Shown: positions 1 to 64,000 of the stretch, piece by piece | How positions within the stretch are numbered: the stretch's first letter is position 1 | Layout of the letters: the number at the start of each line of letters is the position of its first letter | Assembly (NCBI GenBank): GCA_032164295.1 | Contig: JAJHTX010000006.1 | Coordinates: 434,001 to 498,000, forward strand | Reading direction: 5' to 3' | Origin: Inonotus obliquus | Lineage: Eukaryota; Basidiomycota; Agaricomycetes; Hymenochaetales; Hymenochaetaceae | DNA length: 64,000 bases | Made by a program: the position numbers and the translations under genes | Notes under the pieces: model-generated | Told to the model about the DNA's origin: nothing | The model's input: only the letters and a program-made list of their open reading frames with translations | Databases searched by the model: none

Positions 1-145
1 AGATGTCCATGACTGTGGATAGCGGCACCGAGGAACTTTTTGAGGTCAGAAGACGTGATGCAATTGCATTTTTACGAGCCCCTATGTCGTTCTAAGAACA
101 TACACCGCGGAAGAATACGACGGAAACAGTTGTTGTTCTATACGG

Positions 146-1402
146 CTATCCTCTCCTTCCGCGAGCTGCAGCAGGGACTTTCCGCTTCTTGAACAATCCG
201 CCAGTGGATTCAGGAGTTTCCAGAGGCGTGGTTTCCTCCGACTTTTCATTCGGCTTGGCAGACCTTATTTCATAGTCCGATGGCTCAACTTTCGGAGTAG
301 CATCGTTCCTCGCTTGTCGAGGCCCAGCAGCATCATGATGAAGTTGGTTGGGCTTGTCTTCTTTCTTAATTGAACGATCCGCGTCATTTAAATTCTTTGG
401 CTCGTCGTTCTCTTCATTCGTGTCCGCCTGCATGTCACCTTCGGGCTCAGTAGCACGTTTCCAACGCGTCGGCTGCCACTTGGGTTTATCCCCAGTTAAC
501 GTTTGTGATGTCTGCCCAGAACTTGTCTGCGACTCTGCCTTCTCTGCAATCGGGAACTGCGATGATTGTCCAGGCTCGAAGTTACGGACGGACGCCGCTG
601 TGTGGCCGCTCATTTCTTTGGTCTGGTCCGTAGACTGGTCTGTGGCAACAAGAAAGGTTGGTTCTTCCTTCTTTTTTGACTTCAGCTTGATTGGTATGTC
701 TCCCGGGTCCCAAATCTCGCCTAACCCAGCGCTGATCGTCCTTTTACGCAACTTGAAGCGCCTTTCATCTTCCTCATCCTCAAGTAATGCTTCGGCTTCG
801 CGCTTCTGGGGCAGAAAGTCAGGAAGCACCCCATCTTTCGTGTCCTCCTCCTTTGGATCCTGTAAATCTTTGGGGAGCGGGGGAGGAGGGGGAGCAACTA
901 CTTCCCATTCGCCAACGAGACCTTGGGTTCTACGACGTTCCATCTCGGCTCTTAACCGCTCTTCGTCTGGATCGGTAATACCCATAGACTGGGCCGTTGA
1001 GTAGTTTGACCATACGGAAGTAGGCCTTTCCGGCTTCTTCGCCGCAGTTGCAGTCTGCGGGGTCCTTGCTGCTTGCGACGACGAGGTCAACGAGGCGTAT
1101 CCAGCCGAAACGTCTTGAGCGAAAGCCGCGTTAGCTGCCTAAGCATCCATCAGTAAAAGTTCTTCCTAAGAAGACGTAAAAGAGCTCCTTACCACCTCCA
1201 CACGGGCCAACTCTCGCCTTTCTTCTTCCAAGTCCTTCTTCCTCCGTTCACCCTGCTTATAGATATTCTTAACATAACGATCTCTATTTCCTTTGTGACG
1301 CATTCCCGATTCATGCTGGCGTCGAGAAGGGGCATCATCTGTGATGTAAATTTCGCAATATTTGCAGAAATATTTCTTGTGCGAGAGCCAGTACTCGGAC
1401 AT
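146..1402 (-). CDS. WBP4-like U1-type zinc-finger splicing factor
   Basis: Two exons, 1193-1402 and 146-1138, joined across a 54-bp intron (donor GTAAGG, acceptor TTAG). The N-terminus has a matrin/U1-type C2H2 zinc finger at about residues 10-45: FCKYCEIYITDD, then two His spaced as in the family (RQHESGMRH). A charged helix follows (ERRKKDLEEERRELARVE). The rest is low-complexity, proline- and acid-rich, and ends in a basic KKRKVPAAARGRRG tail. This order matches WW-domain-binding protein 4 (FBP21), which joins the spliceosome at the B complex. I see no WW domain, which is common in fungal members. It is divergent to the CDP-DAG synthase with about 215 bp between starts, so the two may share a promoter. 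The family call is firm for the zinc finger and inferred for the spliceosomal role. Confidence 0.8.
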
Positions 1403-1617
1403 GGTGGTTGAGAGAATGAATGTGACAGTGACAAGTCGGCTGTGACAATAGAAATCACCTGCCGAATGTATTACCCAAATAGGTAATTAGTATCCACGCG
1501 TCATCGACCACCAGGACTCAGAAGCGTTACGCCCGTCGTCCGCAAACTGCACACAGTTTGTCTTCGTACGGGTCAACCTGTTTAGCGGCCACCATCTAGC
1601 TGCGGTTGCAAGCGGCG

Positions 1618-3831
1618 ATGAGCAAACGGCCTTCAGCCAAGGTAACATCATCTTTCGCTTCACGCACAGCGTTTGAAGCACTTGCTGTCTCCGACGCAGA
1701 GGAGGAAGAGGAGGTACAGGATGAACAGGAGGTGGAAGTCCCTCACCCATCTGACGTGTAAGCGCAAGTTTTAAAAATGCGAAAAAATGATCATCATTAA
1801 TATACGCAACAGAAATCCCCATGTTTCTGTGGACGAACCTCCGAGGCCCTCGAAGAGTGCCCAGAAAAAAGCTGCTCGTCAAGCACGTCAGCAAGCCAGG
1901 CAGGGGAATAAAGCGTTGCGAAACACTTCGCTCTCTTCCTCTCCGACCAGCAGTCGCGCAACTACTGATGAGCCACCTCGACCTGGGACTCCCGGATCGC
2001 AGTCAAATCCGGTGGAAATTCCTCCCGAAACTGAGAGCGAATTATCTGCGGTGCTCGTCGACGCCGAAGCTCTTGAGAATACTGCATCCTCCGTAACGAG
2101 TGACGCTACGCACGAATCAGTGCCAGCGGAAAATGGACATGTTCCGCATAGTGATACGGTGCCCTTGGAACCACCCGTATCTCCAGCGTCTGCCACATCG
2201 AGCAAACCATCCGCATTTCCTACATCTCCAGTTGACATAGCGATGCGGAAGGCGTCACAGAGCCTAGCTGTGAATCCCCTTAGCCTAAAAACAGAATCAA
2301 TTGATGCTCGGCCTAAGATGTCCTCGACGGTTCCAGCTCCTGAGGCAGGTGATAAGGAGGCCGCCGAAAAGACGAAGAAGCGGCAGAGCTTCCTTGTTCG
2401 CACTCGATGGACATTTATTATGATCGGAGGTTTCTTATGTCAGTAGCAGTTCTTCACCTCTTCCGGTTGGGCATTACTCACATTCCATACGTCCAGTGTG
2501 CCTTTTGGCTGGACATGCGTACATGGTAATGCTCGTAATGGTCTGCGAGACGCTTGTGTACCGAGAAGTTTCTGCATTATTTACTTCCGTCAATACGAAG
2601 TCCCGTGATGATAAGGCTAAAGCCAAAGATCCATGGAGCAAGACGTTGAACTGGTATTTCTTCGTCGTTGCAAACTTCTTCCTATACGGTGAGAGCATAA
2701 TCTTCTACTTCAAGGTTCGCCAAATTCTGCAAGCATCTTCGATATCACGTTAACTGTTACTTGAAGCACGTCGTCTTCTCGGATTGGCATTTCTCCCTTT
2801 TCGCAGCGAACCACCGCTTCACTAGTTTTACCTTGTACATGATCGGATTCGTAGGTTTCGTTGCTTCGCTGCAACGGCAGCACCTAAAGTCTCAATTTGG
2901 CTTGTTCTGCTGGGTACATATGTCACTGCTTCTCGTAGTGGTATCGAGGTATTTGCATGCTTTATTGTATGAGCATACAGTACTAATATTGCTACCTAGT
3001 CATTTCATCATGAATAACACCCTCGAAGGATTGATCTGGTTCTGGGTGCCAACGTCTTTAGTCATCTGCAATGACATCTTCGCCTATGTCTGGGGTAAAC
3101 AGCTCCATCAATACAGACTTTCAACACCTCTGATAAACCTCATAGGAATCACGATTGGTCGTACACCGCTCATCAAGCTTTCCCCAAAAAAGACGGTAGA
3201 AGGCTTCGTTGGTGCATTCTTCTCGACAATCCTTTTCGGGCAATTATGGGGAACATTCTTTATGCGTTTTGCTTATATGATTTGCCCCGCGCATAATCTC
3301 GGCTTGAACGCCTTCTCCGATATCTCGTGCGCGCCGAACCCGGTCTTTCAATGGCATGCGTGGAAAATACCCGCGGCGTTACGAGTTATACTCCACACGT
3401 TGCCAGGCCTCCATGGTGTCGAAACGGTGCCATACGCACCTTATCAATTTCATCTTCTGGTAATGAGTTGCTTCGCTTCACTCGTTGCACCCTTCGGTGG
3501 CTTCTTTGCGAGCGGATTTAAGCGCGCATTTAACATTAAGGACTTTGGACATAGCATTCCCGGACATGGTGGCATGACTGATCGGATGGACTGCCAGTAC
3601 GTCAATTCAATGTCCTTGAGGATTGAATGTTAGGACTGATGTATAACGGCCTCTCTCAGGTTCCTTATGGGCATCTTCACATACGTATATTACAGCAGTG
3701 TCGTCAAGGTACATCACGTCACTGTAGGACATGTCTTACAGTTGATCGTTTCAGGGCTGACTCTTGAGGAGCAAATTGAGCTTATGGAGGACTTCAAACG
3801 TTTTCTAGAAGGACGAGGTATCACAGTGTGA
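1618..3831 (+). CDS. CDS1: Phosphatidate cytidylyltransferase (CDP-diacylglycerol synthase)
   Basis: The enzyme makes CDP-diacylglycerol from phosphatidic acid and CTP, the entry to phosphatidylinositol, phosphatidylserine and cardiolipin synthesis, in the ER membrane. The family signature is intact near the C-terminus: SGFKRAFNIKDFGHSIPGHG followed by GMTDRMDCQ, with the catalytic Asp and Lys residues. Several membrane spans precede it. The start at 1618 (MSKRPSAKV) opens an acidic, serine-rich cytosolic extension of about 200 residues, longer than in yeast. Introns are needed after PHPSD, after IGGFL, before HVVFSDWHF, inside VVVS/SHFIMNN (51 bp, in frame), before ITIGRTPLIK, after DRMDCQ and before GLTLEEQIEL. 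The last two residues are TV before TGA at 3829-3831. The two in-frame introns would be retained by a naive reading. The family call is certain; the first exon is inferred from splice phase. Confidence 0.93.
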
Positions 3832-4240
3832 ATCCTTAGGCATCTCATCGTGGCTCTGGGTTTGTGGGATTGTGCAAAACGGTTCGGGGGATGATAAGTA
3901 CCTAGCTATTCAATTCGTCTTTAGTCACGTATGCAATATAAGTATTACTTCACGGGCCGAACCTTTCAACTATGATAACATGGAACACAGTATTTAAGTT
4001 TAAAATCAAGCTGTCCCGAACCATTCGGGGTGCTTACAGACAAGCCCATTTCACTGATGAAATAACTTCCGATCAGAATATCTGATTGATCAACTCCGCG
4101 GGACCACAGGAACTTAAAGCAAACTAAATGCATGCGGCGATAGGTATTATTTTGCTCAACATACATACACGTCATACAAAACCATGGACGTCTTGGTAAC
4201 CCATGCATATGGAAGTGACGACATAGAGGAAACTTACGCT

Positions 4241-5018
4241 TCATGAGCGTGGCTTCTCCTGCAAGTACGAAGCGAGACGTTCAGAATGATTGCGTTGATA
4301 GGGAGACAAGGTAAGAATGATTCGTACCTTCTTCTCCTTCCAGAGTGCCAAGAGACCGACTCCTGAGACCTTCACGACCTTGAAACGTACTCCGGGAATA
4401 TCACCCTTGGCTTTGCCGCTACGACCGAAACCAGAAATGAGGACTTCGTCGTTCTCATCGACAAAGTTCAAGCAACCATCGTTCTAGCGACCAAAACCAA
4501 GAAAGAAGGAAGAAAAAGAAAGAAAGAATCTCAGCATTTCGCGATGTCCAATAGAGAACAGTAGAGGGAAAAGACGTACCGGCACGAAAGCAGTGACTTT
4601 CTTGCCGTTTTTGATAAGTTGTACACGAACGCATTTGCGAATGGCGGAGTTGGGTTGCTTCGCCTCGACACCGACTTTCTCGAGGACGATGCCCTTCGCG
4701 TGGGACGACCCACCCGTAGGCGAGGTCTTGTAGATATTTCCAAGCGCGCGCTTCTTGTAACTTTTGTCCGCCTATCGAGCACACACATCACATCCACCAC
4801 ATCCACCAAAAGCAACGTATACATCGCAGTGAATCAGTCGATACCTCGTGTCTGATGCTAATAGTCGATAAGAACTCACCCAGCGATTTTCGCGGCGGTC
4901 ATTGCGCAGTTTGCGCGCTGCTTGAAGTCCACGAGGTTTGTTGGCTATTAACCATTGCGAGCGACATCAGCGCTGCTCGCCACCGGAAAGAGAGGACGAT
5001 GAGCGACTTACAGCCCAT
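4241..5018 (-). CDS. RPS23: 40S ribosomal protein S23 (uS12)
   Basis: A decoding-centre protein of the small ribosomal subunit. Exon 1 is only ATGGGCT (5012-5018), followed by a GTAAGT intron; exon 2 gives [20 protein letters not shown]; exon 3 gives [15 protein letters not shown] and the universally conserved [20 protein letters not shown]; exon 4 gives [16 protein letters not shown] and [20 protein letters not shown]; the last exon is only EKPRS and TGA. The loop proline hydroxylated in eukaryotes (KQPNS) is present. The five-exon layout with tiny terminal exons is typical of basidiomycete ribosomal protein genes. The coding exons are almost unchanged from yeast, so the assignment is certain; exon borders are set by GT-AG and homology. 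Confidence 0.97.
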
Positions 5019-6276
5019 AGTTGCTGATAGCGACGACGACGAACGGAAGACCGGTTATTTGATTGATGTATGAAAGCACGCGCGCAAACTGTGCTGTATA
5101 GTTCACGCGATTATGTAATCTACTCCCACGGCTTCAAAGTTTGTCTTTCATCGCTCTCTGGCTGTAACCACCATGTCGAAAAATCCTACGACAGTACCTT
5201 CCTATCTGGCTCGACTATTTGACGACGTTGTCCCTTCGTATGCTTGAAAGTTGTTTGGAGCTCCATCTTTTATTTTCACTCTTTTTTCCGCTCCGTTCAA
5301 TTCATACTTTGTCAGCGCCCCCAAGCACTTGGCGATCCTTATTGCGGATACATGGTGAACAGGTGAACAAAAAGGAGTTCCGTAGACACAATCAGGGGAC
5401 ACTGACTCTGTCCGATCTTCTTATGCTGGGTACTATTTCATCAAGGACGAAATAATAGCCGTGCTCTTCTAGCTCTTGTCGAAGCAGCTCTCGCCCTTAA
5501 ACAAAATCAGTACGGAATGCTTTGAACGAACGGATCACTCTCCTTTGTCCTAAAGACTCCGCGCCGAAGAAAGTACCAATGAACCGTGCTAATTGTTCAA
5601 TATGACGCACAAGATCGTAGCCTACACTCTTCCGCCTAGGCAAATCTCTCTTTTTATCTAATCTAATTAAGGTGATTTTTGGAATGATCTGAGCGTTTCG
5701 CTTTGTCGAATTTCCCTCATCCCTCTCTAATTGTGCTTGAACCTTAAGGAAAACGTCATGGTAAGCCCGCCGTTCCTTCCTCCCTTCTGACTGAACACCG
5801 AAGTAGGGAAAGCCCGGACTCTCAGGGCTATCGGGAGCATCTTCATCTCGATACCATTAGCGGAACGAATCCAATTGTTTGACTCCTCTGCGGAAAATCA
5901 CCCGAATTCATTAATTACTCTGAGCGTGCCTTGGACCCAGTCGTCCTCGCCTTGCAATTTATCAAGAACGCTGTACTCTTGGTTCCCTGCACCTTGCAGG
6001 TCTGTTCTCGCTTGGTTGGGTCAGCATTTTTACTCCATCGTTGACAACGCCTTTTGTCTCTAACGCCGAGCTGCTCCTCTTGATTGTCAACAACACAGCA
6101 GGTTAGAGCTCTCTGTGCTTCGGGCGTACCTGAAATGTAGGGTGCTATGGTATAAAGTCTGCCTATGAGCATTTGTCGGAACCAGCAACGCACTCGCATT
6201 CGCAGTCAGCTTCAGCCAACTACCTCACATCCACATCCAAACGTTTACTCAATTAGCGTATCATTCACTATATACG
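5019..6276. other. Intergenic region between RPS23 and the pheromone gene
   Basis: No coding region that I can support on either strand. Open frames at 5202-5455 and 5875-6199 are short, lack family features and overlap each other on opposite strands. A TCCTTTGTCC at 5541-5550 resembles the HMG-box pheromone-response core (ACAAAG on the other strand) but lies about 730 bp upstream of the pheromone start and may be chance. Pyrimidine tracts just before 6277 suit a fungal core promoter. Confidence 0.5.
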
Positions 6277-6498
6277 ATGGATAGCTTCACGCTCTTCTTC
6301 ACTGCTAAGTCCACTGAGGACACTCTTGTTCCTTGCGGAGACGTCCGCGACTCCAAGAACACCGCCGTTGACTCCTTACCGACTGACAATGAGACAGGCG
6401 ACAGCAACGGTGGACCTTATTGTGTCATTGCATGGTATGTCTCGAAAATTTTTCCTGCCTTTCCTTAATCTTGTGGCTGACTGCTGGATCGTCACAGA
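6277..6498 (+). CDS. Mating pheromone precursor (CaaX lipopeptide)
   Basis: A 52-residue precursor starting MDSFTLFFTAKS, the start typical of mushroom B mating-type pheromones, and ending GGPYCVIA, a CaaX box (Cys codon 6421-6423) for farnesylation, AAX proteolysis and methylation. The stop codon does not exist in the genomic reading frame: after Ala the DNA reads TGG. A GTATGT donor at 6435 and a CACAG acceptor ending at 6497 remove 63 bp and join TG to A, making TGA right after CVIA. Unspliced RNA would read through to a 63-residue protein without a CaaX box. Mature peptide is probably cut near the Asn-Glu at residues 38-39, leaving about 10 residues up to Cys49 (inferred). A STE3-type receptor is expected nearby in a B locus but I recognise none here, so it may be an orphan or locus-edge pheromone gene. 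Confidence 0.82.
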
Positions 6499-6902
6499 AT
6501 TGGCACATATCACGATTGCTGCGTCGGACTACTTTCGAATTTACGTCGTCGCACGCTAATACCCTTGGATTTATCTGTATATTTTATTTTTTCGTTTGTG
6601 GATATTATCTTCTCTGGGTTTATTTTCTCTTTACCTTCGCTTTCTCATGTGCCCGTTTTGTTTTGATGACGGAAGATTACTGTCGTCAGATTTGTCTTAC
6701 TATTGTTCTTGGTCTTGGTCTTTCCTTTCGATTTCGGTGTCATGACTCTTTATGACTTGTTTGGGATGATGGACATTATCACACTTAGCATTTGTATTCA
6801 CATATTCGTTCGCACTCGCATACACATTTCACGTTCGCATTCACGATTATACCAACGATTTGTCTGTTTAATTTGACGTAGTGATTAATCCCTGAGCCAT
6901 GT

Positions 6903-8607
6903 TTACGACTCCAGAAATTCTTTGATCTTGCCCGTCAAGAAAGCCAAATCCGTAGGGTTTGAACCTCCTCCAGCTACGGGAGCATTATCGCTTGAGTAAT
7001 GATAACAAAGTCCAAATCAACTTATCCACTCACCTGTATGTCCCCAAACAGTCGGGATGACCTCAAGACGGGCATTCTTGAGATGAGATACTTCGTACTC
7101 GCTATCCTCAGGCTACTCGTAAATCGCACATTATCGCCTTTACAAAAAAGTACTCCAGCATAAGGTAACTTACCGGAAAGTACAAATCGGTCTTGCTCGG
7201 CATAATCAACACCTTAGCTTTGATAGACTCTAGAGTCTTCTCTAGATCACCACCGTCCCTAATCTTTGATATGTCACCGCTTTGCCAGGTATGCAAGAGA
7301 GTGATAAGGTCGTTTGCGTCCCAGTTTGTTACGAAGCGGCCTTCCCAGGCTTCACGGAGCCAGGATTCTAGATCTGGGAATCTAGAATACAAATGATGGC
7401 ATGCCCATGAGATATTCCATTTTCATATTATAGGTGAGTTTGGATTTGAATCGAGTCTTACAGTCCGTTTGCTGTGAAGTTGTACTCGCGGAACCACTAG
7501 ATTTTCATATTTCTTCAGCGACTACAGAACTTATATTCTGCAAATTCAAGGATTCGGACTCACAGCTTGACCAAAAGCCCATGCACTATATACACGCGCA
7601 AAAGCACGAATTCCTTGCTCAGCTGGAGTCTTGTAATGTCCATTATCGAAATCCTTGGATGCTACTAGAGCAGCTTTAGGTCCCTCAAGGAAACTGAATC
7701 GGATGACCAATAGGGGCACAGTATCTTATAAAAAAGTGTACGCGTACCATATGTTATGAGGACTTGTACGGGCCGAAGAACAAATGACGACTATGCGTTC
7801 GACAAAGTCTGGATACATAGCTGCCCAGTGATAAGCCTTTAAATGAAAATAATCAATTGCCAAAGAATAAAGCTAGCTATCGAGTTTGTGAAGAATGATT
7901 TTATTACCTGTTGCCCACCCATGGAAAAACCTATTGCACAGTATAACTTCTGTACTCCCAACTTCTTCGTTAGGACTGCATATTGAGCGCGTCTGTGTAA
8001 ATGCAACTTGGATAAGATGGATGTGTGGTTTTAGCTTAGTGGAATGATATACATATTGTCCGAGTAAGAAATTGCTGGAAAGTAAGGTCCATTATGTGGT
8101 TTGGGCTGAATGCTTTCAGCTAGCTACTCTGTCAAGACGGGGATAGAGCTACTCACTGTGTTGGACGGAGAGGAAGACTGAGTGATGCAGCGGATAAATA
8201 CTAGATTTATAGATCCAAGGAAAGAAACATGATGGGAGCATACCTCTCCATTTGAAAACAGTGCAAAGGTAACGACGAAATACTTGTTCGTGTCCAGAGC
8301 CTATGGAAATGTAAGCTACACTAAAGTCGAATACTCGCATACAAAGCATGCTCACTTTCCCTTCCCCGACGAGATAATCCTGACCTTGTTGAGCAGTCAG
8401 TATCTTGAACTGATAAGGACGAGATGGATAACAGAAAATATGCTTACTTCCGACTCTCATCTTCGCTCCGTAACATGTCGGAAAGACAATACATGGGTTA
8501 TTTGGATTCCCATACGTTCTAAAAGCCGTTATCGCATTGGGTAATACGCCACCTGCGACAATGAATGTTCCATGTTCATAATACTGAGTCTCTACAGTAC
8601 TTTGCAT
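6903..8607 (-). CDS. Alpha/beta-hydrolase, homoserine O-acetyltransferase-like (copy 1)
   Basis: Multi-exon gene of the MetX-like alpha/beta-hydrolase superfamily. It starts MQSTVETQYYEHGTF at 8607 and reads VAGGVLPNAITAFRTYG and CIVFPTCYGAK in exon 1. The nucleophile elbow AIGFSMGGQQ lies near 7920, the motif ANDLITLLHTWQSGDIS near 7300, the acid in IMPSKTDLYFPV near 7190, and the His in VWGHT near 7050. Ser, Asp and His of the triad are therefore all visible. The C-terminus is LTGKIKEFLES, then TAA at 6903-6905. Such fungal proteins are often annotated as homoserine acetyltransferases, but many may be esterases or acyltransferases with other substrates; the substrate is unknown. It lies in tandem with a paralogue starting at 10584. 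About six to nine short introns are implied. Confidence 0.75.
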
Positions 8608-8862
8608 TTCTCTGATAATCGCTCGAAACGAGTAGAGAACCCTGGTAAGGAGCTGCAGATGGCTGTATGAGAAAAGGAGGCGCTCCGATAGCAACCGGGC
8701 AAGGGCCATACTCAAATCAAAATAGGTTCATTTCTCACATTACTATATAAATTCGGTGACGATTCGCTTTGACAATCCATATTTACTCACGAAGCCTAAG
8801 GGATTATCCTACAAGATTCATCCTAAATATCCATCACGTTTGTCTAAACCACTTTCGTAAAC

Positions 8863-10584
8863 TCAGGATTCCAAGAAAGCTCGAACTTCGTTCTTGACAA
8901 ACTCGTCGTCTTCTTCATTTGAACCACCTCCAGCTGGAGCAGAAGAAAGGAAGTTCAGCTTGGTGATGAAGAAACAACAAATTACGCCAACTCTACATAC
9001 CCATATGGCCCCAGACAGAATTAATGACAACGAGTTTCGCGTCCTTCAAATATGATACTTCGATTGCACTATCTTCCGGCTAACGTAAAGTGGCAATTAG
9101 TCCTACACCTTCCTTGCGATGATCTCTCCTAAATGATTACGTACCGGAAAGTACAAGTCTGTCTTTGAAGGCATGATTAGTCCGCGTGCTTTGATCTTGC
9201 TCAGACAACCTGCGTAGTCCCCTCCGTCAAGGACGCGCGAGATGTCTCCACCTTGCCAAGTATGTAGGAGGGTTATCAGGTCATTTGCGTCCCAGCCCAA
9301 ATAGCCAGCTTCCCACTCCTCACGCAGGAAGGACTCGAGATCGGCATACCTATACTGTGTGATCAATTTGTTCGAAAAGACGAGTTGTTTAGAAATAACT
9401 TACTTTCCATCATGGAGATACCCGTGATTTCTGAACCACTTCAAGAAGGTGAATCAATACAAATACAGCACAAAGTACTATCAAAATCCTGAACTTACAG
9501 TCTGGCCATACGCCCAAGCACTATAGGCTCGTCCGAAAGCTCGGATACCAATTTGCGGAATAGTCTTGTAATGTCCATTTTCGAAGTCCTTTGATGCCAC
9601 GAGCGCTGCTTTCGGACCTTCCAGGAAGCTACGAGATACTATCAACATTTCGCGTACCATCGGCGATTGACTGAGTGCGAAACACACCATATATTATGAG
9701 GGCTGGTCCTTGCAGAGCCGCAGATCGGAATGAACCTTCATACCATAGGATGCATTCAATGGGGCAGTTACAACTTTGATACGAAAAGAAACTTACCGCT
9801 CTACGAAGTCAGGATACATGACAGGCCAATAATACGCCTATAAGCCATCTTTCAAGAACAAACACACTCTTTTGCTATGTAATGGCTCAAACCTGTTGTC
9901 CTCCCATAGAGAATCCTATGACGGCATAAACTTTCTCTATTCCAAGTATTTTAGTTAGCACAACATATTGCGCTCGTCTAAGGTAATGCTGAGTCAATTC
10001 GTCTGCACAAGTGGCGAACTATGGGCACTGACATGTTGTCCTCGTAAGATACGGCAGGAAAATACGGCCCATTATGCGGCGGAGGCTGACATGGTTGGAG
10101 TCATTTAAGGTATGTCTTCGTGAGCGGAAGTCATTCTCACAGTATTGGAAGGAGACGAGGACTTCGTGATCAATCAGGTCTCGCTTACGGGGACACGTAA
10201 TCGACATTCTTACCTCTCCATTGGAAAATAATGCGAAAGTGACAACGAAGTATTTGCTTGGTTGCAATGCCTGTGACATAAGTTATCAGGAATGACGATA
10301 AAAGTTCAAAGAGTTAATTCCTACTTTGTCTTCACCTATCAAGTACGTCTGGTCTAGCAGTCCAGATCCTTGTTACTCGTGTTTACTCTACGAATAGATG
10401 ATCAGTTCAATCAGAGCCGCGTACCATTTAGCTTCCCGCCATAACATGTTGGAAAGACTATGCACGGATTCTTCTTGTCGCCGAAGGTCTGATAAGCTGT
10501 GATAGCGTTAGGAAGCACTCCCCCTGCAACGCGAAAGCGGCCGTGATGGTAGTATTGAATCGGGGTGTCAATTGTTTCGACCAT
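8863..10584 (-). CDS. Alpha/beta-hydrolase, homoserine O-acetyltransferase-like (copy 2)
   Basis: Tandem paralogue of the gene at 6903-8607, same strand, with about 255 bp between the two coding regions. It starts MVETIDTPIQYYHHGRF at 10584 and reads VAGGVLPNAITAYQTFG and CIVFPTCYGGKL. The elbow AVIGFSMGGQQ is near 9905, FLEGPKAALVASKDF near 9600, ANDLITLLHTWQGGDIS near 9270, the acid in IMPSKTDLYFPV near 9160 and the His in SVWGHM near 9005. The C-terminus is KNEVRAFLES and TGA at 8863-8865. Intron positions appear to match copy 1, which supports duplication of a whole gene. The triad is complete. Its start faces the TM9 gene with about 480 bp between them. The exact substrate cannot be told from sequence. 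Confidence 0.75.
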
Positions 10585-11067
10585 TGTAGCTTGTTAACGA
10601 ATAGGGTATGGAAGATCAGGTCCGCGTACCCAGTGTTTACTGTTCAACGGTGAGGAGTAGACTCCTGATATTCTCTGTCCGTGGCCTTATCTGTGGGTCT
10701 TTGTTAGAGAAAAGCCATCCCATTCAGTCGACGGATCGGATTCCCATGGGACTCTAGGTATATTTAGGGAAGACACATGATTTTATTCTGAGTCGAAATC
10801 GGAGTGTGTTCTGTTCTGACAGATACAGTCTGTATTGCAGAACCGTGTGCGCTTGAAGAGTATGATCGTACTGGGTACTGCAGATTGAATATCATGAGGG
10901 TGGATCAAAGCAGGGTTGACTGGCGATCGTAACTTCCAAAGAGACTGGCCACACTTGGATCACGTGCACTATTTCGCCGTGTCACCGTTGCGTTGCGGTG
11001 AACAGCACACCGACGAGTCGGCAAAAGAAATAACTTTGCACTTCGACTTCGTTAGCTCAGTCTCAAC
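10585..11067. promoter_or_regulatory. Divergent promoter region (hydrolase copy 2 / TM9)
   Basis: No gene seen in these 483 bp. They separate two start codons on opposite strands and so should hold both promoters. I see no clear TATA box. Confidence 0.4.
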
Positions 11068-13789
11068 ATGTTGCAGCTCGCTGCATCCGTTCTGCTGCTT
11101 TCCGGTCTACTTTCCGAGAGTGTCAGTGCGTTCTACCTGCCAGGCGCTGCCCCGCATGACTACCAACTGGGTGAACGCGTCGAGTTGTATGTCAACGCTC
11201 TGACGCCCATAATTGGTTCAGCCGACAATGCGAAGCTAGTGCGTATCTCGTTTGTGGCATCTGCAGCTGTAGCTGATACCGATGCCTCCAGAAATCAATG
11301 ATTAACTGTAGTCCATTTCTCCGTACTGTGGCAGGACGCTTCAGCTAACTCCAAGGATTTTAGATGACTACTATAATCCTGCATTCCACTTCTGTCCACC
11401 AGATGAAGGAATCCAAAAGCAGCCAGAGTCATTAGGCTCCATTCTCTTTGGTGACCGCATCTTCAACTCAAAATTTGACGTAGGTCCATTTCCTGACACG
11501 GCTTTCAATAGCCGTTTGACCATCCTCTACAGATTGCGATGTTGCAGAACAACGCAACTTGTCGTACTCTGTGCAGAACTAACGTACCTTCTGAGGACGC
11601 AAAATTCATCAACGACCGCATCAAGGAGGACTATGCGTTAAACTGGCTTATTGATGGGTTACCTGCGGCGGAGATGAAGAAGGACCTACAGTCCGGCGAA
11701 ATCTTCTTCGATATCGGATTCAACCTTGGGAATGACGACAATGAGTTTGCGGAGCATCCGGCGCTTAACAATAACTATGATATATATATAAGGTATTAAG
11801 TATCCACCTTACTCCTGCAGCCATCTTGACCCTCCCGCTCAGATACCACGAACCTGTTCCAGGAGTGTACAGAGTAGTCGGTGTCCTCGTGTGGCCATCA
11901 AGGTATGTGCAATTATGACTGCTCGATGGTCAAATCTGATTGATTATACACAGCATCGGTGGTAACCAAGACGTTGAGAGTTGCGATTCCACAACTGCCA
12001 ATCCTCTTTTCTTGAGTGAAGACCAAGAGACGCAAGTACGGTATACGTACCGCGTATTATGGACGGTGAGTTCGGAAACTACTACGTATCGATGAAATGA
12101 AGCTAAAGAAATGAGCCTAGGAATCGGATACGCCTTGGGTAAATTCAAAATCCTTTGTCAGTTATTCGAATGGCTGAAGACTCTTTCAAGGCCACTCGCT
12201 GGGATAACTACCTACACATCTTTGATCCGAAAATCCACTGGTTCAGTCTTATTAACTCCTTTGCAATCGTCGTGTTCCTCTGTATAATGGTCGCGATGAT
12301 CGTTTACCGAAGCGTTTCACGAGATGTAAGCGTTCATCATGTCTCTTTAACTTGCACTCACTGACAGGCTTTCCGTAGATTTCCCGATACAATGCCATTG
12401 ACCTGAGTGTATGGAATATTTGCTGTGGATACGGAGCTTGTGACTAATAGACTTCATACAGGAAGACGTACAAGAAGATTTCGGCTGGAAGCTAGTTCAT
12501 GGTGAGGTCTTCAGGACTCCACAGAATCCCCTTATCCTCTCTGTGATCATCGGAAATGGCGCGCAACTATGCTCCATGGTCGGAGTCACTCTACGTAAGT
12601 GTCATCGTAGTCAATTCCGGGCGATTGTTAATCATGTACTACCGTCGCAGTGTTCGCCCTGCTCGGTTTCTTGTCACCTTCAAATCGCGGGTCTCTGGCG
12701 ACAGTGATGATGGTATGCTGGTCCTTCTTCGGCAGGTTTGTCCCATTTCTATACTTCGCATCGGCCTCCTGAGTCACAACTACCATCAGTGTCGGCGGAT
12801 ACGTTTCAAGTCGAGTCTACGCTTCACTTGGTGGGACAGAAAAGAGAAAAAACACTTTCATGACAGCAACTGTTCTCCCGACCATCGTCTTTGCTATAGT
12901 TTTCTTCTTGAATTTCTTCCTTATTGCTGCTGGTTCATCTGGAGCTGTACCATTTGGTACGATGCTGCTTATCGTTCTGCTCTGGTTTGGTATTTCCGCG
13001 CCGTTATCTGCGATTGGGTCGTATTTTGGCTCTAAACACGGTGTACGTCAAGTCGAGGAACTCTTTGAATCGATGTGATATTCTGACGATTGTTGACAGG
13101 CTATTTCGCATCCTGTGCGGGTGAACCCTATTCCGAGACAAATCCCGCCTGGCCCCAAGTACCTTCGTCCTTGGGTCGGTATCACCTTCGTCTTGCTTGA
13201 AGTAGTACTGATCACTTGCTCATCCTCTAGTGGGCTTCCATCCTGAGCGGCATCCTGCCCTTCGGTGCGTATACTCACCGCATCACAGAGTATTCCATGT
13301 AAGAACTAATAACATTTTAGGCGCGGCATTCGTCGAACTCTACTTCGTCCTCTCCAGCCTCTTCGCCTCACGCGCATACTATGCCTTCGGCTTTCTCGCA
13401 CTTACAGCCATTCTCGTCGCTCTCACCGCCGCAACTGTAACCATCCTCTTTACATATTTCCAACTCTGTGCAGAAGAGTACCGTTGGCACTGGCGTGCAT
13501 TCCTCTGTGGCGGCGGTAGCGCGTTTTGGCTATTGATTTATGGATTATACTATTGGTTGTCGAGGCTATCCTTGGATTCGTTCTCGAGCGTAGTGCTTTA
13601 TTTGGGATACCTGTTTTTAATTGTCTTGTTTGACTTTTTGATTACCGGTAAGTTCACGATCACATACTTTCGCTACCGGTTGACGGATGATATTCATTCT
13701 CTATTCTCTTTGTGATTACAGGAACGATTGGCTTCCTTGCAAGTTACTGGGCTGTACGGAAGCTGTACAGTTCTATTCGCGTAGACTAG
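11068..13789 (+). CDS. TM9/EMP70 nonaspanin, transmembrane 9 superfamily protein
   Basis: Endosome/Golgi membrane protein with nine C-terminal spans that aids sorting of membrane cargo, adhesion and nutrient response. It starts MLQLAASVLLLSGLLSESVS, a clear signal peptide, then AFYLPGAAPHDY, the usual mature N-terminus. The lumenal domain carries YYNPAFHFCPPDEG, ESLGSILFGDRIFNS and NATCRTLC. Later come LILSVIIGNGAQL, GSVGGYVSSRVYASLGG, ATVLPTIVFAIVFFLNFFLI, RQIPPGPKYLRPW, PFGAAFVELYFVLSSLF, YRWHWRAFLCGG and GTIGFLASYWAVRKLYSS, all family hallmarks. It ends IRVD, in the place of the usual C-terminal KxD/E COPI signal. About ten short introns are needed. Frame and family are certain; individual exon borders are approximate. 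Confidence 0.92.
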
Positions 13790-13933
13790 TCGAGTTTTAT
13801 ACCTCTGCATTAATTATTACTTGCCCATACCGTAGCTGGACTATAGCAATGTTTTTCTATAGTTAACACCAGAGTTGCACATACGAGATACACCCTGTAG
13901 ATTGCAGACACGTATCACTAGGCGTACTGCGTC

Positions 13934-15755
13934 TCATCGGAGGGCAAGGACCAAATGACTGTCCTTTCCGGCCCTGAGGATTGCAGCGCCATTGTCAATC
14001 AAGTCCGTATCCTCAAGGATTCTGTGTACGTCGACAGGACTATTATTCAAATAAAGACCTCTGGAAGTCGCCAATCTCCTTGCATCACCTATTCATCATT
14101 CTATCATGAGCTGCGCAAATCAAAACGTGAAAACTGAATACTGCTCACTGTTGCTACTTGTAAGCCTGTACTTCCCTGCAAGCTTCCATACTGGCTGACC
14201 GATTGTCTCGTTACGAGGACATTGGATGAGACGTGGATCACCTTCGAGTGCTGTGATGATATCTTTTGCGGACAGTTGGGAGATGGATGTTTCAAAGAGT
14301 GCTTGAGTTGCTACTTGTGCGAGTCGGACGGCTTCAGCTGCGTAAGGGATCCTTGCATGAGCCTGCTGGCGGAATGGGAAAGAGAAGGATGGTGAAGATG
14401 GTGCTTACAGCCGTGTATTAATCCTACGACTTCTTGGGCGAGGACGCGTTGTGCTGCTCTCTTTTCGGGTGAAGCCTGAGTTGTAACGGATACTCAGTAT
14501 TCGTTGTATTTCGAAGGGGTGCAGGCGCTTACCCCGTGATTTTTGAGAATCTCTGTGATGTCTTCAATCGGGAGAAACGTGAACATGTTCAGGTATTTTC
14601 CTACATCCGCATCAGTCGTTCGAAGGAAGAACTGGAATTTGTTCACGTTGAGTATCGTATATCAGTCCACAATACAAGAAAAAAAGAATCGGAAACGTAC
14701 CTGATACAAATCAAGCACACTAGTCAAACTCTTATCCAACCAAACTGCATTCCCTTCACTTTTACCGAACTTCGCACCGAAAGATGTCGTAAGTAAAGGT
14801 GTTGTTAATCCATGTGCTACTGGTTCGTCCTTCCGTTTAGTACGGTCGATTAGATCGATTCCAGAAAGGATATTTCCCCATTGATCTGATCCACCGAGTT
14901 GTAGGGTACATTTTCGTGTGTTATAGAGGTGGTAGAAATCATACGCTTGTAGGAGTTGGTACGTAAATTCGGTGAATGAGATGCCTTGTTGTGAAGCCAT
15001 GCGGATTTTCACACTAAAGCACAAATAATTAGTTGATGGTATTGTCGGTCGAGGAAAATGACTACACACCTATCCCGACTGATCATGGTTGGCACACGCG
15101 CATGTCTTCCCGCCTTCGTCAAAAACTCTAACAGTCCCAGAGATCCCAGCCACTCCACATTATTTGCTACTTTAGGCACCGCGCTCGGGCGTGAAATAAT
15201 CCGCGACATGAAGGAGCGCGACGATTTATATTCGAGGGCAGACTTGAAGAAACGTTCTACTGCTCGAGTTAGACTTTCGACGTTACCCATAGCCTTCTCC
15301 TTTCCGATGGGCGTTCGTTCTTCCATCTTCCCTGAAGGGTCTCCGACAAGTCCAGTAGCCCCTCCTATCTAGTCCACATGAGCAATCCGGTAAACGGTTT
15401 GAAAACGGTAAATATTCACCAGAGGGACTACCTCATGCCCGCGAAAGAAGAAATGCAAGAGACACATGAGCGGAAGAAGGTGACCAACATGTAGCGCTTT
15501 TGCAGTGGGATCTATTCCCAGATATACGGCGCTTTTCTGCTGAAGACGGTTTGAGATATCCGGGCGACTTCCTTGTCAGAAACTTCAATGAACGAAACAT
15601 CGATCATAAGAGCGAGGTTACTCCTACCTTGTTGTTTGAGAAATCATTCCTCGTGATTCCAGTTCGTCTATTAGGTTCCTGGTAGAGAAAGACCTCCGAA
15701 ATCGTAGCTGATAACATCTTCTGAAAACTGGTCTTGAAAAGCTTTGACGAATCAT
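13934..15755 (-). CDS. MSY1: Tyrosyl-tRNA synthetase, mitochondrial
   Basis: Charges mitochondrial tRNA-Tyr. It starts [14 protein letters not shown], a basic, acid-free presequence, then [15 protein letters not shown]. The class I HIGH motif is [14 protein letters not shown] near 15480. The tyrosine pocket block [12 protein letters not shown] lies near 14890, and the KMSKS loop reads [11 protein letters not shown] near 14760. The C-terminal S4-like RNA-binding part, [20 protein letters not shown], is restored only if an intron from GTGAGC at about 14147 to ATAG near 14088 is removed. The end is [10 protein letters not shown] and TGA at 13934-13936. Bacterial-type order (catalytic domain, then S4) marks it as the organellar enzyme. 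It is convergent with the TM9 gene. Confidence 0.9.
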
Positions 15756-16344
15756 GGAGGCGGTAATCGCGACAGAACAGTTACTAAAGTAAAGTCATGG
15801 TAAAAAGTTGCACAGATAAAAACGCAACACGTGACCGTACAAGTGAACTTGCACTCAGGCATTGAGGCAATGGCACAAAATCAACTGAGCTTTGCTTTCC
15901 AGTACCTGGTGCTATTTCTTTTGAACCTGCTTGCCCGAAGCTACATCTGGCTTCGTCAATTCAGGTAAACTAAGTTGGATCATTCTTATACTGCTGGAGC
16001 ACAGTGCAGCAAAGACGACGGGAAACCCAATCATAACACCAAGATTTCATCTCAACCGACATTCGTAGCTGAGGAATCGTGGCCTTTATATCTATTCCTT
16101 GGGCCTGCAATGCGAGCACGCTGGGAGGCAATGAACAATAATTGACGAGCGTCTTGGGAACAGATCGTTCACCATACCCTCCGAACCACGAACGTTCTAC
16201 GATTCCTCAAATATCCCAGAGCTATTCAGTCAGCGAATGTAACCAAAGAACAATACCATTGTTCAAGTATAAGACCACAAGAACCCAATTGGCTTGCAAT
16301 GAGACGGTACTACCCATTTTTATCATCGCTGGTGGGACTGGTTT
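15756..16344. other. Intergenic, no gene seen
   Basis: About 590 bp between the TyrRS start and the arylesterase relic. The open frame starting at 16142 runs antisense into the relic and has no family features. Confidence 0.4.
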
Positions 16345-16640
16345 AGACCTCAATGTCGCAGACTTTAAAACAAGGAACGGCCACTGCGGCCAGCAACAGG
16401 TACTTGAAACCATGCAAATACACTGCAGTTCCTCTCGTTCCTTGCCATATGCAACAGACGTAGGGCCAGAAGCAATCTCACCAGCATCCTCGATTACCTG
16501 CTCTGCTTTGTATTTCTCGCCGAAATAGCTTACCTCGCCCTTGTCGAGAGTGAAGCGAAGCGCGGAGGAAGTTTGACGAGGCGGATGGCACTCTGTTCTT
16601 TAGCTGTTGAATTCATTCTCTTGGCAGGATGGGATTAGAA
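16345..16640 (-). pseudogene. Arylesterase/SMP-30-like gene relic, C-terminal piece 1
   Basis: Nucleotide-level match to the 3' part of the intact arylesterase-like gene at 50963-52414. Shared blocks include the antisense of YFSPK...PEAIS (16465-16530) and the GACCTCAATGTCGCAGAC terminal exon (16348-16365). The intron between them is altered, and the coding block ends in a deletion near 16580. No catalytic region remains. It sits downstream of F-box 1 in the same strand sense, so it is a leftover of the duplicated F-box/arylesterase cassette. Confidence 0.65.
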
Positions 16641-16709
16641 CTAGTGAGTCTGTTGATCGTTCATCGTACAATTAGTCGTCCATGAGTAACCTCTCTGAAC
16701 TGGTATTAC

Positions 16710-16944
16710 TAAGGACATACTACAAGGCAGGCCCATCTTCCGAAAGCCCTATCGATACACATTGAAGCCCACCAAAACCGTCAGTCCGCTCACACGCATC
16801 TAAGGGCTAACCTCATCTCCGCTGGCACCTGTTTGCCGAAACCCGCCATCTGTATCTAATCCGCAAGCTCTCAGAAACGAGCCCTATAGGAGACAATGAA
16901 TAATGCATCATAAGCCTGATAGACAGTATAACGTACCAATAAAC
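16710..16944. repeat. Cassette repeat R, copy 1
   Basis: About 235 bp that recur at 18951-19207 and 48805-49045, each time immediately downstream of an F-box gene. Shared text includes CATTGAAGCCCACCARAAYC and AACGAGCCCTRTAGGAGACA. The ORF seen in copies 2 and 3 is frameshifted here. Confidence 0.7.
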
Positions 16945-18273
16945 TCAACGATTCGTTGTTTTGATGATGATTGCATTGTCTTCGAAGCATATCTTAAGCT
17001 TGCTGATCAACCATTCATGGAAAGCATCAGACCGTTCAATCGGGACTTCTTCCGTATCGCCGGAGACTGATACTGTCGCGCAACCACTGAATCGTGAGTC
17101 TAACATGGTGCATAGAGCATCCATGTCACTGCGATTAGTTGCCTCTCCTAAAAACCAGTCACGAATGTCCAATGTGTGAAGCTCGGGACACGTTTTTCGA
17201 TTATCATCATCGAAGGTAAGCTCCCGAAACAGGCACGATAAGTGTTGAGTGTTGTAGCATTGGAGCTTTTGCAACGTAGGTAGTAAACGAAGCAACGGGA
17301 TCGTGATGTGCGTAGATTTGAACCCGGAGAGTTTGAGGGATTGCAGAGGAGGCGAGGAGCGTTGCACGAACTCCAACAGCGTCTGGAGCTCACATATCTT
17401 GTCCTGCCTACAGTGCAGATGGCGGAGAGAGGGAAGCGTCAACATGGGTAGAACGTATTCAGCGAACGATGCGTCAATTTCGAGTGTCTGGATTCCGTCG
17501 TGAACCAATGTTTTTTCCCTTGACGCCGCGACGTTCTGTGGAATATCCGGGTAAACAGCTCGTAAAAAGTAAACCGATAGTTCCTTCAGATTTGGGGCAA
17601 CCTCCAGTAATTTCAGGCAGATCTTCTGCGCAGATTCGCACCGCCAAAAATGGTTAACGAGCCGTACCCGTCTCAAGGCGTATAATGGTCCCTCTCCGAT
17701 ATCGAGCAAGTACCATCTGTCGAGGTCGAGATCTTCGAGCAGTGGGGAATGTGCAATGCTCAACTGAGGTTCTATCACCCTTCTCGGATGGTAACCGATA
17801 CGAAAGCGGAATTTTGCTCTTTCCAGCACAGGCATATCCGTCAATTCCAAGCCTGTTGACTCGGGGGAAAGATCAAATCTCCAGTCGAAATCGACATCCT
17901 TCCAGCGTCGTTGGTGAGATAGCATAGAGGAGGCGATATGGTGGGACGTGCTATGATCTTCGGGGTCGCTTCTCTTCGTGAGGGAGATTTGAAAATTGAT
18001 AGGCGACTGCCTCGTCCTCTCGAGCCATGTGTGATATACGTTGAGCAATGCATCCCGATCCTTTGTTTCTTCAGAGTAGTCGATGGATAGGTGGGACCAT
18101 AGCGAGCTGACATCGAGGGACACTTCACGCCAGCGACGGCAGACGTGCGAGATACACAGCGGCCCCCAGAGACCAGCGGAGCGTAATCCGGATTCCTCAT
18201 TCCTCATTTCCTTGGTGCTTGGTAGCGTCCAGATGAAGATGTCCTGAAGGACCTCCACGGGCAATTTGTCCAT
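16945..18273 (-). CDS. F-box-like protein 1
   Basis: Single-exon gene of 442 residues, counted from MDKLPVEVLQDIFIWTLP, the start shared with its paralogues; an upstream Met at 18288 would add five residues. The first 70 residues are an F-box-like domain (LPVEVLQDIFI, then CISHVCRRWREVSLDVSSLW), which binds Skp1 in SCF ubiquitin ligases. The rest has leucine-rich-repeat-like spacing (LPSLRHLHC, LLPTLQKLQCYN, ELHTLDI) that would choose the target. No stops or frameshifts. Closest relatives in the window are F-box 2 and F-box 3. The family is hugely expanded in mushrooms; the substrate is unknown. Confidence 0.8.
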   Translation of the reverse strand: MDKLPVEVLQDIFIWTLPSTKEMRNEESGLRSAGLWGPLCISHVCRRWREVSLDVSSLWSHLSIDYSEETKDRDALLNVYHTWLERTRQSPINFQISLTKRSDPEDHSTSHHIASSMLSHQRRWKDVDFDWRFDLSPESTGLELTDMPVLERAKFRFRIGYHPRRVIEPQLSIAHSPLLEDLDLDRWYLLDIGEGPLYALRRVRLVNHFWRCESAQKICLKLLEVAPNLKELSVYFLRAVYPDIPQNVAASREKTLVHDGIQTLEIDASFAEYVLPMLTLPSLRHLHCRQDKICELQTLLEFVQRSSPPLQSLKLSGFKSTHITIPLLRLLPTLQKLQCYNTQHLSCLFRELTFDDDNRKTCPELHTLDIRDWFLGEATNRSDMDALCTMLDSRFSGCATVSVSGDTEEVPIERSDAFHEWLISKLKICFEDNAIIIKTTNR

Positions 18274-18289
18274 GTCTGCCTTCCTCAAC

Positions 18290-18689
18290 CGTCAACGACT
18301 TTCTGTTCAAAACAAATGCTACCAGATATTAGCAAACTTGAATATGCGGCGAATATGAGACGGTGCAAGAAACAAGAAATAGCCTTACCCCATCAACGTA
18401 AGACGCTGGATCCCTGTGTTCGAAATTGAAGCACGCGTCTTTCTTCATTGCTTATATACTCATTACGTAAGTAGACGCATTTTCCATCATCACCACACAC
18501 ACAGATCTAGACGCTACTTAGCGTCGAAAGATCTGATAAAGTACAGCTATGTCGAATGACCAGCCTGATTGATGCTAATACTTACCGTAGAGCCCAACTC
18601 ATATAGCTGCAAGCGGGTCCTCCAGTGAATGGTCCATCCAGTGCGATACTCAACATTCTCAAATCATTATAAATCGTGAAGGTACTGAT
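18290..18689. repeat. Duplicated upstream flank of F-box 1
   Basis: Not coding. It matches the flank at 50455-50860 in blocks: CGTCGAAAGATCTGATAAAG, ATAGCTGCAAGCGGGTCC and ATTCTCAAATCATT. This shows that the promoter region was duplicated with the F-box gene. Confidence 0.6.
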
Positions 18690-18845
18690 GGATGCAGTTT
18701 CAAAGTGGGTTTTGACGAGGTGAATGGAGTGGACGAGACCTGCGCGCTCAAAAGCTCCAGTCTGGTCAACGGACAGGTTGCCAACAGGGCGATCCGCGCA
18801 CAGCGTGATCAGACCAGCGTCAGGAAACGGGCGCTCAATAAGACG
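18690..18845 (-). pseudogene. Arylesterase/SMP-30-like gene relic, piece 2
   Basis: Matches 51225-51390 of the intact arylesterase-like gene: TTTTGACGAGGTGAATGG, GACCTGCGC, AAGCTCCAGT, GACAGGTTG and GAGCGCTCAAT recur in order. Only about 150 bp is left. Right after it, at 18846-18940, comes sequence matching 50880-50965 in the opposite orientation, so the break involved an inversion. Confidence 0.65.
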
Positions 18846-18950
18846 TGATATTGAGGTCTAAACCAGAGTCGAGCTATGCAATGATTGAGAAAGCGGGAGA
18901 GTACCGTCTCATTACAGTCATCCGGATATCATTGTGGCCACAATTAGTAC

Positions 18951-19207
18951 AACTAGGGACATACTACAAGGCAGGTGACCTTCCGAAAGCCCTAACGATA
19001 GCATGTTACACAGAAGCGTATACCATTGAAGCCCACCAGAATCGTCAGTCCACTCTCACGCATCTAAGGGCTAACCTCATCTCCGCTGGCATCTGTTTGC
19101 CGAAACCAGCCATCTGTATCTAATCCGCGAGCTTTCAGAAACGAGCCCTATAGGAGACAATAAATAATGAATCAGAACTGGGTAGGCAGTACAACGTACC
19201 AACGAAC
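18951..19207 (+). repeat. Cassette repeat R, copy 2, with TPR-like ORF relic
   Basis: Same unit as 16710-16944 and 48805-49045. On the + strand it encodes GTYYKAGDLPKALTIA and YTEAYTIEAHQNRQSTL, ending LPKPAICI and TAA at 19121-19123. The spacing of Tyr, Gly and Ala resembles a tetratricopeptide helix pair, so this may be the tail of a lost TPR gene convergent with the F-box gene. Copy 3 keeps the frame; copy 1 does not. Confidence 0.5.
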
Positions 19208-20539
19208 TCAACGGTTCGTTTTTTTAATGACAATTGTGTTGTTTTTCTTGGCCTTGCTGATCAACCATTCATGAAAGGCATCAGACCGTTCAATCGGAAC
19301 TTCTTCCGCATCGTCGGAGACTGATACTGTTGCACAACCACTGAATCGCGAGTCTAACATGGTGCATAGAGCATCCATATTATCACTGCGATCATTTTCG
19401 TTCGTGAGGAACCAGACACGAAGGTCCAATGTGTGAAGCTTGGGACACGTTTTGCGATTATCATCATCGAAGGTAAGCTCCCGAAACAGGCACGATAAGT
19501 GTTGAGTGTTGTAGCATTGGAGCTTTTGCAACGTAGGTAGTAAACGAAGCAACGGGATCGTGATGTCCGGAGAATAGAACATGGAGAGTTTGAGGGATTC
19601 CAGAGGAGGCGAGGAGCGTTGCACGAACTCCAAAAGCGTCTGAAGCTCAGATATATAGTCCCGTGTACAGTGCAGACGACGGAGAGAGGGAAGCGTCAAC
19701 ATGGGTAGAATGTATTTAGCGAATGATGCGTCAATTTCGAGTGTCTGGATTCCGTCGTGAACCAATGTATTTGCCCTTGACGCCGCGACGTTCTGTGGAG
19801 ATTCCGCGTGAGCAGATTGTGAAAATTCTATTGATAGTTCCTTCAGATTTGGGGCAACCTCCAGTAATTTCAGGCAGATCTTCTGCGCAACTTCGCACTT
19901 CCAAGATTGGTTAACGAGTCGTACCCGTCTCAAGGCGTATAATGGTCCCTCTCCGATATCGAGAAAGTACCATCCGTCGAGGTCGAGATCTTCGAGCAGT
20001 GGGGAACATGCAACGCTCAACTGAGGTTCTGTTAACTGTCCCGGATGGGTATCGATACCAAAGCGGATTTTTGCTGTTTCGAGCATAGGCATATCTGTTA
20101 ATTTCAAACCCTTCGTCTTGGTGGAGGAAAGATAAAATGTCCAGTCGAAATCGACATCCTTCCAGCGTCGTTGGTGAGATAGTATAGAGGAGGCGATATG
20201 TTCGGAGTTGATATGACCTTCGGAGTAATTTCTCTTCCAGAAATAGAAGGAGATCTGAAAATTGATAGGCGACTGCCTCGTCCTCTGGAGCCATGTGTGA
20301 TACACGTCGAGCAATGCATTCTGTTCCATCGTTTCTTCGGAGTAGTCGATGGATAAGTAGGACCATAACGAGCTGACATCGAGGGATACTTCACGCCAGC
20401 GACGGCAGACGTGCGAGATACACAGCGGTACCAAGAGACCAGCGAAGCGCAATTTAGAATCCTTCTTCCTCATTTCCTTGATGCTTGGTAGCGTCCAGAT
20501 GAAGATGTACTGGAGGACCTCCGTGGGCAACTTGTCCAT
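19208..20539 (-). CDS. F-box-like protein 2
   Basis: Single exon, 443 residues from MDKLPTEVLQYIFIWTLP. It has the same F-box-like domain (CISHVCRRWREVSLDVSSLW) and leucine-rich C-terminal part as F-box 1, and is close to it at the DNA level (for example the run around 19440-19560 equals 17190-17310 with few changes). It lies head-to-tail behind F-box 1, separated by the relic and repeat R, so it is a local duplicate. The reading frame is intact. It probably acts as an SCF adaptor; the target is unknown. Confidence 0.8.
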   Translation of the reverse strand: MDKLPTEVLQYIFIWTLPSIKEMRKKDSKLRFAGLLVPLCISHVCRRWREVSLDVSSLWSYLSIDYSEETMEQNALLDVYHTWLQRTRQSPINFQISFYFWKRNYSEGHINSEHIASSILSHQRRWKDVDFDWTFYLSSTKTKGLKLTDMPMLETAKIRFGIDTHPGQLTEPQLSVACSPLLEDLDLDGWYFLDIGEGPLYALRRVRLVNQSWKCEVAQKICLKLLEVAPNLKELSIEFSQSAHAESPQNVAASRANTLVHDGIQTLEIDASFAKYILPMLTLPSLRRLHCTRDYISELQTLLEFVQRSSPPLESLKLSMFYSPDITIPLLRLLPTLQKLQCYNTQHLSCLFRELTFDDDNRKTCPKLHTLDLRVWFLTNENDRSDNMDALCTMLDSRFSGCATVSVSDDAEEVPIERSDAFHEWLISKAKKNNTIVIKKTNR

Positions 20540-21659
20540 GCCGGCCCTTTCTTCAACGACCTCCTATCTAAAACTGTTATTGGGTGTCAGCAAACATGAA
20601 GACTGGGCGAAGTGAGAGACACTCTTACTGCCAGAGAAACTGCAAGATGCCTATCGCTCTCACGGAGATTGCTTTTGCGACCGTCTGATGGATGGAAAAA
20701 GAAGAAAGGCTGACGGACGTATTTGTAATAAATATACTACGTAAGAATACATCCAAAGTAAGCATGAGCTCAGCTGAATCAGCAGACCACGACAACGTTA
20801 ATTTTGTTGGAGAGTTGGAGAGACTGTGCCCTTGGACACACTCATCACGTCCTTACGCGTACGTACCATCGGTAGATGATAAGATCAAGGCCATGTCAGA
20901 TTTCTCAAGTAGCACTAAAGGGACCAACCAGGTCAAAATTGAGGACTCTGTATCAACTTAATATAGCCTAAAATGATGCCATGAATTCAGCTTTAAAGTA
21001 TGTCATGGAGAATCAGATCGGCCAATGTCGACTGTAGGAAGTCGGAACCATGGACTGAAATTCGGACTTTGGTCGATTTGATCTGAGCGTGAGTTTATCG
21101 TGCCTACACAAGATAGCTGAAAGGAGCGGAGCGTGGGGTAAGTCCTATCATCAGGAAAAACCCTAAGATCGGAATCCACGGAATCATGTAGAATTCGTGG
21201 AATTTCCAAGAATTATCCCCGAAATTCCACGGATTCCAATTCCGATTAATTCCAAACCCCCCATTCCGAGTTCTGCAGATTCTCTATGTTCTCTTGCCCC
21301 ATTCGGTTAGGTCACGCAACTTTCAAATATATTGGTACCCCATTAGGCTAAGAAATGCATACCTAGCTTGGCATGTACTAAATAGCATTAATATTATTGA
21401 CACCGAAAAACTGTGATTTAAGGTTCACACGATAGATATCGATATAATAGTAATACGTGACATCATCGTTAAAATCCATTTGTTACATAATCGAAGCAAT
21501 CAGCTCTGTTACATAATAACATAATAGCGTAATACTAAGCATTACATAACAAACATTGGTTAGTTCCAATCCAGGCCTTTCCGACCAGTAGCGGAGGACG
21601 TCTCATCATTAAGCCTTATAATTCACGTTAGCTGGATGTTTAAGAAGTCGATATAGTAC
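20540..21659. other. Gene-poor spacer
   Basis: About 1.1 kb with no gene I can support. An 89-codon + strand frame at 20692-20961 has no family features. At 21170-21245 there is a cluster of GGAATTCC/ATTCCACGG-like short palindromes. 21400-21560 is AT-rich with repeated ATAATA and TTACATAA. Confidence 0.45.
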
Positions 21660-24001
21660 TTACTTCTGTACTTCGAGATATACAGTATGTAGAAACTGAT
21701 GTCGCTTTTCCATGCTGAAGTTTGTGAGATTCTGCATCGTGTCAACGTGAAAGCCAAATTCTTTGACATAAGTACCGTCGGTAATATCCATCTGCTTATG
21801 GGAATCATGGTGGATGGCATCCAAAACATAATATACCTGTAGTATGAACATAGCTATTCAGTGCATATCCGCAAAACAATGTAACTGAAATACCAATGTA
21901 GCTGCACTGGCAATAATCCATGCATGCACTTCCTTTTCGAACGGGTTGCTGCCAGGTCCAAAGTATTGATCGTCCAACTTACATTGACCGGGTCTGCATA
22001 AATGTAAGCCGCATCCGTTTGAAGACGCATTACGGCATCTCTCGCTGCATCGCGCTCAGTTGGGAGGTTATAGTGCGCAACGCAGGGCCTCACGACCTCC
22101 TTCATTTTGCCACGAATTCTGCTGATGCGCTCGTTCGCCTGCTGAACTGTATTAGTAGCATTAAAGCTGGAGGGGTTTACATACCAATCTGTAGAAGGCT
22201 TGATAGTAATCGCCAACTGCTGGTTCGAGTCGCTTTGCCATTTCGTCTTGCTGAAGTTTCCGTGCCGCACAGGCTCCGAGGCGAGAGATAATGCCGCTGT
22301 GCAACCTAGTATCCATTAGAATACCATACTTCAACAAATAGGAACCTATGTTCCTCCAAACGTCGGTAAGGGCCTCCTTGACAAGTTTTGGCTGATCGTT
22401 ATACTTCGGTCTGGACGTGTGGATGATCTCGATGGAAGTCGGATCCACTAATGTTTGAAATTGTTGGAACAAATTCCATTATTCGATATCCAACGTCGTT
22501 GCGGGACTGACTGGCATCGACGAGGTCTGAGTGGGCTCCACCTGTGTAGTTGTCTCTGGTTCCGCTTCGCTCTCGTCACTTCCATTCACAAATACCGCCT
22601 ACAGCCTTTCAACAGTATGCAATACTTGTTCTAAATAATTACGCACCTCTTGCTGTAACTTCCGAACAGCTCGTTTGTTAGGTTTCGTGCGCATTGCGAA
22701 TTTCTTGCTCGCAGGTTCGCGGATGTCGCATGCGTCGTCCATGTCATCAGACGCACTTGACTCATCGTTCGCTGGAAGCATATGTGCCGTCTTCACAAGT
22801 CATCGTGAGTTTCTGGTCTGAATGTGGGTAAGTTCACGTATCTTGTCATGCGACTTTGAAGACTCTTCGCCGCTGTCTTCGTTGGACCCTTCGTCAGTGT
22901 CACTGGCCTCCGATTCTTCTGTTATCGCACGATCCGTTTCCTCTTGACTGCTGTCGTCGACAAGCCATTCCTTGTCTTTCATGGAGCGCTTCGTCTGCCA
23001 GGTCAGTAGTCAATGTTTTACACATTATATACACATCAATACATACCACAGGTCGTTTTCCCTTTGACAAGGTTGCTGTCCACGGTGAGATGTTTTCCTT
23101 ATTCTGCTCCTGTTGTTTGTTGCTACCTCTGTCATTGACCCGGGTCGAACGCGTGCGCGGGGCGAGTGCATTAGCGCGTGTGCTATTCAGAAGTGCCGGG
23201 ACATTCTCTTTTTTGGTCTTCTTGTTACAGGCCCCGGTCTTGTTCTTCTCATTGCTGTTACCCCCGTCTTGCGCAATGCTGGGTCGCTTTCCAATCGCAA
23301 CAAGGCCTGCTGTTATCGCATCTTAGGTACATGTCAGCAATCATCCCATTTAGAACTTCCTCCTCACTTTGTAGTATTTCCTCACTCAGACCCTGTGCAC
23401 GCAGAGAGGCTATGGCATCGGATGCATGATCAACCGAAGCCGCCGAAGCCGCAAGTTTCTGATTCTGGGTCATCTGAAGACCTACGGTGTAATGTCGTCA
23501 GTGCGGTCAGTATACAATGCAACGTTCATCACTTACGTTTCCTTTCTTTCATCTTAATGCAGTCAATTGCGTATTGACTGATGGGATGACGCTTCATCTC
23601 TTCCTTCGTAGGTCCCTCAGCCTCTGAAGCATGAGAGATGGACGCATCTGAATATTCTACGCGCCATGTACGGAACTTCGAAGTGTTCTTATCTGTTTCA
23701 CAATCATCAGTATACCAGATGGCGAGCGAATGGTCATGATTATACCACGCGGCGCAGGCTGCCTGACTGGGGGTGCCTTCTTCATGTTCTGTTTAACTCG
23801 GCACTTCTTCTTCAGACCCTCCCAACCTATATTATGTACCATGAGTCCGTCCTTCTATTAACAAAAAGTATACTTACGTGCAGGCGCTTCTGCTGCAGCC
23901 TTGTGCTTAGCCAGCTTGCCACCCTCGACCTCGACCTGGACAGGAGGAGGAGAGAGGCTGTGGCGCACAATATCAGCGTATGTAACGACTTTGGCAGGCA
24001 T
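21660..24001 (-). CDS. DUF6532-like hypothetical protein, multi-exon
   Basis: Exon pieces run on the minus strand from MPAKVVTYADIVRHSLSPPP (24001; an earlier Met at 24217 is possible) through AAWYNHDHSLAIWYTDD and SKFRTWRVEYSDASISHASE near 23680. Acidic stretches (DSSQEETDRAITEESEASDT) lie near 22940. Then comes a folded part: TDVWRNIGSYLLKYGILMDT, RIRGKMKEVVRPCVAHYNLP, MRLQTDAAYIYADP, YVLDAIHHDSHKQMDITDG and RHQFLHTVYLEVQK with TAA at 21660. The arrangement RGxxKxxVRPxVAHxY...F/YxYxDP...VLxAIxH resembles DUF6532, a domain common in mushrooms with no known role. I did not resolve every exon, and two adjacent genes cannot be excluded. Low-complexity acidic middle and basic patches suggest a nuclear protein (inference). 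Confidence 0.45.
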
Positions 24002-24810
24002 TTCTGAAGGTAGCAGTTTCTGTGATGTTTCGAGCTGTGAATTCAGTGGGTCTTTCAAGAGGGTAAGCACAGTTGTAGTTCTGCACTTGGGGGGGTCTTC
24101 GCGTTGCTGGCAGACTCTTTCTACTATCCAATAACATGACTGTTGCGCCTGAGGACAACCATCAGTAGTGCCTGTGGCTCTTGGCCTAGGGCAAGTGTAC
24201 TGAATTGTCATCTCCATCTAGCAATGTGAAGGTTGATGTCGAGCCTTTTTCCCTACACCTAATATCGTTTTTCTGTAAGTCTGCATTTTGTGGAATTTTC
24301 AAGCGCATCCTTTGCGACTATCTCGATCTCTCTGCATTTCGGTGGCACACCTCGGTGTCACTTGCCGTGTTGCCCATGCCAGGTCAATCACGACAAGAAT
24401 GCAACTCTAATCTTTGTGAGACGCTACCGTATATTTCTGTGACCTTGGCCTCAAATGCGTATTCTCGGGTTCGTCCCTCCATTGGTCAGAGGTAGTCTGT
24501 TACCTGTTGGTGATACGTTTTTCATCAGGATACGACCCTTCGCTAGACAATGTAGTACATACAAGGGAAAGCCAAGACTAACGATGTCGGTGTCATCGGA
24601 CCGTGTAGGGCTAGTATTTACCTACTACCTATGATAAATGCATGCTACATGTCCATCAAATCTTGTGTAGCAGTGCGAACATCGGGCATGTATTTGGTGA
24701 ACCAATTGTACTCGTTCCTTACTTGAAATGCGAGTTCCCTGTAAATACATAGCGATAAGTTACGATCGCGCAGTCATCCAATCTATGCGGTCCATATCCA
24801 TGCTTGTAAA

Positions 24811-25348
24811 CTAATTGTCCCTCTGAACGATACTGTTCATGCCATTGTGGCAGTGAATGCAACCCTTGTGGTACAGCTGTCGAATGCCCAATTTCTTTGC
24901 ATGAATCTGTGCTTTAGCCAATTGCAGGCTCAATAGTAAGGCAATATACTCACTGCCATCTGTCACAGCTTCTGCACCTTCATTAGTTGCCATGCTGGCA
25001 TCTCCCACTTGCAGCTCTCCTTCCCAGGTTCGCACACTGTTATTCCATGCTCCTTTTGCCTAGGAACACCTTTTGCAACAAGTAAACATGCTACTGCCCC
25101 TCGCAGGTCGCGCACTTGGAGCGCCAGGTCGTCCTTCCTCGCAGGACGACTCGTCTCGATATCTGTGATGTCCACAGCCGTCTCGATCGTGGACCGGCTC
25201 CAATCGACTTGTACATGGATTCGACACAGTCCATGACTGCCGAAGCAGCACGTGTGGTCCTCCTGAAGAGCCCCGGTAATGAAAGCCTGCCTGTCTTGGG
25301 AGCACACGCACAAGTATACCTTGTGTGTGGCATACAGTGCTCGTACGG
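24811..25348 (-). other. Possible truncated coding region beside the transposon block
   Basis: A 116-codon minus-strand frame (25313 to 24963) and an overlapping 74-codon frame (25035 to 24811) have protein-like composition (LQVRDLRGAVACLLVAKGVP, QLAKAQIHAKKLGIRQL). An intron could join them. Transposon A1 starts at 25349, so any gene here would have lost its 5' part. I recognise no family; it could be chance. 24218-24810 shows nothing. Confidence 0.25.
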
Positions 25349-25660
25349 TAAATGTTCGAGATCGCGTCCGGTACCAAAATACCGAGACAAGGGGTGTATG
25401 GTTTTAAGTGGGGGAGGGCTAATACGTGCCGGTACTTAACCAGTACGCTCACGGTACTTGTTGTCTATGAAATGGGGGAGTGAATGGATGGGCTAGAAGT
25501 GAAGAGTATGTGATTCTGGTACAAAAAGGACAGGTCAGAGCGTGGGAAAAACTTCGGTATAGGTCGGTACAAGGGAGAACTGTCAGAAGAAATTGACTTA
25601 TTTGGCATGTAGATCCAGAGACGCTACAACCTGATAAATTCCCACGAACACCTGACATCC

Positions 25661-25692
25661 CGCTTTGTGCAAAACGCGATTTGCACAAAGCG
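25661..25692. repeat. Small perfect hairpin inside element B copy 1
   Basis: CGCTTTGTGCAAA and its reverse complement, 6 bp apart. It lies in a stretch of roughly 55-60 bp that is absent from B copy 2, where ACATCAGACATGGAAAG is continuous. It looks like a tiny insertion. Confidence 0.7.
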
Positions 25693-25702
25693 TTAACGAC
25701 AC

Positions 25703-26521
25703 GTGACCAGGAGAATGGAAAGACAATTCGATCGAACATACTATACACGCACACGCTATTGTCCCTGGGGCTCGACATTACCAGGACAAATCAATACACC
25801 AATATGCAGGTTCTGTGAATGGGCACATGAAGAGGCATGGTTACTGCAGACATGGATACTTGAGGATGCAGTCAATCATATGCTTCGAAGTGACCCGTAT
25901 TCAATTCAAACCAACCACCATTGGTCAACGGTTGCAGAGACAACTCAACCATTGTTCACACCTACACTGAATGCATACTTGCACGAAGTTACGGTTTGGA
26001 CAGGAAGGGGGTTACACTACATTGCGAATGCAGGTATAATTGCATGGACAAGAAGATCGATACATTCTCAGCTATGTCGACGAGTGGCAATACAACTCGA
26101 CTGGCCAATACATGCGGAAGCTACAAGAGAACATCAAGCACTACGCAATAATCTATTTGGCAACATAGTGGCACGATGGAAATCGGAGCAGAATCAATTA
26201 CCGGGGATGATAGCATTGGAAATCTCTCAACCGAGGGAACGGATCAACGGGGCGATCTTAACCTTCGTCATGGAAGGGATCAGTGGCGATCAGGTGCAAG
26301 GAACAGAGATACGGATACCCGACGGATATCGCCGAGCGACGATTTGGCGGACTGGGTTACCTGCGGAACAGGCAGAACCATACAGGCCCGCCGCTCCGGT
26401 GATTGATAATCGAGCTAATCCTGTTGAGGAAGGAAGCCCGAGTCAACCGAGACAGCTGACCAACCCAGCAGCACCTGCAGAAGATGAAGACATGGCAGAC
26501 TGTTCGAGTTGCTGTGCATGA
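25703..26521 (+). CDS. LTR-embedded protein, family B
   Basis: 272 residues from MTRRMERQFDRTYYTRTRYC; copy 2 of the element supports a start at MERQ. Visible features: ICRFCEWAHEE (CxxC pair, about residue 35), amphipathic WLLQTWILEDAVNHML, hydrophobic GLHYIANAGIIAW, NGAILTFVMEGI and RIPDGYRRATIW, a proline-rich tail and a cysteine-rich end DMADCSSCCA. It is transcribed in the same sense as the LTR. I recognise no domain. The CxxC-helix start and the late Pro/Asp-Gly-Tyr-Arg motif recur in the proteins of elements C and D, so I place all in one family. It is not gag or pol as I know them. The frame here is intact; function is unknown. Confidence 0.6.
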   Translation: MTRRMERQFDRTYYTRTRYCPWGSTLPGQINTPICRFCEWAHEEAWLLQTWILEDAVNHMLRSDPYSIQTNHHWSTVAETTQPLFTPTLNAYLHEVTVWTGRGLHYIANAGIIAWTRRSIHSQLCRRVAIQLDWPIHAEATREHQALRNNLFGNIVARWKSEQNQLPGMIALEISQPRERINGAILTFVMEGISGDQVQGTEIRIPDGYRRATIWRTGLPAEQAEPYRPAAPVIDNRANPVEEGSPSQPRQLTNPAAPAEDEDMADCSSCCA

Positions 26522-26796
26522 CATCATAAGGAACGTTCGAGAAGGACTGACGTGGCAGTGCAGAAGGCACGGAGCTCCACACAGCCACAGGATTGGCCGG
26601 TGATGGCGTGATTGCTGTGCACTGACCAGGTATGAAGTCATATCGAAGGATCTGGAAGATTGCAGGAGGAAATCGGAAGTGCATCGCCACCCGATTGGAG
26701 ATTGCGGGGTATCGGACAAGATAGGGGCTGTGCTCGGAAAGATCAGGAGGCTGTGCCCAAGGGAGCCCGGGTAACTCAATAGATAGAAGCTTCGGG

Positions 26797-26804
26797 TATA
26801 AATA
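26797..26804 (+). promoter_or_regulatory. TATA box of element B
   Basis: TATAAATA followed by GGCCAAGCG. An equivalent box occurs in C (28727), D1 (34472-34479, minus), D2 (57640) and E (42298), always in the last third to half of the unit. Confidence 0.65.
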
Positions 26805-27560
26805 GGCCAAGCGAGGGTGGCTATGTCCCTCAGCAAAATTCTTCTGTACTAGTGAATACAAAGAAGCCCCACAAAGCTTCTCTTCTTCGCTACCACTCTT
26901 ATCATCGGTACTAGTGTCCGGCCGGTCCCTTGACCCCGACTAAGTACTGTTGCTACCCCGCTCTACAAGCACCGCCTCGCACTTCCCATCGCCTATCAAG
27001 ACGGACTGCGAATATTGCCGGAGTGAGTGGACTTGTTCTGGTGCGTCGATCGTGTTGATCGATCGATCAATGTCGATCTGCTGATCCGATCCGCACTGGT
27101 CCTAACAAGAACGTAGCAAAACAAGAGTCTAATACCGTGGGAAAAACCTCGGTACAGGTCGGTACAGAAAGAAAGGGGTCGGTACGTGGAGGTATGTTGT
27201 CAAACAAGAAGATCAGTACAGAAACTAAAGGATGACGTGCAGAATACAAAGGATAACTAAAGGTCGGTACCGTGGGAAAAACGTCGGTACAGGTCGGTAC
27301 TGCAAGGAAACAGCTAGCACGGGGTGGTATAGCAAGAAACAGACTGGGGGAGGATGGTGGCTGAGAGTGTTGACTGGACCGGGAAGGAAACCTGAGCCCT
27401 CACACGGGAGGCTAACTCCAAAGTTTCACTTGAGACGGAACTGGGATGGGACTGGGACGGAAATCGAGACGAGACTGAGACGGAACTGAGAAGGGGGTGA
27501 GGAAACCCGAGCCCTCACGCTAGAGGCTAGCTCCTAAGATTACCTGGAGAGCTACTACAT

Positions 27561-29128
27561 TGAAAGGATTGTGCTGAAATTTTGATTCGATTAGGAACAC
27601 CGATCGAAACTACCCCGGATGGGACCGGTTAATTTCACTGGCCGGAGACGATCAGGATCGACAGCGAGAAGCGGAGAACACGCGAATCTAATACAATCCG
27701 AAGCCGACGATCAAGAAGCATCGGCTAGCAACGCTAATCCCGACGATCACACTAAACCTTCGCAAACGATGCAGCAAGTACAGCAACCTCCAACGGCTTG
27801 CTATAAATGCAGAAGAGTGCGACAGATCATCGAAGACCTACACAAGATAATACTACGGGAGGCAACGGGCATGTTAACATATCATGTGTCCAGCGAACGA
27901 GCAACAGCTTATCGAGAATACCACAATCCCCCGGAGGTCGTTCGAAATCGCACGAGGTCAACAATAGCAATGGATACGGCAATAGGCATGCAACCAAAGA
28001 CGCACTGGACAATAGTAGGAATCCACGACATATTAGCACTCGAGTGCCCAAGCACATTCGTGGAGATCAGTGCAGACTATGTTACGAACTGCCGCTCACC
28101 GATAACAGCGGCATGGGTTGCAAACACACTCAGGGAACTATGAGCATACTGCAAAGCTATTCGACTACAAGGAGACCTATACCTAGGCTGGAGAATACCT
28201 TCGAGCGATACTCGACGAAGTGTACGGCTACTCATCGCCATAGGCACCTACGTTAAACCACCTTGGTTTCCCCATGATGATATCCAATGTCGAATCACAC
28301 TTGACGGCCCCGAACAAGAGTCCCGAGGCGACAAGCAAATCACAGCCTTCATAGCCCCAGATGCTATACAACGGAACCCCGACGGAATTCCTTAAATGCA
28401 CGAGCAACTGCGGACGAGCGAACTTTAACTACGGCGCAGCCATGCAAAACCAATGGCATACGAACACGCATTCAATGACTCACTCATTGACTCACTCTAT
28501 GCACAGGGCGCAGCACAAGGCCGACCCCGAGCATAGGTTTCAATTCAGTTCAAGTCAAGATGAGTCAACGCCGAGTCATCGCCTTGCACAGGGCGCAGTC
28601 GATGAGTCAATCCGCAGCAGAACAATAGGAATACCGCACGAGTTTGGAAGCTAGAATAACAAATCAGATCGAGAGTAGGAACTACGGAGCGTAGGAAGTG
28701 GTCCGTCCACAACATGAGGAAAAGGGTATAAATAGTTGTAGACTTAGACCGTAGCTCCCCATCTTTCTTTCGATCGTCTTGTACATCGAGTCCTCTTAGG
28801 CATCTAGCTTCTAATCTGAAGACCACCTAATCTGCTTAACCTCTCTTACTCTACGGCGTGGAACGATTGATTAGTCGCCCACCGACTAGGGAAGCTTACG
28901 AACGGCAGTCGACACTGTCCTACTAGTCTGTCAACGAGGTTGAGGCCCGACTTGATTAGTAAACGAGAGCGTCTGAGGCAACGCTTAGTATACTTGGGAA
29001 TCTGCCCTGCTTGTGAAAACCGAGTAGGCTCCGGAAACTCTTACAAAAGCATCGCCGAACCCGTAACACTTGCGGACCGTCCTATTGTGGTTACTGTATA
29101 GTCCCTTTAGGGCGAGCGTTTTCTAACA
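27561..29128 (+). mobile_element. Solo-LTR-like element C
   Basis: 1568 bp, starts TGAAAGGATTGTGCTG and ends GCGTTTTCTAACA, with the 5-bp duplication TACAT (27556-27560, 29129-29133). It is inserted in LTR A1; the uninterrupted A sequence (GCTACTAC-TACAGGAGG) is seen in other A copies. TATA box at 28727-28734. It is the same size and layout as B and D but very different in DNA sequence. Confidence 0.85.
27619..28395 (+). pseudogene. LTR-embedded protein, family C, with one in-frame stop
   Basis: The frame starts MGPVNFTGRRRSGSTARSGE, stops at TGA 28141-28143, then stays open in the same frame for 83 more codons to TAA at 28393-28395. Features: CYKCRRVRQIIEDLHKIILR (CxxC plus helix), TIVGIHDILALECPS, then past the stop YLGWRIPSSDTRR and ITAFIAPDAIQRNPDG. 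The order mirrors the B and D proteins. The single stop with an open frame on both sides suggests recent decay, or read-through. Length would be about 258 residues if the stop were sense. Confidence 0.5.
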
Positions 29129-29453
29129 TACATACAGGAGGAGATATTTATACTACTGTACCGTAGTTAGCTCATAAATCCAAAAGGAGAAAGTAGAAAG
29201 GAAGATCAAAACAAAGAAAAGTCTGAAGAAAAATGTAACAAGGAAAGTGAACATTGCAGCGCCATCAGGGGGACAACAAGAAAGGGTTAGGGAGGACAAG
29301 ATACCAATGAAAATGTAGCATATAGTACCCCTGGATGAAAAGTCCTCAGGACAAGAGATCTGCGCCCCTGCTGATTGATACCGACACGTTCCTGGTGGTA
29401 CCGGACCTGAAAACCTTAATGGATACTGACCCTGAGCTTTCCCAAAGAACCGG

Positions 29454-30770
29454 TGAAGAGAACTACGTGCAGCTGAGCTCGGTATCAACCCCGGTATCCC
29501 ATTCTACGCTTACCCCATGCTACGGTACAGTCCCATCTACACCTTCCAGTATTCACCAGCACACCTAGAGAAACTGTCAGTCACATTTCTCAAGATACCG
29601 AACGCCGAGAGTACCGATACCGAGCGCCAAGAAACCCGGTACCGAGACAAATTGACAATTCAACATGCTCTCATGACATGGATCGGACGTCTCCCTCTCT
29701 GGTATTCATTCCTGATGGTTGGAGTATGCATGCCGGTTCTTTGGGGAAGCTCAGGGTCAGTATCCATTAAGGTTTTCAGGTCCGGTACCACCAGGAACGC
29801 GTCGGTATCATTTGGCAGGGGTTCAAATCTCTTGTCCTGAGGACTTTTCATCCAGGGGTACTATATGCTACGTTTTCATTGGTATCTTGTCCTCCCTAAC
29901 CCTTTCTTGTTGTCCCCCTGATGGCTCTACTGTAATCATTCTTCTTATGACATTTTTCTTTGTTTTGATCTTCCTTTTTACTTTCTCCTTTTGGACTTAT
30001 GAGCTAACTACAGTACAGTAGTATAAATATCTCCTCCTGTACGTAGTAGCTCTCCAGGTAATCTTAGGAGCTAGCCTCTAACGTGAGGGCTCGGGTTTCC
30101 TCACCCCCTTCTCAGTTCCATCTCAGTCTCATCTCAAGCTTCGTCCCAGTCCCATCCCAGTTCCGTCTCAAGTGAACCTTCAGAGTTAGCCTCCCGTGTG
30201 AGGGCTCAGGTTTCCTTCCCAGTCCAGTCAACACTCTCAGCCACCAGCCTCCCCCAGACTGTTTCTTGCTATACCACCCCGTGCTAGCAGTTTCCTTGCA
30301 GTACCGACGTGTACCGACGTTTTTCCCACGGTACCGACGTTTTGTTATCCTTTGAATTCTGCACATCCACCTTTCGTTTCTGTACTGAGCTTTTGTTTTA
30401 CAACGTTTCTGCACATACCGAACCCGTTCGTTCAAGTACCGACCTGTACCAACATTTTTCCCACGGTACCGACCCCTTTCTTTCTGTACCGACCTGTACC
30501 GAGGTTTTTCCCACGGTATTAGACTCTTGTTTTGCTACGTTCTCTCCCATACCGACCTGTACCGAAGTTTTTCCCATATTCTAACCTGTCCTTTTCATAC
30601 CAGAATCACATACTCTTTGCTTCTGGCCCATCCATTCACTCCCCCATTTCATAGACAACAAGTACCGTGAGCGTACTGGTTAAGTACTGGCACGTATTAG
30701 CCCTCCCCCACTTAAAACCATACACCCCTTGTCTCGGTATTTCGGTACCGGACGCGATCTCACACATTTA
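29454..30770 (+). mobile_element. LTR-like unit A, copy 2
   Basis: 1317 bp from TGAAGAGAACTACGTG to CGCGATCTCACACATTTA. It joins the truncated end of A1 head to head. Flanks CCGG and CTGC do not match, unlike other A copies, so this junction arose by rearrangement, not simple insertion. Confidence 0.85.
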
Positions 30771-31812
30771 CTGCCGACTGACACTTGTTGGTCTGTGCAC
30801 CTTCTTTGACGTTGGTCTGTGCACACTTAATGTCATAGATAGTCCCACGGTCCAATATAGTATAAAAGGAGTAGGGAGTCCACCTTAGCCACCTCGGCTT
30901 TGGTATCTCCTCTACCTCCCAGTGTTAAGTCAAACTTGGTGTGCTGTCCTTCTAAGGGAGCGAAGCTCACCTCGATGCTGCGCCTTGTAAGCATAGTAAG
31001 CTGGCTGGGACAGGTGGATTGCCAAGCTCGCCCTCCGTTGTCAACATGGCTGTGGCTGGCTTGTGATAGTGAACCTTGGAGATACGTGTTCGCCTGGGTA
31101 TTGCGCCTGGGTACTGTGCGTGACCCCTCAACGCACAATGACCCCTTAACACACACTTTTGATGTAGCTCACTCAAATCTTCATCGCTCGACCTACAAAC
31201 TTGTACACAGGTAGCCAGTGATGACATCTACTGTCTTGTAAATTTTGGTGTAGAAATACCAAGTGTATGCTGAGATCTCAAGCGCACAGTGTGGCATTCT
31301 TTCCAAATCAGTTACCTTTTGTGAACTGAGAACTTTCTCACGCATTGTATTATTGGTACAATTATGAGACGTGCAGCTGGTGCGCTGAAATTTTGTACAG
31401 TACTAGCTATGGGTCAGTGGTATTATTGTGCAAATTTTCAAAGCATAATACTAGCTGTGTGTCGAGTTACAGGATGCCGTTTACGCTGCTCAAAGTGGAG
31501 TCCGATCATGTGAGAACTGGATACAATCCGACTTTTCAATTTTTTTAAATTTGTACCTCTGAACAAAAACATACAACTATTGGAGATTATGCTAGTATAT
31601 AGGTCACTATATGTACATAAAAAGCTCCATGCTGAATGATACAGAATTGAGATTAATATCAGCAATTCAGTAGTACAGGTGTAAGTATGGTATTTTTCAT
31701 ACTTCTGGGCCGCTTTTATAGCTAATTTATTGAATCAAGCGATGTAAGCCATCTGTAACCTCTGAAAAAGGTAAGCCAGAACTTGCAAGCTTCCAAATCC
31801 ACGGTTTCGTTT

Positions 31813-32052
31813 GTATCTCAAGTCGAGTAAAGCATATAATCGGCGACGTTGTTCATCTCTGGCATGAGCTTCTCCGTCCGTGACGCCAGAAGTAGTGCGG
31901 CGTGCGGAAAGACATGGCAATGTCTTCGCTTTTATTTCAAGTTGAGTAAAGCATGTATTCGGTGACGTTGTTCATCTCTGGCACGGCCTTCTCCATCCAT
32001 GACGCCAAAAGCAGCACGAGAACCTGACAGACATGGCGATGCACGGAGGCAT
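31813..32052. repeat. Imperfect tandem duplication, about 120 bp
   Basis: Two units begin ATCTCAAGTCGAGTAAAGC (31813) and ATTTCAAGTTGAGTAAAGC (about 31935) and share CGACGTTGTTCATCTCTGGC or a close variant and CATGACGCCA-like text. Confidence 0.6.
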
Positions 32053-32320
32053 CTTCATCCGATGCGCGCTTGAACAGTGCAGCAGTGCAGTAATGAGACT
32101 GTCAATGTGCATGGAAAGAAATTGGCTGTTTATCGGTGCGAAGATGAGAGTATGAGGGAAGTGTTCGACACAGCGATTAAGACACGATTGCAGCACAAGA
32201 GCCTGGCAGACATGGCGATGAACGGGGTGATCTTTTGATGATGCGCGCTTAGACAGTGCAGCAATGAGACTTTTAATGCGCACGGAAAGAGATTGGCTGT
32301 TTATCGGTGAGCTAGGTAGA
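32025..32320. repeat. Imperfect tandem duplication, about 180 bp
   Basis: Units start GACATGGCGATG at about 32029 and 32210 and both end with AATTGGCTGTTTATCGGTG or GATTGGCTGTTTATCGGTG. Both carry GATGCGCGCTT and CAGTGCAGCA. Confidence 0.6.
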
Positions 32321-32808
32321 GGAAGTGTGCGACGAGACACAATATTAGCACTCACGTTAACGCACAATCGATAACGCACAGTCAATTTTCCCACGACTGT
32401 GCGTTAAGGGGTCTTTCACTTCGACGCGCGATTTTCGACACCTCCATTCGTAAATTCAATAAAATATTCTACATACATCAGTCCCCCATAAAAATCGTGA
32501 ATTGTGTTCTCAGGATGGCAGGCTGCATTATAGTGTAGTTATTTTCGTACAAATTGCGTATGTTGAATTTGTGTTGAGCAAAAATCCTTAAACTGTGCGT
32601 TAATGGGTGATGCACAGTATGTGCCTCTGTCCCCAGGCGTCGGCCTTTATGGTCGACATGGGTTTGCTGTTGTGGGTTGGCATTCATAGCCTGTGTCTTC
32701 GACGTACTCCTCTAGGATCCGGGTATCTTCCGCGGCCTAGTCCACTCTCGCAATGTGCTAGAGATGGTTGGCGAGACCCTCGCTCCCCGCTGTTAATTCG
32801 GAGGCGCT

Positions 32809-33961
32809 GAAGAGAACTACGTGCAGCTGAGCTCGGTATCAAGCCCGGTATCCCATTCTACACTTACCCCATGCTACGGTACAGTCCCATCTACACCTTC
32901 CAGTATCCACCAGCACACCCAGAGAAACCGTCAGTCCCATTTCTCGAAGTACCGAACACCGAGAGTACCGGTACTGAGCGCCAAGAAACCCGGTACCGAG
33001 AATACCGAGAGTACCGAGTGCCGAGAAACCCGGTACTGAGACAAATTGACAATTCGACATGCTCTCATGATATGGATCGGATGTCTCCCTCTCTGGTATT
33101 CATTTCTGATGGTTGGACTATGCATGCCAGTTCTTTGGGGAAGCTCAGGGTCAGTATCTGCTAAGGTTTTCAGGTCCGGTAGTACCAGAAATGCATCGGT
33201 ATCAATCAGCAGGGGTGCAGATCTCTTGTCCTGAGGACTTTTCATCTAGGGGTACTATATGCTACGTTTTCATTGGTATCTTGTTGTCCCTAACCCTTTC
33301 TTGTTGTCCCCCTGATGGCGCTGCAATGTTCACTTTCCTTGTTACAATTTTCTTCAGACTTTTCTTTGTTTTGATCTTCCTTTCTACTTTCTCCTTTTGG
33401 ATTTATGAGCTAACTACGGTACAGTAGTATAAATATCTCCTCCTGTACGTAGTAGCTCTCCAGGTAATCTTAGAAGCTAGCCTCTAGCGTGAGGGCTTGG
33501 GTTTCCTCACCCCCTTCTCAGTTCCGTCTCAGTCTCATCTCGATTTCCGTCCCAGTCCCATCCCAGTTCTATCTCAAGTGAATCTCAGGAGTTAGCCTCC
33601 CGTGTGAGGGCTCAGGTTTCCTTCCCAGTCCAGTCAACACTCTCAGCCACCAGCCTCCCCCAGTCTGTTTCTTGCTATACCACCCCATGCTAGCTGTTTC
33701 CTTGCAGTACCGACCTGTACCGACATTTTTCCCACGGTACCGACCCTCTTAATTCCGGACAAGAACACATTCCCCCTGACATCTAGCTGGTCCAGCACCT
33801 CTTTCTATTATTCCTTTGACTCCTCTTACATCCCCCTACTACAGACAATAAGTACCGTGAGCGTACTGGATAAGTACTGCCTCATTTGGCCCTCCCCGTT
33901 TTCCTAAACCATACACCCCTCGTCTCGGTATTTCGGTACCGGACGCGATCTTGCACATTTA
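32809..33961 (+). mobile_element. LTR-like unit A, copy 3
   Basis: 1153 bp, TGAAGAGAACTACG to TCTTGCACATTTA, with 4-bp flanks GCGC (32805-32808) and GTGC (33962-33965), one mismatch. TATA box TATAAATA at 33428-33435. It lies close to the 3' end of D copy 1. Confidence 0.85.
33113..33427 (+). other. Conserved 104-codon ORF just upstream of the LTR A TATA box
   Basis: MDYACQFFGEAQGQYLLRFS to SFWIYELTTVQ, ending at the base before the TATA box. It has two long hydrophobic stretches (GTICYVFIGILLSLTLSCC and a Phe/Leu-rich one). The same frame is open in A1 (29153-29488), A2 (29719-30021), A5 (39090-39404), A4 (40554-40868) and A6 (43854-44168). The copies are so alike that an open frame is weak evidence of coding. 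Function unknown. Confidence 0.3.
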
Positions 33962-35636
33962 GTGCTGATCTGGTAGGATCGGCGTCTAGATCTGGTTATT
34001 ACCTCGAAAGAGGGGTTAATCCAAATCCAATATGTTACTATAGCTGTGGAATCAATAGCCACCTTAGGGGATGTGTTAAGCTCCATCTAAAACAACTATT
34101 GACCAACTTCTGTAACCTTCGGTCTAATACTATTATCGTAATGTTAGTTATACTGACAACTAAGTGATGACCTTAACTATCTGTACTAACACTTGTTGGA
34201 CATGATAAGAGAGGTATGAGAGGTCGATAGTTACCACACTTCAATCAATTAGCACTCAGGCTGATGATAGGGAGAGACAGTCTAGCTGCAATCCGTATTT
34301 TACCTAAGCTTCAACTCACACTGTTGATTACCTAAGGAGGGTCGCTCTCAAGTACTTCTTGGGTTCTCAGTATGTAAGATTGTTTATCGATCAACTGAAG
34401 ACTTTCTGTGAGGTTTACTCTGAGTCTCTGGACTTGGATTAAACTGCTGGGTCGGCCCTACGATGGCCTCCTATTTATACTATTTTACATGCCTGCCTAG
34501 TATAGGAATTATGGGCTGTTGGTCTGTTCACCACATTGTATCTACTTTCAGACCTAATCATACTCGATGGTAACTGCATTGCATTGCTTTATGACTTGTT
34601 CATATCGGTCCCGGTCATATCTGTTTCTCCATGACTCTAAATACCTTATGTCATATTCCTATTACCTTCTAGTCCTGTCCTTAGTAATCTATCTCCTTCC
34701 ACCTAGCTTCGTTCTGCCTGCTCATCCTTAATGGTGTATTATGTTGTCAAGATCCATAACATGTGATCAGTGTTGAGGCTGTCGACCTTGTGCTATATAT
34801 GGTAATGTTTGGGTCACGTGCCATATGGGTGTCTGCATCAGCTCTGTCTGTGTTCCTACACTTCGCCATCTTGGTAATGCTATTGCCCTAGGGGTGTTGA
34901 TATTATTAATTACTTGCTGCACTCTAGTGTATCCTGGTGCTACTGCTATGTCCGCTAGTGATCTGCCTCGGATTCCTTTGATCCTTATTATTCCTCCATG
35001 TCGGTCTTCCTTTACTTCTACAACTGTTCTTCCTCCTGTCAGTAATTGCTTAAGTCTTTGGACTAGATACTCGGTCCACTTATAGGCTGACTCTCTTGCT
35101 ATACCTTCAGGTTCGTTCCTGTATGGAATGTCGAGGTCAAGTACTGCTACATCGCATTGGTGATTGTCTTCTTCTGAAGCAATGTTCCTTATTCCTATTG
35201 CCATTAGGAAGTAATGATTATCATATGAGAGTAATCTAACTTCTTGTTCATAAGCTTTCTGTACAGCTGTATTCGGTAAATAGTGACTGTCCTCAGTCAT
35301 CCTCCATAGCCAAGGTGCATCGGTAACGTGAGACGGCACAAGGAGAGGTAAACCAAAGAGTCCTTTCTCCAACCCAATCCATCATCGAGTCGACTCGGCA
35401 TCTCCGGTACCAGTGATTAGTAAGCTTCAGTACCGGGAGTGGTAGTGGAATGCAACTGCAGTGTCATCGAATAGGAACCGATACCGAAATTCGAACAAAG
35501 GACAGAAGAACGTGAATAAGTGAGACAGTGGGAGAATGTATAAGATAATTTGAGAATGGGATGGGGGTATAGGTACGGAAGGTAAAACAATCAAATACCG
35601 ACTGTGCAAACGGATTTCAGAAGTAGAAGTTCAAAA

Positions 35637-38129
35637 TTATCCATAATCAGAAAGGAGAGAGTGGAATAGAAGAAAGAATAGCTGGGAAAGGGGTAGCAAC
35701 CAGTCCACAGCCATACCGAGGTATGTTCCACCATTGATACAATAGCCCCGTCCGGTACCGAGCTTATGTAAGCAGTACCGAGGCGGTACTGAGAACAGGA
35801 GAGAGTCTTGCGCAGTACTCTGGTACCGGTAGCTGCTGCGAGCCGTCGCTAGTTGCTTGCCCGGGTTGGCAGGGAACGTCTGGCTGAGTTGTCCTAAAAT
35901 GAGCAAGCCATAGTCGTCCTTGAACCATAGTCCATCACGTGTACCAAATACCGACGACTCCTTGGTGCTTGTAGACTTTACGGTCACCACATTTCCCAAC
36001 TCGAGAGCCCTTACTGAAGTACCGGAAATGCTTCGATGGGTTGTAGAATGAGTTCCAAGAGCTGCTGCCACCACTGAACGAACTACCGAGCCAATACCAG
36101 GGGGTTGGTACCGATGCCGAGAGAAAAGTACCGGTACCGGTACCGGAAATCGATCGAATAAGCCAAAACGTGCAACTCCTCCTATACCGATAGAAACTCT
36201 TCTAGTTCTGGTAGATGTCGTACCACTGACCTGAGACCCCAGGGATGAATTCCACCAGGTACTGTAGTCTGAATGGCTGGCGTCTACTGACTCGATGTGG
36301 CTGTGCTCGGTACCGAGAGGCTGGGGAATCCCGGGAGACAAGACTTGCATGGGGGAGCAACCAATAAACGCCTTCCGAAATTCGTACACTGGATCCAAAA
36401 CCTGAGGATGAGTGCCAACTAGACAGAAGATTGAAGCGGGGGCCTTCCTAACAATGCCAACGACTGGGAGAACGGGTACCGAAAAATCTAGAGCATGTAC
36501 CGGGGCCTCGACAATTGCATCCTGCACCGGAATGATCAGTACCGGGGACTTGATGATTTCATCTGGTGCTCGAACAACTGGTACCGGAGCCACCAATGGC
36601 ACTAACAAGTTGTCGGCTGGATCTATATCCTGACTGATACCAGGGTCCGGTATGTGGCTGTGCACCTCAATTCCGATCGATACTCGATGCTCGTCCACCA
36701 GACGTATGCCTTCTAGACACTGCATTACTTCCTGATCTAACACGTCTCCTCCTGCTACCGAATCTGCTGATCCTTCTTCAACTGGCAATCTGGAACTGAG
36801 TACCGGGGGAACTTCCTCCTTCTCTGACGGCTCTCCTGCTGCCTCGGTACCAACTGCATATACGCTCCCAGGACCTCCACACTCAACTGAAACTAACTCG
36901 CTCATCTGCCTTCTAAGCTCCTGCGACAATGCCAATAACTCGCATTGAGATACCGTAAGCCCAGATTCAAGAGGCTGATCTACCGGGGTCGGTATGAGAG
37001 ACTTCCAGTCAGCTACCGAGGGCTCGTACACATCTTCTTTGGGTTTCGGGAGTGGGTCTGGCATTGCTAAGACTCTGCTGGGAGACGTGTCCTCCATATA
37101 GTAGTACTCCGGTATGGATGATCTCTTGGCGCTCCGGTACTCCGGTACTTGCAATCTCTCGGCGCTCTGGTACTCCGGTACTAGCAGTCTCTCTGCACTC
37201 CGGTACTCCCTCCTGCGTGCTTCCTCTGCCCTTCTTCGAGCCTCCTCAAGCAGAATCTCCAACCTAACGACCTCCTGATCATCTCCTACCTCCTCTGCAA
37301 TTCTCTGCCTTGCAACTGGGGACTCTCGGCGTTGCTGGATCGGTACCGAGACTGATACCGGGGGCGAATGGTCCACGACTACGTTTACCGAAGGCAACTC
37401 CAATGGTTCCGGTAACAACTGCTGCTCCTGTTCCAGTTCCTCTACCTGTAACTGAAGGACCTGCAACGTCTTCCAGAGTGTACCAAGGTCTGGCTCCTCC
37501 TTGACTGGCTGCGACTCAGCATTACGTAATCTGGTACAAGGTGATTCATCGAAAAAGTCGGTACCGAGGACATAATCGGCGTGCTTATGGATCTGCTCCA
37601 CTGTATATGTTGTTCCAGGCTGGGGATCGGCTTCTTTTGTCTCGAGACGTAAACAGATGCGATCCCGAAGGCTACCGGTGAATACTGAGAAGTAGTACCG
37701 GGCTGCTTCCTCTACCGAGAGTGTACCGAGACTCTTCAGGTAGCTCCAACGCATGAGATATTCGTTCCGGTACTGGGCCAGATTGAGTCGTGTCTTGATC
37801 CCTTTGCATCTCCAGAACTCTACAAGCTGAATAACGTCTTCTCGAGTATACCGGGCTCCTTCAGACAAAATCGGGTAAAACGATATGATTGCTGCCTTGG
37901 CCTTCGACCAGTCAGTACTGGTATCTGACACGTCTGGAGAGGTCTTCCAAAGCTCGGCTACAGTGCGAGACGCATAGTATCTGGCATACCAAATCATCTG
38001 GGCTGGGTCTAGGTTGTATTTGGCAGCTAGGTACTCCATGTCTTCAAGGTACCGGGGCAGTTCTCGTGGTTCGGTACCATTGAACGAAGGAGCATCTTCA
38101 GTTCTGCGTCTAGGAGGACGTCCTACCAT
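35637..38129 (-). CDS. Gag-like polyprotein of Ty3/Gypsy type
   Basis: 830 residues from MVGRPPRRRTEDAPSFNGTE (an upstream Met at 38165 is possible). The first 200 residues match the capsid part of basidiomycete Gypsy gag: ELPRYLEDMEYLAAKYNLDP, ARYYASRTVAELWKTSPD, KAAIISFYPILSEGARYT, LNLAQYRNEYLMRWSYLKSL, ARYYFSVFTGSLRDRI. A coiled coil follows (LQLQVEELEQEQQLL) and a repeat of the form PEYxSAERL at about 37090-37210. The rest is proline/valine-rich and low in similarity. I see no CCHC zinc knuckle, protease, reverse transcriptase or integrase. It would need an autonomous helper to move. The frame is intact. Confidence 0.7.
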   Translation of the reverse strand: MVGRPPRRRTEDAPSFNGTEPRELPRYLEDMEYLAAKYNLDPAQMIWYARYYASRTVAELWKTSPDVSDTSTDWSKAKAAIISFYPILSEGARYTREDVIQLVEFWRCKGIKTRLNLAQYRNEYLMRWSYLKSLGTLSVEEAARYYFSVFTGSLRDRICLRLETKEADPQPGTTYTVEQIHKHADYVLGTDFFDESPCTRLRNAESQPVKEEPDLGTLWKTLQVLQLQVEELEQEQQLLPEPLELPSVNVVVDHSPPVSVSVPIQQRRESPVARQRIAEEVGDDQEVVRLEILLEEARRRAEEARRREYRSAERLLVPEYQSAERLQVPEYRSAKRSSIPEYYYMEDTSPSRVLAMPDPLPKPKEDVYEPSVADWKSLIPTPVDQPLESGLTVSQCELLALSQELRRQMSELVSVECGGPGSVYAVGTEAAGEPSEKEEVPPVLSSRLPVEEGSADSVAGGDVLDQEVMQCLEGIRLVDEHRVSIGIEVHSHIPDPGISQDIDPADNLLVPLVAPVPVVRAPDEIIKSPVLIIPVQDAIVEAPVHALDFSVPVLPVVGIVRKAPASIFCLVGTHPQVLDPVYEFRKAFIGCSPMQVLSPGIPQPLGTEHSHIESVDASHSDYSTWWNSSLGSQVSGTTSTRTRRVSIGIGGVARFGLFDRFPVPVPVLFSRHRYQPPGIGSVVRSVVAAALGTHSTTHRSISGTSVRALELGNVVTVKSTSTKESSVFGTRDGLWFKDDYGLLILGQLSQTFPANPGKQLATARSSYRYQSTAQDSLLFSVPPRYCLHKLGTGRGYCINGGTYLGMAVDWLLPLSQLFFLLFHSLLSDYG

Positions 38130-38379
38130 CTTGCTCGAGTGGGGTGTACCTCTAGAAACAATCACGGGGTGAAATACGAACTGAAAAAGGGTGAGACTAA
38201 ATGACTGGGGGACTGTGAAGTGGTAATAAGAATAAATGCTACTGTCCGGTACCGAGGTACCGGTCTGCCGAGACTTTTACAGAGACGAAACTGGACAAAG
38301 CAAACTGTCGATATTGAAAGGGAATGGAATAGGAGTAATCAAATAATCAATCAGACAACAAGACACCTAGTGAAACCCT

Positions 38380-38397
38380 CCCTCGCCGTGGGCTCCA
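38380..38397 (-). other. Primer-binding site
   Basis: In element sense TGGAGCCCACGGCGAGGG, 2 bp after the end of the A unit. TGG at its start pairs with the CCA tail of a tRNA. Position and sequence mark the A unit as a 5' LTR. I cannot name the tRNA without its sequence. Confidence 0.7.
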
Positions 38398-38399
38398 GA

Positions 38400-39709
38400 T
38401 AAATGTGCGAGATCGCGTCCGGTACCGGAGGTACCGAGACGAGGGGTGTATGGTTTTAAGTGGGGGAGGGCTAATATGTGCCGGTACTTAACCAGTACGG
38501 TCACGGTACTTGTTGTCTATGAAAAGGGGGAGTGAATGGATGGGCCAGAAGCAAAGAGTATATGATTCTGGTATGAAAAGGACAGTTTTGAACGTGGGAA
38601 AAACTTCGGTATAGGTCGGTATGAGAGAGAACGTAGCAAAACAAGAGTCTAATACCGTGGGAAAAACCTCGGTACAGGTCGGTACAGAAAGAAAGGGGTC
38701 GGTACGTGAAGGTATGTTGTCAAACAAGAAGATCAGTACAGAAACAAAAGGGTGACGTGCAGAATGCAAAGGATAACAAAATGTCGGTACCGTGGGAAAA
38801 ACGTCGGTATAGGTCGGTACTGCAGGAAAACAGCTAGCACGGGATGGTATAGCAAGGGACTGAATGAGGTTGACTGGTGGCTGAAGGTGTCGACTGGACT
38901 GGGAAGCAAACCTGAGCCCTCACACGGGAGGCTAACTCCTGAGGTTCACTTGAGACGAAACTGGGACAGAACTTGAGACGAAGCTGAGATGAGACTGAGA
39001 AGGGGGTGAGGAAAACCTGAGCCCTCACGCTAGAGGCTAGCTCCTAAGATTACCTGGAGAGCTACTACGTACAGGAGGAGATATTTATACTACTGTACCG
39101 TAGTTAGCTCATAAATCCAAAAGGAGAAAGTAGAAAGAAAGATCAAAACAAAGAAAAGTCTGAAGAAAAATGTAACAAGGAAAGTGAACATTGCAGCGCC
39201 ATCAGGGGGACAACAAGAAAGGGTTAGGGAGGACAAGATACCAATGAAAACGTAGCATATAGTACCTCTGGATGAAAAGTCCTCAGGACAAGAGATCTGC
39301 GCCCCTGCTGATTGATACCGCCACGTTCCTGGTGGTACCGGACCTGAAAACCTTAACAGATACTGACCCTGAGCTTTCCCAAAGAACCGGCATGCATAGT
39401 CCAACTATCAGGAATGAATACCAGAGAGGGAGACGTCTGATCCATGTCATGAGAGCATGTTGAATTGTCAATTTGTCTCGGTACTGGGTTTCTCGGCACT
39501 CGGCACTCTCGGTATTCTCGGTACCGGGTTTCTTGGCGCTCGGTATCGGTACTCTCGGCGTTCGGTATCTTGAGAAATGTGACCGACAGTTTCTCTAGGT
39601 GTGCTGGTGAATACTGGAAGGTGTAGATGGGACTGTACCGTAGCATGGGGTAAGCGTAGAATGGGATACCGGGGTTGATACCGAGCTCAGCTGCACGTAG
39701 TTCTCTTCA
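38400..39709 (-). repeat. LTR A, copy 5 (5' LTR of the gag element)
   Basis: 1310 bp, TGAAGAG...CGCACATTTA in minus sense. Dense in GGTACC and CGGTACCG. TATA box on the minus strand near 39084. It supplies the reference ends for the other A copies. Confidence 0.85.
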
Positions 39710-40011
39710 TCGGTTCGTAGTTCATTATGATGAATCGTCTCCTAATCATGATGTCCAACTGTCCTTTAATTATTGCTGAGTATGTTATTTCCTTTAGTAT
39801 TTCTTGGAGTAGCTTCTCTGCTATCTCGTGTGCTGGTCTACATGTACTACAATACTGTAACACTCCTGGTCTTGGTGTTGCTGGTATTATTGGCTGTTGT
39901 AGTGCTCGTGTAACCGCATTCAACCTTTCCTGTATCCAATTCATATTGGGATTGCTTTGGTTATTAATCAGACTTAGTAATAGTGAATTGTATTGCTTTT
40001 CTAACACCCGC

Positions 40012-40248
40012 TGTCTGTCTCGAAGTCTCTTTCACATTATTCTCTGATTGTCTACTAGTCTAGTCTGCTGGCCTGACGATGTCCCTCCTCTTGACCTCGT
40101 AGGAGAAGTGCTCAAGTGTCAACTGTGAGTATAATCCCTTTCACGAGTTGCCTAGGTGTTATGGTGCGCACCTCCCTTGCGGAGAGTCCCCGCGTGCTGT
40201 CTCGTCGACATGAAGAACGAAGAATGTCTCGACCCTCAGGTTGAGCGT
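40012..40248. other. Short host segment between insertions
   Basis: Continuous with 32613-32786 once D copy 1 is removed, and with 41561-41964 once A4 is removed. No gene seen. Confidence 0.6.
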
Positions 40249-41556
40249 TGAAGAGAACTACGTGCAGCTGAGCTCGGTATCAAGCCCGGTATCCCATTCT
40301 ATGCTTACCCCATGCTGCGGTACAGTCCCATCTACACCTTCCAGTATCCACCAGCACACCCAGAGAAACCGTTGGTCCTATTTCTCAAGATACCGAACGC
40401 CGAGAGTACCGGTACCGAGCGCCAAGAAACCCGGTACCGAGAATACCGAGAGTACCGAGTGCCGAGAAACCCGGTACCGAGACAAATTGACTATTCGACA
40501 TGCTCTCATGACATGGATCAGACGTCTCCCTCTCTGGTATTCATTCCTGATAGTTGGACTATGCATGCCGGTTCTTTGGGAAAGCTCAGGGTCAGTATCT
40601 GTTAAGGTTTTCAGGTCCGGTACCACCAGGAACGTGGCGGTATCAATCAGCAGGGGCGCAGATCTCTTGTCCTGAGGACTTTTCATCCAGAGGTACTATA
40701 TGCTACGTTTTCATTGGTATCTTGTCCTCCCTAACCCTTTCTTGTTGTCCCCCTGATGGCGCTGCAATGTTCACTTTCCTTGTTACATTTTTCTTCAGAC
40801 TTTTCTTTGTTTTGATCTTTCTTTCTACTTTCTCCTTTTGGATTTATGAGCTAACTACGGTACAGTAGTATAAATATCTCCTCCTGTACGTAGTAGCTCT
40901 CCAGGTAATCTTAGGAGCTAGCCTCTAGCGTGAGGGCTCAGGTTTTCCTCACCCCCTTCTCAGTCTCATCTCAGCTTCGTCTCAAGTTCTGTCCCAGTTT
41001 CGTCTCAAGTGAACCTTTAGAGTTAGCCTCCCGTGTGAGGGCTCAGGTTTGCTTCCCAGTCCAGTCAACACCTTCATCCACCAGTCTCTCCCATTCAGTT
41101 TCTTGCTATACCACCCCATGCCAGTTGTTTTCTTGCAGTACCGACGTGTACCGACGTTTTTCCCATGGTACCGACATTTTGTTATCCTTTGTATTCTGCA
41201 CATCACCCTTTTGTTTCTGTACTGACCTTTGTGCTTGACAACATTTCTCCACATACCGACCCCTTTCCTTCGGTACCGACCTGTACCGACGTTTTTCCCA
41301 CGGTATTGGATTTCTGTTTTACTACGTTCTCCTTCATACCGATCTGTACCGAGATTTTTCCCACGCTCTAACCTACTCTTTTCACACCAGTCTCATACCC
41401 TTCACTTCTGGCCAGTCCATTAACTCCCCCTATTCATAGACAACAAGTACCGTGAGCGTACTGGTTAAGTACCGGCACGTATTAGCCCTCCCCCACTTAA
41501 TACCATACACCCCTCGTCTCAGTACCTCCGGTACCGGACGCGATCTCGCACATTTA
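40249..41556 (+). mobile_element. LTR-like unit A, copy 4 (solo)
   Basis: 1308 bp, TGAAGAG to CTCGCACATTTA, with the perfect 4-bp duplication GCGT (40245-40248, 41557-41560). This copy best proves the ends of A. Confidence 0.9.
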
Positions 41557-41560
41557 GCGT

Positions 41561-41964
41561 GTTGGCCTCCCCCGACGTTGGAGCTGTAGTTCAGTGTTAG
41601 GACTATTACCTTGCCCGGCGACGTGATGTCGACCGTGTATTCTGCCAAGTCCCTCATCCTTTCGCCCCCACCCCCTTTCTCTCCCAATCTTGATGTTGTA
41701 AAGGATCTAGGGTGCTGTGCCAATCCTTCACGGGTGCGGACAGTACTCTGGTGATATGATGTTGAGGTCACCCCTATACCGATGTCTGGCACCTCACTGG
41801 ATGTCACCCTCCAATGCAGAGCTGTTACTGTACCACAAACAGGGTTCGACGAGGTGTACCATACTCGTCATAGGAGTGCTCGTTGGTGAGACTCTAGTAT
41901 GTGTGTTGATGTGCTAGGTGTACAGGCGCTGGGAGCAGAGTTGTACTGTGTTACAAACGACGGT
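41561..41964. repeat. Host segment with degenerate direct repeats
   Basis: Recurring blocks such as GCAGAGYTGT..ACTGT followed by ACAAAC(A/G) occur at about 41815 and 41935, and again at 45470 beyond element B2. It looks like an old tandem array, or the body of a decayed element. No gene seen. Confidence 0.4.
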
Positions 41965-41969
41965 GTGAG

Positions 41970-42528
41970 TGTTACAACGTCTTTTCCATTTCCTTTATAC
42001 GGCCTTTCTTTTATTTTTCGTCAATGCATATTTACATTCCTTTTAAACCACATTCCTTACTTAATACATACAGGCTTAGCTAATCACAATCTATAACAAC
42101 TTTATCCCGCCATTCCTTTCTATTCTTCTATTTACTCATTCTTGCTGACTCATTATTCTTCTTTCCGTTTAACCCGACGACGCTTACTCATCCTTACTCA
42201 TTCTTGCTGACTTGTCGGGCCCCGTTGTTTGTTGGTTCATATTTACTTGCTGCTAGACAGCATCTATTTAGAGTAGAACTTACCCGCGACCAAAGTGTAT
42301 ATAAGGCTGGATCAGAGAGCTAGAGATTCCCCACTCTCTTGTTCTAGTACTATCACCTACGTCGCAGGTAAGCCGTATGATACTTGTGTATTAGATAGGC
42401 GTGCTAATCTAGTACTATCACCTACGTCGCAGACTACAGTCTTTTGTGATTTAGTGGTAGCTCGCTTTCTTGCCCGTCGACGTCTCTGATCCCTGTGATC
42501 GACGTCTCCGACTGCGCAAAGCATAACA
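41970..42528 (+). mobile_element. Solo LTR E
   Basis: 559 bp, TGTTACAACGTC to GCGCAAAGCATAACA, with the perfect 5-bp duplication GTGAG (41965-41969, 42529-42533). TATA box TATATAA at 42298-42304. It has the same ends and duplication size as B, C and D but is a third of their length and has no ORF. It shows that an LTR of this type without the extra ORF exists here. Confidence 0.85.
42343..42432 (+). repeat. 25-bp direct repeat that frames a possible intron in LTR E
   Basis: TCTAGTACTATCACCTACGT plus CGCAG occurs twice, 65 bp apart. The first copy is followed by GTAAGC (donor at 42368); the second ends in GCAG (42432). GCTAATC at about 42404 could be the branch point. Splicing would remove exactly one repeat period from the leader. 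Confidence 0.45.
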
Positions 42529-42631
42529 GTGAGGGCATTACCGATAGCTCTTAATTGTCAGAAGAAATTGACTTATTTGGCATGCGGATCCAGAGACGCT
42601 ACAACCCGATAAATTCCCACGAACATCAGAC

Positions 42632-44694
42632 ATGGAAAGACAATTCGATCGAACGTATTATACACGCACACGCTATTGTCCCTGGGGCTCGACATTACCA
42701 GGACAAATCAATACACCAATATGCAGGTTCTGTGAATGGGCACATGAAGAGGAATGGCTACTGCAGACATGGATACTCGAGGATGCAGTCAATCATATGC
42801 TTCGAAGTGACCCGTATTCAATTCGAACCAACCACCATTGGTCGACGGTTGCAGAGACAACTCAACCATTGTTCACACCTACACTAAATGCATACTTGCA
42901 CGAAGTTACGGTTTGGACAGGAAGGGGGTTACACTACATTGCGAATGCAGGTGTAATTGCATGGACAAGAAGATCGATACATTCCCAGCTATGCCGACGA
43001 GTGGCAATACAACTCGACTGGCCAATACATGCGGAAGCTACAAGAGAACATCAAGCACTACGCAATAATCTATTTGGCAACATAGTGGCACGATGGAAAT
43101 CGGAGCAGAATCAACTACCGGGGATGATAGCATTGGAAATCTCTCAACCGAGGGAACGGATCAACGGGGCGATCTTAACCTTTGTTAAATGTGCGAGATC
43201 GCGTCCGGTACCAGAGGTACCGAGACGAGGGGTGTATGGTTTTAAGTGGGGGAGGGCCAAATGAGGCAGTACTTATCCAGTACGCTCACGGTATTTGTTG
43301 TCTGTAGAAGAGGGATGTAAAGGGAGTCAAAGGAATAATAGAAAGTGGTGCTAGACCAGCTAGACGTTGGGGGGGGTGTGTTCTTGTCCGGAATCGAGAG
43401 GGTCGGTACCGTGGGAAAAATGTCGGTACAGGTCGGTACTTGAACAAACGGGATCGGTATGTGCAGAAACGTTGTAAAACAAAAGCTCAGTACAGAAACG
43501 AAAGGTGGATGTGCAGAATACAAAGGATAACAAAAGGTCGGTACCGTGGGAAAAACGTCGGTACACGTCGGTACTGCAAGAAAACAACTGGCACGGGGTG
43601 GTATAGCAAGAAACTGAATGGGAGAGACTGGTGAATGAAGGTGTTGACTGGACTGGGAAGCAAACCTGAGCCCTCACACGGGAGGCTAACTCTGAAGGTT
43701 CACTTGAGACGGAACTGGGATGGGACTGGGACGAAGCTTGAGAGGAGACTGAGATGGAACTGAGAAGGGGGTGAGGAAACCTGAGCCCTCACGCTAGAGG
43801 CTAGCTCCTAAGATTACCTGGAGAGCTACTACGTACAGGAGGAGATATTTATACTACTGTACCGTAGTTAGCTCATAAATCCAAAAGGAGAAAGTAGAAA
43901 GAAAGATCAAAACAAAGAAAAGTCTGAAGAAAATTGTAACAAGGAAAGTGAACATTGCAGTGCCATCAGGGGGACAACAAGAAAGGGTTAGGGAGGACAA
44001 GATACCAATGAAAATGTAGCATATAGTACCTCTGGATGAAAAGTCCTCAGGACAAGAGATCTGCGCCCCTGCTGATTGATACCGCCACGTTCCTGGTGGT
44101 ACCGGACCTGAAAACCTTAATGGATACTGACCCTGAGCTTTCCCAAAGAACCGGCATGCATAGTCCAACCATCAGGAAGGAATACCAGAGAGGGAGACGT
44201 CCGATCTATGTCTTGAGAGCATGTCGAATTGTCAATTTGTCTCGGTACCGGGTTTCTCGGCACTCGGTACTCTCGGTATTCTTGGTACCAGGTTTCTTGG
44301 CGCTCGGTACCGGTACTCTCGGTGTTCGGTACTTCGAGAAATGGGACTGACGGTTTCCCTGGGTGTGCTGGTGGATACTGGAAGGTGTAGATGGGACGAG
44401 CTCAGCTGCACGTAGTTCTCTTCATCGTCATGGAAGGGATCAATGGCGATCAGGTGCAAGGAACGGAGATACGGATACCTGACGGATATCGCCGAGCGAC
44501 GATCTGGAGGACTGGGTTACCTGCCATGGTACAGGCAGAACCATACAGGCCCGCCGCTCCGGTGATTAATAATTGAGCTAATCCTGTTGAGGAAGGAAGT
44601 CCGAGTCAACCGAGACAGCTGACCAACCCAGCAGCACCTGCAGAAGATGAAGACATGGCAGACTGTTCGAGTTGCTGTGCATGACATCATAAGG
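42632..44694 (+). pseudogene. LTR-embedded protein, family B, copy 2, broken
   Basis: Same protein as 25703-26521, from MERQFDRTYYTRTRYC. It is cut after ILTFV by LTR A6 (43186-44424) and resumes at VMEGINGDQVQG. Further on, a CGA codon of copy 1 is TGA here (44572-44574). Confidence 0.8.
43186..44424 (-). mobile_element. LTR-like unit A, copy 6
   Basis: 1239 bp, in + sense TAAATGTGCGAG to GTAGTTCTCTTCA. Flanks TTGT (43182-43185) and TCGT (44425-44428); the empty site in B copy 1 reads TCGT, so one base has changed. Confidence 0.88.
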
Positions 44695-45277
44695 AACATT
44701 CGAGAAGGACTGACGTGGCAGTGCGGAAGGCACGGAGCTCCACACAGCCACAGGATTGGCCGGTGATGGCGTGATCACCATGCACTGACCAGGTATGAAG
44801 TCATATCGAAGGATCTGGAAGGTTGCAGGAGGAAATCGGAAGTGCATCGCCACCCGATTGGAGATTGCAGGGTATCGGACAAGATAGGGGCTGTGCTCGG
44901 AAAGATCAGGAGGCTGTGCCCAAGGGAGCCCGGGTAACTCAATAGATAGAAGCTTCGGGTATAAATAGGCCAAGCGAGGGTGGCTATGTCCCTCAGCAAA
45001 ATTCTTCTGTACTAGTGAATACAAAGAAGCCCCACAAAGCTTCTCTTCTTCGCTACCACTCTTATCCTTGGTACTAGTGTCCGGCCGGTCCCCTTGACCC
45101 CGACTAAGTACTGTTGCTACTCTGCTCTACAAAGCACCGCCTCGCACTTCCCATCGCTTATCAAGACGGACTGCGAATATTGCCGGAGTGAGTGGACTTG
45201 TTCTGGTGCGTCGATCGTGTTGATCGGTCGATCAATGTCGGTCTGCTGATCCGATCCGCACTGGTCCTAACATTAAT

Positions 45278-47299
45278 GTAGTCTGCTGGGGAGTGTTGTG
45301 TAGTAAATGCACCAGTAGTGCTCTGGGTTATTAAAGCACATACACCTCTGTCTACAACGTTGGTGCCAGTCTCGCGGTTGGGTGGTTTAACCATCTGATC
45401 CTATGGCTAAGGGACATGCCTGAGATAGGACATCATGGTGTTCTGTGGATGGCGGGATGTAGTTCCTCGCCTGAGGTTGCAGAGTTATACTGCATAACAA
45501 ACAACGTCGTGACGCATGGACATTAGCGTGTCTCTCCGATGTCCTCGTAGTAGGATAGACTGGTGGGTGATTGTGTAGTAGACGTACCTGAGTTGTCCAG
45601 GGATATTAAATGAGGTTACCGAGGGTGTGCCTTACCTCACGCATTGTCTTCCTTCAATGGCATACCTTCTTGGTTTAGGGGTTATACCTCTGGACCTCGT
45701 ACTCTAGGATATGTGTGCTATGGGTGTGGGAACCCTAGGGCCATTGTCATCTTCCCTCCGATGTGTTGTGTGGATACCGTCCTCTCCTCAACTCCGAAGC
45801 CCTTTAGGTTAGTGGTGGTGGTTCGACTGCTGCTGGCCCTCTCCTCTCGTCTTCCTTGACGACTGTACCGATTCCTTCCCTCCCTCCAGATCTCCTTGAT
45901 GCTACTCTCGTATCGTCCTAGAGATCCTCTCTTACCTCTTAGGATGGGGTTGTGTGGGTTATTCCCTCGTGACCTTGTCCTACCTCCCCACGTGATACCA
46001 CTCGGCCCCCCATGCCGAGGTACGTAAGGCTATGCTAGGTTTATGCCTTACAAGCAGCACATCTGCGTAAAGGTAGAAATCAGCAATAAATTCGGTCAGA
46101 AAGGGGGCTGCCTTCAGCATATCCAAACAAATGCAAAGCACATAGCTTGCCCTTAGTCATGAAGGAGAGATAAGATGGTGGGTGGCAGAAGGAAGAGAGG
46201 ACGCGTCGGACTTGAATAAGTAATGAAATCAAGTGATGACATCACACGCATACATCAGACTTGTCGAAACTAGTGTAAATACCACCTTTGTTCATACAAT
46301 CGGATTAGTAAATATCGACTTATACTATATCTTGCAAGATGACTTGTTTCAAAAAAAAGCCATTTTTCTGTACCTGACAGAAGGCGTATCACCCTTGTGT
46401 CAACAATACATTTGCATTAACATCCCCTTCTTCAACTTACAATAAAAAGATATCCAGCTTTGAAACTTACATGATACATGTCATTGTTGTGGTATTTTAC
46501 AAGACTGAAGAATGTTTCCGAAACCCCTATAAGGACCCAGGCAGTCTTATGCTAGCCATACAAACACAAAAAAATTAAGATTGTTATCTTACAAGGTGAA
46601 TTTCAGAGTGATGTAGCTTATACAAAATTCTAGAGTGCAGTTATTTCCATTGTAAGCGGAGGGCGGTCCTATAATCTCCTTTCAAGAGGTTATCAGAACT
46701 TCGAATTCAATATATGTAGATAGCAGCATGATGACTCAGATATATGATTACTAACGGACTGATACTGCCCTATATAGGCTGAATGTTCATGTAAGCCGTG
46801 CGACTTTTTCCTGATGTCCGTGGTTCACAAGAGGACGATCATTCCTGGCCCGTCACTGGAAAGATAACAACCTAAGGGAGCACCATGGAAGTAGCAGGAA
46901 AGGGTTTTCTAGTTCCCCCGGCATACTACATACTGTAATAACGTGCTCAAACACGAACCATGTGATTGACGAAACTCCACTTGCTAGAAATTCTCATGGC
47001 CACTTGAGTCCATTGTCTTACTACTTCAACAACCTTTATTGTTACGGGTGACATGCATTATAGATAAGTCGATACACACACTCGGAAGGTTTGATGTATA
47101 CATTACGAGAAGTGCATGGCTTGAAGGTTTGAAATCACTCATGGGCACATTCAGTGCATATCCAAGGAGTCACGTTAATTAGTATGACTAGTACATACTA
47201 CACAGGCAACATCAACGCTACGGTGTTAACAACAGAAGAGAATTATTGTCCACTTCTATGTAGTAAAAGCACCCTTTGGCTCCTTTTAGCGACCACGGC
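45278..47299. other. Gene-poor region
   Basis: 45278-46060 continues the host repeat tract of 41561-41964. 46060-47299 is AT-rich with no supported gene; open frames there are short. Confidence 0.45.
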
Positions 47300-47851
47300 C
47301 TATTTTCTAGAGGAGTTCAAAATATCCTTCACATAATTCTTATCCTTCAAGTCCAAGAGTTTTTTTGCCTGTATCGGCTTGCCCTCCCTGTGAGTCTCTA
47401 TTAGCTGAATTCCATGGCATTTACAAAGCATGTGACTCGCATGTTATCTGGTTTAGGGAGCTGTCTTTCAAAACGTGGTGGATTCCTGTTTGAAACACGT
47501 AAGCTTTCTCTGAAAAATAGATAATAGGACAACGTATTGAAGACATACTTGTGTAATTTTGGGTAAAGGTAAGTGACTGGACTTACTGCTTGACCTTCAT
47601 CATCTTTTGTAGACGTACTTTCACTGTAACGCAAAAGGATCAAGTAGACCGGAAGTACGGCATTTCAGTATTTCTTTCTTCCAGAATCCAGACCGAATTG
47701 GAGAAGTTATGTGAATACGTACCGTCCACTGGTAGCATTGTCGCTCGTTCCCCCGGCGGAGTTCTCCGTGTGCCTAAAATGAGTTTTACTTTGAGGATAC
47801 ACTGAGTTGGCATGAAAGAAGACTAGCTTACTTAGTAGACGACTCGGACAT
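47300..47851 (-). CDS. Possible small multi-exon gene, unknown function
   Basis: Read with introns, the minus strand gives MSESSTK (47851, donor GTAAGC), HTENSAGGTSDNATSGR (donor GTACGT), ESTSTKDDEGQA (donor GTAAGT) and a last exon LIETHREGKPIQAKKLLDLK then DKNYVKDILNSSRK, TAG at 47300-47302, about 70 residues. Donors are all consensus and phases agree. The end has the look of a real charged helix, the start is Ser/Thr-rich. No family is recognised. An alternative acceptor would give a different end (LPKPDNMRV...). It could be chance. Confidence 0.35.
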
Positions 47852-48804
47852 GCTTGTTGCAACTTCCTCGGTTTAAACAATGTCAAGCAGGCTGCAGTGA
47901 TGGGGATTTTGAGAGATTAGTACACACACACGCAGACGTATACCTTGAGACTTTGCAGACTTACATAATAATAATATTGCATCGAATTTGCTAATGCAAA
48001 GCGGCCAGAGCCAGGGAAAAGGGGGTTGGAGTGGGTGCTTACTAAGCCTGGTTTCACAAACAAGTTTGCACTTACATGTAAAATTGCGAGACATCCACAT
48101 CCAATCAACTATGACTTGGCGGAGCAAACTCGACTTCATGTAATGTACCCACCTGTAGGTATGGGCGACAGGCAATACTGTGCAAATTGATACAGTGCGG
48201 ATGTAACCTGCTGCATCATCGCTCACCAGAGAAGTACTGCAAGGCGAAGGCACATGAGCTGTCTCGCATCAGTCAGGAGAGGGTGGAGTTACGTCCTCAT
48301 TGCCACACACCGCCGGTGAATGGTTGCTGTGTCTGTAGGTATACGCTCCCTGATTTTCCACGGTCCGCGGGAAAGTTATGAATTGACGCACCTGTACTAT
48401 GGATGAATCGAGTTAGTCGAGTGTGTTGTGTTATAGTTTGAACATTAAGTTTAAGGACCGACAATTTAATATTGAAGCCATGGTTGATCGGTGCTCATAG
48501 CAAGAGCAGAGACATTGAAAATCCGGACCGCTGTCAAACCGTAAGCGTGGTGTACAGCATGGAAGTTGCGAAAGTAAGCAACTGAGTTTCATGAGAGAAT
48601 CTCGTAAAATGAAGGCACAACTCCAGCCGATCGGAGTGCAGCCAAAGAGCATAGAAGATCGAAGCGGCAAGTATGCAAGCGCTAACCACAGACTGCAAGC
48701 TAAATGGTTAGTACGATCTGATAAAGTACAACTACACATGTTACATATTACTGAAGTGATGCAACAAACTGATTGTTACGCGTCACGGTTGCATACCTAC
48801 AGTA
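47852..48804. other. Intergenic, no gene seen
   Basis: Open frames on both strands here are short and overlapping. The end, from about 48700 (GATCTGATAAAGTACAACTA), belongs to the duplicated F-box flank family. Confidence 0.4.
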
Positions 48805-49045
48805 CTGCGAGGCAGGCCGACCGCGGGCGCTATCGATAACACGATACACAGAAGCGTATATCATTGAAGCCCACCAGAATCGTCAGTCCACTCTCGCACA
48901 TCTAAGAACTAACCTCATCTCCGCCAGCACCTATTTGCCGAAGCCCGACATCTGTATCTAATCCGCGAGCTTTCAGAAACGAGCCCTGTAGGAGACAATA
49001 AATAATGAATCATAACTGGATAGACAGTACAACGAACCAACAAAC
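48805..49045 (+). repeat. Cassette repeat R, copy 3
   Basis: Same unit as 16710 and 18951. The + strand frame YTEAYIIEAHQNRQSTLAHL to LPKPDICI is open and ends at TAA 48959-48961. Confidence 0.6.
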
Positions 49046-50398
49046 TCAACGATTCGTTGTTTTAATGACAATTCTGTTCTCTTCCTCGAAGCCCCTCTTT
49101 ACCTTACTGATCAACCATTCATGGAAGGCATCAGACCGTTCAATCGGGACTTCTTCCGCATCTTCGGAGACTGATATTGTTGCACAACCACTGAATCGTG
49201 AGTCTAACATGGCGCATAAAGCATCCATGCTATCATTGCGATCAGTTTCGTTCGTGAGGAACCACTCGCGAATGTCCAATGTGTGAAGCTCGGAACACGT
49301 TTTGCGATTGTCATCATCGAAGGTAAGCTCCCGAAACAGGCCCGATAAGTTTTGTGTGCTGAAGTATTGAAGCTTTTGCAACGTAGGAAGTAAACGAAGC
49401 AATGGGATCATGATGTCCGGAGAATAGAACCCGGAGAGTTTGATGGATTCCAGGGGAGGCGAGGAGCGTTGCACGAATTCCAAAAGCGTCTGAAGCTCAG
49501 ATCTCTTGTCCCGTGAACAGTGCAGATGACGGAGAGAGGGAAGCGTCAACATGGGTAGAATGTATTCGGCGAACGATTCGCAAAATTCGAGTGCTTGGAT
49601 TCCGTCGTGAACCAATGTATTTTCCCTTGACACCGCGACGCTCTGTGGAGATTCCGCGTGAGCAGCTTGTGAAAAGTAGACTGATAGTTTCACTGATAGT
49701 TCCTTCAGATTTGGGGCAAATTCCAGTAATTGCATGCAAACCTTCTGCGCAACTTCGCACTTCTGTGATCGGTTAACGAGTCGCACCCGTCTCAAGGCGT
49801 ATAATGGTCCGTCTCCGATATCGAGCGAGTAAACACCGCCGAGGTCGAGATCTTCGAGCAGTGGGGAATGTGCAATGCTCAACTGAGGTTCTGTCTCCAG
49901 TCCCAGATGGGAATCGATACAAAAGTAGAATTTTGCTCTTTCCAGCATAGGCATATCCGTCAGTTCCAAGCCTGTTGACTCGGGGGAAATACGAAATGTC
50001 CAGTCGAAATCGACGTCTTTCCAGCGTCGTTGGTGACTCAGCATAACGGAGGCGATGTGTTCGGACGTGCTATGATCTTCGGGGTCGCTTATCCTCCGAT
50101 AAAAGGAGAGGAAGATCTGAAAATTAATAGGCGACTGCCTCGTCCTCTGGAGCCATGTGTGATATACGTTGAGCAATGCATTCCGATCCTTTGTCTTTTC
50201 GGAGTAGTCGATGGATAGGTGGGACCATAGCGAGCTGACATCGAGGGATGCTTCACGCCAGCGACGGCAGACGTGTGAGATATACAGCGGGACCAAGAGA
50301 CCAGCGGAGGGTAGTCCAGATTCCTCATTCCTCATTTCCTTGGTGCTTGGTAGCGTCCAGATGAAGATGGCCTGGAGGACCTCCACGGGCGACTTGTC
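49046..50398 (-). CDS. F-box-like protein 3
   Basis: Single exon, 450 residues from MDKSPVEVLQAIFIWTLP; a Met at 50455 would add 19 residues not seen in the paralogues. It has the F-box-like domain (YISHVCRRWREASLDVSSLW) and the leucine-rich C-terminal part (LPSLRHLHC, LLPTLQKLQYF, ELHTLDIREW). Compared with copies 1 and 2 it has a small insert (LSVKLSVYF region). It lies directly downstream of the intact arylesterase-like gene on the same strand, the arrangement of which 16.3-20.6 kb holds decayed copies. Likely SCF adaptor; target unknown. Confidence 0.8.
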   Translation of the reverse strand, partial: DKSPVEVLQAIFIWTLPSTKEMRNEESGLPSAGLLVPLYISHVCRRWREASLDVSSLWSHLSIDYSEKTKDRNALLNVYHTWLQRTRQSPINFQIFLSFYRRISDPEDHSTSEHIASVMLSHQRRWKDVDFDWTFRISPESTGLELTDMPMLERAKFYFCIDSHLGLETEPQLSIAHSPLLEDLDLGGVYSLDIGDGPLYALRRVRLVNRSQKCEVAQKVCMQLLEFAPNLKELSVKLSVYFSQAAHAESPQSVAVSRENTLVHDGIQALEFCESFAEYILPMLTLPSLRHLHCSRDKRSELQTLLEFVQRSSPPLESIKLSGFYSPDIMIPLLRLLPTLQKLQYFSTQNLSGLFRELTFDDDNRKTCSELHTLDIREWFLTNETDRNDSMDALCAMLDSRFSGCATISVSEDAEEVPIERSDAFHEWLISKVKRGFEEENRIVIKTTNR

Positions 50399-50962
50399 CA
50401 TGTGTACCTTTTTAAACGACTTTCTGTTCAAATCGATAGTACTAGAGATCAGCAAACTTGAATATGAGGCGGGGCAATAATCAAGAGAAAACCTTACCCT
50501 ATCAACGAGAGACGCTGAAAGACGAATATTGCGTTCCGAACTGAGTTGTGTTGTGGCACTGCATTCGTATTTGTGCGTTGCTTAAGTACTCATTACGTAA
50601 GTAGACACCTTACTCCTTGCATATTGAAACCGTCGAAAGATCTGATAAAGTACAACTCATTTTATACTATATCAGATGGTCAGTCCGATTTGATACTGAT
50701 CATTACCGCAGAGACTACGCAGACCTTGACAAACTAAACCAAGTATTCATATAGCTGCAAGCGGGTCCCCAATGAATGGTGCGACACTAAACATTCTCAA
50801 ATCATTAAAATCAAACTAACTCGGAGTAATCTAGCTAGCCAGAGGGAGAATAGTCCAACAACGCTGCTCAAACCGCAAAGGACGTGGCCGCAATGATATC
50901 CGCCTGACCGTAATGAGACATTACTCCCCACTTCCTCAATCATTGCATCACTCGACTCTGGT
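50399..50962. other. Intergenic between F-box 3 and arylesterase-like gene
   Basis: Holds the F-box 3 promoter and the arylesterase 3' end. It matches the flank of F-box 1 (18290-18689). No gene seen. Confidence 0.5.
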
Positions 50963-52414
50963 TCAGACCTCAATGTCGCAGACTGTTAAGTGCGGAGCAG
51001 CGATTCCTGAGAAAACTTTCAGACAAGGAAAGGAAATTGAGGTCAGCAACAGCTACGTACCATGCAAGTACAACTTCTTCCGCTTCGCGTCATACGCAAC
51101 AGAAGTGGAGCCAGAAGCAATCTCACCATCGTCCTCGAAGACCCGCTCTACTTTGTATTTCTCGCCGAAATAGCTACCTTCACCCTCGTTGAGAGTGATG
51201 CGTAGGGCGGAGGAAGGTGTATTGATGGAAGGAGTTTCGAAGTGAGTTTTGACGAGGTGAATGGTGTGGACAAGACCTGCGCCCCATAAAGCTCCAGTTT
51301 GGTCGATGGACAGGTTGTCTACAGGTCGGTCTGCGCACAGCATGATCAGACCCGTGTCAATAAACGAGCGCTCAATGAGAGGAAGGAATGACAAACGCAC
51401 CGACGGGAATAATGTCCGTCAATACCAGGGAATCGTCTGTCTGTCGTTCAAGGACGTAGATTCTCCCTGACGTAGAGCTCGCGACGTAGTACTTCCCATC
51501 GTTTCCGCGCACAATGCCGTTGGCACCCACGAGGTTATCTGCTGCAACTTTGCAGCCCTTGTATGCATGGCAATACCCGACATTCGACCAGCCGAGGTCA
51601 AGAAACGTGGCCACGTTATACTTTCGGGCCTGTGAGGGAAAGTTCAGACCAGAACGACATATTTTTCATCTGTTAGTTTGTCATCAAATAGGCAGGACGG
51701 GAATGAGTGGACGTACGAGGCCTGTTTTGGAGAATCCGTGATCATTCGTGAAATAGAAATCCATCTCGTCGCCCGTCGCAGCGATATCGTTGGGAGTGGC
51801 AACCACAGGGTCTTTAAACGTCGCGACATACCGCATCTCATCCTTCCCCGGCGTCGTTGTGAAGATCTCCACGACCGAGTCCGCTCCAACCTCCTGCGCG
51901 CTCTCCTTATTTTCAAACGGTTCCCTGTGGTTCACCAAATAGACCAACAATTCCGAGGGGTGTTCACGGGAAGGAACGACGTCCATTCCGTGCAGTGAGA
52001 GCCCGCGTGCGAACTTGAAATGTTCCTTGGAGAGACGTGTGATTCTGGAGGTGGAAGGGTCGAAGAAGGCGACATAGTCTGCGGAGGACTTTCCCGTCAC
52101 ATTTAGACGGTTGGTCGCAGGCAGCCAGTGTGGGCGGCTTTCTTGGGAGGAGCATGCCATGTAAAGCAGTCCAGTCTCGGGATGGAGTATGATTTCTGAA
52201 CACACGTTAGTAATTCTGGTAGCAAACAGTAGACGTAGGACGCACTTTCACAAGCCTGTGCGTCGGGATAGGCCTTACATCGCGTATTCCCAACAGGACG
52301 CACAGGACGACCTTCACCAAGGACTATGAGTTTGGGTTTTATTCTGAACTGGTATAGACCGCCGAGGATGGCCGCGACGCCTATGAGGACTGTGAGGAGA
52401 AGTCGGCCTGACAT
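50963..52414 (-). CDS. Arylesterase/SMP-30-like calcium-dependent beta-propeller hydrolase
   Basis: Starts MSGRLLLTVLIGVAAILGGL, an N-terminal membrane anchor like that of paraoxonases. Then GNTRCKAYPDAQACE, an exon with IILHPETGLLYMACSS, LSLHGMDVVPSREHPSELLV, LVNHREPFEN, VATPNDIAATGDEMDFYFTN (the Asn-Asp pair is where paraoxonases bind Ca), GANGIVRGNDGKYYVASSTS, and a C-terminal NEGEGSYFGEKYKVERVFED. The last exon gives only VCDIEV and TGA at 50963-50965. Five to six exons. Paraoxonase-like lactonase or esterase activity is inferred from family; the substrate is unknown. It is intact, unlike the two relics at 16.3 and 18.7 kb. Confidence 0.8.
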
Positions 52415-53041
52415 CGTAGCACGTTCTGCAGTATGCCTGTTCGTTGACTATGACCTATCAATCGATAATGAAGAAGGAGGCAGAGCGAGTTAGGGTCACA
52501 CGTAGGCTGCATTGATTCTCGGATTGTATAGTCTGAAATTCCTCGGAAAATATTTAGTGGTGGATCATGTGAAGGAAATATAATGGGCCGATCACTTTTC
52601 GTCCCAACTCAAAGAGATCCTTCAACACGAAAGTCAACACAGAGAGACTCACGCCAAGCAAACAAGAAACACGGAATCGACTGAGCCGAAAGCAAAGAGG
52701 ACACGTTTTCTCCGAGCGTATACCACAAATGACTCGGAGGGTAGTAATGAGTCTGCCACTGGCATGAAGACTGTTGTACTGTAGACAGAATTGGAGGAAA
52801 ATAACAAACAAAGGTGCAGTTTACCAACTCTATGTTTCTGGTGCGTTTGTCCGTTTTACTTTGAAGAACTGTGTTGTTGCAGAGCCAAGTCTGTCGTCCC
52901 CGTTCATTCCCAATATTTCGGTAGTCGTGGCTTACGCTTCTCTTAGCTCTTACGTAATGACTCAGTGTAGTAAACTGCAAATGCAATGCGCATGTCTCAG
53001 AACCACAGTACACAACTTCCCGTCAAACCGTGTGTTTGGAC
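52415..53041. promoter_or_regulatory. Divergent promoter region (arylesterase / F-box 4)
   Basis: 627 bp between divergent starts. No gene supported; the frames at 52554-53061 overlap on both strands and lack features. Confidence 0.4.
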
Positions 53042-54403
53042 ATGGATACTTTACCTGTTGAAACCCTCCAGCATATTTTCCTCAAAACGTTGCCGACTGC
53101 AACAGGGGCGAAGCTGAAGAAAGAGGACTACTTGAGTGGCTTCCTCACAGCGCTACGTATTTCGCATGTTTGTAGCCACTGGAGACAAGTATCCGTCTCT
53201 TTCGGAAGTCTGTGGTCATTCTTGGTCATAGAATGTCATGGGAATGAAAGAACGGAGCGACGAGAGCTTTTGCTCGACATATGCATGCTCGAATCCTGGC
53301 TACAGAGGTCGAAAGATGAGCCTCTCAATCTTTGTGTTGACCTACGAATCAGAGACACAGAGGACACCGAAATGCACAACGTGGCTGAGGATATTGTCGA
53401 TTCTCTCCTATCTCACCAGAGACGATGGCAGCATGTTACGTTTAACTTGAACTTCACCGCTCATCAGCATCTCGAGAGTATCGATATTACAGATACTCCC
53501 ATGCTGGTATCGCTGGAATTCTTGCTTAGTGCCAGGACGGACGAAGACGATTTAATGCCTCTCAAAGTCAAGATTTCGAATACACCGTTGCTGCAAGACC
53601 TCGATGTCGGTGGATATTTTTCAATCGAATGGGGAAAGCAGCCCATGCACAACCTGAATCGGGTGGCATGTCATTTTTCGACGTTCGAACAGAGGTCAAA
53701 AGTGGCTCGACGTTTCTTCATGGAACTGCTTAGAGTCGCTCCGAATTTAAGGGACCTCTTCGTTGAAATCCCTGCCCACTATCAACGCCCACAAGAACCG
53801 ACTCTGGAGACGGTTTCCGAGTTCCTAGTCCGTGGTATTGACAAGCTTACAATCCTTGATTCGCATGGACAACTTGCGTCATGGGTATTGCCCGGACTTA
53901 CACTACCGTCTTTGAAGTGTCTGCGTTACACGGAGGGAACACCCGCCGGCTCGGCTGTCTCGGACCTCGCGCTACGCTCACTCCCACCACTGGAGTCGCT
54001 TGAAATAACAGGTCTTCCCCCCACACAAGACGCCTTGGTCCGGACACTACGGTTACTACCCACGCTACAAACAATTTATATCTCGTCTGGCAAACGTCTG
54101 TCCTGGCTTTTCCAGGAGCTCGCTAACAATCACGAAGAGCGCAAAATGTGCCCTGCGCTTCGCGAAATTGTGATTCGAAACTGGCATATTGTGGACGATA
54201 ATGAACGCGAGGAAGCTTTGGATGCATTGTGCGCGATGTTGAATTCACGACCTGGCCACTGGGTGACGGCACACATTCACGACCGGAAAGTCGAAATTCC
54301 ACCCGATAGTTCCAATGTAACCCGCGAGCTATTTGCCAACAGTCTAATTACTGGTTGCTACATCCCAGTAGAGATCTTCGGAAGAAAAGATAATTATGAG
54401 TGA
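53042..54403 (+). CDS. F-box-like protein 4 (diverged)
   Basis: Single exon, 453 residues from MDTLPVETLQHIFLKTLPTA; a Met four codons earlier is possible but the MD(K/T)(L/S)P start is shared by its relatives. It has the F-box-like domain (ALRISHVCSHWRQVSVSFGS) and leucine-rich segments (LPSLKCLRYTEG, LPPLESLEITGLP, LLPTLQTIYIS). It is on the opposite strand and much less similar to copies 1-3 than they are to each other, so it is an older paralogue. Function in substrate choice for SCF is inferred. Confidence 0.78.
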   Translation: MDTLPVETLQHIFLKTLPTATGAKLKKEDYLSGFLTALRISHVCSHWRQVSVSFGSLWSFLVIECHGNERTERRELLLDICMLESWLQRSKDEPLNLCVDLRIRDTEDTEMHNVAEDIVDSLLSHQRRWQHVTFNLNFTAHQHLESIDITDTPMLVSLEFLLSARTDEDDLMPLKVKISNTPLLQDLDVGGYFSIEWGKQPMHNLNRVACHFSTFEQRSKVARRFFMELLRVAPNLRDLFVEIPAHYQRPQEPTLETVSEFLVRGIDKLTILDSHGQLASWVLPGLTLPSLKCLRYTEGTPAGSAVSDLALRSLPPLESLEITGLPPTQDALVRTLRLLPTLQTIYISSGKRLSWLFQELANNHEERKMCPALREIVIRNWHIVDDNEREEALDALCAMLNSRPGHWVTAHIHDRKVEIPPDSSNVTRELFANSLITGCYIPVEIFGRKDNYE

Positions 54404-54884
54404 GTGGAACGACTTCTTTTCATGATGGAGACTTACATCCTTCAATTTTCATCATACGTAGTCACAAGGCTCTTGTTTAGTTATTTACTTTCCGTTTCTT
54501 GCCCTGAAGATACGTAGCGTCAGGGTTTATGCTCCAAAATTTGTTTCCTCGGGACCCTAACGGATGATAATGAAGGATAGCGGTATACCCATGGTTCGTT
54601 GTGCCAATGACGCCTCAGTATGGCAACCAATAAGATATGAGCGCGGTTTTCTTGTAGCCATCACGCTTCGTCATGGCGGTATAGGATACTAAGGGGTAAT
54701 GGAGTCAAATAATTACTGTGTCGAACAATTACATTGCGAAAATCTTGACTCTGTGCGATTTTTTGCGCACGCACTGAGTACTATGGGTACCGTTCGTATC
54801 GCAGTTCCGAGAACAAACATGAAAAGAAAGAAATCGATTTTGTTGAAATGATAATTCCTGATAGGTGTTTGCATATACTTGTTA
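54404..54884. other. Intergenic, no gene seen
   Basis: 480 bp downstream of F-box 4, AT-rich towards its end. Confidence 0.4.
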
Positions 54885-54903
54885 CAGGGGGCAAAACAAC
54901 ATA

Positions 54904-55707
54904 CAGTCATTCACGCGTCCTTTAAACATACCCCGTTCCTTTGAACACAAGCCGTTTTTCGCTCAATTCTTGCTCTATCTCCTCGAAAATTGGTACACAC
55001 GCTCACAGAATATATACTAATATATGTGCAAATTTTGAGAAAAATCCATCGAGTAGTTCTTTCTCTGATAGCTATTTACCTCGAAAAATGAGCAAATTCT
55101 GACATTCATGCAGAGGGCAAGTTTTCCTGCACCAATTATTTCCTATAAAATCATGACTTAACTTATGATATAGCTTGTACAGTGTACTAGCAATGCCCTG
55201 TACAAGTTTCACAAGATTTGAAGCAGGGGTTACATTTATATCAAGCAGACAAGTGAAAAACCTCAAGAAAATGTGACAAATCGAGTGATCGACGCAATTA
55301 CATAATTTGTATTAGCATGTGCATAGTGTCACTTGTTGTAAACAAATGAGCAATGAGGGCTACACTTCCCTCCATCTGCACATAAAAAATGATACATAGG
55401 ACATTAATACCAAGTATAAAAATGGCAGATAGTATATCTAGAATAAGGGAGGAGTGGGAAGGCAGTATTCAAGCTAGTGTGACATAGTGTCACGAGTGTT
55501 CAAAGGAGTTGGTTTTGCGTGACAGGGACCCCATTTCTTCACATTCTCATATGTATTTTTTCACTCAATTTCTCGCCACCAAAAAATTACACAAGGTGTA
55601 TCCTGCTGGGAACTATACATACATGTACTTAAAGTGAGAAAAAAATGTGTGTGATGGGTGTTATTTTAAAGGATCGAATAGGTGTTTAAAGGACGCGTGA
55701 ATGACTG
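54904..55707. mobile_element. TA-flanked TIR element F1
   Basis: 804 bp with inverted ends CAGTCATTCACGCGTCCTTT, flanked by TA (54902-54903, 55708-55709). The right arm of G has the empty site CAACATATCAAC. TA duplication suggests Tc1/mariner-like movement. No transposase ORF. Confidence 0.8.
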
Positions 55708-55709
55708 TA

Positions 55710-55858
55710 CAGCCTAGTACAGCTGATGGGTAAGTCACATGCATGACTAATCATCAAACCTTGCCATATATGTAAAAAATCGAACAAAATCTTCACTCGA
55801 TAAGGGAATTTGATTGTTACATAATCCACGTGACTTACCCATCAGCTGTACTAGGCTG
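55710..55858. mobile_element. MITE F2
   Basis: 149 bp, inverted ends CAGCCTAGTACAGCTGATGG continuing for a few bases, flanked by TA (55708-55709, 55859-55860). It shares its left TA with F1. Different ends from F1 and F3, so another family. Confidence 0.8.
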
Positions 55859-56661
55859 TATCAACAACGTTGATATAACCTTTGATATCCTTATTGATAT
55901 TTAATATATTAGCTGAGTTGGAATGTGTATCGATATTTAAAGTATCAGTGGTACCTGGCGCGGCCTATGTAATTTCCGTGACATTCCCACGGTCCCTTCC
56001 ATGGCTAAGCAGCGATCGACACAGATTCACCTGTTTCACTTTTTGTTTTGAGATTCGAGGGCCCGTCCTCCCTTCCACAACTTTACAAAAAATCTGAAAA
56101 AATGTTCAAAAATTATTTTTCTACACTCTGAACAAGGTGGTAAGAAAAATTACAAAAACTGTCCAACAGATTCCAAGATACAGCAATTTTTGACACATAT
56201 ATAAATAACTATGACACTTCTTAAGAATTTATTTTTAACAAAATCTTTATTTTTCGTTAAGATTTATATATCTGAAAGAAATATGACAAGAAAGCCTGAA
56301 TTCATTGAGCTAGGAAGCATATATGCTGCTGTGTCTACTGTATATGCTAATCTCTCCACCAGTATGTCCATTTTTTTCGCATATAGTTGACAGAACCACC
56401 CTAATACACACATACATCATGTGTAAGCAGTTTTAAAGGAGTTTTATAAGTGTTTTCAGAGGAAGATATGGTTGTGCAAAAAAGCCAAAATAAGATCACG
56501 TGACACATAAGTGAAAACAGTTATGTATATTCTGCCTGAATATCACCTACAATCGATTCGGATTTGGTATATTTCACATCAGATAGTTATTCCAAGCCTT
56601 TTCATGTTGAAAGGAAGGGACAAATAACTCAAATTCTGTGGAACTACATATTCAAGGGATT

Positions 56662-58144
56662 TGTTAGAAAGGTAGTGTTATCCATCATTAATAAGCCAAT
56701 AACTATGAGCGTCCTACGTTGGATACAAGAATGATTAACGGCAGTGATACAAGTACTAGAACAGCCCATCGTTCCACCGACACCGCGAAACAATATATTA
56801 CGATGTTGCAACATATGCCGACCAGCTAAAGAACTAGCCGGAGCACTAATGCGGGAATTAATCAGGGAGATCACATATGGAGATATAATGAACGGGCAAG
56901 CCGACATAATGATACGACGTCGATTCGTGGAATTAACCTACGACCCTAACCAACAAATACAAAAGGCTTATGAAAGAGAAATCAGAGTATTATCCTACGA
57001 CGCCAGATATTTCGTAATGATGATCGGAATACGAAACGTAGCACAAGAAGGGAGACACGAACGGTGCGACACAGCTATAGTGGATATCGACATTGCTTAC
57101 AAACGAGACCGAGAAGGAATGAACGAGAGAACTGCATACACTTGGGGACATTGGATAATGAATTACATAAGTCGAGGATTACCATACGGGTACACCGTAA
57201 TGGAAGTAAAGACGGAACAACATGGCGGAGTAATACACTTACAAGGAGTACAAGGGACGACGCTACAACACGCAAGGACAACACCAGGATACACACGAGT
57301 GCAAACAATTCGGAATTGGTTAACTATACCTCGGCCAATCCTGCCGATACAACCAAGAACGGAAGTACAAACGAGGGAGAGACAAGAACAGCTGACTCAG
57401 CAGTTACCTAGAATAGTCGAGTTGAATCAAGTACCGATGCCGATGCAGGAATCAAACCTGTCCACGAGATGGTACTGCCTACTAAACTAAACTAAACAAG
57501 AGGAGGCCAGTAGCACAGAAGCAGTAAGATAAGGAAGGAAGAAGAAAGGAGAGCACGGACCAGGTATCATAAGAGCGAGAGACAGATTAATACTAAAAAC
57601 AGTAAGTAACAAGGTAGTAACGTCACACATGTAAATTAGTATATAAGGAGGCCATGATAGAGCCGACCTAGCAGTTTAATCCAAGTCAAGGGACCCTACC
57701 ATAAGTCCCTAAGTTACATCGTTAAACATCAATCACCTTGCAAGCCAGTAAATTACTAGTAGCGACGCGGCTGAACTGACCCAATTGTGTGAAATCGAAG
57801 TAAAGCTAAAATACAGATTGCAACTAGATTGTCCTCTCTATTGTCTGCATGGTACGACCTACTCCCAACGTGGTGCGATTCCCGATATTCTCTTATCGTG
57901 AATAACAATCAGTATAGGGACCGCGCGTTCACGCCGATCTAATACTGTACGACTATAATATCAGGTTCAACTGCAATACCAGTTAGTTGCTAGTTGTTTC
58001 AGATCGGATCAGCTACACAGTCCACTAAGGTAATTAGCAATTCCATAACCAGTATTGTAGAATTTGGATTAACCCCTCAAATTGAGGAATTAGCCAGATC
58101 GGTCCGTCAATCAAAGATCAACGAACTCTCCACGGAGATAAACA
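56662..58144 (+). mobile_element. Solo-LTR-like element D, copy 2
   Basis: 1483 bp, starts TGTTAGAAAGGTAGTG and ends CACGGAGATAAACA, with the perfect 5-bp duplication GGATT (56657-56661, 58145-58149). TATA box TATATAAGGAGGCC at about 57640. Same layout as D copy 1 but diverged throughout. Confidence 0.88.
56705..57490 (+). pseudogene. LTR-embedded protein, family D, copy 2, one early stop
   Basis: Reads MSVLRWIQE, then TGA at 56732-56734 where copy 1 has Arg, then an open frame: QPIVPPTPRNNILRCC, CNICRPAKELAGALMRELIR, DIMIRRRFVELTYDP, QKAYEREIRVLSYDARYFVM, GIRNVAQEGRHERCDTAIVD, HGGVIHLQGVQGTTLQ, TPGYTRVQTIRNWLTIPRP, ending RWYCLLN. A Met at 56744 could start a shorter intact protein of 248 residues. 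Many silent and conservative differences from copy 1. Confidence 0.6.
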
Positions 58145-58331
58145 GGATTTAGTGGGGGACCGGAAAGTGGGACATGAAGATTGACGCTAGTTACTATAAA
58201 TGGAAAGTATTTAAAACTCCGCCCGGGAAAAAGTGGCACGGATTTTTTATAGGCCGTACCAGGCACCAGTATCAGCGGGGTTGAAATGCAAATCGATATA
58301 TAAAATATCATCACGTGTGATATCCTTATCA

Positions 58332-58530
58332 ATATTGTTATCGATATCTATATTGATATTGTTATCGATATCTATATTGATATTGTTATCGATATCTATA
58401 TTGATATTGTTATCGATATCTATATTGATATTGTTATCGATATCTATATTGATATTGTTATCGATATCTATATTGATATTGTTATCGATATCTATATTGA
58501 TATTGTTATCGATATCTATATTGATATTCT
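58332..58530. repeat. 24-bp minisatellite, about 8 units
   Basis: Unit ATCGATATCTATATTGATATTGTT (read as ATCGATATCTATATTG + ATATTGTT), nearly identical copies. The matching place in the right arm of G has about one unit, so the array grew only in the left arm. Confidence 0.85.
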
Positions 58531-60053
58531 TATTGACATTTAAAATATTGCAGGAGTTGATATTTTTATTGATATATAAAATATCACCACGTGTGCTATA
58601 TAAAGTATCACCACGTGCAATATTTAAAATATCACCACGTGTGAAATTTAAAATATCATCACATGTGATATTTTATATATCATCACGTGCAATATTTTAA
58701 ATATTATCACATGCGATACTTAAAATATCGCAGTCGTTGACATTTTAAATATCAACACACTTGATACTTAAAATATCGCGATATTTAAAATATCAATGCA
58801 CGTGATACTTACTGCCTTTTTCATATGTATTGTCACACCGTGATTTTGCCATTTTCGGCACCTCAAATCCCTCAAAATACAAACCTCGCCATATCTCCAT
58901 GAAACCTTGACCGTTTTGTGTCATCTAAGTTGCTAAATTCATGTCTCGATCATGCCGTCCAAACTGCAACAAATCCGAGCGAAATTGGTGAAGAATTGAC
59001 CCTGAAATGGTGCAAAATGCTGTTTTTTCATGCTTTTGTCTTCCACATTTTTTCCTGCACTCAATTCTGGGTCTGAGCCCTTCCTGGAGCTGATGCTTGA
59101 ATTAGAAGGCTGGGGAAGGGCAGGGAGAATTGTGTATATGCCCAGTCTCTTCCACCTCATTCTTCTCATCATTATGCACAGCAGCCTTCAGAAGCACTCA
59201 ATCCTCTTCCAAGGCACTCAGAGTGAGTTTACATGTATGAATTTGGCCTCAGTTGGCTTGTTCTGAGGCATGGGGAGCTCAGGGGGAATGGGTGGATTTC
59301 TGTATTTCAGGCATGACCCAGACTAGCACACACAGCTCACAATACACCTCAAATTTACTCTCTAAATTTATGGTTATTCCATCTGAGGGCTCTGAGACAG
59401 TTATGGGTGCTGCAGACCCAGAATTGAGTGCAGGAAAAAATGTGGAAGACAAAAGCATGAAAAAACAGCATTTTGCACCATTTCAGGGTCAATTCTTCAC
59501 CAATTTCGCTCGGATTTGTTGCAGTTTGGACGGCATGATCGAGACATGAATTTAGCAACTTAGATGACACAAAACGGTCAAGGTTTCATGGAGATATGGC
59601 GAGGTTTGTATTTTGAGGGATTTGAGGTGCCGAAAATGGCAAAATCACGGTGTGACAATACATATGAAAAAGGCAGTAAGTATCACGTGCATTGATATTT
59701 TAAATATCGCGATATTTTAAGTATCAAGTGTGTTGATATTTAAAATGTCAACGACTGCGATATTTTAAGTATCGCATGTGATAATATTTAAAATATTGCA
59801 CGTGATGATATATAAAATATCACATGTGATGATATTTTAAATTTCGCACGTGGTGATATTTTATATATCGATAAAAATATCAACTCCTGCAATATTTTAA
59901 ATGTCAATAAGAATATCAATATAGATATCAATAACAATATCGATAAGGATATCACACGTGATGATATTTTATATATCGATTTGCATTTCAACCCCGCTGA
60001 TACTTTAAATATCGATACACATTCCAACTCAGCTGATATATTAAATATCAATA

Positions 60054-60712
60054 CAGTAATTCACCGTTCCTTTGAACACCACCACTCCTTTGAACACCTG
60101 GCATTTTCTCCCGCAATTCTCCATCTTTTCGCCTGAAACAATAACCTCACATTCCAACTTATGTGGTCTACCCTCATATAAATTTTTGTAGAATTTGGTT
60201 GAGTAGTTAAATGTCAAAAAAATCGACATTGCAAGAATCAGAGCAATTTCTAACCATGTTCCTCCGTACAAATCTCCTCATATAATAACATGCAGAGTTT
60301 TGGGAGATCTGGGCTATGATTCATATTATACAGTATCTCATGCGCACATTCCACGTTCTCCGAAGCAATTTGGACAAGAATTGTGATTTCTATGTAGCAG
60401 ACAATTGTCACAAGTCATAGTTTCTTGTGGTAAGTAAGAAAATTAGATGATGTAAAGTGTTACTTGCCGAGACAGGGGTAACAAATTGATTAGGCGACGG
60501 GGTGTTGAAAGGAGTGGTTTTTGGTCCAAAATCTCTCCGTTTTTCTTTTCTCTGTATTAATCTAACCAGTCCTTTCCAGACATTGAAAAAAATCGCTCAA
60601 GTACGTCTCAGTGTGCCATTTTGATACGTGAAATAAAATGTGCAAATAGTTGAGGGGGAGAGGACGTGCAAATGAAAAAGTAATTGGTGTTCAAAGGAAT
60701 GGTGAATTACTG
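60054..60712. mobile_element. TA-flanked TIR element F3
   Basis: 659 bp with inverted ends CAGTAATTCACCRTTCCTTT, flanked by TA (60052-60053, 60713-60714). The left arm of G has the empty site TATCCTTATTGATA at about 55888. Same family as F1 (CAGTMATTCAC, TCCTTTRAACA). Confidence 0.8.
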
Positions 60713-60861
60713 TAAGGATATCAAAGGTTATATCAACGTCGTTGATATGTTGTTTTGCCCCCTGTGTGTCATGGACGCGTTCAAAGCACGTGCACGCGTC
60801 TTTCAACTTTTGGATCAGCATTTCCTCCACACTATTCACTTCCACCACCCCTTCGCAAAAC

Positions 60862-62021
60862 ATGAGCGATTCATATGACTCCTCGGCACCGCTAGATGCT
60901 CGATACCGCTCTATCTCTCCTCTTGCCAACGCAACGTACGAAAGCGCACAAGCAGGGATATTCTCCCTTTCAGACCTTTCTGGAAACGATGTTCCTGGTC
61001 CTTCTCGTCAACAGCAGAATAAACCTTTCAGTCTTCTGGCGCGGCCTCACAGACCCTTCTTATCTGTACCAGAAAAACAACAGGATGAAGAGCCGATGGA
61101 GGAAGATGTTGGGAATGAGACAGCTAAACCTGATGAGATTACAATTGAGGAAGAAGACGATGAAGCGAGGGCTCAATCCGCTGAGCAGAACCGGGAGGAG
61201 CGGTTACGTCAAGATTTATTCGTCCTGCGAAAGCTAAACGAGGGTTTCGCTGTATATAATGATGCTCTGAGTGGAACGCACAGCGCAACCGAAGTGAGTC
61301 CAAATCCTCGATTGGCTCGGATAATACATGACAATTGAACGTGGTTTTTCGCCATAGCGCGTTGCAGAGCAACTGAAGCAAACAAATGCTCTCCTCGATA
61401 AATACGTTGGCATACTAGCTAAATCAGAATCTGCAACGCGGCTCATATTCGACGAACGATGGCACGGGGCAGAAGACGTAAGTCTTCCATAGTCATTCAC
61501 TTCATACTAGCTTCCTACTAACAATACCAATAAATCTTCCAGGATGAGCTCACTCTCCAGCGTTTAAAGAGTGAAGCCAAAGAGAAAGCTCGAAAAGCCG
61601 CTGAAGAGCGCTTACGCGCCGAACAAGAAGCCAAAGAACGTCGCGAGCGCGAAGAACTCGAGCGTAAAGAGAAAGAAGAGAAAGAGAGATTGGAGGCGGA
61701 GAAGAAGGAAAGACTTGCTATTCGTGCGGGGTATGGTGGTGTGAGAGGTGTAAGGGGGACGAGGGCTACAGCGAGGGCGAGGGGTGCTGCTGTTTCGCGG
61801 ATAGGTACGTTTCAGTTTCTTCGTAAATGAGGGATTGGTGCTAATCTGTGCTACTTTAAGCTGGGAACTCTGGTACGAGTCAAAAAGGTCGGACAAGTGC
61901 TATCCCGACTGCTACAACTGGCTCGGGTGGTCGGATTCCAAGACCCGTTTCGTCATCAACCTCCACGAAAGCCCCACCTACAACTCGATCGCGTCCAGGT
62001 TCAGGTTCCGGTGTAAGATAG
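60862..62021 (+). CDS. DUO1: DASH complex subunit DUO1
   Basis: Kinetochore protein of the DASH ring, which couples chromosomes to microtubule ends. The family core is RLRQDLFVLRKLNEGFAVYN, DALSGTHSATE, then after an intron RVAEQLKQTNALLDKYVGIL and AKSESATRLIFDERWHGAED. A long charged coiled coil follows (SEAKEKARKAAEERLRAEQE and on), then a basic Arg/Gly/Ser/Thr tail ending RSRPGSGSGVR. Four exons; donors GTGAGT, GTAAGT and GTACGT. The coiled coil and tail make it longer than the yeast protein's core. Its start lies only 97 bp from the end of element G, so that element forms its upstream region. Confidence 0.9.
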
Positions 62022-62264
62022 GCATGGACTTTGCTCCTAACATTCGTATAGTGTACACGGATAATGGATACCTACTGTATACCTAGCTTAACGCTTGGAC
62101 GATCAACGATTGTATTTACTATATGTAACATATACTACTTATCCATACTCAAACGCTCAATTGCACGCTTGCATATACAGTTTTCATGTAAGAAACCAAG
62201 CACAAGTATATGGTACCGTCTACAAGGACAAGTATTTAAGTAAAGCGGAACAGGTAAGTAATCA

Positions 62265-64000
62265 CTATCGTTTCCACTTTGTTTTGCCCTTCTTCGACGG
62301 ACGAGCGTTCTTCGCCTTTTTCCTCTCCGCAATCTCCCTCGATTTACGAATTTGTTCAGCAGATTTGAGCTCGGACTTGACACGTCCGATTGGTTTACCG
62401 GCATATCGACTTTTCCCTTTCTTCCCATCTCCGCTTTTCGTTCTAGTAGTGTTCTTCTCATTGACTTCCTTGTCTTCCCCGACACCGTTACGACTTCCCT
62501 GCGTCTTCTTGGTTATTACCCGGACCTTCCTCTCGTAATCCTTAGCGAGTTTATCCAAAGGTTTCGCACTCGTGACTTTATTGTGCCTGAACCGCTTCCC
62601 GCTCCCATTCCTCCGCAACTTCCCACTTTCAACCTCCCTCTCCCCGACTCTCGGAACACTAACCCTCATCTTCTTCTTCCATTCCTCGAACCTTCCGCTC
62701 CTATAAGTAGCAGGTAACCTAGTCCCACTCTCCGTCTTGACAATCTTAACGTTATCCGCGCCTTCTCCTGTTCCTTTAACGAATCGTTTGCGCTTTCGAT
62801 CCCATTTGAGCTGGGAGTTTCGGCGGGCGGGTGTTTGGAGGAGGGAATCATCTGTTAGGTCGAGAGTGAGATGGGAGGCTTGTTCGGTGAAGGATTGACC
62901 ATCTTTTAGGGAGTAGCTGTAAGGAAGAGAGGTGTTGGTGTTTATCTGGGTGAATTAGAATTGGGTTTGGGGCGAGAGGATACGCACCCTTTTTCTGTCA
63001 GAGCGTCTTTTTGGATGTAAGGCATGAAGAACTCTTCGTCTCGGTGTCTACCATGCTTTGCCCCGGTAGCAAATGCAGCCTGAAGTACATCGTTAGCATG
63101 GAGACTCGGCTTGATTAAAGACGAAACGCAACACAGCTTACCTCAATCTCATCTTCATCTGCCATCTCTACTTCCCTAACAGATGGTCTCGCATTTTGCG
63201 CTTCCTCAATCTCCTCCTGGATGATGCTGGTCGTATGAACAACTCTTTCACGAGCTTTTTCCAACGCCTTTCTGCGATCTTTCATAAGGGCAGAAGCACT
63301 ACCGTTCGCTTTTCCTCTGTTCCCGATCTCGAATACTGTCTCGGCTGGTGAGAATGAGTTGACAGCTTTGAGAAGCGATCGTCGTGTTTCTTCATCTTTC
63401 TCTCCCTTTTCTTTCTCGTTGTCCTCATCCTTGTGGGGATTGGAACCATCTATCATGCGTCGGGCAAGGCGAAAGACAGGATGAATATTCGTCTCTCCCG
63501 TCGTAGTCGAAAACCCCCATAGTCCAGACCGCGTCATCTCCTTTGCACGTTTGTAGCTCGCCTGGCTAGCTTTCGCCTGACTCCGCTCGTACATCCTCTG
63601 TCCTCTCCTCATCACCTCTCGCATGCTAGACAGCGACCCATTCTCACCATCCAAACCACGCATATACTCCATCTCATCGTCAATTGTTGAACGCGAGAAC
63701 GCTCCGAGGACAAGCGAGTCGACATATGCGCTTTCGCCTATTGAGTTGTCGACTGTACTGCGTAATGGACGTCCAAGGAAGAGCTGCAAGTCGAGTAAAT
63801 GAGGAAGCTCCGTCGTATTGACAAACGACCACGCCCATCCTGTTCGTCCCGCCCTCGCAGTCCTTCCAACACGATGTACGAACACCCTCGCTCCGGCAGG
63901 AAAATCAAAGTTCACTACATTCTCTAAGACGGGGATATCTATCCCTCTCGCTGCTACATCCGTTACAACGAGGATATTCGTCTTCCCTTGTCGGAACTTG
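62265..64000 (-). CDS. DBP10: ATP-dependent RNA helicase DBP10 (DDX54), 3' part
   Basis: Partial; the 5' part lies beyond 64000. A DEAD-box helicase needed for 60S ribosome assembly in the nucleolus. The last visible stretch of the helicase core has motif VI ([19 protein letters not shown]), followed by [15 protein letters not shown] and a long linker. The C-terminal DBP10CT part reads [22 protein letters not shown] text with [11 protein letters not shown], then [20 protein letters not shown] and [18 protein letters not shown] at 62265. Introns lie near 62900-62990 and 63080-63140. Convergent with DUO1. Confidence 0.92.

Follow-up and report, generated by a model that had tools for sequence, protein, structure and literature searches.

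Genomic context and LTR-like units

Four LTR-like units, named B, C, D and E, lie on the plus strand of the window, the whole 64-kb stretch of Inonotus obliquus DNA (Table 1). An original prediction had described B, C and D as units with the form of solo LTRs, each carrying an ORF of about 250 codons in the U3 position. The coordinates, TG...CA ends and 5-bp target site duplications (TSDs) of all four units were re-found. E was confirmed in its length and TSD as an LTR without an ORF, no long ORF being present on its own strand among the ORFs listed.

Table 1. Positions in the window of the four units and of the features within them.
Feature	Position	Strand	Description
Element B, solo LTR	25581-27107 (1527 bp)	+	TG...CA; TSD agaac, 25576-25580 / 27108-27112
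B LTR ORF	25715-26521	+	268 codons from ATG, intact
B TATA box, TATAAATAG	26797-26805	+	LTR 1217; 3′ of the B ORF
Element C, solo LTR	27561-29128 (1568 bp)	+	TG...CA; TSD tacat, 27556-27560 / 29129-29133
C LTR ORF (putative U3)	27619-28395	+	258 codons in intact copies; LTR 59-835
C TATA box, TATAAATAG	28727-28735	+	LTR 1167
C self-priming segment (predicted RNA 5′ end)	28761-28776	+	Complementary to nt 3-18 downstream of the 5′ LTR in full-length copies
Element E, ordinary solo LTR	41970-42528 (559 bp)	+	TG...CA; TSD GTGAG; TATA at LTR 329
Element D, B-family LTR	42556-45272	+	TG...CA; TSD TTAAT; nested insertion ~43190-44411

B and C are separated by 453 bp on the same strand. The ORF expected in each unit is intact in B alone: in C a single in-frame TGA (28141-28143) ends the frame of the window copy after 174 codons, and the frame of D is broken by its nested insertion of ~1.2 kb into pieces at 42626-43189 and 44412-44681. 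D is a copy of the B family, with 97% and 96% identity over two 300-nt stretches, and not a third kind of unit. The TATA box is kept in 15/15 B copies and in 31 of the 33 C rows compared across the genome, and among 14 complete B copies with their flanks examined, 9 have a matching 5-bp TSD. A second TATAAA occurs in C at LTR 242, within the ORF.

B and C were inserted into an older GGTACCGA-rich repeat that is also found inside D; it occurs in both orientations at window positions 25348-30771, 32805-33897, 38400-41556 and 43195-44420. Positions 79-134 of the B LTR (window 25659-25714) form a segment of ~56 bp with an imperfect palindrome that is absent from most listed B copies. Elsewhere, three copies of another repeat occupy 16700-20550 and 48800-50455, with minus-strand ORFs of 447, 443 and 469 codons, and an AT-rich array of 12/24-bp units at 58271-59953 contains inverted arms of 456 nt, 100% complementary and 337 nt apart.

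Element C is the LTR of a Ty3/gypsy chromovirus

Searches of the organism's own assembly (36.07 Mb in 30 contigs) recovered at least 40 C LTRs (the best 40 of 204 candidates), including same-strand pairs about 12,371 bp apart. Two internal proteins, ORF4 and ORF5, were each matched 18 times, and the places of the two sets coincide. All 18 internal copies are flanked on both sides, on the same strand, by ORF-bearing C LTRs, as assigned by hand comparison with the 147 listed places of the C ORF (the best 147 of 207 candidates). The paired LTRs are 12,339-12,487 bp apart in 15 of these copies; of the three odd pairs, one is spaced by 18,869 bp and encloses the reverse transcriptase (RT) of another element, and two, at 10,207 bp and 3,875 bp, have a shortened internal region. 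An RT match lies within 17 of the 18 (among the best 150 of 287 RT matches scored), and open frames of 1803-1808 aa persist in 13 of those 17. A 5-bp TSD surrounds the whole element in all four elements with both ends read.

The anatomy of the element was taken from one copy, read in two pieces (L051 and L052). It is 13.9 kb long with LTRs of 1566 bp, in the order LTR, ORF1 (293 aa), gag (371 aa, CCHC), pol, ORF4 (338 aa), ORF5 (254 aa), purine-rich tract and LTR. Pol comprises protease, RT, RNase H, integrase, a Tf2-1-like SH3 domain and a chromodomain (PF00385, E 3.8e-11) behind the integrase core. Direct LTRs, a TSD and gag followed by the order protease, RT, RNase H and integrase are the features of a Ty3/gypsy element, and a chromodomain at the integrase C-terminus is that of a chromovirus. 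C is the LTR of such a chromovirus.

The original prediction had named two findings that would refute it: that retroelement genes never lie between two such units, and that the units encode a transposase of their own and are DNA transposons. The first was put to the test by the searches above and did not hold for C. As for the second, a size of ~1.5 kb, a single ORF and target duplications could indeed suggest such transposons. The 18 two-LTR elements, 17 of them with RT, refute that reading for C, where a self-priming site is also present (see below) and no transposase family was matched among the internal genes scanned; neither LTR ORF, moreover, matched a Pfam family over the cut-off. For the units taken together a DNA transposon origin is now exceedingly improbable.

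Solo LTRs of this family are common. A set of 33 C rows, in which two places are counted twice, contains 19 solo copies with their own TSD, 11 ends of full-length elements (9 distinct), two copies with swapped flanks and one without a TSD. On contig C12, two neighbouring full-length elements share their middle LTR (G000:C12:390421-415968), giving three LTR ORFs and two internal regions. Swapped TSD halves are seen at an inverted pair of C copies (L025/L027, G000:C12 ~56.2-63.3 kb) and likewise at one of the B family (L011/L012, G000:C10 ~305.7-317.1 kb); at both pairs they indicate inversion by recombination between copies.

Self-priming complementarity places the C ORF in U3

In Tf1/Tj1 elements, according to a passage of PMC4600332, the primer site is complementary to the 5′ end of the element RNA. 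A corresponding arrangement is found in C, where nucleotides 3-18 of the sequence following the 5′ LTR equal the reverse complement of LTR 1200-1215 without a mismatch. This match is 16 nt long, whereas 1000 base-shuffled versions of the LTR gave at most 11 nt. The segment starts 34 nt after TATAAA (LTR 1166). Of the 33 C rows, 31 carry it unchanged and two differ by one mismatch; the primer site is present at the four distinct 5′ junctions examined. Because this complementarity is laid out as in Tf1/Tj1 self-priming, we infer that the C RNA starts at about LTR 1200. U3 would then extend from LTR 1 to about 1199 and would include the C ORF. Between the predicted RNA start and the ATG of ORF1 lie 927 nt without an ATG, where 8.3 are expected (0/1000 dinucleotide shuffles).

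By sequence, C thus carries a primer site of the Tf1 type, complementary to its predicted RNA 5′ end, and has a Sag-type layout with the whole ORF in U3, 5′ of the LTR promoter. For B, this layout is indicated by the position of the TATA box alone. The predicted placement of the ORF upstream of the LTR promoter therefore finds support for C in self-priming complementarity at the expected RNA start.

Four TGASTCA sites, which we take to be bZIP/Gcn4-like, lie in the C U3 between the ORF and the TATA box (window ~28476-28611; L051:1016-1149). Their number is four in 32 of the 33 C rows and three in the remaining one, and none occurs in 15/15 B copies; four sites were reached by 6/200 shuffles of L051.

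The LTR ORFs appear to evolve as protein-coding sequences

Among 15 complete B LTR copies, the ORF has accumulated 210 in-frame changes, of which 100 are synonymous against 59.0 expected when the same changes are placed at random (z=6.2). The shifted frames gave z values of -2.0 and -2.5, and the frames of the 3′ rest of the LTR -0.5, 1.1 and 0.6. Comparison with B2, a diverged B subfamily on contig C9 with 54% protein identity to B, yielded a dN of 0.40 and a dS of 1.39 (NG86), hence a dN/dS of 0.29 with dS near saturation, and 83/72/127 differences at codon positions 1/2/3 over 246 codons. This pattern of substitution indicates that the B LTR ORF evolves as a protein under purifying selection.

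For the C ORF, a first test with 27 distinct sequences, weak alone, gave z=2.5 (shifted frames -1.5 and -0.4; non-ORF control frames -2.3, 2.1 and -0.3). Addition of 10 diverged copies (37 sequences, ORF part only) raised this value to 3.4 (P=0.0005), with shifted frames at -1.5 and -0.7. Since the synonymous excess is confined to the ORF frame in the presence of shifted-frame controls, both ORFs appear to exceed what chance would leave open.

Individual copies decay to different degrees. The C ORF is stop-free in 115 and stop-bearing in 32 of the best 147 of 207 copies (hand count), a listing biased toward good copies, and the 258-codon frame is whole in 26 of the 33 C rows examined. In B, an ORF of 268-269 codons still runs from the expected ATG in six of 15 copies, in seven it ends earlier, and in two the start string was not found. 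The in-frame stops listed for broken B and C copies are mostly TGA, as would be expected from C-to-T changes at CGA or G-to-A changes at TGG.

Could the ORFs be passengers that yield no protein and remain open owing to the youth of their copies? The C copies are indeed 96-100% alike in the listed ORF, the proteins have neither relatives nor a fold in the searches made (see below), and stop codons show no significant depletion in B (13 vs 15.2 expected) and no clear one in C (6 vs 6.9 in the first set, 6 vs 10.8 in the second). The excess seen in the ORF frame alone in both families, the dN/dS of B against B2 with its codon-position differences, and an ATG-free stretch before the 3′ copy of the C ORF (see below) make this reading unlikely. 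The U3 gene looks real by these measures.

Protein searches with the B and C ORFs found no relative outside the organism's own genome at E<=0.001, and scans of viral contigs likewise gave none. No Pfam family scored over the cut-off for the B ORF, for the U3 ORF of C, or for ORF1, ORF4 and ORF5. AlphaFold models of the two LTR ORF proteins had mean pLDDT values of 34.6 and 37.8 and were not usable. Weak matches, of Vif with the B profile (E 0.7) and of P66 (E 0.18) and phrog_3455 (E 0.025) with C, were taken as chance. The nearest proteins to C pol stand at 77% (an 8.9-kb ENA contig) and 67% (Sanghuangporus baumii); the lineage is therefore represented in the database, although the searches found no relative of the LTR ORFs. 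The LTR ORFs of those relatives may never have been predicted as proteins.

The B/D family and its relationship to C

No full-length B element was found among 93/93 scored B ORF matches, nor were two LTRs with gag-pol between them found for B/D. B has the form of an LTR alone and is filed as LTR-like. Same-strand B neighbours on contigs C1 (L009) and C3 (L010) turned out to be separate insertions or broken copies, and a gypsy element beside the B copy on contig C13 (L054) is of a different family, as it ends in an LTR-like sequence of its own and does not match B. A self-priming pattern gave 0 matches for B. That the gene is copied into both ends of its element is thus shown for C only, in 18/18 copies found.

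These results would also suit a short, non-autonomous B/D unit that relies on another element for its movement, rather than LTRs of an autonomous one: the 93 scored matches include no full-length form, the priming pattern gave no match, and the neighbouring gypsy element on contig C13 has an LTR of its own. Against this reading, reverse transcription in known LTR elements requires two LTRs. The TG...CA ends, 5-bp TSDs and TATA layout of B/D are those of an LTR, and the 19 solo C copies with their own TSDs indicate that solo LTRs form readily in this genome. A mobilised unit of this kind is accordingly given little credence, and a U3 gene remains the probable reading of B/D. It is very likely that C and B/D are the LTRs of two LTR-retrotransposon families with an accessory protein gene in U3.

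Whether the two genes are related was addressed at the protein level. B and C showed no significant similarity by BLASTP or hhalign (hhalign probability 3%). Shuffle tests, depending on matrix and mode, gave P from 0.15 to 0.020 for B vs C and from 0.042 to 0/500 (BLOSUM45 local score) for B2 vs C. The motifs CxxCRRV and HW recur in matching order in the B2 and C proteins, and B and C share a layout with the ORF early and the TATA box at comparable LTR positions (Table 1). The shuffle tests and the matching layout make common descent of the two ORFs likely, if unproven.

Proposed expression and role of the U3 gene

The C RNA would start at about LTR 1200 and end in the 3′ LTR, and a single ORF would thus lie close to the RNA 3′ end. 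During reverse transcription the 3′ U3 of the RNA is the source of both U3s in the new element, and the gene would in this way enter both LTRs of a new C insertion. Selection on the 3′ copy would consequently keep both. LTR-LTR recombination would then leave a solo LTR, each one retaining the gene.

The copy in the 3′ LTR is most likely the productive one, because the 431 nt between ORF5 and the 3′ LTR ORF are free of ATG (4.4 expected, P=0.006); elsewhere in C, five ATGs occur in the gap before ORF4, nine before ORF5 and nine in U3 behind the ORF. This stretch reads as the leader of a 3′ RNA, which may be a short transcript starting in or near the gap between ORF5 and the LTR. A TATA[AT] scan found no site before the U3 ORF in that gap. 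A TATA lies 85 nt before ORF4; before ORF5, the scan gave no match, but CATAAATAG was read by eye ~86 nt upstream. In the 5′ LTR and in solo copies, only 58 nt of LTR precede the ATG, so transcription from outside would be needed.

Both LTR ORF proteins contain a Cys-x2-Cys motif, and B has Cys-x14-Cys-x2-Cys-x3-His. As a guess, the U3 protein could be a small accessory or regulatory protein, perhaps one controlling element expression or copy number in trans; such a role is put forward tentatively and with more doubt than confidence.

Comparison with known elements

A passage of PMC11998498 describes Sag of MMTV as an LTR-encoded ERV protein and refers to the ORF of the 3′ LTR. C resembles MMTV sag in that a whole protein gene lies in the LTR, at the RNA 3′ end, and is hence copied into both LTRs. 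The two differ in that MMTV is a mouse retrovirus and Sag a type II transmembrane protein, whereas C belongs to a self-primed chromovirus of a fungus. A Pfam family for Sag exists, and neither fungal ORF matched it in the Pfam scan (E<=1) or had such a PDB match. Lentiviral nef and spumaviral bet are likewise 3′ accessory genes reaching into U3; these overlap U3 in part, while the C ORF is wholly inside the LTR.

With the Tf1/Tj1-type elements of fission yeast, C shares the self-priming layout and, in its integrase, the Tf2-1-like SH3 domain and chromodomain. It differs from them in its 1566-bp LTRs with a U3 gene and in three further internal ORFs (ORF1, ORF4 and ORF5). Retrosat2 ORF0 and the extra ORFs of plant LTR retrotransposons are similar as orphan ORFs in large elements with long LTRs, as far as sections of PMC3485330 and PMC7264820 describe them. 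Unlike the C ORF, ORF0 of Retrosat2 is an internal ORF that sits outside the LTR, 5′ of gag-pol, and a term search of the plant review PMC7264820 returned no LTR-located ORF in the text it covered.

No fungal U3-encoded protein appeared among the titles and abstract openings listed from open-licence PMC literature, which is a weak absence. None is mentioned in sections of a fungal survey (PMC3248453), nor in those of a paper on the Podospora element crapaud (PMC10787394), which report a variable U3 of <200 bp. What stands here, as predicted from the DNA, is a self-primed fungal chromovirus (C) with a U3-encoded protein under purifying selection.

Implications

LTRs are regarded as non-coding regulatory DNA, and annotation masks them. 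A U3 gene that is copied to both ends of an insertion and survives in the solo LTR would turn the commonest leftover of an element into a possible protein gene, present in >100 copies. LTR-divergence dating presumes neutral LTRs, a presumption that would fail for half of the C LTR. The elements described here would offer a fungal counterpart to Sag-type U3 genes, in which it may be tested whether solo LTRs feed back on active elements via a protein. It is possible, at somewhat less than even confidence, that one old U3 gene family is common to at least two LTR-retrotransposon families of Inonotus obliquus and is a permanent accessory gene in one lineage of fungal chromoviruses, in which case solo LTRs would form a genome-wide reserve of genes whose proteins could affect active copies in trans.
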